Of a stretch of 45,499 nt of DNA, positions 1 through 45,499 are shown piece by piece. The stretch's first letter is position 1; every line of letters starts with the position of its first letter. The notes beneath the pieces were generated by a model that saw only the letters and a list, made by a program, of their open reading frames with translations, searched no databases and was not told the DNA's origin. Made by a program: the position numbers and the translations under genes. The DNA is from an uncultured beta proteobacterium (lineage in GTDB: Bacteria > Pseudomonadota > Gammaproteobacteria > Burkholderiales > Burkholderiaceae_C), in NCBI GenBank assembly GCA_903945325.1, contig CAJAVE010000136.1, positions 1 to 45,499 of the forward strand, read 5' to 3'.

Positions 1-3000
1 CGCCATTTGTGCGGGCTCCAGCGTGAACTCCTGGGCTACACGGGTCTGCTGCGCCTGCGTCGCGAGATGCATTGATTCGCTGACGCGCTGTGGCGGCACA
101 TATCGCTCCAGCAAACGGTGCATGGCTTGGCCGATGCGGGAATCCAGCGCCTGTGCCGGGTCAAGTGTTACGTCGAGGCCATCAGAAATTGCTATATTAT
201 TTATAGCTGCTTGCGCATATTCCATGGGCGCTAGAGGCATATTTGGCATACAAAGTAGCGTGTAACCCTCAATTTGAGCCGGTTCCAGCAGCTCCCCTTC
301 ATCTGATGACGCGTTCCATACCGCATCCACTGCTTGCGCATGCAAACGCTGCCACCAGCTGGATGGGTTGGCGATATGGGGCTCCAGGCTGGACACCACC
401 AACGTGCGCTGGGTCCGGGTCAGCGCCACGTACAAGGCATTGAGTTCTTCGCGTTTGCGGGCTGCCTGCTCAGTGGCCAGCGCGTCAGCAACGCAGGTCG
501 GAGGTTTGGACTCGCTGGCCAGGAATACAAAACGCTGTGGATGGGGCGCCTCGCCCGGCCAGTCCACCAGCACGCCCATGGTCTGCGCCTTGACGGCCTC
601 GGCATCGGTGTCGAGCAGCAACACCAGTGGCGCCTCCAGCCCCTTGGCACCGTGGATGGTCAACAGGCGCACGGCATGGGAATCGGCCCGCACCGGTGCC
701 TCTATGCCGCCTGCGCGCAAGGTTCGCACCAGTGCGTAAGCGGTGGTGTAGCGCCCGCCGTCCACCTGAAGGGCCGCCGCCAGCAACGCGCGCAAATGGA
801 TCAGCACGGCTTCGCGCTGGGTGGGCGGTGTGGTCGCGGCATAGCGGGCCAGCACGTCACCGTCGTGGTAAATGGCGCTAAGGGCATCGTGCGGCGGCAA
901 CGTATCGACCCAGCGTTTCCAAAGTGTCAGGCGCTCACCCAAAGGGGACAGAGCGGCGGGCAAATCTTGCGCCTGTTGCAAAACCTGTAGCCACGAACGC
1001 TTGCCCTGCATGGCCCGCTGGCACAGTACCAACTGCACCAGGTCGGCATCGGCAATGCCGAATACCGGCGACTTCAACACCCGTGCCAGCGACAGGTCAT
1101 GCGCCGGTGACACCAGTACGTCCAGCAACGCCACCAGGTCTTGCACTTCGGGCATGTCGGCCAGGTCGTTCTTTTCTGGCTGTTGCGCAGGAATGTGCAG
1201 GGCTGCCAACTCGGCTTGCATCAGGCCCAGGCGTTCGCGTTTGCGTGCCAGCACCATGATGTCACTGGGTTGAAGGCATCCTGTCTTCAGTTGCTGTGCC
1301 AGCCAGCGCGCGGCCTGACGGCACTCCAGCGTCTTGCGGGTTTCCTCGGCAATCAGGCGGGGCACGGTGAGACTGTCGCGCCAGCCGGGCACTGTGTCGG
1401 GTTCATCGTCAAGCGCATCTGGGCGGCCCCCGCCACCGACATCCAGCACGGCATTCCGTTCAATGCGGGGCAGCCGGTAAATGAAGCCCGGCTCAACCGA
1501 CTCCGTGCTGTGCGTCCGGTAACCCTCGAACTCGCGATATGCCTGGGCCTGCCCCATGACCTGGTTCACAACTTCAATGATGGCCGGGGCATTTCGACGG
1601 GTATGGTCACAGCTCAATAAATCACCGCCCAAGCCATCTGCGATAAACCGCTGCGCCGCCTTGAAAACCTGCGGCTCGGCCCTGCGAAAGCGGTAAATAC
1701 TTTGCTTGGGGTCACCCACCAAAAACACACTGGGTGCCTGGCCTGCACCGGTGTAGCCAGACAGCCACGCGCTCAGGGCTTGCCACTGCAGCGGGTTGGT
1801 GTCCTGAAACTCGTCGATCAAAAGATGGCGCACGCGGGCATCGAGCCGCTCCTGCACCCAGCCGCTGAGCACGGGGTCCGACATCAATGCAAGGGCCGCG
1901 CGCTCCAGGTCGCCCATGTCGAGCCAGCCACGATCGCGCTTGAGTTGGGCGTAGTCCTGCGCCAACAAGCGTGTCAACCGTGCCATGCGCAACTGGTGCA
2001 ACCAGGCCGCATGCTGGGCCTGTACCTGGATGATCTCGATCAAACAGTCCTGTGCCTGGCGCACGGTTTCGATACCGGCCACCTTGTCACTGAGCTTGCG
2101 TGGCGTGCCCTTTTGCGTCAGTAGTGCGTTCTGGGCGGCGGCCAGGTCGCCCGCAGAGACAGCGTGCTCCAGATCGTTGGCCGCTTCAATGCAGGTCTTT
2201 TGCGTGGCCGCACCCAGCAGGCGTGCAGCATCGAGAAGCAATGCACGCACGCGTGGGCTGGCCAACAGCGCCTCGGGCGTTGGCAACCCGGCAAAAGCGG
2301 GGAATTGTTCGGCAAACGTGCGCACTGAAGCGTCGACCACGCCCCGCGCATCGGCCAGCGCAAACTCCACCCGCTTGGACAATGCGGCCTCCAGCGCTTT
2401 GTGGGTCTGATGCCGCCCGAACTGGGCGACGGCCGCCAGGTAGTCGCTGCGGGCTTCAGGGTCCCCAGCCACATGACTTTGAAAGCGTGGCCAGACCTGG
2501 GCGACGGCCTTGGCGTCGTTTTCCAGCAGCTCGTACGGGCTGGGCAGACCCAGGTCCGCTAGTGCCTGCATGGGCGCACTGCGCACCAGCGCCGCAAACC
2601 AGCTGTGGAAGGTGCGGATCTGCACTGGCCGCCCACCCAGCAACAGTGTGTGATGCAACTGACGCATGCGCTGTAACTGATCCGCAGTGGGTTCCTGCGT
2701 CAAACCCCGGTGCAACAGCTCCTGGCGCAACTGGGTATCGCTTTGACCAGCAAATTGCAGCAGCCACTGCTGCAAGCGCTGGCGCATTTCGCCTGCAGCC
2801 TTCTTGGTAAAAGTGATCGCCAGAATTTCGTGCGGCGCACTGCCATCCAGTAGCGCACGCAGCATGCGCGACACCAGCATCCAGGTCTTGCCGGCACCGG
2901 CACACGCCTCCACGGCAACGTTGCGGCGCGGGTCGCAGGCAATGGCGTAGAAACGGGAGCGATCGACGGTGATGCCATTGTGTTCAAACGCAGCTTGGCT

Positions 3001-3006
3001 GTTCAT
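1..3006 (-). CDS. AddA-type UvrD/Rep-family DNA helicase (partial, C-terminus beyond window)
   Basis: ATP-dependent superfamily 1A helicase, expected to work with the nuclease encoded just upstream in processing DNA double-strand ends for recombinational repair. Translating the minus strand from ATG 3006 gives an open frame to the window edge (about 1,000 codons). Visible motifs in order: Walker A GAGKT (residues 37-41), motif Ia TFTKKAAGEM (near 70), Walker B DEFQDT, motif III GDPKQSIYRFRRA, motif V TIHGAKGLE, and motif VI YVALTRTQR towards the visible end. The start overlaps the stop of the upstream nuclease gene (ATGA), so the two are translationally coupled. AddA proteins normally end in a RecB-like nuclease domain; that part, if present, lies outside the window. 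A RecB-like name is possible, but the paired AddB-like partner favours AddAB. A 17-base palindromic repeat sits in frame at 191-207. Confidence 0.9.
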   Translation of the reverse strand, partial: MNSQAAFEHNGITVDRSRFYAIACDPRRNVAVEACAGAGKTWMLVSRMLRALLDGSAPHEILAITFTKKAAGEMRQRLQQWLLQFAGQSDTQLRQELLHRGLTQEPTADQLQRMRQLHHTLLLGGRPVQIRTFHSWFAALVRSAPMQALADLGLPSPYELLENDAKAVAQVWPRFQSHVAGDPEARSDYLAAVAQFGRHQTHKALEAALSKRVEFALADARGVVDASVRTFAEQFPAFAGLPTPEALLASPRVRALLLDAARLLGAATQKTCIEAANDLEHAVSAGDLAAAQNALLTQKGTPRKLSDKVAGIETVRQAQDCLIEIIQVQAQHAAWLHQLRMARLTRLLAQDYAQLKRDRGWLDMGDLERAALALMSDPVLSGWVQERLDARVRHLLIDEFQDTNPLQWQALSAWLSGYTGAGQAPSVFLVGDPKQSIYRFRRAEPQVFKAAQRFIADGLGGDLLSCDHTRRNAPAIIEVVNQVMGQAQAYREFEGYRTHSTESVEPGFIYRLPRIERNAVLDVGGGGRPDALDDEPDTVPGWRDSLTVPRLIAEETRKTLECRQAARWLAQQLKTGCLQPSDIMVLARKRERLGLMQAELAALHIPAQQPEKNDLADMPEVQDLVALLDVLVSPAHDLSLARVLKSPVFGIADADLVQLVLCQRAMQGKRSWLQVLQQAQDLPAALSPLGERLTLWKRWVDTLPPHDALSAIYHDGDVLARYAATTPPTQREAVLIHLRALLAAALQVDGGRYTTAYALVRTLRAGGIEAPVRADSHAVRLLTIHGAKGLEAPLVLLLDTDAEAVKAQTMGVLVDWPGEAPHPQRFVFLASESKPPTCVADALATEQAARKREELNALYVALTRTQRTLVVSSLEPHIANPSSWWQRLHAQAVDAVWNASSDEGELLEPAQIEGYTLLCMPNMPLAPMEYAQAAINNIAISDGLDVTLDPAQALDSRIGQAMHRLLERYVPPQRVSESMHLATQAQQTRVAQEFTLEPAQMA
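191..207 (-). repeat. GCTAT-N7-ATAGC palindromic repeat, copy 1
   Basis: A 17-base imperfect palindrome with 5-base arms GCTAT and ATAGC. Read on the minus strand, its flanks (CAG before, A or AA after) match the three other copies in this window. This copy lies inside the helicase reading frame and does not break it. Confidence 0.6.
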
Positions 3007-5612
3007 GTCCAGAAGTCCTTGCGGCACAGGCCACGTGCCTGGCAGAAATCACACGCGGTGCCATCACCCAATGCTTGCATGGGTGCGCCATGCGCGATGC
3101 GCTCCATGTCGTGTAGCACACCAGCAATCAGTGCATCACGCGCCTCAACGATGTCACTCTGCGTGTAAGTCTTCGTACCTTCGCGCTCCCCCACATTGAC
3201 GTATGCACCCTGCAAGGTGTCGTTTGGCAAGAGTGCCGCATAGAAAGCAATCTGCGTGTCTTCGAGCGGCTCCTTGATGCGGCTCGCGGTCTTGGCTGCG
3301 TTCTCGGTTTTGTAGTCCAACACCAGCACTTCGCCGCCTGGCAAAGTGTCAGTGCGATCAACGCGACCCACCAGCTTGACCGGACCCACACCCTGGGAAT
3401 GTGCGGTTTCCGCTGAGGCAAACGCTGCGCCATGGGCTTGGTGCTGTACCAGCCAGCGCAGATAGCCCTCGCGCACGGCGGGCCATGCCGCCGCAAATGG
3501 CAAGAACTCACCATCGGCCAGCCCCATCGACTGCGTGGTTGCCAGGCTGGCATCGTCCAACAGTGAGCGCTTGGCGCCATCGCTGGGTTGATTGCAATGT
3601 GCAAGCGCTTCATGGAACCGCTTGAGCACATCATGCAGCCACAGGCCAAAATCGCGCTTATCGACCATGGCATCGAGCTCGTCCACGCTGCGCAAACCCA
3701 ACTGGCGCATGGCAAAGAACCGGTAAGGGCAGGTGCGCAGATCTTCATAGGCGCTGGCTGACAAAGACTGGACAGGTATCAGCCGACCGTCAGGCTTGGG
3801 CCGTTGCACGGGAACTGTAGTGACCGTTCGAGCCTGACGCGGGTCATCCGCTTGCAATGACGCACTTCGTTCCAGTTGAACCCGCTGCACCAGTGCACTG
3901 GGCAACAGGATTTCCCCAGAGTCGTCACTGCAACGCCAGAGCACATCACAAACCGGTGTTTGAAGTGCGTGCAACCAGGCAGCACTGGCAACGGCCTGCA
4001 AGTCTTCACGGGAAGGCAGTCCGAGAGCGGCACGCTGCTGCACGGTCCAGCCACCCGGTGGTTCGGGCGACGGGTTCAGTCGTACTTCGTCACACCCAGC
4101 CAGCACCACAGCCGGAAAGGGACGTGCCAGCATCTGGCTCATGGGCAAAAAAACGACCTGCTCATGCGCCGGATATTCGGGCGAAAAGCTGGCCCCCTCC
4201 AGCGCCTGATTGACCCAATGGGTGAACTCCGCCAGGTCCATGCGCTGACCCGACCACAGCGCCTGCTCCAACAGGCTTTCCCAGGCGGGCATGGCAGGTT
4301 GCGCCAGGCGCAAGGCTGACAGCACGTCGGTGCCGGGTCCATCCATCTGCAACCCATCCCACATACCACTGGTTTGCAACGCATGGCGCAGCGCAGCCAA
4401 CCAGGCCGCCAACGTGCGACTGCCCTTGACTGCCGCGCGCACGCCATTGACCTCTGCCAGCAACTGTAGAGCGGCTGGCGACGCTTGCACCGCCAAGCCA
4501 TGGTCCGCGCGGCCCCAGTCACTGCACTGGTCTTTTCGCAATGCAGTTTCAATCTCCCCCACAGCGCTGCCAAAATTGGGGGCAATCTTGAGCCACGCCA
4601 GAACCACGTCGGCAGAGGCGTTCCATACGCAGGCCTTCAATAGCGCCATGATTTGGGCGGCAGCATGGCTAGTGGACAGTTTCCAGCCTGTTTCATCGCG
4701 AATCTGAATGTCCGCGCTCTCCAGCATGGAGCGCACCCGTCGGGTTAGCGCCCGGTCGGTGGACACGAAAGCCAGGGGGATGCGCCCAGCCACAACGTGT
4801 CGTATGGCACAGGCCGCCGCGCGCTGTGCTTCGTCCTCTGCTTCGACACAGGCGTGCCAGGCGACGGTGCTGCCGCTGTTAGCGCAAAGGGCCTGGACGT
4901 CCGGTATCAACGCCAGGCTGGCCAGGCGCTCGCCCCAGGCGCGTTGCAGGGCCGCGAGCAGGGGCTCTGCTGCCAGACCGCGCACCACGACCAGGCAGTC
5001 CAGCAAAACCTGGGCCTGCGCACCAAACACGATGTCACTGGCGTAGGCCGACTGTGCCGCCCACTCCACGGCAATCCGGGCCACAGCCGCTTCCGCAGCC
5101 AGTGCCGGGTTTTCCAAGCCGATCAACGCAGCCCGTCGCGCCTGTTGGGCCCAATCGACGCGTTCACCTGGATGGCAGGCCGCCGCCAATGGCCCCAACT
5201 GGTGTGCTGCCTGCACCAGCAGGCTCGCCAGCGCATTTTGCTTGTCGCCCAGTCCGGCCCCGCGCAACAAGGCGCCGGCCGTCAGACTGTCCAACGCCAT
5301 ATCAAAGGCAATATCGGTCGCCCCCGGGCGAAAATCACCCAGGCTGGTACTCCAGTTCAGCGTGGTCTCAAATTGCGGCGCAAAGCCGTCCGGATAGCAC
5401 TGGGCCCACAAACGCGCTGCCAGTGGCAGTAGCTGAGCGTAGGGCAGCAGGACCAGCGTGCGGGCCGGATGGGCGTCACGCTGGAGCATCTGCCCGGCAA
5501 TACGGGCAAGCAATCCCGTAGCAGGATGGGTCCACAGTAAAACGGACGGATGCAAGGCTGATCGGTCTGTCACCCCATCAATTGGCAAATGAATTTTTGC
5601 TATGCTGTTCAT
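3003..5612 (-). CDS. AddB-like PD-(D/E)XK nuclease
   Basis: Probable nuclease/inactivated-helicase subunit of an AddAB-type end-processing complex, 869 aa. The C-terminal third carries a RecB-family PD-(D/E)XK nuclease: GRVDR (749-753, Asp752), LDYKT (765-769, Asp766 and Lys768) and QIAFY shortly after. Four cysteines, Cys628 (in a CPYRFF motif) and Cys854, Cys857 and Cys863 (C-x2-C-x5-C near the end), have the spacing of the iron-sulfur staple known in AddB and related nucleases. I see no Walker A near the N-terminus, which fits an inactive helicase half. The gene ends in an ATGA overlap with the helicase gene. The ATG at 5612 lies inside a palindromic repeat and has only a weak ribosome site, so the exact start is less certain than the gene. 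Confidence 0.85.
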
Positions 5613-5615
5613 AGC
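5599..5615 (-). repeat. GCTAT-N7-ATAGC palindromic repeat, copy 2
   Basis: The 17-base palindrome spans the start codon of the AddB-like gene (ATG at 5612-5610), so the arms would fold around the initiation site in the mRNA. Same orientation as copy 1. Confidence 0.6.
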
Positions 5616-5696
5616 TGTTGCATACCCGGCAAGAACTTGGTTTCTGTCACAATGGCCGCCACTTTAGATGGTTCGCAAACTCCAAAAGGAAACTCC

Positions 5697-6029
5697 ATGG
5701 CCAGCGCCCTGATCAAACACGTAACCGACGCCACTTTTGAAGCGGATGTGCTGAAATCGGCACACCCCATTTTGGTGGACTATTGGGCCGAATGGTGTGG
5801 CCCCTGCAAAATGATTGCCCCAATTCTGGACGAAGTGTCGACTGCCTACGAAGGCAAGCTCAGCATCGCCAAGATGAATGTGGACGAGAACCGTGAAATC
5901 CCAGCCAAGTTTGGCATTCGTGGCATTCCCACGCTGATGCTGTTCAAGGACGGCCAACTCGCCGCCACCAAGGTGGGCGCCCTGAGCAAGGCCCAGTTGA
6001 TCGCTTTCATCGACCAACAATTGACGTGA
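5697..6029 (+). CDS. trxA: thioredoxin
   Basis: Cytoplasmic dithiol-disulfide oxidoreductase that keeps protein thiols reduced, for example in ribonucleotide reductase and methionine sulfoxide reductase. The 110-aa protein has the canonical active site WCGPC (residues 33-37) and the cis-proline loop GIPTLMLF, and the length is typical of TrxA. Start chosen at ATG 5697 with AAAAGGAAA seven or so bases ahead; an in-frame upstream start would add 36 residues of non-thioredoxin sequence. Transcribed in the same direction as rho, an order common in betaproteobacteria, and divergent from the nuclease gene. Confidence 0.97.
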
Positions 6030-6112
6030 GACTTCGCGGGACAGACCGTGGCGCCACGTAGCTCTGTCCTCAACTGATCAATGGGTGGCCTTGGTCAGGA
6101 CCCGACAATGTT

Positions 6113-6141
6113 TTCAGACCGGAACATTTTCCTGTCATAAT
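6113..6141 (+). promoter_or_regulatory. probable sigma70 promoter of rho with a leader of about 160 bases
   Basis: A -35-like TTCAGA (6113-6118) and a -10-like CATAAT (6136-6141) are separated by 17 bases. This would give rho an untranslated leader of about 160 bases. Rho genes are commonly autoregulated through such a leader. The leader also has an in-frame ATG at 6206 with no stop before the rho start; I take it as untranslated because the extra 34 residues are absent from known Rho proteins. Confidence 0.4.
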
Positions 6142-6307
6142 TCACCCCGTTTACCAGCGACCCACAAGGCCTGGTCCCGCTTCCAGGGCTAAGAACACCG
6201 AGGCAATGCGATCAGTTGAGCGACAAGTCTTGCCTCAAGCGCCACTCTCCCCTGAATTTTTTTCATTACTCCGATTTTTCGGTCAACTCCCAAACGGGAT
6301 CCATTCC

Positions 6308-7570
6308 ATGCATTTAAACGAACTCAAGGCACTGCACGTTTCAGAAGTCCTCAAACAGGCTGAAGAGCTTGAGATCGAAAACACCGGTCGTATGCGCAAG
6401 CAAGAACTGATGTTTGCCATCATCAAAAAGCGCGCCCGTACCGGTGAGCAGATCATTGCCGATGGCGTGCTGGAAATTTTGCCCGACGGTTTCGGTTTCT
6501 TGCGCAGCCCTGATACCAGCTACACCGCCAGCACCGACGACATCTACATCAGCCCGAGCCAGGTGCGCCGCTTCAACCTGCACACCGGCGACATGATTGA
6601 AGGCGAAGTGCGTACACCCAAAGACGGTGAACGCTACTTCGCGCTGAACAAACTGGACCGTGTCAACGGCGGCGGCCCGGAGGAGAACAAGCACAAGGTC
6701 ATGTTCGAAAATTTGACGCCCCTGTTCCCCAAGGAACAGATGAAGCTGGAGCGTGAGATCAAGGGCGATGAGAACATCACCGGACGCGTCATTGACATCA
6801 TTGCGCCCATCGGCAAGGGCCAACGTGCCCTGATCGTAGCGCAACCCAAAAGCGGCAAGACCGTGATGATGCAGCACATTGCGCACGCCATCAGCACCAA
6901 CTATCCCGACAGCTACCTGATGGTGCTGCTGATTGATGAGCGCCCCGAAGAAGTAACCGAAATGCAGCGCACGGTTAAGGGTGAGGTGATTGCGTCCACA
7001 TTCGATGAGCCTGCCGCGCGCCACGTGCATGTGGCTGAAATGGTGATTGAGCGCGCCAAACGTCTGGTCGAACTGAAAAAAGACGTGGTGATTCTGCTGG
7101 ACTCCATCACCCGCCTGGCGCGTGCCTATAACAACGTGGTGCCCTCTTCCGGCAAGGTGTTGACCGGCGGTGTGGACTCGAACGCCCTGCAGCGCCCCAA
7201 GCGTTTCCTGGGTGCCGCACGCAATGTGGAAGAAGGTGGCTCGCTCACCATCATTGCCACAGCACTGGTTGACACCGGTAGCCGCATGGACGAAGTGATT
7301 TTTGAGGAATTTAAAGGCACCGGTAACAGCGAAATCCACCTGGACCGCCGCCTGTACGAAAAGCGTGTGTTTCCCTCGATTCAGCTCAACCGCAGCGGTA
7401 CACGCCGTGAAGAGCTTTTGCTACAGCCCGAAATCCTGCAAAAAACCCGCATCCTGCGCCAATTCCTCTACAACATGGACGAAGTGGAAGCGATGGAAAT
7501 GGTGCTCAAGCAAATGCGCGCCACCAAAACGAACAGCGAGTTCTTTGACATGATGCGCCGGGGCGGCTAG
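6308..7570 (+). CDS. rho: transcription termination factor Rho
   Basis: Homohexameric RNA-dependent ATPase/translocase that ends transcription at Rho-dependent sites. From ATG 6308 the protein is 420 aa, matching the usual Rho length of about 419. It has the N-terminal helix bundle and RNA-binding cold-shock-like domain (DGFGFLR near 58), Walker A in [10 protein letters not shown] (near 180), the Walker B region [18 protein letters not shown], the Q-loop/R-loop region with [15 protein letters not shown], and the conserved end FFDMMRRGG. No insertion domain is present. The upstream ATG at 6206 is rejected as start because its extension is not Rho-like. An antisense open frame of 332 codons across this gene is a codon-bias shadow. 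Confidence 0.97.
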
Positions 7571-7646
7571 AAGGCTATAATCGACGGTTTACGCGAAAAG
7601 TACGCTGGATTGGCCGGCGCGGCTATTGCTACTGATGGAGAAAAGT

Positions 7647-7925
7647 ATGAAAGAAGGCATTCACCCCAATTACCGTGAAGTGTGCTTTATGGACATGTCC
7701 AACAACTTCAAGTTTGTGACACGTTCTTGCGCCAACACCAAAGAAATGATCGATATGGAAGACGGTCGCAAACTGCCGCTTTACAAGCTCGATACCACTA
7801 GCGAATCGCATCCTTTTTACACTGGTACACAAAAGTCCGTGGACAACATGGGTGGCCGTGTGGAGCGCTTCCGCAACCGCTTCGGAAAAGGCAAAGCCTC
7901 AGCAGCGCCTGCAGCAGCCGAATAA
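7647..7925 (+). CDS. rpmE2: 50S ribosomal protein L31, type B
   Basis: Component of the large ribosomal subunit bridging to the small subunit, 92 aa. It has the L31 start [12 protein letters not shown] and the hallmark SHPFYTG. It lacks the CxxC zinc ribbon of type A L31, so this is the zinc-independent form often linked to zinc limitation in other bacteria; I see no obvious Zur site ahead of it. Start ATG 7647 has GGAG six bases upstream. It lies 76 bases after rho in the same direction and is followed by an intrinsic terminator. The Ala-rich tail is common in betaproteobacterial L31. Confidence 0.95.
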
Positions 7926-7954
7926 ACCACATTCAGGTTTTGGCCTGAACCATC

Positions 7955-7989
7955 AAAAAAAGCAGCCCGGTTTTCCGCGCTGCTTTTTT
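7955..7989 (+). terminator. intrinsic terminator after rpmE2
   Basis: An A-run and AGCAGC (to 7966) pair with GCTGCT and a T-run (7979-7989), leaving a 12-base loop. The T-tract on the plus strand ends the trxA-rho-rpmE2 direction; the A-tract on the other side would also allow termination on the minus strand. A smaller hairpin TTCAGG/CCTGAA (7932-7949) precedes it. Confidence 0.85.
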
Positions 7990-8005
7990 CATTGCCCCAG
8001 ACCCA

Positions 8006-9709
8006 GTGAATATTCCAACCCCTGCCATCGTCACGCAAGCCGGTGCCAGACGCTTTCCGCGCTGGGCACTGCTGATGCTGTGCTGCGCTTACGTTCTGAG
8101 TGGGTTTATTGGCCGCGATGGATGGAAAAGTGCCGACATGGCGGCACTGGGCTACATGGCAGAACTGGCCCAAGGTAGCTCCAACTGGTGGAGCCCCACG
8201 CTCATGGGAGTACCGACAGACAACCCGGCAGTGTTGCCCTATTGGCTGGGCGCTTGGGCCATTCAATTGGCTCCCGCATGGGTCGACGCTGACTTCATGG
8301 TGCGTATCCCGTTCGGTCTCCTGCTGGCAGTTGCCATGTTCACGACCTGGTACGGAACATACTATCTGGCGCGCAATCCAATGGCACAACCGGTAGCCTT
8401 TGCCTTTGGTGGCGAAGCACTACCCGCAGACTATGCCCGAGCCATGGCCGATGGCGGATTGCTGGCGTTCATTGCCTGCCTGGGCCTGGCACAGCTGTCG
8501 CACGAGACCACGCCGGCCCTGTCGCAGCTTGGATTCGCATCCCTGTTTTTTTATGCCATGGCTGCTCTCCCCTATCGGAAAACAGGGCCGACGGTAGCAG
8601 TCGCTGCGGGCTTGATTGGCCTGTCCCTGTCAGGTGCACCCACGGTGGCGCTCCTGTTAGGCTCGGGTAGTGCGTTGCTGCACTACCTTGATAGGGTTCA
8701 AATGGACCAGGACGCGGCAACAGCTCGCAGAATCGCCTGGGAAAGTGCAGCCATTGCCATTGCAAGCCTGTTGGCATTGGCTCTGGCCGTGTCGCTGAAC
8801 TTACCGCGCTGGAAAATCGAACTACCGGGTGCCGCCTGGACCGAGTGGAGTGGCTATATCCAACTTTTAATTTGGTTTACCTGGCCTGCCTGGCCCCTGG
8901 CGCTGTGGACTCTTTGGCGCTGGCGCCATCAGTTGCTCAATCGACGAATCAGCCGTCACGTCGCATTGCCAGCCTGGTTTGTCGCAGTCTGCTTGATGTC
9001 AACAATAACAACAGGTTCTTCAGACCGAAGCTTGCTATTGGCATTGCCAGCCATGGCGACCCTCGCTGCATTTGCATTACCAACGCTCAAGCGTCAAGTC
9101 GCTGCACTGATTGATTGGTTCACCCTGCTCTTTTTTTCGGGCTGTGCTTTCATTATCTGGGTTGTATGGATTGCCATGCAAACTGGCGTTCCGGCACAAC
9201 CGGCAGCCAACGTGGCACGCCTGGCGCCGGGATTTGAAGCCAGCTTTTCACTCTTTACATTTGCAGTTGCCAGCTTTGCCACGCTTGCGTGGGGATGGCT
9301 GGTGAAATGGCGGGTCGGACGCCACCAGGTCGCCATCTGGAAAAGTCTGGTATTGCCAGCGGGTGGTGCTGCACTGAGCTGGCTGTTACTGATGACACTG
9401 TGGATGCCATTACTCAACTATGCACAGAGCTACACCGCATTGGTCCAACGCGCTACCACGCAAATGAACGCGCCCGTCTGCGTGGAGACTCTGGGTCTCG
9501 GGCAAGGGCAAATCGCTGCGTTCCAGTTCTATGGCAAGGTACAGCTTAAGGCTATGCAAGCAAAGCCTAGTTGCCCCTGGTTACTGGTTGAACCTCAATT
9601 TGATCTATCAGCACCCGCTGGCGTGGATCTGACTGTCTGGAGCTTGCAGGATGTCATTCAACACTCTGCCAATGCTGGAGAATCGGTGTTGCTCTTCAAA
9701 CAAAACTGA
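8006..9709 (+). CDS. polytopic membrane protein, ArnT/GT39-like (GT-C fold) glycosyltransferase
   Basis: Integral membrane protein of 567 aa with about a dozen hydrophobic segments and a short soluble C-terminal part, an arrangement typical of GT-C glycosyltransferases that use polyprenyl-phosphate sugars. The first external loop has acidic residues (GRDGWKSAD near 36-44) in the place where GT-C enzymes carry their catalytic Asp, followed by NWWSPTLMG and the proline-rich DNPAVLPYWLG. This placement is an inference; sugar and acceptor cannot be told. The GTG at 8006 is the likely start, lying 16 bases after the rpmE2 terminator. The last 14 bases overlap the 3' end of the convergent phoR gene. 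Confidence 0.7.
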   Translation: MNIPTPAIVTQAGARRFPRWALLMLCCAYVLSGFIGRDGWKSADMAALGYMAELAQGSSNWWSPTLMGVPTDNPAVLPYWLGAWAIQLAPAWVDADFMVRIPFGLLLAVAMFTTWYGTYYLARNPMAQPVAFAFGGEALPADYARAMADGGLLAFIACLGLAQLSHETTPALSQLGFASLFFYAMAALPYRKTGPTVAVAAGLIGLSLSGAPTVALLLGSGSALLHYLDRVQMDQDAATARRIAWESAAIAIASLLALALAVSLNLPRWKIELPGAAWTEWSGYIQLLIWFTWPAWPLALWTLWRWRHQLLNRRISRHVALPAWFVAVCLMSTITTGSSDRSLLLALPAMATLAAFALPTLKRQVAALIDWFTLLFFSGCAFIIWVVWIAMQTGVPAQPAANVARLAPGFEASFSLFTFAVASFATLAWGWLVKWRVGRHQVAIWKSLVLPAGGAALSWLLLMTLWMPLLNYAQSYTALVQRATTQMNAPVCVETLGLGQGQIAAFQFYGKVQLKAMQAKPSCPWLLVEPQFDLSAPAGVDLTVWSLQDVIQHSANAGESVLLFKQN

Positions 9710-11057
9710 CTTTTGGCGTAAGCGCCAATCCTGGCAAAGCCTGACGAACCCGGTGCGCCGGAAACCCAATAGAAAATACCGAGCCTTTTCCCGGCACACT
9801 TTCAATAGTAAGTTCTGCACCGTGCCGCTGGGATACATGCTTGACAATGGCCAGACCGAGCCCTGTTCCACCGGTATCACGAGACCGGCTACGGTCCACA
9901 CGGTAAAAGCGCTCTGTCAAGCGTGGAATGTGTTCAATCGCAATGCCAGGGCCTTGATCCCGAACCTGAAACACCGCATTGCCCTCGGATTGCAAGCTGA
10001 ATTCCACCTCAATTCGGCGACCCACCGGGGTGTAACGAATCGCATTGCTGATCAAATTGAACAAGGCACTGTGCAGTTCGGTCGAAGAACCTGAGATTTC
10101 GCATCCTGTCACGCGTTCAAACACCAGATCATGCGGCTGCACAGACAAAACTCGAGAAAGGTCTTGGGCGTCTTGCTCACACTGCCGCATTAGCAGGTCA
10201 ACCGAGACCCAATCATGCACGGAGGGCAATGGACTGCCCTCCAGTCGAGACAGTGTCAACAAGTCACTGACCAGCGTTTGCATACGCTGTGCCTGTTGCG
10301 ACATCAAACCCAAATAGCGTTGACGCTCCTGTTCATTCAGTGACAGGGTTTGCAAGGTTTCTACAAAACCGGCGAGCACCGTCAACGGTGTGCGTATTTC
10401 GTGAGAGACATTGGCGACAAAGTCCCTTCGCATGGCCTCGGCCTGTTCGACCGCCGTGATGTCACGCGACAATAACAAAACACGCCCCTCGCCATAGGGA
10501 TGCATGTGAACCGACAGCTTCACCGGCTTTGAGGCATTGCTTTCACGACCCGGCATGGTGGTGTCATGCATGAAATTCCTGGCAGCAAGGTACGCAGTAA
10601 AGCGCGGGTCGCGCACCAGATTGCCAATATGCTGCAGCATGTCGCGTCGCGCATCAAATCCGAAATGTCCGGCCGCTGTCTGATTGAACCATTCGATGCG
10701 CGCGTCCGAATCAAGCAGCACTACTCCGTTGGGTGAAGCCTGCAAGGCAGCAAGAAAGTCTTCCAGCCGATTGCCACTCTCTACCGCAAGTCGATTGCTC
10801 GCACGCAGCATGCGGCGCACTCTGTCGTATGCCTCCCCCCACAAACCGTTTCCCAAAGACATATCGGCGCTGGCCCCCAGCCGCAACCAGCGCAGTAAGC
10901 GAAGTCCACGCATACAGTCCATCGCGAACCATGCAAAGCCACCGGCTAGGGCGAATGACAGCGTGAAAACCCACTCTTCCCCTTCCTTGGCCACAAACCA
11001 ACCCAGGCCAGCAGTACAAGCCTGACACAACACAAGGGTTATGAGCCGCCAAAGCAT
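9696..11057 (-). CDS. phoR: phosphate regulon sensor histidine kinase PhoR
   Basis: Inner-membrane sensor kinase (453 aa) that phosphorylates PhoB when phosphate uptake through PstSCAB falls. Two N-terminal hydrophobic segments (about 3-22 and 30-47) have almost no periplasmic loop, as in PhoR. A PAS domain lies at about 100-190 (SPNGVVLLD). The kinase core has the H-box SHEIRTPL with His219, an N-box NLISNAIRYT, G1 DQGPGI and G2 GGTGLGLAIV. It is the last gene of the pst-pho operon, 18 bases after phoB. Its final codons overlap the end of the convergent membrane glycosyltransferase gene by 14 bases. Confidence 0.95.
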   Translation of the reverse strand: MLWRLITLVLCQACTAGLGWFVAKEGEEWVFTLSFALAGGFAWFAMDCMRGLRLLRWLRLGASADMSLGNGLWGEAYDRVRRMLRASNRLAVESGNRLEDFLAALQASPNGVVLLDSDARIEWFNQTAAGHFGFDARRDMLQHIGNLVRDPRFTAYLAARNFMHDTTMPGRESNASKPVKLSVHMHPYGEGRVLLLSRDITAVEQAEAMRRDFVANVSHEIRTPLTVLAGFVETLQTLSLNEQERQRYLGLMSQQAQRMQTLVSDLLTLSRLEGSPLPSVHDWVSVDLLMRQCEQDAQDLSRVLSVQPHDLVFERVTGCEISGSSTELHSALFNLISNAIRYTPVGRRIEVEFSLQSEGNAVFQVRDQGPGIAIEHIPRLTERFYRVDRSRSRDTGGTGLGLAIVKHVSQRHGAELTIESVPGKGSVFSIGFPAHRVRQALPGLALTPKVSFV

Positions 11058-11075
11058 CAGATTGAACTGGACTCT

Positions 11076-11807
11076 CTACGAGCTGGCTTTCTCTGCCATT
11101 GCGCTCACTGCAGCGGGTGCCGGAGTGACTGTCAAACGGTAGCCAGCACCGCGCACCGTCTCAACCATGGACCCAGCCTGAGCCAGCGCTTCGCGCAAGC
11201 GCTTTACGTGAACGTCTACCGTACGCTCTTCAATATATACATGGTCGCCCCACACTTTGTCCAGCAACTGCGCGCGGCTATGAACCCGTTCTGCGTGGCC
11301 CATAAAATAATGCAACAACTTGAACTCGGTAGGACCGAGCTTCAACGGACGTTCTTCGAACGACACGCGGTGGGTCGTGGGGTCCAGCACCAAAGCGCCT
11401 ATCGTCAACACCTCGCCGGCCTGCTCAGGAGTACGGCGGCGCAACACAGCCCGAATACGCGCCAGCAGTTCCTTGGTTGAAAACGGCTTGGCAATGTAAT
11501 CGTCTGCCCCGGCGTCCAAGCCAGCAACGCGGTCCGCTTCATCACCACGGGCAGTCAACATAATCAGTGGAACCGACTGGGTTCTCGGGTCCGCACGCCA
11601 GCGCTTGGCCAAGGTCAGTCCGCTTTCGCCGGGCAACATCCAGTCCAGCAGAATCAAATCCGGCAAGCCAGCATCCAGATCACGTTGCGCTGTGGCACTG
11701 TCCATTGCCCAAATGGGTCTGAAACCGTTGTGCCTCAAATTGACCGCAATGAGTTCCGCTATAGCTGACTCATCCTCGACCACTAGCACGGAAGGCATGG
11801 TTCTCAT
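11076..11807 (-). CDS. phoB: phosphate regulon response regulator PhoB
   Basis: DNA-binding response regulator of the OmpR family that activates Pho-box promoters, 243 aa. Receiver domain with acidic pocket (Glu11, Asp12), phosphoacceptor Asp55 (LLDWMLPG), Thr85 and Lys107 (AKPF). The C-terminal winged helix has the recognition-helix region ERTVDVHVKRLR and ends in GAGYRL. The start at 11807 overlaps the phoU stop (ATGA), indicating coupling; Met4 (11798) is an alternative start. The tail after GAGYRL is longer than in E. coli PhoB. PhoB presumably binds the Pho boxes described at 16357, 16459 and 31132. Confidence 0.96.
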   Translation of the reverse strand: MRTMPSVLVVEDESAIAELIAVNLRHNGFRPIWAMDSATAQRDLDAGLPDLILLDWMLPGESGLTLAKRWRADPRTQSVPLIMLTARGDEADRVAGLDAGADDYIAKPFSTKELLARIRAVLRRRTPEQAGEVLTIGALVLDPTTHRVSFEERPLKLGPTEFKLLHYFMGHAERVHSRAQLLDKVWGDHVYIEERTVDVHVKRLREALAQAGSMVETVRGAGYRLTVTPAPAAVSAMAEKASS

Positions 11808-12505
11808 TTGACGACCGACTCGATTCTTTCCATACTGGTGTGGCGCACATCTTCGCCCTTGACCACATAAATAATAAACTCGGCAATATTTTTTGCGTGA
11901 TCACCAATGCGCTCAATGGCTTTAGCCAGAAACAGCAGGTCCAAACTTGGGGAGATCATGCGTGGATCTTCCATCATGTAGGTGATTAGCTTGCGAACAA
12001 ATCCATCAAACTCGGCATCGATCAGGTCGTCCTCTTTCAGAATGGCAACTGCCGCAGTAATGTCCAATCGTGCGAAGGCATCCAGGGCTTTGTTGAGCAA
12101 ACCGGATGCCAAATCAGCAGCAATACGCAACTCCAATGAGGGCAGTGAACGTGGTGACCCGCTTTGAATGATGGAGCGCACCATGCGGGCAATTTTCTCC
12201 GCCTCGTCTCCGACCCGCTCCAGGTTGGCCGTGGTTTTGGAAATGGCTATCAAAAGCCGCAGATCGCGGGCAGTTGGCTGGCGCCGGGCAATGATGGAAG
12301 AAAGATCCCGGTCGATTTCTATCTCCATCGCGTTGACCCGCGCTTCATTCGCCGACACCTCATCAGCAACCTCTACGCTGAACTGCGACAACGCATAAAT
12401 AGCCCGACGAATCTGCGACTCGACCAATCCGCCGAGCTCCATTACTTGCGAGGAGACCGAAGTCAACTCACTGTCGAACTGTGTTGATAAGTGTTTGTCT
12501 ACCAT
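11804..12505 (-). CDS. phoU: phosphate signalling protein PhoU
   Basis: Peripheral cytoplasmic protein linking Pst transporter activity to PhoR, keeping the Pho regulon off when phosphate is plentiful. The 233-aa protein shows the two PhoU three-helix repeats, each with the metal-binding signature (ERVGDEAEKIA at about 100 and ERIGDHAKNIAEF at about 200). It lies 9 bases after pstB and overlaps phoB by four bases, the classical position between transporter and two-component system. Confidence 0.96.
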   Translation of the reverse strand: MVDKHLSTQFDSELTSVSSQVMELGGLVESQIRRAIYALSQFSVEVADEVSANEARVNAMEIEIDRDLSSIIARRQPTARDLRLLIAISKTTANLERVGDEAEKIARMVRSIIQSGSPRSLPSLELRIAADLASGLLNKALDAFARLDITAAVAILKEDDLIDAEFDGFVRKLITYMMEDPRMISPSLDLLFLAKAIERIGDHAKNIAEFIIYVVKGEDVRHTSMERIESVVK

Positions 12506-12514
12506 ATTTTCTTT

Positions 12515-13294
12515 CTATCCGAAACGGCCAGTGATGTAATCTTCAGTTTCCTTGCGTGTGGGCTTGAAAAACATCTGCTCCGTTGAGCCAAACTCCACCA
12601 GGTCGCCAAGGTACATATAGGCCGTGTAATCGCTGCAACGGGCGGCCTGCTGCATATTGTGGGTGACGATGACAACGGTGTAATCGTTCTTGAGTTCCAC
12701 AATCAACTCCTCCACCTTTGCAGTCGAGATGGGATCCAGTGCAGAGCAGGGCTCATCCAGCAGCAACACTTCGGGCTTGATCGCAATACCACGGGCGATG
12801 CAAAGACGCTGTTGCTGTCCGCCAGACAGGCTGGAGCCGTTCTGCTGCAACTTGTCCTTGACTTCGGTCCACAAGGCAGACTTTCGCAGTGCCCATTCGA
12901 CGCGCTCTTCCATGTCGGTGGCGCTGAGCGATTCAAACAACTTCACGCCAAAAGCGATGTTGTCAAAAATAGACATGGGAAACGGAGTGGGCTTCTGGAA
13001 CACCATACCCACTTTGGCACGCAGCAATGCGACATCCTCCTTGCTCTTCAACAGGTTTTCACCGTCGAGCATGATCTCACCCTCTGCCCGCTGCTCTGGA
13101 TACAGCTCAAACATTCGGTTAAAGACCCGAAGCAGGGTGGACTTGCCACAGCCCGATGGACCAATGAAGGCAGTTACCTTGTTTTCAGGAATCTCAAGAT
13201 TGATCCCCTTGAGCGCATGGAACTTGCCATAGTAAAAATTCAGATCCTTGACAGCGATCTTGGTTTGCTCGGGAGCCGTAGAAGTGTTCAGCAT
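12515..13294 (-). CDS. pstB: phosphate ABC transporter ATP-binding protein PstB
   Basis: ATPase of the high-affinity phosphate importer, 259 aa. Walker [10 protein letters not shown] (45-53), Q-loop in [16 protein letters not shown] signature LSGGQQQRL, Walker [14 protein letters not shown] and the switch histidine in VTHNMQQA. The KPTPFP stretch is characteristic of PstB. Preceded by pstA with a 37-base gap and followed by phoU. Confidence 0.97.
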
Positions 13295-13331
13295 GAAATA
13301 TTACCCAAAATAGTGACTGCAATGAAAAAAA

Positions 13332-14192
13332 TCAAATCTTGTTGCGAGTCAGCACACGCGCCAAAATATTCAAACCCAGCACCGCAGCAGTAATGATGAA
13401 GACACCAGCCCATGCCAGTTTCTGCCAGTTTTCATAGGGACTCATTGCAAACTTGAAAATCGTTACCGGCAGGCTGGCCATGGGCTCGCTCAGACTGCTG
13501 GTCCAGAACTGATTGCTCAGCGCGGTGAACAGCAAAGGAGCCGTCTCACCCGCAATACGGGCAACAGCAAGCAATACCCCAGTGATGACGCCGGTTCTGG
13601 CTGCCTTGAGCGTGATACTCAAAATGACCTTCCACTTGGGAGCACCCAGCGCATAGGCGGCTTCACGCAAACCAGGTGGAACCAATTGCAGCATGTTCTC
13701 AGTTGTCCGAATCACCACTGGAATGACTAGCAGTGACAACGCAATGACACCTGCGTAGCCTGAGAATGACTTGAACCGCGAGACCACCACCGCATACACA
13801 AACAGGCCAATGACGATGGAAGGCGCAGACAACAGTATGTCGTTAACAAAACGGGTGACAGATGCAAGCCAGCTCTTGGTATCGAACTCTGCCAAATAAA
13901 TGCCCGCCATCACGCCAATGGGCGTGCCCAATCCCGTCGCCAGCATCACCATCACAAACGATCCATAGATCGCGTTGGCCAGACCGCCTTCGTCGTTTGG
14001 CGGCGGTGTCATCTGGGTAAAAGTAGCAACCGAGAGTCCGCCAATGCCCAGCAAAATCGTTTCCCACAGGATCCAGAACAGCCAAAACAACCCAAAAGAC
14101 ATCGCAGCCAAGGCCATGCCTGTGGCCAATTGATTGACGCGCTTGCGTGATGCGAACTTGGCGGCACGCAGTTCGTAGGCGGTAGCACTCAT
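13332..14192 (-). CDS. pstA: phosphate ABC transporter permease PstA
   Basis: Inner-membrane permease subunit, 286 aa with about six transmembrane helices. It contains the EAA-type loop that contacts PstB ([16 protein letters not shown]) in the latter half, and conserved PstA features such as [11 protein letters not shown] and APSIVIGLF. The start overlaps the pstC stop (ATGA). Confidence 0.95.
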
Positions 14193-15220
14193 GTTTTGGC
14201 TCCCTCGTTTTTGCGCAATTGTGCCAGCAGCAGTTTGGAAAGAGACAAGATCACAAACGTGATGAAGAACAGAACCAGGCCCAAGTACATCAACGAAGCC
14301 TGGTGAAGCCCTTCGCCCGCTTCAGCGAATTCATTGGCCAAAGCGGAAGTGATACTGTTGGCTGCCTGAAAGAGGCTCAATGAATCGAGTTGGTTGAAAT
14401 TGCCAATTACGAAGGTCACTGCCATGGTTTCGCCAATGGCCCGCCCTAAACCCAACATAATGCCGCCGATGACACCGGATTTGGTATAGGGCAAAACCAC
14501 CTTGGTAACAACTTCCCAAGTGGTGGCTCCCAATCCATACGCTGATTCCTTCAGCAAGGGTGGAGTCACTTCAAACACGTCGCGCATCACCGCTGCAATG
14601 AATGGAATGATCATGATTGCCAAAATGATCCCGGCCGACAAGATGCCAATGCCTACCGGCGGACCAGACACAAATGCCCCCAGGTAGGGAACACCTGCAA
14701 ACGCGGCCTGCAGCGGCTGCTGCACGTACGTTGCCAGCACCGGCCCAAAAACCAGCAGACCCCACATGCCATAGACGATGGAAGGCACTGCAGCCAGCAA
14801 TTCAATGGCGGTGCCCAGCGGCCGCTTGAGCCACGCCGGTGACAGTTCAGTCAAAAACAAAGCGATCCCAAAACTCACTGGAACCGCAATCAGCAGGGCA
14901 ATGAAAGAAGTTGCCAGTGTTCCGTAAATCATCACAAGACCGCCAAACTCTTCTTTGACGGGATCCCATGTCGTGCTGGTCAAGAAGCCAAACCCATACT
15001 TGTCAATGGCCGGCCAGGCGCTGATGGTCAGTGAGGCCAGGATTGCAACCAGCATTCCCAGAGTGATGAGCGCCGCGCCTTTGGCCATCCAGCCAAAAAT
15101 GCGGTCAGCCAGAGGGCCCGAGCGGGCCTTTTTGACAGGAGGAGGTTGGATCATTGCGCGAACCGACTGAGTTGCAGGTGGTTTGGACGAAAAGTCGCCA
15201 TTAGCCAGTGTAGATGACAT
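14189..15220 (-). CDS. pstC: phosphate ABC transporter permease PstC
   Basis: Second permease subunit, 343 aa, with an extended cytoplasmic N-terminus (proline- and lysine-rich), about six membrane helices and the EAA loop [27 protein letters not shown] and [10 protein letters not shown] are typical PstC motifs. The start is ATG 15220 because GGAAAG lies six bases upstream; a TTG at 15238 in the same frame has no comparable ribosome site. Follows pstS after 41 bases. Confidence 0.95.
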
Positions 15221-15261
15221 GTTTGACTTTCCGTACAAACCCGAGTTGATTGCGAAGCAGC

Positions 15262-16305
15262 CTACTTGAACGCTATCGGCTTGCCAGAACCGTCCTTGAT
15301 TTCACCCCAGGACTTTTGAATGGTGACAATCACTGGCGCTGGCATGGGAACGTAGTCCAGGTCAGACGCAGACTTGCCACCATTGGTAAACGCCCAGTTA
15401 AAGAACTTCAACACCTCAGTTGCATTGGCAGGCTTATCCTGCTTGATGTGCATCAAGATGAAAGTGGCAGTAGAAATGGGCCAGGTGCCTTTGCCAGGCT
15501 GATCGGTAATCAACTGATAAAACGATTTATTCCAGTCTGCACCGGCAGCAGCAGCCTTGAATGCGTCATCATCGGGCGCCACGAATTGACCATCTTTGTT
15601 TTTCAACAAGGTGTAGGTCATTTTGTTTTGCTTCACGTAAGAGTACTCTACGTAACCAATGGAGTTGGGCAGGCGAGCCACAAATGCGGCAACACCTTCA
15701 TTGCCCTTGCCACCGGCGCCCACTGGCCAATTCACGGCAGTGCCCTCGCCCACTTTGGCTTTCCACTCGGGATGCACGCGGCTAAGGTAGTTGGTGAAGT
15801 TGAACGTAGTGCCGGAGCCGTCTGCGCGGCGAACCGGGGCAATGGCGGCATCAGGCAATGCCAATCCTGGGTTCAGAGCCTTGAGCGCCGCATCATTCCA
15901 ACGTGTGATTTTGCCAAGGTAAATGTCGCCCAAGGTTTGGCTGTCGAGCTTCATTTGTCCAGGCGCAATACCCTTGACGTTAATGACAGGCACCGTGCCA
16001 CCGATAACCGCAGGAAACTGCACTTGACCCTTGGACTTCAACACCTCATCGGTCTGGGGCATGTCGGAAGCACCAAAGTCTACGGTTTTGGAGTCGATTT
16101 GCTTAATACCGCCACCCGAGCCAATCGACTGGTAGTTCACTTTCACGCCAGTTGCTTTGTTGTATTCAGAAGCCCACTTCGAATAAATGGGCGCAGGAAA
16201 CGACGCACCGGCACCGGTAATTTCCTGGGCACCTGCAACGCCAGCAAAACCCAACGTAGAAGCCGCAGCCAATGAAAGAAGCGGAAATTTGGAAGCAATT
16301 CGCAT
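15262..16305 (-). CDS. pstS: periplasmic phosphate-binding protein PstS
   Basis: Secreted phosphate receptor of the Pst importer, 347 aa. It has a Sec signal peptide (1-26, cleavage after AGA before QE), then [16 protein letters not shown], the standard PstS start, and the phosphate-contacting SIGSGGGI and [12 protein letters not shown]. First gene of the pst-pho operon, directly downstream of a Pho box. AAAGG precedes the ATG by seven bases. Confidence 0.97.
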
Positions 16306-16356
16306 GGGTAACCTTTATTCGGGTGGTTGAGGAATACGAGGACTTTAAGAAATTAA

Positions 16357-16375
16357 TATGACAAGTTTGTGACAA
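16357..16375 (-). promoter_or_regulatory. Pho box in front of pstS
   Basis: On the minus strand two direct repeats, TTGTCAC and TTGTCAT, start 11 bases apart with AAAC between. This matches the PhoB site pattern (CTGTCAT repeats at 11-base spacing, A/T-rich spacer). The box ends about 50 bases before the pstS start codon. Confidence 0.88.
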
Positions 16376-16458
16376 AACCGAAGTATTTCAATCGGGGAAG
16401 ATCCCATGTACCCGAACAACCCAAGGCACAAAACCTGCGCCATCAACCCTTCATGAAG

Positions 16459-16476
16459 TTGTCATATTCTTGTCAC
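16459..16476 (+). promoter_or_regulatory. Pho box in front of the fasciclin lipoprotein gene
   Basis: On the plus strand TTGTCAT and TTGTCAC start 11 bases apart, separated by ATTC. It points away from the pstS box and lies 49 bases before the start of the fasciclin-domain gene, predicting PhoB activation of that gene. Confidence 0.8.
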
Positions 16477-16525
16477 AGGATGTTCTTACGCTTCATTCTT
16501 TTCAACCAACCCGACGGAACACACC

Positions 16526-17026
16526 ATGTCACATCTCCATGTTTCTACACTCTCCCGCCGCACTGCCCTAGTGGCTGGCCTCGCACTGGCGCTGGCCGGC
16601 TGTGCAACACCCTCCGGACCGGTCAATCTGGCAGACAGCATTGCCGCCAATCCGGCGTTGAGCACGTTGAGCGCCCTGGTTGTGAAAGCCGGGCTCACCG
16701 ACACACTGAAGACGGGTGGTCCATTTACCGTATTTGCACCTACCAACGATGCGTTCAAGGCCGTTTCCGCTGCCACTATGGCTGATTTGTCCCAGCATCC
16801 GGAAAAGCTGAAAGCAGTATTGACCTACCACGTCATTCCCGGCACAACCATGGCCGCTGACGTGAAAAACAGCAATGCCAAAACCGTCAACGGTGCCAAT
16901 GTGGCATTGGCAAAGGCTGGTGATTTTGTGACGATCGAAAGCGGTATGGTCGTGACTCCCAATCTGGTGGCGACGAATGGTGTGATCCACACCGTCGACA
17001 CGGTGCTGATGCCTCCCAAGAAATAA
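16526..17026 (+). CDS. fasciclin (FAS1) domain lipoprotein
   Basis: Predicted envelope lipoprotein of 166 aa. It has a signal peptide with lipobox LAGC (Cys26 lipidated) and one FAS1 domain: GPFTVFAPTNDAF (H1 region, about 64-76), the LTYHVIPG box (about 99-106) and the ending VIHTVDTVLMP. FAS1 domains mediate adhesion or matrix contacts; the role here is unknown. The gene is divergent from pstS and carries its own Pho box, so it is likely phosphate-starvation induced. Confidence 0.9.
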   Translation: MSHLHVSTLSRRTALVAGLALALAGCATPSGPVNLADSIAANPALSTLSALVVKAGLTDTLKTGGPFTVFAPTNDAFKAVSAATMADLSQHPEKLKAVLTYHVIPGTTMAADVKNSNAKTVNGANVALAKAGDFVTIESGMVVTPNLVATNGVIHTVDTVLMPPKK

Positions 17027-17043
17027 TTCGCGGTGTGTGGTTG

Positions 17044-17063
17044 AAGCCCCCTGGCGGGGGCTT
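17044..17063 (+). terminator. possible terminator after the fasciclin gene
   Basis: AAGCCCCC and GGGGGCTT form a perfect 8-base stem with a TGGC loop, 17 bases after the stop codon. The following T-run is only two or three bases, so it may be a weak terminator or an mRNA-stabilising hairpin. Confidence 0.5.
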
Positions 17064-17120
17064 TGGACCCAGTATTTATAGTAAAAAGTGCCACTAGACC
17101 ACGTCATCATTGCGCTACCA

Positions 17121-17137
17121 GCTATAACTTTTATAGC
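17121..17137 (+). repeat. GCTAT-N7-ATAGC palindromic repeat, copy 3
   Basis: Intergenic 17-base palindrome between the fasciclin gene and the next start codon. Nearly identical to copy 4 (middle AACTTTT against AACATCT) with the same flanks CAG or CCAG before and ATAGCA at the end. Confidence 0.6.
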
Positions 17138-17188
17138 ATCTTCTTGACCTTGCTCAGCAAGCGTCTCTACTGGCCAAGGACCCCAATC

Positions 17189-18334
17189 ATGACCCACGCA
17201 CACAATCCCGGTCGGCGACGATCGATTGCCACACTGATCGGGCTTACCGCAGCAAGCGCGTTGCCTGCGTGGGCACAGTCTTCCAAAAGTGCTGCGGGTG
17301 CACGCGCCGTAACGGTCGCGCAGGTTGTCGATATGTCCACCAGCCAGATTGATGTCTCCAAAGACTTTCTGGTCGGCGCACGCACTGCCTGGCAGGAAAT
17401 AAACACAAAAGGCGGGGTGTCAGGGACACCCATCAGGCATTTGGTTCTCGAAGTAGACGGCAGCGCAGCCAGTCTGCGCACCGCCATTGACACTGTCAAA
17501 GTCGAACCCCACTGTATTGCTCTGTTTGGCACTGCCGGTGACCGGGCAGCGTCCCAGTTGACGGCCCTGCTGCGCCGCGAAATCCCGGACTTGCCCCATG
17601 CCGCACCCTGGCTGCAAAGCCTGGATGCCATTGCTTCGTCAAACACCTTCCCCATTTTTGCGTCGCGCCAGGAGCAAATTGCCCATGCCATCAAATCGCT
17701 GTCGGTCATGGGAATCACCAACGTTGGAGCCGTTTACGGGTCAACCGCCGAATACGCGGCCTACCGTGGCGATCTGGAACAAATTGCCCGGACGCTGAAA
17801 CTCGCCATTGTTCCCTACCACACCACAGGTGATTTGCGTGATTTGGCCCAAACACTCACACCTGAAAGCCCACGCGTTCTGCTGTTTGTCGGCGGTACAC
17901 CAGAAATGGCTCGCTTTGCTCAAGGAGTAGAAAAGCAAGCCGCTCAGCGCTATTTGATTGCCATGTCCGATGTGAATCTGCAAAGCATCCAGCAATTGGG
18001 TGCATCACGCTTCACGCCCATGATTGCAACCCAGGTTGTCCCGATGGTCAACTCGAACCTGCCGATCGTGCGAGCCTACCGCAGCGCCCTGGGGCGTCTG
18101 TTCGACGAGCCGCCAACACCCCATAGCCTGGCTGGCTACCTATCTGCGCGATATACCTTTGAAGTTCTGCAGGGCATTGACGGCTCACTGACCCGCAGTG
18201 CGGCACTCCAGGCATTCACGCGTCGTAACCCGGTCGACCTGGGCGGCTTTCGCATCGCTCCTGACGCCAAAGGCCAGGGAACAGCCTTTGTGACCCAAAG
18301 CATGGTGGCGGCCGATGGTCGCTTGGTCGGGTGA
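17189..18334 (+). CDS. ABC transporter substrate-binding protein, type 1 periplasmic (Leu/Ile/Val-like) fold
   Basis: Secreted ligand-binding protein, 381 aa. The N-terminus has arginines followed by a hydrophobic stretch and an AWAQ cleavage site (about residue 28). The mature part resembles periplasmic branched-chain amino acid receptors (DVSKDFLVGARTAWQEIN, ALFGTAGDRA, GITNVGAVYG). No transporter genes accompany it, so the ligand is open and it may act as a sensor. Start ATG 17189 was chosen for AAGGA eight bases upstream and because it begins the signal peptide; a longer frame from 17063 is not supported. It ends 89 bases before ppx in the same direction. Confidence 0.82.
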   Translation: MTHAHNPGRRRSIATLIGLTAASALPAWAQSSKSAAGARAVTVAQVVDMSTSQIDVSKDFLVGARTAWQEINTKGGVSGTPIRHLVLEVDGSAASLRTAIDTVKVEPHCIALFGTAGDRAASQLTALLRREIPDLPHAAPWLQSLDAIASSNTFPIFASRQEQIAHAIKSLSVMGITNVGAVYGSTAEYAAYRGDLEQIARTLKLAIVPYHTTGDLRDLAQTLTPESPRVLLFVGGTPEMARFAQGVEKQAAQRYLIAMSDVNLQSIQQLGASRFTPMIATQVVPMVNSNLPIVRAYRSALGRLFDEPPTPHSLAGYLSARYTFEVLQGIDGSLTRSAALQAFTRRNPVDLGGFRIAPDAKGQGTAFVTQSMVAADGRLVG

Positions 18335-18423
18335 GCCAGAAACCATCGACCCGGCGCACGGCGAACGGCCGGTGCTATGCTCAGACGATATCTCCATTAC
18401 CTAGAAAAAAAGAACCAATACCC

Positions 18424-19926
18424 ATGGGAACTCGCCTGGCCGCTGTGGACTTGGGATCCAACAGCTTTCGTCTGGAAATTGGACGCATTGAACACGGTGC
18501 CTTTCAACGCACTGAATACCTGAAAGAAACCGTACGCCAGGGTGGTGGTCTCGATGAAGACCGCAACCTGACGACCGCCGCCATGCAAAATGGCTGGGAC
18601 TGTCTGGCCCGTTTTGGCGAGCGATTGGCCGGGTTCCAGCCCCGCGAAGTGCGGGCTGTAGCTACGCAAACTCTCCGTGAAGCCCGCAACCGCGACGTAT
18701 TCCTGCAACGCGCCAATGCGATTTTGGGTTTTCCCATCAGCGTCATCTCGGGGCGCGAAGAAGCGCGACTCATCTACCAGGGTGTGGCACAGATGCTGCC
18801 GAGGTCCGATGAGCGCCGCATTGTGATTGACATTGGCGGGCGCTCTACTGAACTCATATTGGGTCAGGGGCCAACTCCGGTTGTGATGGAATCGTTTCGG
18901 GTGGGAAGTATTGCCTGGTCCAATCGCTACTTCCCGGACGGGCAATTCACGAAAAAGTCTTTCGCCATTGCGGAAATTGCGGCCAAAGCCGTGATGGATG
19001 AGGCACTTGACGCCTACCACCCCAGTCTATGGGACGCGGCCTACGGCTCTGCTGGAACGGTCAGTGCCATCGCTGACGTGCTGGTTGCCTGCGGGTGGCC
19101 AGCCGGAAGCCTCACCCAAGACGGACTGGACTGGCTGATGGACAAATTGATCTCCGCGCAAAGCGTTGATCGATTGAAATTGCCCGGGATGCGCGAAGAC
19201 CGCAAGGCCATCATTGGTGGAGGCGTCAGCATCGTGCGCGCCCTTTTCAGTCTGCTGGGAATTGCCACTTTGCACCAGGCTGCAGGTGGACTGCGCCATG
19301 GCCTGATCTGTGACCTGCTGGGCTCGGGCAGCAATGACGATGACTTGAGGACCAAGACGGTAGAGCGCCTGGCGAGCAAGTTTGGAGTGGATGCCACCCA
19401 CGGCGAACGGGTGGGCAAGGTCGCGACCCAGTTATTTGACCAACTGATGGCATCAACGGGCAATGCAACGACTGCGCAGGGCACCCGCCATTTGCGCAAA
19501 TTGAATTGGGCTGCCCAGCTGCATGAAATTGGAAGCCATATTTCACACAGCGACTACCACAAACACGGTGCCTACATCCTGGACAATGCAGACGCCATGG
19601 GCTTTTCACTGTCGGAGATGCACCGTTTGAGCCTCTTGGTCTTGGGGCACCGGGGCAAACTGCGCAAAGTTGAGCCAGCGCTGGAAGAAGGCGATCTGGT
19701 ACCACAACTGATCGCGCTGCGGCTGGCGGTTATTCTGAGCCATGCCCGTCGCGACCCGGACTTGACCGGGCTGACCCTGACCCGCACGGACGCTACAGGG
19801 CGCAGTATGCAACTGCGCTGCCGTGCAGGCTGGGCTGAGGCCTTTCCGCAGTCTGCTTACCTGTTGCGCGAAGAAGTGCAGGCTTGGCAAAAAACGGCCT
19901 GGTCGCTGGAAGTGGTGGGCTGCTAG
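18424..19926 (+). CDS. ppx: exopolyphosphatase (Ppx/GppA family)
   Basis: Releases orthophosphate from polyphosphate chain ends (some family members also hydrolyse pppGpp), 500 aa. Actin-like ATPase fold: AAVDLGSNSFRLEIG (phosphate loop, Asp9), SGREEARLIY with catalytic Glu112/113, and VIDIGGRSTELILG (phosphate 2 loop, about 134-147). The C-terminal half has an HD-like region (LHEIGSHISHSDYHKHG). Start ATG 18424 fits the family start; an upstream frame adds unrelated residues. Together with ppk1 at 28989 it gives the region both polyphosphate synthesis and breakdown. Confidence 0.92.
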   Translation: MGTRLAAVDLGSNSFRLEIGRIEHGAFQRTEYLKETVRQGGGLDEDRNLTTAAMQNGWDCLARFGERLAGFQPREVRAVATQTLREARNRDVFLQRANAILGFPISVISGREEARLIYQGVAQMLPRSDERRIVIDIGGRSTELILGQGPTPVVMESFRVGSIAWSNRYFPDGQFTKKSFAIAEIAAKAVMDEALDAYHPSLWDAAYGSAGTVSAIADVLVACGWPAGSLTQDGLDWLMDKLISAQSVDRLKLPGMREDRKAIIGGGVSIVRALFSLLGIATLHQAAGGLRHGLICDLLGSGSNDDDLRTKTVERLASKFGVDATHGERVGKVATQLFDQLMASTGNATTAQGTRHLRKLNWAAQLHEIGSHISHSDYHKHGAYILDNADAMGFSLSEMHRLSLLVLGHRGKLRKVEPALEEGDLVPQLIALRLAVILSHARRDPDLTGLTLTRTDATGRSMQLRCRAGWAEAFPQSAYLLREEVQAWQKTAWSLEVVGC

Positions 19927-19962
19927 CCTGTTCGCAGGCAGGTAGCTGGCTGGCAAACGCAG

Positions 19963-21816
19963 TCAGGGGCTGCGTACAAGAAGCCCGGCACCTGAGCGCT
20001 TGGCATCGTGCTTGGCCAGCGCAGCCAAGTTAGCCACCTCTTCCGCCCGCGAGAAGCGACTTCCCTCAATCACCGCCGCGCCAATGGACACCGTAGTGCA
20101 AGGGAAAAAACGCAGCACTCCCTGGCGGTCTTCTGCTTCAATGCCGCCCGCACTTCGCGCCGCCGCATCAAAGAGCTCAAGCGCCTGTGCATTGAATTCC
20201 TGCACCAGTTGCTCACTGCGGGTCCGCCAGTCAAGACTTTGAAACAGCAGGATGAAGTCGTCCCCACCGACATGCCCCAAAAAATCACACTGTGAATCGC
20301 ACTTGGTTACTGCAAGCCGCGCCAGCAGGCGGATCATTTCGTCACCCCGCCAATAGCCGTAGTAATCGTTAAAGGGTTTGAAGTTGTTGAGGTCTGCGTA
20401 GCAGGCCACAAAGCGTACCTTCTTCTGGATCAACCGATCCATGTGCTGGCTTATCGGGATGTTGCCCGGCAGAAATGTCAGAGGATTGGCATGGCGGGCC
20501 GCTTCAATTCGGGTCTCGGTCACCGATCGGACCAACTGCTCGCCCGTGCCCAGTCCGACGTAGCGACCATTGTCCGTCACGATAAAACCATCGGCGAGAT
20601 AGCGCTGGTCTTCCGACGTCAAAATTCCAATCAGTTGATCCACACTGTGTTCGCGCTCGATCAGTCTGGGCCTGAAGTTGGCGTGCACTGCGCATGGCTT
20701 GCGTCCCCACACTTCGCGGTAATAGAGCTTGCTGTACTCATTCATGAACTGCGCACGGTTGATCAAGGCCACTGGCTGTCCTTGATCCAGCACGGCAATC
20801 GCATGCAAATCGGGCCACTTTGCGAAACAGGCCGCCAAGTCATCGTTGGTGGTTTCTGCGGTAACAGTCGGCGCCCGGACCAAGGCAATGTTTCGCAGTT
20901 GCCCGTTGGGTGCGGCCCTGACCAACTCGGGAAAAACAACAATTTGGCGCTCTGCCAGCACCCGCTTGGCATCAACCGGCACATAACGCAGGGGTGCGGT
21001 GTTGGGGTGCCCTAAAAAATAGCCCTGCCCGTAGGCAATCCCGAGATCGCGCAGCACACGCAAATCATCCGGGTTTTCGATTCCCTCGGCGACCAGTGAG
21101 GTTCCAAAAATATCGGCAATTTGCAGCAATGCCTGAATCGTCTTCACTTTGTCGCCATTCTGGCTGATATCGCGCGTGAAGTACTTGTCGATCTTGACGA
21201 CCTCAGGCTTCAGTTGTGACCACAGCCGCAAACTTGACCGTCCGTCACCAAAATCATCCAGCGCCAGTGAAATACCTGCCGCCCGGACTTTTGCAACCAC
21301 TTCGGCAAGCTCATCCATGTCTTCGACCCGCTCATGTTCTGTAACTTCCAGAACCAGCATGCGCGACTGGACACCAAAACTGCGGATCTGATTCAGCAAG
21401 TCGCCTTGCCCACTTGAATGCACCAGCTGCGTCAAAACTGCGGCGCTCATGTTGATGAACAGTCTCCCGGGTACCTCCATCTGCCCCCATCGGCGCAAAG
21501 CCTCAACAACGCAGGCGTATTCGAACTCGAAACCGAGGCACTCAAGCGACGCAGCACGCAACAACGCGTCGGGCGTGTGCATCACTGTCCCCTTGGGCCC
21601 GCGAATCAGTGCTTCATGCGCATAGATGCTAGCGTCCCTGAGGCTGACGATGGGCTGAAACACCGGGTAAAGGCTTCCCTGCTGTAACACTCTCTCCAAT
21701 GGCCCCTGCCCGGCTATGGTGTTGACGCTGACGATACGCAATGGGCCTGTATCCGCCATACGGATGCCGGTGTCACCCGACGGTTCAGACAGGCAATCCG
21801 GATTTCGGTAGGACAT
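19963..21816 (-). CDS. EAL-CBS-GGDEF cyclic-di-GMP signalling protein
   Basis: Predicted cytoplasmic 617-aa protein without membrane segments. An N-terminal EAL phosphodiesterase domain (about 45-280) keeps its catalytic set: E68-A69-L70, Asn122, Glu157, Asp187-Asp188, Lys208, Glu244 and Gln264. A CBS-like pair (about 305-425) follows, then a GGDEF domain (about 445-617) with GGDDF at 517-521 instead of GGDEF. The RxxD inhibitory site that normally precedes GGDEF is absent. It is likely an active phosphodiesterase; whether the GGDDF site makes c-di-GMP is uncertain. CBS domains often bind adenosine nucleotides. Met20 is an alternative start. Convergent with ppx. Confidence 0.88.
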   Translation of the reverse strand: MSYRNPDCLSEPSGDTGIRMADTGPLRIVSVNTIAGQGPLERVLQQGSLYPVFQPIVSLRDASIYAHEALIRGPKGTVMHTPDALLRAASLECLGFEFEYACVVEALRRWGQMEVPGRLFINMSAAVLTQLVHSSGQGDLLNQIRSFGVQSRMLVLEVTEHERVEDMDELAEVVAKVRAAGISLALDDFGDGRSSLRLWSQLKPEVVKIDKYFTRDISQNGDKVKTIQALLQIADIFGTSLVAEGIENPDDLRVLRDLGIAYGQGYFLGHPNTAPLRYVPVDAKRVLAERQIVVFPELVRAAPNGQLRNIALVRAPTVTAETTNDDLAACFAKWPDLHAIAVLDQGQPVALINRAQFMNEYSKLYYREVWGRKPCAVHANFRPRLIEREHSVDQLIGILTSEDQRYLADGFIVTDNGRYVGLGTGEQLVRSVTETRIEAARHANPLTFLPGNIPISQHMDRLIQKKVRFVACYADLNNFKPFNDYYGYWRGDEMIRLLARLAVTKCDSQCDFLGHVGGDDFILLFQSLDWRTRSEQLVQEFNAQALELFDAAARSAGGIEAEDRQGVLRFFPCTTVSIGAAVIEGSRFSRAEEVANLAALAKHDAKRSGAGLLVRSP

Positions 21817-21983
21817 AGGCGAGACAGTCGAGTGTTCTTAAAAATCCAATCTAGCACCCAAGAATTGCGTTTTTGTGACAAATAAAAGTCATCGCATTGA
21901 CATACAGACCTGCCACGATGAGCACAGAAAAAGAATCACTGCAACCAGCCCTGTGTGTGCTCTTACCTCTTTGCAAGGAATGA

Positions 21984-23594
21984 ATGATGGCTATCCTGGC
22001 GCGCTTACGTATTCGATCGCGGCTTCTCTTGCTATTGGTGTTCTCAGTGCTTGCACTGATCGTTTTAGGTGCATTTTCCGCCTACACCATCCAGGCGGAA
22101 GCGACCCGTGCAACCTCCTTCATTGACGGCGAATTTGAGTCCGTCCGCGCACTGAGTGATGTGCGTGCTGCGGTCGGCAGTGCGCGCCGCTTCGAAAAAG
22201 ACATCTTCCTGAACATGGGTGACGAGAAAGAAACAGAGCGATTCACCGCCCTTTGGAACACCGAAATATCCAATATCACGCAGTCCATTGCACGCAGTCA
22301 GTCACTGGCCCAACCCGCCGAGTTGGTTGCATTGGGTCACATGCTCAAGGGCACCTCCAGCTATGCCACAGGATTCAAAGACTTGCTGGGAAAACTGGCA
22401 CGCGGTGAGCTCCACGACCCCTGGGCAGCCAATGCTGCCATGGCGCCGCTCCAGGACGATATCCGCCGTATAGACCAGTCGGTTGACGAGCTTTCCAAAG
22501 CGCTGGCCACACGCGCCAGCACGCGACGCATCGAGTTGGCCGTCACCGCAGGCAAGGCACCGTGGTTGGTGGTAGCGGCAACCGTGATCTCGGCGGTACT
22601 GGCCTCTTTGCTGGTGCTGGCCATTGTTCGGTCCATTTTGGCACCGATACGGGACCTACAGGAGACAGCCGACGCATGGGGACAAGGCGATTTAAGCCAG
22701 GGGGTTGACCTGGGTGGTCAATGCGAAATATCGGAGGCCAAACGCGATTTGGGTCGCATGCACCATTCTTTGACCGGTCTGGTGACCCAGGTGCATGCCG
22801 GAGTCAACGTGGTGAGCAACAACACCCACGAAATTGCCACCGCAAACAACCATCTGGCACAGCGAACGGAGCAAGCCGCCATATCTCTGCAAAAAATTGC
22901 GGCATCCGTGGATGAACTGACCGCCGCTGCCCAAAATACGGTCAATTTCACCACGCAAGCGGTGAAGTCCGCCAACCACGCGACACAAGTTGCCGGTAGA
23001 GGCGGAGCCGCTGTGGCGAATGTGGTCAGCACCATGCATGATATTGACCGCGCTTCGGGTCGCATTGCCGAAATCATTGGCGTGATTGATGGCATCGCCT
23101 TTCAAACCAATATCCTGGCGCTCAATGCGGCAGTGGAGGCCGCACGCGCCGGCGACCAGGGACGCGGTTTTGCTGTTGTTGCCAGCGAGGTGCGCAGTCT
23201 CGCGGGTCGCAGCGCCGAGGCCGCCCGTGAAATCAAAGGCATCATTGCGGAGTCGGTGGATACCGTCAAGCACGGCTCCCTCCTTGTGGAGGCCGCCGGG
23301 CAGACCATGCGTGACATTGCGGCCAGCGTGCAGGAAGTGTCGACCACCATCGAGTCCATACGCCTGATCTCCCATGAGCAATTGGAAGCAGTCGTTCACA
23401 TCCATGCATCCATCGGCGGACTGGACCAAGCGACGCAGCAAAATGCCGCTATGGTGGAAGAATCCGCAGCAGGGGCCACCAGCCTGGCGCAAGAAACGCA
23501 AAATCTGAGGCAAGCGGTAGCTGTGTTCAAAGTCAATCAAGACCCGACAGAAAAATGGTCAAATAGGCCTCTAGCCCTAGTCGGATTTGCGTAA
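21984..23594 (+). CDS. methyl-accepting chemotaxis protein
   Basis: Inner-membrane chemoreceptor, 536 aa. Transmembrane segment 1 (about 13-35), a periplasmic domain of the four-helix-bundle type (about 36-190), transmembrane segment 2 (193-216), HAMP (about 217-270) and a cytoplasmic signalling hairpin with the invariant tip region (IDGIAFQTNILALNAAVEAA, about 368-387, then GRGFAVVASEVR). It has no NWETF-like tether at the C-terminus. A second ATG three bases downstream (21987) has better spacing from AAGGA. No che genes lie nearby, so it is an orphan receptor with unknown ligand. Confidence 0.93.
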   Translation: MMAILARLRIRSRLLLLLVFSVLALIVLGAFSAYTIQAEATRATSFIDGEFESVRALSDVRAAVGSARRFEKDIFLNMGDEKETERFTALWNTEISNITQSIARSQSLAQPAELVALGHMLKGTSSYATGFKDLLGKLARGELHDPWAANAAMAPLQDDIRRIDQSVDELSKALATRASTRRIELAVTAGKAPWLVVAATVISAVLASLLVLAIVRSILAPIRDLQETADAWGQGDLSQGVDLGGQCEISEAKRDLGRMHHSLTGLVTQVHAGVNVVSNNTHEIATANNHLAQRTEQAAISLQKIAASVDELTAAAQNTVNFTTQAVKSANHATQVAGRGGAAVANVVSTMHDIDRASGRIAEIIGVIDGIAFQTNILALNAAVEAARAGDQGRGFAVVASEVRSLAGRSAEAAREIKGIIAESVDTVKHGSLLVEAAGQTMRDIAASVQEVSTTIESIRLISHEQLEAVVHIHASIGGLDQATQQNAAMVEESAAGATSLAQETQNLRQAVAVFKVNQDPTEKWSNRPLALVGFA

Positions 23595-23597
23595 GCA

Positions 23598-23614
23598 GCT
23601 ATAACATCTATAGC
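23598..23614 (+). repeat. GCTAT-N7-ATAGC palindromic repeat, copy 4
   Basis: Seventeen-base palindrome starting four bases after the chemoreceptor stop codon, in the 39-base gap between two convergent genes. Same orientation as copy 3. Confidence 0.6.
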
Positions 23615-23633
23615 AATTGCATCGAAAACGCGT

Positions 23634-24938
23634 TCAACGGACGGCACTGGATCGGGGCGGCCGCGTCTCAAAGTGCTTGAGCGCAACATACGTCAGAGCA
23701 CCCACCAATGCGGCACCCAGCAGAAAGCCGCCATAGGCCAACGGCCATGCTATGCCTTGCGTCATCATGGAAAACTCGGACATCCCACCCACCCCAGCCA
23801 GGATATTGAGGGGCATGAACACGACGCCAAACACCGTCAGTTGATTGATTCGCTTGTTCTGATTGATATTGATAAAGCCGATGGTCGCATCCATCAAAAA
23901 ATTGATCTTGTCGAACAGAAACGAGGTGTGGCTGTTCAAAGACTCTATGTTCTGCAATATCTGTCTGGCATCATCACCCTGAGCCGTCGCAAGAATCTTG
24001 CAACGAACTAAAAAACTGATGGCACGTTGCGTATCCAGAATATTGCTGCGGATTCGACCATTCAGGTCTTCTTCTTCCGCAATGTCACCCAGAATGGCCG
24101 CAGCTTCACGGTCACTGATAGCCTCACTCAAAACCTGTCGGCCCACTTTACCCAGCGTGGTGTAAATGTCTTCCAGTGAGTCGGCCGAGTACTCCACATC
24201 AGCACCGTACAGGTCAAGCAACAAGTCAATGCAATCCGACGCGTAACCCGGCTGGGTACCAGCACGTCGGCGCTGGAGTCGGAACACCGGCAGGTCTTCA
24301 TTGCGCAGCGAAAACAAAATTCCCTTATGCACAATAAAGACCACCGGCACGCTGCGGGACTTGCCTTCGCGGTCCAGCAAGAAGTTGGAGTGCAGGTGCA
24401 CGTCACCACTTTCTTCCACATGGAACCGGGTGCTGACCTCCAGATCCGTGATGTCACCCGGGTCTGGCAGCACCAGTCCGAAATGGGCGCCTATATAGGA
24501 TCGCTCCGCTTTGGTGGCATTGATCAAGTCGATCCAGACTGGACGAATTTCATCCAGATTTTTCCGGTTGTCGATCGGGATCTGCTGCAATCTGCCTCCA
24601 CTGAGCTCAAACGCATTCATTTGCGTTGCGTCAAAGGCGGGTTCTCGATTTCCAACCAGTTGCTCGCGGCAACTGTCAGAGACCTCCCATAAAACTTCAT
24701 TCTGTCGACCCTCTGGCACTTGCTCCCAGAAAACAGTCGCGTCCTGTGGAGGCAGTGCCTCAAGAATTGCGCCCAGTTCTTCAGAGGGCGTTTGTGCTAC
24801 AAAATTCTGCAGCTCCACCGAGTGCTGGCGGTGCACCAGTGTTTCGACCATGTCGTGGCGCGGCATGGACTGACTGTGCAACACGCCCTCTACCCGTCTT
24901 TGCTTCTTCAGCAGTTCGGAAACTTTTTCCATCGACAT
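23634..24938 (-). CDS. CorA-family divalent cation transporter with MgtE-N-like N-terminus
   Basis: Inner-membrane magnesium/cobalt-type channel, 434 aa. Residues 1-100 resemble the helical MgtE N domain (VHRQHSVELQNFVAQ, LEALPPQDATVFWEQVP). Residues about 115-370 resemble the CorA cytoplasmic funnel (LDEIRPVWIDL, then the long stalk helix). Two C-terminal membrane helices follow. The CorA signature GMN is replaced by GMS (385-387, in GGMSEFSMM). GMN forms the selectivity filter in classical CorA, so ion choice or gating may differ. Lies 36 bases after the pyruvate-kinase-like gene on the same strand, so probably cotranscribed. Confidence 0.82.
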   Translation of the reverse strand: MSMEKVSELLKKQRRVEGVLHSQSMPRHDMVETLVHRQHSVELQNFVAQTPSEELGAILEALPPQDATVFWEQVPEGRQNEVLWEVSDSCREQLVGNREPAFDATQMNAFELSGGRLQQIPIDNRKNLDEIRPVWIDLINATKAERSYIGAHFGLVLPDPGDITDLEVSTRFHVEESGDVHLHSNFLLDREGKSRSVPVVFIVHKGILFSLRNEDLPVFRLQRRRAGTQPGYASDCIDLLLDLYGADVEYSADSLEDIYTTLGKVGRQVLSEAISDREAAAILGDIAEEEDLNGRIRSNILDTQRAISFLVRCKILATAQGDDARQILQNIESLNSHTSFLFDKINFLMDATIGFININQNKRINQLTVFGVVFMPLNILAGVGGMSEFSMMTQGIAWPLAYGGFLLGAALVGALTYVALKHFETRPPRSSAVR

Positions 24939-24974
24939 GGTGGATGCTCCGCTACCCTGAGAAACACGCTGCGA

Positions 24975-26930
24975 TCAAACCAATCCATCCGTTGGACGGT
25001 GCGCGGATTTTCGGTTTGGCAGCTCTTTACCACCCCAGGAACGCAGTGCCCTGAGCAACGAACGCTTTTTCACCTGGTGCCCGCCCATTCGCCTCAAAAT
25101 GTCATCAAGCGTACGAATCGCGTCCGCAATGTATGGCCCTTTGTTCAGCATGACGCATTCTGCCCGCACACCCAAGCCAGCGTCCGATATCTCGGCACGC
25201 GACGGCACCCCGGTCTTGGCCAGTGTTTCGAGCACCTGGGTCGCCCAGATCACCGGCATATGCGCCGCCTCAGCACACCAGAGTATTTCTTCCTGAACCT
25301 CCGCCATCCGCTCATACCCACACTCCACCGCCAGATCCCCCCGCGCAATCATCACACCCGCACAGCCGCCCGACATCGCAGCCAGCATGAGTTCAGGCAA
25401 ATTCTCGAAGCCTTTGAGTGTTTCAATCTTCAGGACAATGCCAATATCATTGCGACCCAAACGGTCCAGCTGTTCGCGCAACAGGTAAACATCGTCAGCC
25501 TGCTGCACAAATGACAATCCGACCATGTCTGCCTCCTTCGCAACCGCCACAAGGTCTTGCAGATCCTTCTCAGTCAAAGCGGGCAAATCGAGTTCGCTGT
25601 CCGGCAAGTTAATGCCCTTGTCGCCAATCAACTTCTCTCCGCCTTCGCGCGCCTGGGTAATCTCGACTTCCAGCCAATCGTCAGTCACACTTCGGATGAC
25701 ACCGCCAATTTTTCCATCGTCAAACCATATGCGCTCGCCAGTGCAAACCTGATCAATAACCTGCTGCAAGGTGCATGCGATATGAGCAGGCTGCTTGCTA
25801 AGGGTCTCATCACCATCATCCACAACCGCCGCGTTTCCAAGCCCATCCCGGGTCACACGAATAACATCGCCCATATGCAGATGGATGACTCCCGGTAGGC
25901 TTTCGATTTGATCTGCCAACGTGGAACGCCACTTCTTCCCCTCCGCGCCGTGGATCGTCAGCAGGGTCTCTGGCGTGAGGTAAGCAGTCTGCACACTTTC
26001 TGCAATGGCACCGCTGCTGTCGCAATGAACAATCAGCAGGTGTCGCTTGGCACCCCGTGCGTCTGAAAAGTCAATTTGTGAACCCGGTACCAGATGTGAC
26101 AGCCACTTGTCGTCAACGCCTATGCATCCATCCACGTCTGGCATGCCACGAGGGGCACTGTTGGACTGGATGCCCAATCGATAGGGTTTGTACGGACGAC
26201 CGAAATCGTCACGCTGGGGCCGCATACGCAATACGGGTGGTCGGGGCGCCACTTCGCCGGTACGAATTTTTGGCCCCCCCAGGTCCATGAGAATTTTCAC
26301 ATCACGCTGTACCGATTTGGCCGCATGCCGAACATGGCTAGCCATGTCGGACCACGCAGCAGGTTGGTCGTGGGCGCAGTTGATACGCGCAATGTCCATG
26401 CCCGCTTCAACCAACTCACGAACGACGCTGTAGTCAGCAGCCGCATCAGAGGGCAATGTGACCATGATGCGCACAGGTCGCCCATGAGGGCAGGTTCCCA
26501 GCAAATCAGTGGCGTGCCCCCCCAGCAAGCGTCGACTGCTCACGCTGCCAGCGGGTTCTTCTTCAGATTTGTCCAGCCATTCCTGACCGGTAAGGCAATG
26601 CAATATCCCCAAAACCTTGTCCAAATTCGCCAGCACATGCGACTCAGAACGCCCCAATGATGACAGACCAAGCCATGCCAGTTGGTCCTGCACTGAACGC
26701 AGGTCATGAACGCGCAGTGCGAGGTAATGAATCAGATTGCGCGCGCTTTCCCGGTACTTCGGCGACACACGCGCAAGTTCTGCCTGCATGGCAGCCTCCC
26801 GGTCGTGCATGGACTGCCGCAGTTTTTGCAGTTCCTCGATCAGCGACAGGCACACCGGCTCGCGTGCAGTAAGCTGGACTGACTTTTGGGCGACGATACG
26901 ATTGGAACTTGGCGCTTTACTCTTATTCAT
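24975..26930 (-). CDS. atypical pyruvate kinase-like protein
   Basis: The 651-aa protein contains the pyruvate kinase barrel but is unusual in architecture. An N-terminal helical extension of about 150 aa precedes the catalytic part, the region between barrel halves is longer than normal, and the C domain that binds allosteric effectors is missing. Motifs seen: ARINCAHD (normally RLNFSHG), GGPKIRTG with Lys221 (normally GPEIRTG), the catalytic lysine in LKIET, ARGDLAVE and ATQVLETL. Lys in place of Glu at the GPEIR position is known for potassium-independent pyruvate kinases, so potassium independence is inferred. Catalytic residues look largely kept, but activity on PEP/ADP is untested. A Pho-box-like site lies upstream at 26964. 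Confidence 0.8.
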   Translation of the reverse strand: MNKSKAPSSNRIVAQKSVQLTAREPVCLSLIEELQKLRQSMHDREAAMQAELARVSPKYRESARNLIHYLALRVHDLRSVQDQLAWLGLSSLGRSESHVLANLDKVLGILHCLTGQEWLDKSEEEPAGSVSSRRLLGGHATDLLGTCPHGRPVRIMVTLPSDAAADYSVVRELVEAGMDIARINCAHDQPAAWSDMASHVRHAAKSVQRDVKILMDLGGPKIRTGEVAPRPPVLRMRPQRDDFGRPYKPYRLGIQSNSAPRGMPDVDGCIGVDDKWLSHLVPGSQIDFSDARGAKRHLLIVHCDSSGAIAESVQTAYLTPETLLTIHGAEGKKWRSTLADQIESLPGVIHLHMGDVIRVTRDGLGNAAVVDDGDETLSKQPAHIACTLQQVIDQVCTGERIWFDDGKIGGVIRSVTDDWLEVEITQAREGGEKLIGDKGINLPDSELDLPALTEKDLQDLVAVAKEADMVGLSFVQQADDVYLLREQLDRLGRNDIGIVLKIETLKGFENLPELMLAAMSGGCAGVMIARGDLAVECGYERMAEVQEEILWCAEAAHMPVIWATQVLETLAKTGVPSRAEISDAGLGVRAECVMLNKGPYIADAIRTLDDILRRMGGHQVKKRSLLRALRSWGGKELPNRKSAHRPTDGLV

Positions 26931-26963
26931 CGAAAGATGATTGCATAGTCATGCGACCAATTT

Positions 26964-26981
26964 GTGACATTTCGGTGTCAA
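26964..26981 (-). promoter_or_regulatory. Pho-box-like site upstream of the pyruvate-kinase-like gene
   Basis: Minus-strand repeats TTGACAC and ATGTCAC start 11 bases apart (CGAA between). Each has about two or three mismatches to CTGTCAT. It lies 34-51 bases before the start codon and overlaps the stop of the small upstream gene. Weaker than the pstS, fasciclin and ppk1 boxes. Confidence 0.35.
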
Positions 26982-27187
26982 ACACCACTCAAATATTTCC
27001 ATCGGTGATTGAAAGAGCGCCCTATTTCGCGGCGCAACGCGGTGAACTCGCAGCGCACGGGTTTGGGCAAATTGGTTGCATAGGCCTCAATTTCTAACTG
27101 AAGCTGCATCACATGAGGATGACTACCACCCAGTGCAAGAGCCAATTTCTGATGCAACCGCTTCAAGTTGCCAAGGTGCTTGGACAT
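26978..27187 (-). CDS. small basic protein of unknown function (69 aa)
   Basis: I do not recognise it. The protein is soluble, positively charged and helical in character, with LGNLKRLHQKLALALGG near the start and a C-terminal FNHRWKYLSGV. ATG 27187 was chosen because GGAG lies five bases ahead; the frame extends further upstream without such a site. It lies upstream of the pyruvate-kinase-like gene by 47 bases on the same strand. Confidence 0.55.
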   Translation of the reverse strand: MSKHLGNLKRLHQKLALALGGSHPHVMQLQLEIEAYATNLPKPVRCEFTALRREIGRSFNHRWKYLSGV

Positions 27188-27297
27188 ATATTCTCCGAGA
27201 ATTGCTCTGATCGAACGCTCCACTCCTCTGAACAGCAATCCAGGGAAGATGCGTCAGTTTATCCGTATTTACCCTAGTGCAACGGAGAGAAATATCA

Positions 27298-27858
27298 CTA
27301 AACCTCGGCAGGCAATAGCATGGCAAGACGCTCGCTGATCGAATCAGCGCGGCTTGCACCAGCAACCCGTTCGACTTCATCCAGGATGTCACGACTAACA
27401 GCCAACATGGTATCCCTGTCCTTGGCCTCTCGAAGTGCCTGGCGAAACTGAATGGCCAATTCCGGCGCCTTGCGCGCAAAGATCCTTTCTGAAATGTCGA
27501 ACAAAAACATGCGAGTGGTTGCCAACGACCTCTTGCCCTCAAATGGATCGGAACCCCTTGCGTCGGGCATTAAAGCACCCGTTGCGGCCATCTTTACGAT
27601 GGTTTTTTCCGAAGGGCTGACAACGCTTTGACGAGACACGGACACCGTCCGGAGTGGTGCAAACGGCTCCACATAGCCTTCTTCAATCAGCTTCGCGCCA
27701 ATGGAAGTCACATCGCCCCGCAAAGTGGCCTCAATTTCGCGCATCGACTTCTGCCCATCGACCAGCAGCAAAAACATCCGCTCACGCTGACCCAGCGTTC
27801 GAACGCCCGTGAGAAACTCCGATCGACCTCTATCTGTTTTTTGAAGCTTCATCAGCAT
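27298..27858 (-). CDS. unknown protein with winged-helix-like N-terminal region
   Basis: A 186-aa soluble protein without a named family that I can identify. Residues about 20-70 (QRERMFLLLVDGQKSMREIE, then GAKLIEEGYVEPF) have the look of a winged-helix or DUF4388-type module found in bacterial regulators. The rest is charged and helical (RMFLFDISERIF, ISERLAMLL at the end). Several starts are close together: TTG 27867, ATG 27858 and ATG 27852; none has a strong ribosome site. A 10-base inverted repeat lies just upstream (27882-27915). Confidence 0.6.
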   Translation of the reverse strand: MLMKLQKTDRGRSEFLTGVRTLGQRERMFLLLVDGQKSMREIEATLRGDVTSIGAKLIEEGYVEPFAPLRTVSVSRQSVVSPSEKTIVKMAATGALMPDARGSDPFEGKRSLATTRMFLFDISERIFARKAPELAIQFRQALREAKDRDTMLAVSRDILDEVERVAGASRADSISERLAMLLPAEV

Positions 27859-27881
27859 GCAACCCAATAAAACACTATTGA

Positions 27882-27915
27882 GCCATTGTTCTGTTACGGG
27901 ACGATGAACAATGGC
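27882..27915. repeat. perfect 10-base inverted repeat in a divergent promoter region
   Basis: GCCATTGTTC (27882-27891) and GAACAATGGC (27906-27915) are exact reverse complements with a 14-base centre. The site lies between two divergent genes (27858 leftward, 28006 rightward) and has no T-tract, so it looks more like an operator than a terminator. Confidence 0.55.
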
Positions 27916-27947
27916 CTAAACCTTCAACAACCACCGATCAATAATAT

Positions 27948-27976
27948 TTGACTCAGCAAATTGTTCGATATAAACT
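27948..27976 (+). promoter_or_regulatory. probable promoter of the histone-like gene
   Basis: TTGACT (27948-27953) and TAAACT (27971-27976) are 17 bases apart; an alternative -10 TATAAA lies two bases earlier. An A/T-rich tract continues to the ribosome site. Confidence 0.45.
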
Positions 27977-28005
27977 ATATATACCGTTTATTTCAAAGGC
28001 ATACA

Positions 28006-28506
28006 ATGACAACTGAAAGCAAAACACCTGCAAATCCCGAGACGACAGCGGCCCAGGTATCTGCGAAAGCTCCCGCAAAGGCAGTGGCCAAAGCGGCTCC
28101 CAAAGCAATCACCAAGCCTGAAACCAAGGCGGCTGTAGTACCAAAGCCAGTTGCAAAGCCAAAGGTCGCTGCAAAACCCAAGGCAATTGTGAAACCCAAA
28201 ACGCAGACCACCGCCAAGCCAGCAGCCAAGCCAGTTGCGGCCAAGCCAGTTGCGGCCAAGGCCATCGTGAAGGAAGTAAAAGCGAGAAAGCCAAAAATGG
28301 TGCGTGACAGTTTCACCTTTCCAAAGGATGAGTACAGCGTATTGGATGCACTGAAACTTCGCGGTGCAAAACTGGGAAGCCCGGTCAAAAAGACCGAATT
28401 GCTTCGTGCTGGAGTCAAGGCTATCGCTGCCATGACCGACGCTGCATTGTTAGCGGCACTGAAAGCCGTACCCAGTCTGAAAACCGGACGACCAGCGAAA
28501 AGCTGA
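28006..28506 (+). CDS. histone H1-like Ala/Lys/Pro-rich DNA-binding protein
   Basis: A 166-aa protein in two parts. Residues 1-95 are a low-complexity Ala-Lys-Pro-Val tail (repeats such as AKPVA, PKPVAKPK) resembling eukaryotic histone H1 tails and bacterial AlgP/Hc-type proteins. Residues 96-166 form a conserved-looking compact domain (VRDSFTFPKDEYSVLDALK, KTELLRAGVKAI, ending in a GRPAKS tail) that may be a small DNA-binding fold. It probably binds nucleic acid or polyphosphate nonspecifically (inferred from charge). ATG 28006 is preceded by AAAGG at six bases. Convergent with sixA, six bases apart. Confidence 0.75.
   Translation: MTTESKTPANPETTAAQVSAKAPAKAVAKAAPKAITKPETKAAVVPKPVAKPKVAAKPKAIVKPKTQTTAKPAAKPVAAKPVAAKAIVKEVKARKPKMVRDSFTFPKDEYSVLDALKLRGAKLGSPVKKTELLRAGVKAIAAMTDAALLAALKAVPSLKTGRPAKS
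28225..28260 (+). repeat. 15-base in-frame tandem repeat in the histone-like gene
   Basis: The unit GCCAAGCCAGTTGCG occurs twice exactly (28225-28239 and 28240-28254) plus the first six bases of a third. Each unit encodes AKPVA. Length change by slippage would add or remove five residues without a frameshift. Confidence 0.85.
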
Positions 28507-28512
28507 GTCGAT

Positions 28513-28974
28513 CTACATCAAGTCAGGTGTCTGAACCGTCACTACAACGGCTTGCCCGGTGGCTTCGCGCTCGCGGTAGCGCAGCCACCACACTGCGCCC
28601 TTCTTGACCGCACATTCTGAAGCGCTCAAGCCCAGCAGATTTGAAATAGTCTGGCCCAATGTGGGTTGATGGCCCACTACCAGCACGCAACCTTTGGCGT
28701 GCGGCCATTGAACCAATTCAAGCAATTGCTCCGCCGTGCCCATAGGCGAAATTGCAGGATTGAACTTGAACTTACGTCCCAATGCCAGCGCTGTTTGTTC
28801 GGACCGCCTTGCCGGGCTAACCCAAATGCGCGTGCTGTCGGGCAATTGACGATCCAACCAGGCAGCCATCCGTGCGGCCTGTTTTTCTCCGCGCGAAGTC
28901 AGTGCGCGGGCCATATCGTCACCGTCCGGTGCGCCTTCTACCCCCTCCGCGTGCCGCCACAAGATAAGGTCCAT
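28513..28974 (-). CDS. sixA: phosphohistidine phosphatase SixA
   Basis: Histidine-phosphatase-superfamily protein, 153 aa. RHA motif with catalytic His8 (ILWRHAEG), the second arginine/SPARRSEQTA stretch, Glu near 82 and the second histidine in VVGHQPTLG. SixA dephosphorylates phosphohistidine on phosphotransfer proteins in other bacteria; the partner here is unknown. It follows ppk1 by 14 bases and is likely in the same transcript. Confidence 0.88.
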   Translation of the reverse strand: MDLILWRHAEGVEGAPDGDDMARALTSRGEKQAARMAAWLDRQLPDSTRIWVSPARRSEQTALALGRKFKFNPAISPMGTAEQLLELVQWPHAKGCVLVVGHQPTLGQTISNLLGLSASECAVKKGAVWWLRYREREATGQAVVVTVQTPDLM

Positions 28975-28988
28975 GGCCTGTTCTCCGT

Positions 28989-31082
28989 TCAGGTTTTCTC
29001 GTTGTCCGCATAACGAGCCATGAGGGCGGCCTGAGCGCCGTGCACTGCGGTCTTGCCGTCGCCTTTAAACCGTGTGTAGGTGCCATCTGCACCCAGGTCC
29101 CAGGCGTCCACACCATCGTGCAGATAGGCCACCAAACACTCGTCAACCAACCTCCGGAGCTGCACCGGGTCAGTCACCGGCCAGGCCAGCTCGACCCGGC
29201 GCACCATGTTGCGGTTCATCCAGTCTGCGCTGGACAGGTAAAGGTCTTCAACCTCCCCTTCACGGAAATAGAAAACCCGTGAGTGCTCCAGAAACCGCCC
29301 GATCACTGAGCGCACGCGGATGTTGTCGGTGTACCCCGGCACCTGCGCTGGCAGCATGCAGGCCCCACGCACAATCAGATCGATTTTGACGCCGTTGACA
29401 CCGGCCCGCATCAGGCTGTGTATCAGTGCCTCGTCCGTCAGCGAATTCATTTTGGCAACGATCCGCGTGTCCTTGCCGCGACTGGCTGCCACGCCCAGGG
29501 CATCAATTCTGGCGATCAAGTTTCGGTGCAGGTGAAATGGTGCAAACCACAGTTTGCGCAAGCGGGGCAAGCGGCTTTGGCTTGCCAGGTGCACAAAAAC
29601 ATGCTCCATATCGGTAGTCAAAGAGGTGTCGGCCGTGATGTGACTCACGTCGGTATACAGGCGGGCTGTCCGAGGGTTGTAGTTGCCAGTCGACAGATGG
29701 CCGTATCGCTTGAGGGACTTGCCCTCGCGCCGGGTGATCAGCATCATCTTGGCGTGGGTTTTGAGGCCTACCACGCCATACAGTACCTGTGCACCAATGG
29801 ACTCCAGCATTTCGGCCCAATTGATATTCGCTTCTTCATCAAAACGGGCTTTGAGCTCGACGACTACCGTAACTTCTTTGCCCAGACGCACGGCCTCGCG
29901 CAACAGGTCCATCAACTCTGAGTCGGGGCCAGTACGGTAAATAGTTTGCTTGATAGCCAATACATTGGGGTCATTAACGGCTTCGCGCAAAAGCCCCAGC
30001 ACCCCATCAAAACTCTCGAATGGCTGATGGATCAGGATGTCGCCCTGCTTCAATTGCTCAAAAATGCTCTGCCCAGTCGCCATTTGCGCGGGGTAAGACG
30101 CCCTGTAGGGCGTAAAACATAAGTCAGGGCGATCGACCAAGTCAATCAATTGTGTCAAGCGCACCAGGTTCACAGGCCCAGCAACCCGGTAAAGGGCTTT
30201 CGCGGGCAGGTCAAACTGCTTGAGCAAAAAGTCAGACAAATACTCGGAACAACCTGCCGAAACCTCCAGGCGAACGGCCTGGCCGTAATGTCGGTGCACA
30301 AGCCCCTGGCGCAGCGCCATGCGCAGGTTTTTGACATCGTCCTCATCCACGGCCAAATCAGAGTGCCGGGTCACCCGGAACTGTGAAAATTGGCCCACCG
30401 TACGCCCCGCAAACAATCCATCAAGATGCGCCCGGATGATGCTGGAAAGTGAGACAAAAAGCGCTCGATCACCGGAGACCTTGGCGGGCATGCGGATCAA
30501 CCGCGGCAGCACACGCGGCACTTTCACGATGGCAATTTCGTTCTCGCGGCCAAAGGCATCATGCCCGCTCAGTCGCACAATGAAGTTCAACGATTTGTTG
30601 GCAACCTGCGGGAACGGGTGCGAAGGGTCCAGCCCCACGGGGATCAGCAGCGGGCGCACTTCGCGCTCGAAATATTGTCTGACCCACTGGCGCTGCGCCG
30701 CGTTTCGCTCTCCATGGGAAATGACTTTCATGCCCATCTGCTCAAATGCAGGCATGAGCTTCTCGTTGTAAAGCGTGTATTGCCGCTCTACGATGGCATT
30801 GACGGATGCCGCCAAGCGCTCGAACGACCCGATAGAGAATAGGCCCTTGCGTTCCTTGGCCTGGTAGGCGATCAGATGCGGCTCCGCCCGCACTTCAAAA
30901 AACTCGTCCAGATTGGAGGAAACGATGCATAGGTAGCGCAAGCGCTCCAGCAAAGGAACGTCATCGCGTACAGCCCAATCGAGCACCCGCTCGTTGAATG
31001 CCAAAAGACTATGGTCGCGATCCAGTAAATCAGGAGCCACCTGGGGAGGTTGCAACATTGGATTGCGAAGAGATGACAACAT
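28989..31082 (-). CDS. ppk1: polyphosphate kinase 1
   Basis: Makes inorganic polyphosphate reversibly from ATP at the membrane, about 697 aa. Visible: N-terminal helical domain (DRDHSLLAFNERVLDWA), SSNLDEFFEVRA, the catalytic HAKMMLI with His443 (autophosphorylated histidine), KARFDEEANI, and the second catalytic region with GRFLEHSRVFYF and SSADWMNRN. The frame is open far upstream to 31238, but sequence before 31082 is not PPK-like. ATG 31082 or ATG 31058 are the likely starts; neither has a strong ribosome site. A Pho box lies 50 bases ahead, inside the preceding glycosyltransferase gene. Confidence 0.95.
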   Translation of the reverse strand: MLSSLRNPMLQPPQVAPDLLDRDHSLLAFNERVLDWAVRDDVPLLERLRYLCIVSSNLDEFFEVRAEPHLIAYQAKERKGLFSIGSFERLAASVNAIVERQYTLYNEKLMPAFEQMGMKVISHGERNAAQRQWVRQYFEREVRPLLIPVGLDPSHPFPQVANKSLNFIVRLSGHDAFGRENEIAIVKVPRVLPRLIRMPAKVSGDRALFVSLSSIIRAHLDGLFAGRTVGQFSQFRVTRHSDLAVDEDDVKNLRMALRQGLVHRHYGQAVRLEVSAGCSEYLSDFLLKQFDLPAKALYRVAGPVNLVRLTQLIDLVDRPDLCFTPYRASYPAQMATGQSIFEQLKQGDILIHQPFESFDGVLGLLREAVNDPNVLAIKQTIYRTGPDSELMDLLREAVRLGKEVTVVVELKARFDEEANINWAEMLESIGAQVLYGVVGLKTHAKMMLITRREGKSLKRYGHLSTGNYNPRTARLYTDVSHITADTSLTTDMEHVFVHLASQSRLPRLRKLWFAPFHLHRNLIARIDALGVAASRGKDTRIVAKMNSLTDEALIHSLMRAGVNGVKIDLIVRGACMLPAQVPGYTDNIRVRSVIGRFLEHSRVFYFREGEVEDLYLSSADWMNRNMVRRVELAWPVTDPVQLRRLVDECLVAYLHDGVDAWDLGADGTYTRFKGDGKTAVHGAQAALMARYADNEKT

Positions 31083-31120
31083 ACGCACGCTTTGACTATG
31101 ACACAACAGTGAAGAATTGT

Positions 31121-32203
31121 TTACGATTTTGGTGACAATTGTGTGACAGTAATGTGAGGCAGCGGCCGCGCATCCAACGCAATACCTGTGCGTGCAGGAA
31201 CCAGGTGGCTTACAAACAACTGCGAGGCATGTGCCCACCCAAATGTCTGGGCACGTTGTCGTGCGGCATGACGCGGGACCGCCAACGCCGCATACCAGGC
31301 GCTGACAAGGTCGTCGTGCAGCATGCCACCCGCAGGGGGCGATCCCACCACTTCCAGAGGTCCTTCTACCGGGTAGGCGGCAACTGGCGTGCCGCTGGCC
31401 ATAGCCTCCAGCATCACCAGTCCAAACGTTTCAGATCGACTGGGCATGACAAAGACGTCGGCCGCCGCATAGACCCTTGCCAGAGTATTGCGGGGCAGCA
31501 CACCCAACCAGCGCACGTGCGGAAAACGCTGGCGCAGACCCGCCTCTAACGGTCCGACGCCACAGACGACCTTGGTACCCGGCACGTCCAAATTGAGGAA
31601 AGCTTCGATATTCTTCTCGTAGGAAACACGCCCCACGAAAAGCGAAACCGGTCGTGCCAGCACACCCAGCGGCGCATACACCTGCGGCTCCTCGTGGTAA
31701 CCGAACAACTGCATATCGACACCATGCGTCCAACTGCGAAGGTTGCGGAACCCGCGATCACGCAGCATGCTCAACACACTGGGCGTAGGCACCAGAACGC
31801 CTGAAGAGTGCCGGTGAAAGTGCCTAAAAAGCGCATATCCCATCCATAAGGGTACTTTGAGTGCCGCCTTCAGTACCTCTGGGAAACGGGTGTGATAGGA
31901 CGTCGTGTATGCCAACCCGCGCTTAGCGCAATACCCTCTGGCCGCCCACCCCAGGGGGCCTTCCGTAGCCAGGTGAATGGCATCCGGCGCCATGGCATCG
32001 AGGCAGCGCGCCAGGGTTTTAGCGGGTCGCACCGCCAAGTCAATGCCGGCATAACCGGGACAAGGGCGCGTATCAAACATGCCTGGGTGTACGACCTCCA
32101 CCTGATGCCCTAGCACCTGCATTTCGCGCACCAGTTCTACCAGTGTGGTCACAACCCCATTGATCTGCGGTTGCCAAGCATCTGTCACCAACGCCAACTT
32201 CAT
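31121..32203 (-). CDS. GT4 lipid glycosyltransferase, Agt/SQD2-like
   Basis: Soluble or membrane-associated glycosyltransferase of GT-B fold, 360 aa. N-terminal MKLALVTDAWQPQINGVV, THLATEGPLGW-type motif (TEGPLGW at 80-86), SYHTRFP (102-108), LFVGRVSYEKN (188-198) and the EX7E motif Glu258/Glu266 (SETFGLVMLEA). This pattern is that of SQD2 and the Agt enzymes that add sugar to diacylglycerol. Pairing with the PlcP-like gene supports glycolipid synthesis from diacylglycerol in phosphate starvation; the sugar donor is unknown. ATG 32203 has AGGAGG seven bases upstream and overlaps the previous stop (ATGA). The end of the gene contains the ppk1 Pho box. Confidence 0.85.
   Translation of the reverse strand: MKLALVTDAWQPQINGVVTTLVELVREMQVLGHQVEVVHPGMFDTRPCPGYAGIDLAVRPAKTLARCLDAMAPDAIHLATEGPLGWAARGYCAKRGLAYTTSYHTRFPEVLKAALKVPLWMGYALFRHFHRHSSGVLVPTPSVLSMLRDRGFRNLRSWTHGVDMQLFGYHEEPQVYAPLGVLARPVSLFVGRVSYEKNIEAFLNLDVPGTKVVCGVGPLEAGLRQRFPHVRWLGVLPRNTLARVYAAADVFVMPSRSETFGLVMLEAMASGTPVAAYPVEGPLEVVGSPPAGGMLHDDLVSAWYAALAVPRHAARQRAQTFGWAHASQLFVSHLVPARTGIALDARPLPHITVTQLSPKS
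31132..31149 (-). promoter_or_regulatory. Pho box of ppk1 inside the glycosyltransferase 3' end
   Basis: Minus-strand CTGTCAC and TTGTCAC start 11 bases apart (ACAA between). The sequence encodes TVTQLS of the glycosyltransferase C-terminus, so code and binding site overlap. A TAAACAAT stretch lies about 9-16 bases beyond, suited to a -10 element. The box ends 50 bases before the proposed ppk1 start. Confidence 0.8.
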
Positions 32204-33081
32204 GCCAATGCCTCCTGCGGTGCATGAACCAGCGCCGTGCTGGCTTCTTCGCCATTCCAGTAGACCAACTCCAATCGCCCGTCCTGGTGCTCGACCAGAG
32301 CGCTGCGGCTTTCCACCCAGTCGCCATCGTTGCAATACAGGGTACCCTGAATATCGCGCATCTCGGCACGGTGAATGTGCCCGCAGACCACCCCATCATG
32401 CCCTTGGGTACGTGCGGCTTGCGCCACCGCCACTTCAAAGTCGGTCACGTAATTGAGTGCCGATTTAACCTTGTGCTTGAGGTAGGCCGATAGCGACCAG
32501 TATGGCAAACCCAGGCGGGCACGCAGGGTGTTGAGATAGCGGTTGAGCTTGAGGGTGAATTCATACAGATTGTCTCCCAAAAAGGCCAGCCACTTGGCAC
32601 ACTGGATGACACCGTCAAAGTAGTCACCATGCGTGACCCACAGACGACGGCCATCGGCCGTGGTGTGTATTGCATCTTCACGGACCTCAATGCCACCAAA
32701 CTCATGGCCCAAAAAGCCACGCGCAAACTCATCATGGTTGCCGGGAATGAACACGACCTTGCAGCCCTTGCGCGCGCGGCGCAGAAGCTTTTGCACAACA
32801 TCGTTGTGGGACTGGGGCCAGTACCAGCGTCTGCGCAACTGCCAGCCATCAACAATGTCGCCCACCAGATACAAGTGCTCACTGGAGTGGGCTTTGAGAA
32901 AGCCCAGTAAAGCCTGCGCCTGGCAGCCCGCTGTGCCCAAGTGAATGTCGGAGATAAAGATGGCCCGGTAGCACCTCCCGCGATGGTCGTCTTCGTCATC
33001 GTGAGCGCCATCACCAGTGGGTTGGGCACCGTCCAGCATGCCCCGCATGAGCGGCGCAAAGGCATCGGGGCCGGCACGCAT
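32200..33081 (-). CDS. PlcP-like metallophosphoesterase (LpxH-related family)
   Basis: Calcineurin-like dimetal phosphoesterase, 293 aa from ATG 33081. Metal ligands: Asp45 and His47 (SDIHLG), Asp75 (VGDIVDGW), Asn115-His116 (PGNHDE), His151 (THGDYFD), His235 and His237 (GHIHRAE). The family is often labelled UDP-2,3-diacylglucosamine diphosphatase. Context points instead to PlcP, the phospholipase C that strips phospholipid headgroups to diacylglycerol in phosphate-starved rhizobia and marine bacteria: it lies between an OlsB-like and an Agt-like gene. The start overlaps the previous stop as TGATG; the frame continues upstream to 33174, but coupling favours 33081. The first 35 residues are a divergent low-complexity tail. 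Confidence 0.85.
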   Translation of the reverse strand: MRAGPDAFAPLMRGMLDGAQPTGDGAHDDEDDHRGRCYRAIFISDIHLGTAGCQAQALLGFLKAHSSEHLYLVGDIVDGWQLRRRWYWPQSHNDVVQKLLRRARKGCKVVFIPGNHDEFARGFLGHEFGGIEVREDAIHTTADGRRLWVTHGDYFDGVIQCAKWLAFLGDNLYEFTLKLNRYLNTLRARLGLPYWSLSAYLKHKVKSALNYVTDFEVAVAQAARTQGHDGVVCGHIHRAEMRDIQGTLYCNDGDWVESRSALVEHQDGRLELVYWNGEEASTALVHAPQEALA

Positions 33082-33932
33082 CAGGCCCCCAGAAAGTGTT
33101 TGCGGTAGCGCGACGGCAAATCGGCGATGCGCATCATCATCGGTAAGTCTGCCGAGTTGAAATCCGGGTCCCACGCGGGTGGCCCCAGCACCTTGGCCCC
33201 CAGGCGCAGGTAGCCCTTGATGAGCGCTGGCGGCTCCACTTCCAGCGATGCGTCCAACTGCTCAACCGGAAGCGGCAGGCGGGGCCGTACGTGGTATTCA
33301 ATCGGCGCCAGATGGGTAGCTTGGACCTTGCGCCAGATGCTGGCCGCCATATCGCCACTGGCGACACCGTTGTGCAGCATGGGTATGCTCGCACAACCAA
33401 TCATGGTGTCGAGCTGGTTGCGCACCATGAAGTCGCCCAAGGCCCCCCACAACGCCATGATCACGCCGCCGTGGCGGTGGTCCTTGTGCACGCAACTGCG
33501 TCCCAACTCCACCATGCGGTCGCGCAGGCTGCGCAAGCGGGTCAGGTCAAACTCGGTGTCGCTGTAGGTGCTGCCCACACGCTGTGCTTGCACCGGTGTC
33601 AGTACACGGTAAGTGCCGATGACCTGCCCACTGGCCTCGTCGATCACAAGCAAGTGCTCACAAAAATTGTCAAACAGGTCAATATCGTGACCTGGTATCG
33701 ATGTACTCAGACGTGCACCCATTTCTCCCGCAAACACATCATGGCGCAACCGCTGCGCGGCGCGCACTTCGTCCTGGTGCTGTGCCCAGGTGACCCGTAT
33801 AGGGGCTCGCTCCTGCGCAACCGTCTGAATCACAGATTGACGCCCGTTACCAAAGGCGATTGTCGTGTCGTGTGCTGTAGCCACAGTGACCGACAGGTTG
33901 GATCCCATTGCAATAGACGCTTTCATACTCAT
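33081..33932 (-). CDS. OlsB-like GNAT N-acyltransferase (putative ornithine lipid synthesis)
   Basis: Protein of 283 aa in the GNAT-related family of OlsB, which transfers 3-hydroxyacyl groups from acyl carrier protein to the alpha-amino group of ornithine. Seen: RLRHDVFAGEMGARL (about 60), FDNFCEHLLVID, QVIGTYRVLTP, MVELGRSCVHKDHRHGGVIMALW (acyl-CoA/ACP-binding loop) and IGCASIPM. Lyso-ornithine lipid would need an OlsA acyltransferase, which I do not see here. The start overlaps the upstream stop (ATGA); Met3 at 33926 has GGAG seven bases ahead and may be the real start. Acyl-homoserine-lactone synthase-like proteins share this fold, but the operon argues for lipid work. Confidence 0.8.
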   Translation of the reverse strand: MSMKASIAMGSNLSVTVATAHDTTIAFGNGRQSVIQTVAQERAPIRVTWAQHQDEVRAAQRLRHDVFAGEMGARLSTSIPGHDIDLFDNFCEHLLVIDEASGQVIGTYRVLTPVQAQRVGSTYSDTEFDLTRLRSLRDRMVELGRSCVHKDHRHGGVIMALWGALGDFMVRNQLDTMIGCASIPMLHNGVASGDMAASIWRKVQATHLAPIEYHVRPRLPLPVEQLDASLEVEPPALIKGYLRLGAKVLGPPAWDPDFNSADLPMMMRIADLPSRYRKHFLGA

Positions 33933-34159
33933 GCTCCGTTTTGGGCTGACAAATTCAAATCACCAGAACTAGGGTTGAGCGCATCCAGCCAAGGTTGGGT
34001 GCCTGCCCTGAACCGCAAACCACCCGGAGTGTTTGCCATTGCGCGCGCAGTGCAACGCAAGATGCGCAAACACTGCTGCTCCAGGTCGTGGGTCAAACGG
34101 TGGGGCGTAGGCACCTTGGCCTGGCTGAACTGTGTTCGAGTGTGCAATTGCGTTCCCAT
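33929..34159 (-). CDS. small unknown protein heading the lipid-remodelling gene string (76 aa)
   Basis: I do not recognise a family. Mostly polar, with QCLRILRC in the middle; no signal peptide or membrane segment. It is supported by GGAG five bases before ATG 34159 and by the ATGA overlap of its stop with the OlsB-like gene. It could be a genuine small protein or a leader that couples translation into olsB. An overlapping 92-codon frame at 33969-34247 has no such support. Confidence 0.6.
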   Translation of the reverse strand: MGTQLHTRTQFSQAKVPTPHRLTHDLEQQCLRILRCTARAMANTPGGLRFRAGTQPWLDALNPSSGDLNLSAQNGA

Positions 34160-34206
34160 TTTTCTCTCCGTCGCATTTGTTGTATTGCAATTTTGAAAGA
34201 GTTAGA

Positions 34207-34222
34207 TGACGTGCACACGTCA
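34207..34222. promoter_or_regulatory. palindrome TGACGTG-CA-CACGTCA, possible operator
   Basis: Two perfect 7-base arms with a 2-base centre, located 48-63 bases before the start of the 76-aa gene and just downstream of the Pho-box-like site. The size and symmetry are those of a dimeric repressor or activator site. Confidence 0.45.
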
Positions 34223-34227
34223 GTTCA

Positions 34228-34245
34228 ATGGCAGTTTCATGACAC
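34228..34245 (-). promoter_or_regulatory. Pho-box-like site in front of the lipid-remodelling genes
   Basis: Minus-strand GTGTCAT and CTGCCAT start 11 bases apart, separated by GAAA; each differs from CTGTCAT at one position. It lies 69-86 bases before the first gene of the string. The fit to the PhoB pattern and the gene content agree. Confidence 0.55.
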
Positions 34246-34287
34246 ACGCTACCAATAGCGGAGCCGCTATAGACTTCGCAAGATGAC

Positions 34288-34315
34288 TTGAAATATTAAG
34301 GGTTAACCCTAATAT
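34288..34315 (+). promoter_or_regulatory. promoter with an embedded palindrome (GGGTTAACCC)
   Basis: TTGAAA (34288-34293) and TAATAT (34310-34315) form a possible promoter with a 16-base spacer. The spacer holds GGGTTAACCC (34300-34309), perfectly symmetric, and the flanks ATATTA/TAATAT extend the symmetry with one extra base. Likely the control site of the 82-aa gene downstream. Confidence 0.5.
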
Positions 34316-34349
34316 GTTCCAATCAAGCTTGTTTCAAAAAGGATTTGCC

Positions 34350-34598
34350 ATGCAACCCGTATTGATACCCATCGTTTTCGATACCCGTGCCTCTACAGAT
34401 ATGGCCAAACACGTATGCGAGGTTACTGGCCTCGCTATGGAAGTTCTGGGTCTTCCGTTTGACATGGCCCGCGCCCAGTACGCGCGGGCAGTGCAGATCG
34501 GGCTGATCGAGCGCTCCATGCTCGCATCGCGCGACTTTTCGCGCACCGTCGGCGTGATGGAAAAACTCACGCTGGGGCCATGGGCGCGGCATGTGTGA
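34350..34598 (+). CDS. small unknown protein (82 aa)
   Basis: No family recognised. Sequence begins MQPVLIPIVFDTRAST and ends LTLGPWARHV; it is amphipathic, with several Met/Cys and no clear membrane segment. Start ATG 34350 has AAGGA six bases upstream; the open frame reaches back to 34314 without a ribosome site. The palindromic promoter at 34288-34315 supports expression. Confidence 0.6.
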   Translation: MQPVLIPIVFDTRASTDMAKHVCEVTGLAMEVLGLPFDMARAQYARAVQIGLIERSMLASRDFSRTVGVMEKLTLGPWARHV

Positions 34599-34687
34599 CA
34601 CGCGATCGCACAGCCATATCAGACCCGTAGAATTGTCATGGTTCGCTATTCTTTTTGTAGCGATACCCATGCAGCAAGATGTAACAC

Positions 34688-36196
34688 ATGAACAGCGCCA
34701 GACAATCTGCAACACAATTCACAGAGGTTGAACTCAAGCTGGCCTTGCCGTCTGTGGATCCACGCACGCTGGAACAGCATTTGGCTCGCCTGCCTGCACT
34801 GGTGCGGCGAAAGGCGACCCGTGAAAAGCTGTACAACACCTACTACGATACACCTGACGACGCGCTGAATAGTCAACGAATCGCTCTGCGAATACGCCGC
34901 GTGGGCAGCGTGGATCAGCCGTTGTGGCTACAAACCCTGAAAATGGGCGGAAGCGGGCTCTCGGCATTGAGCCAGCGTGGCGAGTGGGAGGCAACGCTAC
35001 CCAACTCAGATCTACAACCGGACTTGCTAAAAGCCACGCCATGGTCGCAACTGGACCCGGATGGCGCCCTCTTTCACTCTCTCGCAGCGCGCTTCACCAC
35101 CGATTTCACACGTACCCGCTGGACCGTACGCCACCGAGATGGCAGCGTGATCGAGGTGGCGCTCGACCAGGGACAGATCGTGGCCGGCGAACACAACGCG
35201 GCCATTTGTGAGCTGGAGCTCGAACTCAAAGCCGGCCGACCAGCGACCCTCTTTGCCATCGCCCGACAGGTTGCGAGTGCAGTTGCTGTGTTGCCACTCG
35301 GTGCCAGTAAAGCACAACGTGGCTTTGCCCTGGCACACAACATGCTAGGCCAGCCCCTGCGGGCACAACCACACGTGCTAACGCCGGAGATGCATGTGCC
35401 AGAAGTGGCAACGCAGGTATTGCGGGAGATGTTCAATCATTTCAGCAGCAATCTGCACACGCTGCTCACATCGGATGATCCCGAAGTAGTACACCAAGCC
35501 AGGGTTGGATGGCGGCGTTTCAAAGCAGCACTCACGCTCTTCAAAAAGACACCTCTGGTTCAAGCGATTCCGCCCTGGCAAGGGCTGAAATCACTGCTGA
35601 AAGAACTGGGCCACTTGCGCGATCTGGAGGTGGCCAGTCTGGAGACCTTGCCCATGCTTGCCAACGCCTATGTGGACGGCAGCAACAAGCGACAAGAGCA
35701 TTGGCGAGCCCTGCAACACTCACTGGCGCAAACAGCAGATGAACAGCACAAACGTGTGCGCAGCGCAATCAACAACCCTGTGACTGGAGCCACCCTGCTG
35801 GCCTTAACCGAGTGGCTGGAGAGCGACCAAGACCCTGGTGCGTCCTGCGTGATGGCCGCTGACAAAAATTGGACGTTGCGCCCGTGGGCCCGTCAGCATA
35901 TGGAGCGTTTGCGCGACCAATTGAAAACTACGCTGAAGAAATCATCAAAACCTGACAACCTTCACCATGCTCGTCTATTGGCCAAACGGCTTCGGTACGG
36001 CGTCGAAGCCTTACGAGCGGTGCTACCCAAACGATGCGCGCAACGCTGGCGACAGCAGGCGGCGCGTCTGCAAGGCTCCATCGGGGCAGATCGGGACCTA
36101 CAGCACGCACTGCGGCTTGCCAAGCGCCTGAAGGCACACTCCACGCTTCTGACGTTTCTGCGAGCAGTAGCCTTGGGACGAAGGCGTCCGCCCTAA
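34688..36196 (+). CDS. CYTH-CHAD protein (YgiF-like inorganic triphosphatase)
   Basis: Two-domain protein of 502 aa. The N-terminal CYTH/triphosphate-tunnel domain (about 10-215) has the EVELK signature (Glu13, Glu15, Lys17), YNTYYDTPD, ALRIRR and CELELEL, as in inorganic triphosphatases. The C-terminal CHAD domain (about 225-490) is helical with conserved His/Arg/Lys (VHQARVGWRRFKAAL, LRDLEV, HHARLLAKRLRYGVEAL, DRDLQ), a pattern known to bind polyphosphate. Probably hydrolyses triphosphate and docks on polyphosphate. Fits the nearby ppk1 and ppx. The ribosome site is weak; the N-terminal start is moderately certain. Confidence 0.88.
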   Translation: MNSARQSATQFTEVELKLALPSVDPRTLEQHLARLPALVRRKATREKLYNTYYDTPDDALNSQRIALRIRRVGSVDQPLWLQTLKMGGSGLSALSQRGEWEATLPNSDLQPDLLKATPWSQLDPDGALFHSLAARFTTDFTRTRWTVRHRDGSVIEVALDQGQIVAGEHNAAICELELELKAGRPATLFAIARQVASAVAVLPLGASKAQRGFALAHNMLGQPLRAQPHVLTPEMHVPEVATQVLREMFNHFSSNLHTLLTSDDPEVVHQARVGWRRFKAALTLFKKTPLVQAIPPWQGLKSLLKELGHLRDLEVASLETLPMLANAYVDGSNKRQEHWRALQHSLAQTADEQHKRVRSAINNPVTGATLLALTEWLESDQDPGASCVMAADKNWTLRPWARQHMERLRDQLKTTLKKSSKPDNLHHARLLAKRLRYGVEALRAVLPKRCAQRWRQQAARLQGSIGADRDLQHALRLAKRLKAHSTLLTFLRAVALGRRRPP

Positions 36197-36600
36197 CCAG
36201 ATGGTCAGGCCCGAAGCCTCCAAGCCTGGTATCGCGAACGCTGCAGTGCAAGCAGCTCCACAAGCCCCCAAGCAAAGTTGCCCAGCATCGCCAAGCGCCG
36301 CATCGTCTTATTCACCGGGGTACTCCAATGCCACGGTGGCCGGTGCCAAAAACGGACTGACTCGACCGGACGAGATGCCAAGACTGATCCACCCGTCATC
36401 GAACAAAGCATCAAGTTTTTCCTGCAATCCCAAGAATTTCCAGAGCATACTGCACTCCTCTTTCATCGTTGAATGTTGTTGTAATCTAGTCGTCAAATGT
36501 GACGGTTTAGAGTCAAATCCGCATACCCTTGCATGGCCGTGTGGTATGTGGGAAAGCCCAATTTTCATGGCTATGCTCTTTCGATTGAGTCCGCCGGACC
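36197..36600. other. 404-base gap with one candidate small gene
   Basis: No conserved gene fills this gap between the CYTH-CHAD gene and the metallopeptidase. The plus-strand frames show no family resemblance. The one supported candidate is a minus-strand 46-codon frame with a strong ribosome site (36308-36448). A TTGACG on the minus strand further upstream of it could be a -35 element, but no convincing -10 follows. Confidence 0.5.
36308..36448 (-). CDS. candidate small protein with strong ribosome site (46 aa)
   Basis: The frame starts MLWKFLGLQEKLDALFDDGW and ends ATVALEYPGE. The sequence AAAGAGGAG lies with its GAGGAG six bases before ATG 36448, unusually strong for this window. The protein has a mixed amphipathic start and no clear membrane segment. 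I recognise no family; it may also be a remnant of a longer gene. The frame extends upstream to 36568 but without another good start. Confidence 0.42.
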   Translation of the reverse strand: MLWKFLGLQEKLDALFDDGWISLGISSGRVSPFLAPATVALEYPGE

Positions 36601-37629
36601 ATGTCCCAAAAAGTACCCATGAAGCACCTGCCCGAGCTTGACGCGCTGGAGCGCACGATTGACCTCGGCGGAAGCCTTCTGGAGGTCAGTGTGGTGCACC
36701 GGGTGTCGTCGCCCATCGGGGTCGATTTGCCGGTTTACACCATTGCTATGGGTAACCCCAGTACCGATGCTCCAGCGATCGGCTTCTTTGGCGGCGTGCA
36801 CGGCCTGGAGCGCATTGGTGCCGAGGTCGTTATTGCCTGGTTGCACAACCTGGTAATGCGACTCCAGTGGGACATCACACTGCACCAGCAGCTTCAATCC
36901 GTGCGACTGGTGTTCATGCCCATCGTCAACCCGGGCGGCATGCTGATGGGAACCCGTGCCAATCCGCAGGGAGTGGACCTGATGCGCAACGCACCGGTCG
37001 ACGCGGTCGATACGGTTCCATTTCTGGTTGGCGGCCAGCTCATCAGCGCCGGTTTGCCGTGGTATCGCGGAAAAGCAGGTGCACCCATGGAAGCAGAAAA
37101 CCAGGCACTTTGCCAGGTAGTAACTACTGAACTACTAACCCGAAAATTCAGCATGGCACTGGATTGCCATTCCGGATTTGGCGCGCGTGACCGCATCTGG
37201 TTTCCGTACGCGCACACCCGAAAACCGATTGCCCATCTGGCCGAAATGCAAGCGCTGCACAACATGTTTGTGCAAACCCACAGCCACCACGCTTACGTGT
37301 TTGAGCCCCAGAGCCTGCAGTACCTGGCCCACGGCGACATCTGGGACCATTTGTACCTTCAAGCCTGCGTCGATCCGCAAAGGGTGTTTTTGCCATTGAC
37401 GCTGGAAATGGGCTCTTGGTTATGGATCAAGAAAAATCCGCGCCAGATGTTTTCGCTCAAAGGTATTTTCAACCCGCTGATTGAGCACCGCCAGCACCGT
37501 GTATTGCGTCGCCACTTATCCTTGTTGGATTTTTTGTCCCGGGCCGCCTGTAGCCACACCCGCTGGATACCCGCACCGGAAGTCCGCGCCAGACTGCACG
37601 CCGACGCACTCAAAAACTGGTACGACTAA
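36601..37629 (+). CDS. M14-type metallocarboxypeptidase/deacylase-like protein
   Basis: Zinc-dependent peptidase or amidohydrolase of 342 aa, cytoplasmic (no signal peptide). Zinc ligands His67, Glu70 (GGVHGLE) and His190 (ALDCHSGFG), substrate arginine/asparagine region NPGGMLMGTRANPQGVDLMRN, and catalytic Glu269 (TLEMGS). The family includes succinylglutamate desuccinylase/aspartoacylase-like and DUF2817 proteins; substrate unknown. ATG 36601 and Met7 (36619) are both possible starts. Confidence 0.8.
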   Translation: MSQKVPMKHLPELDALERTIDLGGSLLEVSVVHRVSSPIGVDLPVYTIAMGNPSTDAPAIGFFGGVHGLERIGAEVVIAWLHNLVMRLQWDITLHQQLQSVRLVFMPIVNPGGMLMGTRANPQGVDLMRNAPVDAVDTVPFLVGGQLISAGLPWYRGKAGAPMEAENQALCQVVTTELLTRKFSMALDCHSGFGARDRIWFPYAHTRKPIAHLAEMQALHNMFVQTHSHHAYVFEPQSLQYLAHGDIWDHLYLQACVDPQRVFLPLTLEMGSWLWIKKNPRQMFSLKGIFNPLIEHRQHRVLRRHLSLLDFLSRAACSHTRWIPAPEVRARLHADALKNWYD

Positions 37630-37656
37630 CCGACACCAGGATTTCAGCGCGGGGTT

Positions 37657-38181
37657 TTAATCCAGCCACTTCTGCATGAACTGTGCATGGCCCATGCCAG
37701 GGTCCAATTCGTAATTTGCAAACCCAATGCGCCGGTACAGGCGTAGAGCCCCAGCGTTGCCCTGCAACACTTCCAGTGTGAGCTTGCAAGCACCCCGTTC
37801 GCGGGCCATGGTCTCGGCCAGAGCCAGCATCTTTTCGGCCACACGCAGTCCGCGGTGGCTGGCCAACACAGCCACATCATGCACATTGACCAAAGGCTTG
37901 CAGGCAAAGGTGGAGAAGCCCTCCATGCAGTTCACCAGCCCGACCGGCGTATCGCCATCGAAGGCCAGCACACTGTAGGCTTGGGGACGTAGGGCCAGTG
38001 CGGCCACCAAATTGGCTTTGGCGAAGTCGTTCAAAGCGTGCGCCCCACCCATCGCGTCTTGCGCATAGGCATCCAGCAAGGCCACCAGGGCTGCACCGTG
38101 CACCGTGTTTGCATAGTCAGCCCGGCAAATGGTCACCATTGGTGAGCCTTGGGTGCCATCGACACTTTCACTTACCACCAT
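37657..38181 (-). CDS. GNAT family N-acetyltransferase
   Basis: A 174-aa acetyltransferase with acetyl-CoA binding motif A (VHDVAVLASHRGLRVAEKML, about 99-118) and motif B (LEVLQGNAGALRLYRRIGF). RimI/PhnO-like in outline; substrate unknown. ATG 38181 has AGGAGG seven bases ahead. It follows glmM by 11 bases in the same direction. Confidence 0.88.
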   Translation of the reverse strand: MVVSESVDGTQGSPMVTICRADYANTVHGAALVALLDAYAQDAMGGAHALNDFAKANLVAALALRPQAYSVLAFDGDTPVGLVNCMEGFSTFACKPLVNVHDVAVLASHRGLRVAEKMLALAETMARERGACKLTLEVLQGNAGALRLYRRIGFANYELDPGMGHAQFMQKWLD

Positions 38182-38192
38182 CTTTCAACCTC

Positions 38193-39551
38193 CTAAGCTG
38201 TCAGTGTTTCCGCTATCCGTTGGGCGCAAGCCCTGGCCTGAACCGCGTCACGTGCTTCGACCATGACGCGAACCAAAGGTTCGGTGCCGCTGGCCCGGAT
38301 CAGCACCCGACCGGTGTCGCCGAGTTCGGCTTCCACCAACCGGGTCTCCTGCTGCATGCGAGCGTTGGACTTCCAGTCCTGTCCGGGCTTCAGCCGCACG
38401 TTGATCAGCACTTGCGGAAAGAGCGTCACATCAGCCAGCAACTCGGCCAGGCTGCTGCCGCTTCGCACACATGCCTGCAACACCTGCAGGGCCGAAACAA
38501 TGCCGTCGCCGGTGGTGTGCTTGTCCAAAGCCAACAGGTGGCCGGAGCCCTCCCCCCCCAACAGCCAGCCGCGCTTCTCCAACTCCTCCAGAACATAGCG
38601 ATCACCCACTTTGGCGCGGACCAGTTCAACTGCCCTGGCTCTCAAGGCAAGTTCCACCGCCATATTGGTCATCAGGGTCCCCACGACGCCCGGCACCGCT
38701 TCACCGGCGCGCTTGCTTGCAGAAGATCCGCCCCGCGAAAGCCGTTCTTTAACCATGAGATACAAGATCTCGTCCCCATTGAACAGGCGGCCATCGGCAT
38801 CGACCAATTGAAGCCGATCGGCGTCACCGTCCAACGCGACGCCATAGTGCGCACCGTGGGCCTTGACCGCAGCGACCAAAGTTTGTGGATGGGTTGCGCC
38901 CACTTCATGGTTGATATTCAGGCCATCCGGTGCACAGCCAATGGAAACCACCTCCGCACCAAGTTCATGAAACACCTTGGGCGCCACCAGGTAGGCTGCG
39001 CCGTGCGCGGCGTCCACCACGATCTTCACGCCCTTGAGCGTCAAATCGTTGGAGAACGTACTCTTGCAAAATTCAATATAGCGCCCGGAGGCATCATCAA
39101 GCCGGCGTGAGCGGCCCAGATCTGCGGATTCGGACCATACCGGGGGTTGCTCCAGCTCTGATTCAACTGCCAACTCCCAATCGTCTGGCAGCTTGGCACC
39201 TTTGGCACTGAAGAACTTGATGCCATTGTCGGCAAAAGGGTTGTGGCTGGCACTGATCACCACCCCCAGCGAGGCTCGCAACGTTCGGGTCAGGTACGCA
39301 ACGCCAGGTGTGGGCAAGGGGCCTAACAACACGACATCCACGCCGGCCGAGTTGAAGCCACTCTCCAAAGCGCTTTCGAGCATATAGCCTGAAATGCGTG
39401 TGTCTTTACCGATCAGCACGGTGGGGCGGGTCTCGGTTTTCTTGAGAACGCGTCCCACCGCGTGCGCCAGGCGCATGACAAAATCGGGTGTGATGGGGGC
39501 TTGTCCCACCGTGCCACGAATGCCGTCGGTACCAAAATATTTTCTTGTCAT
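38193..39551 (-). CDS. glmM: phosphoglucosamine mutase
   Basis: Converts glucosamine-6-phosphate to glucosamine-1-phosphate for UDP-GlcNAc, peptidoglycan and lipopolysaccharide synthesis; 452 aa. The start [10 protein letters not shown], phosphoserine Ser102 (ISASHNP), metal loop DGDADR and the sugar-binding GEGSGH plus [12 protein letters not shown] near the end are all present. Lies after folP (34-base gap) in the conserved ftsH-folP-glmM order. Confidence 0.97.
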
Positions 39552-39585
39552 GTTGTTTACCTCTCCCTAAATTTCCTTGAAAAGT

Positions 39586-40458
39586 CTAACTATGCTGTCT
39601 CATGGCTTCCAATACCTTGAGAGCCTGCACCATCTCCTTGACATCATGCACCCGCACGACATGGGCACCGTTTTGCACCGCCAGCAGCGCTGCGGTGACG
39701 CTAGGCACCAGGCGGTCACGAATATCCAATGTCGCAACCGATGCCAGCGACCGCCCAGTCACCGCAGCCAAGGACGATTTCCGCGACCAGCCAGCCATCA
39801 ACGCGTAGCCCAAGGGTGCCAACGCCGCCTGCTGACCGAGCAGCGCAAAATTCTGCTGCACAGTCTTACCAAAACCGATGCCCGGATCAATGCAAATTCG
39901 AGCCTTTTCAATCCCTAGCCCCCGCAGAGCTTGCGCAGACTGCTCCAAAAACAATAGCACCTGTTGCACGACGTCACCCTCCATGGGTGCTGCCTGCATG
40001 GTTTGCGGGTTGCGATGCATGTGCATCAAACACACACCGCAGTTGGAGTGCTGGCGCACCACATCCATTCCAGAGGGGCTTTCGGCATCGGCGCGCCACC
40101 GCAGCGCCCACACGTCATTGATGATGTCAGCGCCCAGGTCTAACACCGCCTGCATGACCTGGGGCTTGTAGGTATCCACCGACACCGGCACGCCCAGGGT
40201 CACCGCGTGGCGAACAATAGGCAATACGCGCACCAGCTCTTCTTCAACCGGCAACTCAAATGCGCCCGGGCGCGTTGACTCGCCACCAATATCCAGTATG
40301 TCAGCTCCCTCTTTCAACAGGCGCTCACAATGCCTGAGGGCGGCATCGCGGCTGGTATGGGTACCGCCATCCGAAAACGAATCGGGTGTGACATTGACGA
40401 TGCCCATGACCTTGGGTGCGCTCAGGTCAATAGCGAAGCGGCTGGTTTGCCAATGCAT
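39586..40458 (-). CDS. folP: dihydropteroate synthase
   Basis: Joins p-aminobenzoate to the pterin precursor of folate, 290 aa. Both signatures are present: VMGIVNVTPDSFSDGG (17-32) and the GADILDIGGESTRPG loop (about 51-65). The pterin-site KSSL region also appears (GWSRKSSL). Sulfonamide target. Between ftsH and glmM. Confidence 0.96.
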   Translation of the reverse strand: MHWQTSRFAIDLSAPKVMGIVNVTPDSFSDGGTHTSRDAALRHCERLLKEGADILDIGGESTRPGAFELPVEEELVRVLPIVRHAVTLGVPVSVDTYKPQVMQAVLDLGADIINDVWALRWRADAESPSGMDVVRQHSNCGVCLMHMHRNPQTMQAAPMEGDVVQQVLLFLEQSAQALRGLGIEKARICIDPGIGFGKTVQQNFALLGQQAALAPLGYALMAGWSRKSSLAAVTGRSLASVATLDIRDRLVPSVTAALLAVQNGAHVVRVHDVKEMVQALKVLEAMRQHS

Positions 40459-40483
40459 AAAGAATCTTCAGGTGACTATGCTG

Positions 40484-40513
40484 GAATAAGAAAACGGGGC
40501 ACTTGGCCCCGTT
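40484..40513 (-). terminator. intrinsic terminator-like hairpin between ftsH and folP
   Basis: AACGGGGC and GCCCCGTT form a perfect 8-base stem with a 5-base loop (40493-40513). On the minus strand it is followed by TTCTTATT. It would reduce read-through from ftsH into folP. Confidence 0.7.
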
Positions 40514-40538
40514 ACTAACGTGTCAATCGATCCAATGG

Positions 40539-42476
<1,938 letters not shown>

Positions 42477-42590
42477 AGGTAGAAATACCCTGCATATCTG
42501 GGCCTCATTTTAGGCGTTTCAAGGCGAATGGCGCGGTATTTTCAGGTTTTCTGCCACATATACAGCAAGGTTATGTAACGCCCGTGTCAC

Positions 42591-43244
42591 TCACTTGAGC
42601 CCGACGCCCACCAGAAATGTCTCGGACGACCGGTCGCGCGAGGCCTTGGGCTTGAACGGTTTGACAACCTGAAAGGCCGCCTTGAAGTGCTGCACCACGT
42701 CGTTGTAGCTGCCCCCATGAAACACTTTGGCCACCAGAGCGCCCTGCGGCTTCATGTGGTTCTGTGCAAACTCAATCGCCAACTCGACCAGGTTTTCGAT
42801 GCGCGCCGCATCGGCCGAAGCAATGCCGGACAGGTTGGGGGCCATGTCCGACACAACCACGTCGGCTTGACGCCCCTGCAGCGCCTGCTCCAACTGCTGT
42901 AGCACTTCAGTCTCCCGAAAATCGCCCTGAATAAATGTCACGCCTTCGATAGGCTCCATGGGTAGTAAATCCAGACCAATGATGGTGCCGTTGAGCGCAC
43001 CCACTGCAGCACCCGTGGGGGACAGACGACGGCGGGCATACTGGCTCCAAGCTCCAGGCGTGCAACCCAGGTCTACCACCAGGTAGCCCGGCTTGATTAG
43101 GCCAAACACTTCGTCGATTTCCTTGAGTTTGTAAGCGGCACGGGCACGATAACCTTCGCGGCCTGCCAACTTGACGTAGGGGTCGTTGATGTGGTCGTGC
43201 AACCAGGCCTTGTTGACCTTTTTGTTGCCGGCTTTGGTTTTCAT
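42591..43244 (-). CDS. rlmE: 23S rRNA 2'-O-methyltransferase RlmE (FtsJ)
   Basis: Methylates U2552 in the large-subunit A-loop (E. coli numbering), 217 aa. SAM-binding [15 protein letters not shown], and the K-D-K-E catalytic set visible as [31 protein letters not shown] and SSETFLVG. Divergent from yhbY, upstream of ftsH as in E. coli. Confidence 0.95.
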
Positions 43245-43303
43245 GGGTACTTTCTAAAGGGACGGCTCTACCACCCTGTTTGCGTTCAACCGATAATACA
43301 GGT

Positions 43304-43780
43304 ATGCCCCTAATTCAACTGACCCCTGCCCAGCGCAAAGAACACCGTGCCGAAGCGCACCACCTGGACCCCGTTGTCATGGTGGGCGGCGATGGCCTGA
43401 CTGATAACGTCAAGAAAGAAGTCGATTCCGCTTTGAACTCACACGGTCTCATCAAAGTCCGTATTTTTTCTGATGACCGCGTGGCCCGAGAGGCCATGTT
43501 TCAATTGCTGGCGGACGAACTCAATGCGGCGCCTATTCAGCACATCGGCAAGCTGCTGGTACTTTGGCGCCCCAAAGTCGACAAGGAAAAAGCCGTGGAT
43601 GAAGACCGCATGGCGGGTCCGCGCGACGTCAAGGTGCTCAAATACAGCAAGCGTGCTGGTCAGCGCCCGGAAGTCAAGACCCTTCGCGTTTTAGGCAACC
43701 AGCGCCTCACCGCAGGTGGTAACGTCAAACGGGCCAAACCGAAGCCACAAGTCAGCGTGAAGAAGCGCAGTCAGACGTGA
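43304..43780 (+). CDS. yhbY: YhbY family ribosome-associated RNA-binding protein
   Basis: CRM (CRS1-YhbY) domain protein linked to 50S assembly, 158 aa. RNA-binding core: KEHRAEAHHLDPVVMVGGDGL (about 11-31), then HGLIKVRIFSD and IGKLLVLWRPK. The basic C-terminal extension (about 100-158) is longer than E. coli YhbY. ATG 43304 is chosen over TTG 43280. There is no clear ribosome site; a GATAAT box just upstream raises the possibility of a leaderless mRNA. Confidence 0.9.
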   Translation: MPLIQLTPAQRKEHRAEAHHLDPVVMVGGDGLTDNVKKEVDSALNSHGLIKVRIFSDDRVAREAMFQLLADELNAAPIQHIGKLLVLWRPKVDKEKAVDEDRMAGPRDVKVLKYSKRAGQRPEVKTLRVLGNQRLTAGGNVKRAKPKPQVSVKKRSQT

Positions 43781-43784
43781 CGGA

Positions 43785-44192
43785 TCAAGGGCGTTTGGCC
43801 AATTTTCCAAACACAACCCCAGCACAAATCCACTGAACAACATACATCCCAGTTCCAACCCTGTGCCACAACGCAAGGTTGTCGCGGGCAATAATGTGGG
43901 GCGTCACGCCAAATTCAACCAGCAATGCCAGCAAGACGCCGCCTACTACAAAAAGAGTAGCGCTCTGCGCAATGTCCACGGGGGCTGGAGGCTGATTTGA
44001 TCGAAAAAATACCAGCATAAGCAGGCCACAGACCACAGAAACAGCTGTCTGGGCGGAAAACAGATTCGCTGCCATCGCGCCGGCCATTGCCGGGCTGGGC
44101 AAGTGCATGAACAGCATGGGCACGACGAAAAATCCCAATGTCGTCAGGCTACCCCACCATAAGGCAGCAACCCACAGCGGCACGGTACGCAT
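43785..44192 (-). CDS. DUF4149 membrane protein
   Basis: Small integral membrane protein of 135 aa (141 if the TTG at 44210 is used) with four hydrophobic segments. The ALWWGSLTTLGFFVVPMLF start and PAMAGAMAANLFSAQT stretch are typical of DUF4149 proteins. Function unknown. It sits directly after greA (TTG start would overlap its stop by 4 bases), and ends 4 bases from the convergent yhbY stop. Confidence 0.85.
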   Translation of the reverse strand: MRTVPLWVAALWWGSLTTLGFFVVPMLFMHLPSPAMAGAMAANLFSAQTAVSVVCGLLMLVFFRSNQPPAPVDIAQSATLFVVGGVLLALLVEFGVTPHIIARDNLALWHRVGTGMYVVQWICAGVVFGKLAKRP

Positions 44193-44206
44193 CGCTGAGA
44201 AGGGCG

Positions 44207-44683
44207 TCAAATGTATTGCACCGCAACGATTTCGTAGGACTTGATGCCTCCAGGAGCCCGTACCTCAACGGTGTCGCCTTCTTCCTTGCCGATCAGAGCG
44301 CGGGCTATGGGCGAGCTGATATTGACGCGGCCAAACTTGAGGTCTGCTTCGTCCTCCCCCACGATCTGGTATTTCACCCGTTCGCCACTTTCTTCTTCTT
44401 CGAGATCGACGGTGGCACCAAATACAACCTTGCCACCCGCGTTCAATTCCGACGGATCAATGACCTGTGCCGCAGACAACTTTCCTTCCACTTCCTGGAT
44501 ACGGCCTTCGATGAAGCCCTGGCGGTCTTTGGCGGACTCGTACTCGGCGTTTTCGCTCAGATCGCCCTGAGCCCGTGCCTCGGAGATCGCCGCGATCACG
44601 GAGGGTCGCTCCACCGTCTTGAGTTTGTGCAACTCGGCTTTGAGAATTTCTGCGCCGCGTTTGGTAATTGGAATGGTTGCCAT
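44207..44683 (-). CDS. greA: transcription elongation factor GreA
   Basis: Rescues backtracked RNA polymerase by stimulating transcript cleavage, 158 aa as in E. coli. The coiled-coil tip with acidic pair is visible (GDLSENAEYESAKDRQ, about 42-57), and the C-terminal FKBP-like domain has GEDEAD and SPIARALIGK. ATG 44683 begins MATIPITKRGAEIL; the TTG at 44692 is discarded. Downstream of carB in the common carB-greA order. Confidence 0.96.
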   Translation of the reverse strand: MATIPITKRGAEILKAELHKLKTVERPSVIAAISEARAQGDLSENAEYESAKDRQGFIEGRIQEVEGKLSAAQVIDPSELNAGGKVVFGATVDLEEEESGERVKYQIVGEDEADLKFGRVNISSPIARALIGKEEGDTVEVRAPGGIKSYEIVAVQYI

Positions 44684-44747
44684 ATAAAACAATGAAAACA
44701 GGTAGAAGGATTGGAGGCAATGGCCGAAAACCAGCCGTCAAAATAAC

Positions 44748-44783
44748 AAGGACAGCGCAGCGTCTGCACGCCGCACTGTCCTT
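44748..44783 (-). terminator. hairpin between carB and greA, possible terminator
   Basis: AAGGACAG (44748-44755) pairs with CTGTCCTT (44776-44783). On the minus strand it is followed by GTTATTTTG, a modest T-rich tract. It would partly isolate greA from carB transcription. Confidence 0.5.
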
Positions 44784-44824
44784 TGATCACTCAGCCGGAT
44801 TATGCCAACAGTTTACGCCCCAGA

Positions 44825-45499
44825 CTAGGCCTGCAACTGCGCGTGCATTTCCTGCACGGAGATCACATCCAGCTGGTCCAGATACTTCATACCCTCCACT
44901 GCGGCTTCAGCACCCGCGATGGTGGTGTAGGTGGTCACCCGTGCCAACAATGCGCTGGTACGGATCTGGCGTGAATCGGCTATCGCATTGCGCCGCTCTT
45001 CCACCGTATTGATGACCATGGCCAGGGGCTCGTTCTTGATCATGTCCACGATATGGGGACGCCCTTCGGTCACTTTGTTGACCACAGCGCACAGCACACC
45101 GGCGGCGTTGATGGAGGCGGCAGTTCCCTTGGTTGCCACCAGGGTAAAGCCCATGTCCACCAGCTTGCGGGCGATTTCCACGGCGCGGGGCTTGTCACTT
45201 TGTTTGACCGAGATAAAGGTCTTGCCAGACCGTGGCAGTTTGGCGCCTGCGCCCAGTTGCGACTTCACAAAGGCTTCGCCAAACGTCTTGCCCACGCCCA
45301 TGACTTCACCGGTGGATTTCATCTCGGGGCCAAGAATGGTGTCCACACCCGGGAACTTGACGAAGGGGAACACGGCCTCCTTGACGCTGAAGTACGGTGG
45401 AGTCACCTCTTTGGAGATGCCTTGCGACGCCAGCGACTGACCGACCATGCAGCGCGCTGCCACCTTGGCCAGTTGGATGCCGGTAGCCTTGGACACGAA
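44825..45499 (-). CDS. carB: carbamoyl-phosphate synthase large subunit, C-terminal part
   Basis: The last 224 residues of CarB, running in from the right edge. Visible are the end of the second ATP-grasp half (FVSKATGIQLAKVAARCMVG, PFVKFPGVDTILGPEMKSTGEVMG) and the allosteric MGS-like domain (GKTFISVKQSDKPRAVEIARKL, TLVATKGTAA, TVEERRNAIADSRQIRTSAL). The enzyme makes carbamoyl phosphate for arginine and pyrimidines. The open frame continues beyond the window. Confidence 0.97.
   Translation of the reverse strand, partial: FVSKATGIQLAKVAARCMVGQSLASQGISKEVTPPYFSVKEAVFPFVKFPGVDTILGPEMKSTGEVMGVGKTFGEAFVKSQLGAGAKLPRSGKTFISVKQSDKPRAVEIARKLVDMGFTLVATKGTAASINAAGVLCAVVNKVTEGRPHIVDMIKNEPLAMVINTVEERRNAIADSRQIRTSALLARVTTYTTIAGAEAAVEGMKYLDQLDVISVQEMHAQLQA

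Follow-up and report, generated by a model that had tools for sequence, protein, structure and literature searches.

A predicted PhoB-controlled gene cluster for membrane lipid remodelling beside ppk1 in an uncultured betaproteobacterium

Results

Organization of the cluster

The 45,499-nucleotide stretch of uncultured betaproteobacterial DNA analysed here (the window) carries on its minus strand four overlapping genes, p76–olsB–plcP–agt (positions 31121–34159), followed by ppk1 and sixA, and it is very probable that this cluster is a PhoB-controlled membrane lipid remodelling operon with a second Pho box serving ppk1. A preliminary description of the window had proposed such a phosphate-starvation membrane remodelling cassette, and the reading is supported by the placement of the phosphoesterase with PlcP, by the known pairing of plcP with agt and by predicted Pho boxes. 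The overlapping, unidirectional olsB-like, PlcP-like and SQD2/Agt-like genes named in that description, with ppk1 and sixA next to them, are all present. The organisms in which lipid remodelling at low phosphate is best known are rhizobia, marine bacteria, Pseudomonas and methanotrophs.

The first gene, p76 (33929–34159, minus strand), encodes a small protein and overlaps by 4 bp the gene for a 283-aa OlsB-like N-acyltransferase (33081–33932, minus strand; PF13444, 119.4 bits). The plcP start codon (ATG at 33081) shares one base with the olsB stop codon (TGATG) and opens a 293-aa metallophosphoesterase of the intracellular phospholipase C type (32200–33081, minus strand; PF00149/PF12850); a 324-aa version of the open reading frame uses an upstream GTG. 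The agt start codon (ATG at 32203) likewise overlaps plcP (ATGA), giving a 360-aa GT4 glycosyltransferase (31121–32203, minus strand; PF13439, PF00534 and PF13692), and the 404-aa version of this frame uses an upstream TTG. The ppk1 gene (28989–31082, minus strand) begins at ATG 31082, 38 bp past the agt stop codon, and encodes a 697-aa polyphosphate kinase 1 (TIGR03705, 854 bits, cut-off 466; NF003918, 1062 bits, cut-off 691). The starts of plcP, agt and ppk1 were chosen from gene overlaps. Next comes a gene for a sixA-like histidine phosphatase (28513–28974, minus strand; TIGR00249, 71.4 bits, narrowly under the cut-off of 74.5), which follows ppk1 in many relatives as well. A scan for intrinsic promoters and terminators gave no signal above shuffles. 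The divergent neighbour of p76 encodes a CYTH-CHAD protein (34688–36196, plus strand; PF01928, PF05235); this gene was found in two of 60 family loci, and several relatives of the genus also have it close to p76.

Conservation of gene order

The search for the same gene order in relatives, put forward in the preliminary description as a check, showed that the order recurs in many genera: olsB–plcP–agt–ppk1 is present in 29 of 60 family loci, a non-random set hand-picked among matches listed by score and leaning towards close relatives. In 28 of the 31 relatives with plcP–agt–ppk1 in order, plcP and agt share a 4-bp overlap (starts extrapolated from alignments). Since the order recurs so broadly and the overlap is shared by nearly all of these relatives, the arrangement goes beyond chance. 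The tight linkage of the three lipid genes and their join to ppk1, which had been described as unusual, thus turn out to be a conserved feature of the family and nothing peculiar to this genome. Elsewhere in the order, olsB lies within 10 kb of plcP in 15 of 60 genomes having both genes. A count of 231/299 from the family listing includes some matches at the LpxH level.

Predicted Pho boxes

A tandem Pho box (34228–34245, minus strand; GTGTCAT GAAA CTGCCAT, then TGAA CTGACGT) starts 86 bp upstream of p76 and agrees with the consensus at 12 of 14 positions. The tandem box occurs at a similar position and with an 11-bp period in most p76-bearing relatives (13 of 17 p76 loci; none in the other four). 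Within the 3′ end of agt lies a predicted Pho box for ppk1 (31132–31149, minus strand; CTGTCAC ACAA TTGTCAC), which scores 13/14 on a stricter consensus and is one of only two sites in the genome that match CTGTCAYN4YTGTCAY with zero mismatches. Allowing one mismatch, the pattern is found at 12 sites genome-wide, four of which, including the perfect ppk1 site, are in the window; seven of the eight sites outside it, among them the second perfect site (on C154), sit in long open reading frames and look like chance occurrences. With up to two mismatches the whole genome holds 129 sites versus 99 for the reversed control, a mild enrichment.

Among relatives, a site scoring at least 12/14 lies upstream of ppk1 in 27 of 44 loci and a site scoring at least 11/14 upstream of olsB in 23 of 43. 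For comparison, a site lies before pstS in 18 of 18 loci (score of at least 11), before sixA in 0 of 40 and before pstC in 0 of 16, while real control regions reach a score of 11 in 14 of 200 cases and of 12 in seven of 200; the shuffles for these counts were drawn from a first-order Markov model and do not preserve dinucleotide counts exactly. No Pho-like site of at least 11 lies within 350 bp of olsB in 18 of the 43 loci, three of which carry one farther upstream, before p76. The predicted PhoB sites of the cassette and of ppk1, kept in many, though not all, relatives, support co-control of the two units, more plausibly through a single regulator working at two promoters than through a shared transcript. 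The earlier proposal of co-control with polyphosphate synthesis stands with this change.

The wider phosphate locus

The window also encodes a predicted PhoR–PhoB regulator pair (9696–11807, minus strand; phoR 9696–11057, phoB 11076–11807), with TIGR02154 and TIGR02966 over their cut-offs, and a pstS–pstC–pstA–pstB phosphate uptake system (12515–16305, minus strand) in which pstS and pstB pass NCBIfam cut-offs and pstC and pstA are presumed from position. Pho boxes lie upstream of pstS at 16358–16375 (minus strand) and 16459–16476 (plus strand). A ppx/gppA-type exopolyphosphatase gene (18331–19926, plus strand) scores 357 bits with NF008260 and 298 bits with TIGR03706, below the cut-offs of 624 and 307.

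Such a neighbourhood, with pst–pho genes and a ppx-type gene in the same window, is what one would see if ppk1 were adjacent merely by inherited order within a large phosphate locus and were linked in function to the lipid genes through a common regulator only. We regard this as a serious possibility, though one we lean against. It would fit the absence of ppk1 from the stretch taken at 16 of the 60 family loci (in some possibly since the stretch ends early) and the plcP–ppk1–ppx arrangement of a named Mitsuaria (Burkholderiales), where neither olsB nor agt is annotated in the surrounding 5 kb. Against it stand the retention of olsB–plcP–agt–ppk1 in nearly half of the family loci and the predicted Pho boxes on both units, and because both the lipid unit and ppk1 carry such boxes, at least shared control is likely.

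The acyltransferase and ornithine lipid

The OlsB-like protein aligns over nearly the whole length of two OlsB models (155.1 and 142.3 bits, below the cut-offs of 350 and 320) and is 32% identical to S. meliloti OlsB, which itself passes one of the two NCBIfam cut-offs. None of 150 genomes of the order reaches the 350-bit model, so that cut-off is not decisive here. The gene is the only PF13444 match found in the genome; the assembly is 90% complete and in 394 contigs, so statements about single copies apply to its assembled part. No OlsA gene is linked to the cassette. Of six PF01553 genes in the genome, five (all but one of 661 aa) were scored against OlsA, the best reaching 140.9 of 300 bits (candidate C154).

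Given the scores under the OlsB cut-offs, and a report that lysine and ornithine lipids of Acinetobacter are both olsB-dependent (PMC11828411), remodelling might be real while the product of the acyltransferase is a different N-acyl amino acid lipid (of lysine or glutamine), instead of or besides ornithine lipid. We think this unlikely in view of the near full-length match to the OlsB models, the identity to S. meliloti OlsB and the OlsBA pathway by which Burkholderia is reported to make ornithine lipids (PMC7814305).

The phosphoesterase is of the PlcP type

In a tree the window phosphoesterase groups with PlcP homologues of Sinorhizobium meliloti (52% identity) and Pseudomonas and is split from LpxH with 100/100 support; another tree, of 82 rows, gives the PlcP/LpxH split an SH-aLRT of 100. 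The preliminary description had spoken of a freshwater betaproteobacterial version of remodelling; as to lineage, the plcP gene tree places a named Mitsuaria (Burkholderiales) sequence among those of the window's family. It reaches 46.6 bits with the LpxH model NF003743, whose cut-off of 134 is passed by a separate LpxH elsewhere in the same genome (229.5 bits). The alignment displays SDIHLG, GDIVDGW, GNHDE and GHIH, which we take to be the metallophosphoesterase motifs DxH, GD, GNHD and GHxH of PlcP. By its sequence the enzyme is PlcP-type and not LpxH, as the preliminary description had held; that description had set against its own reading a phosphoesterase clustering with LpxH in a genome with no other LpxH, and the analysis placed the enzyme on the PlcP side and a separate LpxH in the genome. 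On the model score, the second enzyme and the tree together we reject an LpxH identity. In its favour, LpxH scores best among the curated models and gives the one solved-structure match at E 0.01, and databases name such proteins UDP-2,3-diacylglucosamine diphosphatase. The results above, the pairing with an Agt-type glycosyltransferase and the Pho boxes nevertheless make it highly improbable that the enzyme is LpxH or a back-up for it in a cluster that produces lipid A or sugars of the cell surface and whose GT4 enzyme has an envelope glycan as its target.

The glycosyltransferase is a putative Agt

The window glycosyltransferase has the GT4 domains and the position directly after plcP expected of Agt. 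When a Pseudomonas plcP-linked glycosyltransferase was used as query (not a characterised Agt; it was taken from a genome whose plcP is 92–98% identical to named Pseudomonas among the best matches listed), the window protein was the best match in its own genome (270 bits, 47% identity; the next reached 121 bits). Outside the family, plcP is followed by a glycosyltransferase gene in 27 of 40 loci (14 of 20 in other families of the order, 13 of 20 elsewhere in the phylum). We infer a putative Agt, with glucosyl- and/or glucuronosyl-diacylglycerol as predicted products.

A small lineage-specific protein, p76

The preliminary description had pointed to a 76-aa first gene without a known family, and this is borne out. 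Convincing matches to p76 were found neither in Pfam and NCBIfam (E 0.001) and plasmids nor among PDB sequences (best E-value 0.24). It has a conserved core with a pN/pS of 0.20, and it lies immediately upstream of olsB–plcP in 16 of 17 loci, the stretch of the 17th ending 91 bp past p76; these counts exclude six weak matches (two plus four), none of which has an E-value better than 4.7e-6. The predicted structure has low confidence (mean pLDDT 59) and shows one long helix at residues 19–43. From its conservation we conclude that p76 is a genuine small protein specific to this lineage. More speculatively, and we hold it doubtful, p76 may found a family of PhoB-induced small proteins working with the lipid switch, for instance by recruiting PlcP or OlsB to the membrane or restraining the switch, and may come first because its dose sets phospholipid breakdown.

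Discussion

A model for the cluster

We propose that at low phosphate PhoR–PhoB would activate the promoter with the tandem Pho box before p76. PlcP would then convert phospholipids to diacylglycerol and a phosphoalcohol, and Agt would form glycolipids free of phosphorus by transferring glucose and/or glucuronic acid to the diacylglycerol. OlsB would acylate ornithine in the first step of ornithine lipid formation, to be completed by an OlsA encoded elsewhere. The second Pho box, in the end of agt, would drive ppk1, so that the capacity for polyphosphate synthesis may be set by the same signal through its own promoter.

These findings suggest that many members of a large Burkholderiales family share this lipid remodelling programme, with glycolipid and ornithine-lipid routes wired together behind one promoter and polyphosphate kinase adjacent to the lipid genes under the same regulator. 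The cluster offers one locus for asking whether phosphate stripped from the membrane is banked as polyphosphate in one coordinated response, and it gives p76, as a small phosphate-linked protein, a clear place in which to seek its function.

Comparison with known systems

S. meliloti shares with the window the phosphoesterase clade and an OlsB homologue, but in S. meliloti CP090106 plcP and olsB are about 1.6 Mb apart, and the gene table, itself incomplete, lists no agt in the 3 kb around plcP. In Burkholderia sensu lato, of the same order as the window, Pho boxes are predicted upstream of the olsB homologue, and the membrane lipids of Paraburkholderia xenovorans are altered at low phosphate (PMC7814305); the main text of that paper does not name PlcP.

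A plcP–agt pairing with a Pho box is known elsewhere (PMC4796936, PMC8528852), as is the glycolipid made by plcP–agt (PMC4796936, PMC8528852, PMC9239053). Clusters of Pelagibacter, Erythrobacter and Methylosinus resemble the window in having plcP and then agt, and their glycolipids are made at low phosphate (PMC4796936, PMC9239053). In contrast to the window, the main text of PMC4796936 mentions neither olsB nor polyphosphate, and for Methylosinus, as described in these papers, the locus tags of olsA and olsB are numerically distant and neither gene is reported with plcP. In P. aeruginosa, plcP–agt1 (PA3219–PA3218) likewise has a PlcP-type gene directly before an Agt-type GT4 gene with a Pho box upstream, but as described there the pair comes without olsB, ppk1 or p76, and a second Agt is encoded elsewhere (PMC8528852). 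The same pair on P. aeruginosa plasmids, which rather than chromosomal PA3219–PA3218 were the copies compared, is 55% (PlcP) and 47% (glycosyltransferase) identical to that of the window. Set beside these systems, the enzymes of the cluster look to be of a known kind, and its conserved arrangement and tiny first gene, p76, look new.

Conserved gene order within a phosphate locus

The cassette lies on the minus strand in the order p76 (33929-34159), an olsB-like gene (33081-33932), a metallophosphoesterase gene (plcP, 32200-33081) and a GT4 glycosyltransferase gene (agt, 31121-32203), followed on the same strand by ppk1 (28989-31082) and a sixA-like gene (28513-28974). The p76/olsB and phosphoesterase/glycosyltransferase junctions are 4-bp overlaps, olsB and the phosphoesterase gene overlap by 1 bp, and 38 bp separate the glycosyltransferase stop from the ppk1 start. 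Since pstS, pstB, phoB and phoR (all above their NCBIfam cut-offs) and a ppx-type gene (under the cut-offs for its models) share the window, the cassette belongs to a large phosphate locus. Other genes of the window we take, from sequence and position, to be pstC, pstA, phoU, glmM, folP and ftsH; an ORF at 17063-18334 (plus strand), between the region upstream of pstS and ppx, had no NCBIfam match.

The preliminary description called the tight linkage unusual and proposed a search for the same order in relatives. That search shows instead that olsB-plcP-agt-ppk1 linkage is a conserved family trait, as the order and the 4-bp plcP/agt overlap recur. Among 60 family loci picked by hand from phosphoesterase matches, a sample skewed to close relatives in which some stretches end early, olsB lies directly 5' of plcP in 41, a glycosyltransferase gene directly 3' of plcP in 40 and ppk1 within the stretch in 44, and 29 keep the unbroken order olsB-plcP-GT-ppk1. 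Of the 31 loci with plcP, GT and ppk1 in order, 28 have plcP and GT overlapping by 4 bp. Beyond the family, plcP and olsB co-occur in 60 genomes of the order; in 15 of these, which span eight families and several arrangements, the two genes lie within 10 kb of each other.

The phosphoesterase groups with PlcP, not LpxH

An LpxH identity for the window phosphoesterase is rejected: it scores 46.6 bits with the curated LpxH model against a cut-off of 134, a separate LpxH is present in the same genome on contig C343 (229.5 bits, same cut-off), and trees divide the two groups. In an 82-row tree the 16 LpxH rows are set apart (SH-aLRT 100), and a careful 41-row tree, to which a named Mitsuaria and the homologue from S. 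meliloti were added, supports the PlcP/LpxH split at 100/100 with the window protein among PlcP. The PlcP-type assignment made at first reading is thus borne out by sequence comparison. Over 248 residues the protein is 52% identical to an S. meliloti protein that, judging by its family, would be the characterised PlcP.

Homologues at E 0.001 or better, with some LpxH-level matches mixed in, occur in 231/299 family, 95/150 order and 81/199 phylum genomes. In the order and phylum, near full-length PlcP-type proteins exceed 200 bits, LpxH-type matches stay under about 46, and a few fragments fall between. Many PlcP-type proteins are named UDP-2,3-diacylglucosamine diphosphatase (the LpxH name), as is the S. 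meliloti protein in its record, so that the family is hidden in databases. One S. meliloti record, CP090106.1, is labelled pSymB yet is chromosome-sized (3.7 Mb), and the label may be wrong. A plcP-agt pair, annotated UDP-2,3-diacylglucosamine diphosphatase and glycosyltransferase, occurs on three Pseudomonas aeruginosa plasmids (NZ_CP137508.1, CP075839.1 and NZ_CP042268.1), its products 55% and 47% identical to the window proteins. The 263-kb Mitsuaria sp. 7 plasmid NZ_CP011515.1 groups plcP, ppk1 and a ppx-type gene (4986-9769), and its annotation shows neither olsB nor agt within 5 kb of them.

OlsB-like acyltransferase and Agt-type glycosyltransferase

The acyltransferase is classed as OlsB-like on alignment over nearly the full length of two OlsB models (155.1 and 142.3 bits, under cut-offs of 350 and 320) and 32% identity to S. 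meliloti OlsB, which itself scores 511.5 bits, above the cut-off of one of the two models. No genome of 150 in the order reaches the 350-bit cut-off though 108 match, so this model appears tuned to alphaproteobacteria. The protein is the sole PF13444 match in the genome (90% complete), and ornithine is its likely substrate; a candidate OlsA is encoded on contig C154 (140.9 bits, cut-off 300). PMC7814305 reports ornithine lipids made via the OlsBA pathway in Burkholderia.

The glycosyltransferase has GT4 domains and is assigned to the Agt type. When the own genome was queried with the glycosyltransferase directly 3' of plcP in a Pseudomonas genome (whose plcP shares 92-98% identity with that of the closest named Pseudomonas), the window protein was the top match (270 bits, 47% identity), followed by a gene on contig C22 at 121 bits. 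A glycosyltransferase gene of this kind follows plcP in 14/20 loci sampled from the order outside this family and in 13/20 from elsewhere in the phylum, which agrees with published plcP-agt pairs (PMC4796936, PMC8528852, PMC9239053).

Contig C22 has a UDP-glucose dehydrogenase gene (Pfam), which could supply UDP-glucuronate to Agt. This contig carries a second phosphate-linked cluster (3493-11960), which presumably includes a ppk2-like and an aminotransferase-like gene. Downstream of the dehydrogenase gene is a Pho box at 5973 (13 of 14 consensus positions), with an Agt-related GT4 gene of the cluster nearby; the box begins 55 bp ahead of a 203-aa protein without a Pfam or NCBIfam match.

p76 is a real gene

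The 76-aa first gene, noted earlier as unknown, is real, being kept 5' of olsB-plcP with a 31-codon core under purifying selection (mean pN 0.139, pS 0.680, ratio 0.20; pN below pS in 136/136 pairs). A profile built from five sequences gave strong matches in 5/299 family genomes (two genera) and in 13 of 100 genomes, many incomplete, from the genus of the window; six weaker matches from both surveys together were left out of these counts. Counting the window's own, olsB and plcP lie immediately 3' of p76 in 16 of 17 loci, and in the seventeenth the stretch stops 91 bp past the p76 stop. Thirteen of the 17 have a predicted Pho box of at least 11, and in 10 of them it is 176 or 178 bp upstream of the core; the four without share a common, more divergent p76. 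The box before the cassette is a series of 7-bp half-sites with an 11-bp period. No known domain was found in p76 (Pfam, NCBIfam), and its predicted structure is chiefly one helix, at low confidence. One genome carries p76-olsB-plcP at two distinct places, each on its own contig, which could be a true duplication or assembly contamination.

Predicted Pho boxes

Weak Pho sites alone mean little, since the pattern with up to two mismatches occurs 129 times in the genome versus 99 for the reversed pattern. Allowing at most one mismatch leaves 12 sites. The window accounts for four: the ppk1 site, two 5' of pstS and one inside pstA. Seven of the eight outside it fall inside long ORFs, and the eighth is the C22 box described above, which is intergenic. 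Two sites are perfect, that of ppk1 and one within a long ORF. The two predicted boxes upstream of pstS (16358-16476) are on opposite strands and score 12/14 each.

In relatives, a site of at least 12/14 lies within 220 bp upstream of ppk1 in 27/44 loci. The same survey found sites of at least 11 upstream of olsB in 23/43 loci (at least 12 in 9/43) and, as a positive control, upstream of pstS in 18/18, versus 1 to 11% of shuffled sequences. Such sites were absent from the sixA (0/40), pstC (0/16), w27961 (0/21), gnat2 (0/8), pstB (0/7) and chad (0/2) regions, and occurred in those of ppx (2/34), glmM (2/20), folP (1/17), m14 (2/7), GT (5/46) and plcP (11/60). Within 350 bp of olsB, 25/43 loci have a site of at least 11 versus 4.1% of shuffles; 200 real control regions gave 14 (at least 12 in 7). 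Where plcP, GT and ppk1 are in order, 22 of 31 loci have a predicted box of at least 12 around the end of GT and the start of ppk1; 17 of these 22 boxes begin within GT coding sequence. Most simply, two predicted PhoB promoters operate, one of which would drive the lipid cassette while the other, within agt, would drive ppk1.

Comparison with known systems

We found no paper describing olsB-plcP-agt-ppk1 as one set in the open-licence literature searched, which includes PMC3972451, PMC13086504 and PMC11828411; this is a weak sign of novelty. Three papers name PlcP, Agt and OlsB together, PMC7779409 among them. The enzymes and their regulation are of known kinds; what looks new is their combination, its conservation in the family, the placement of a predicted ppk1 box within agt, and p76 itself.
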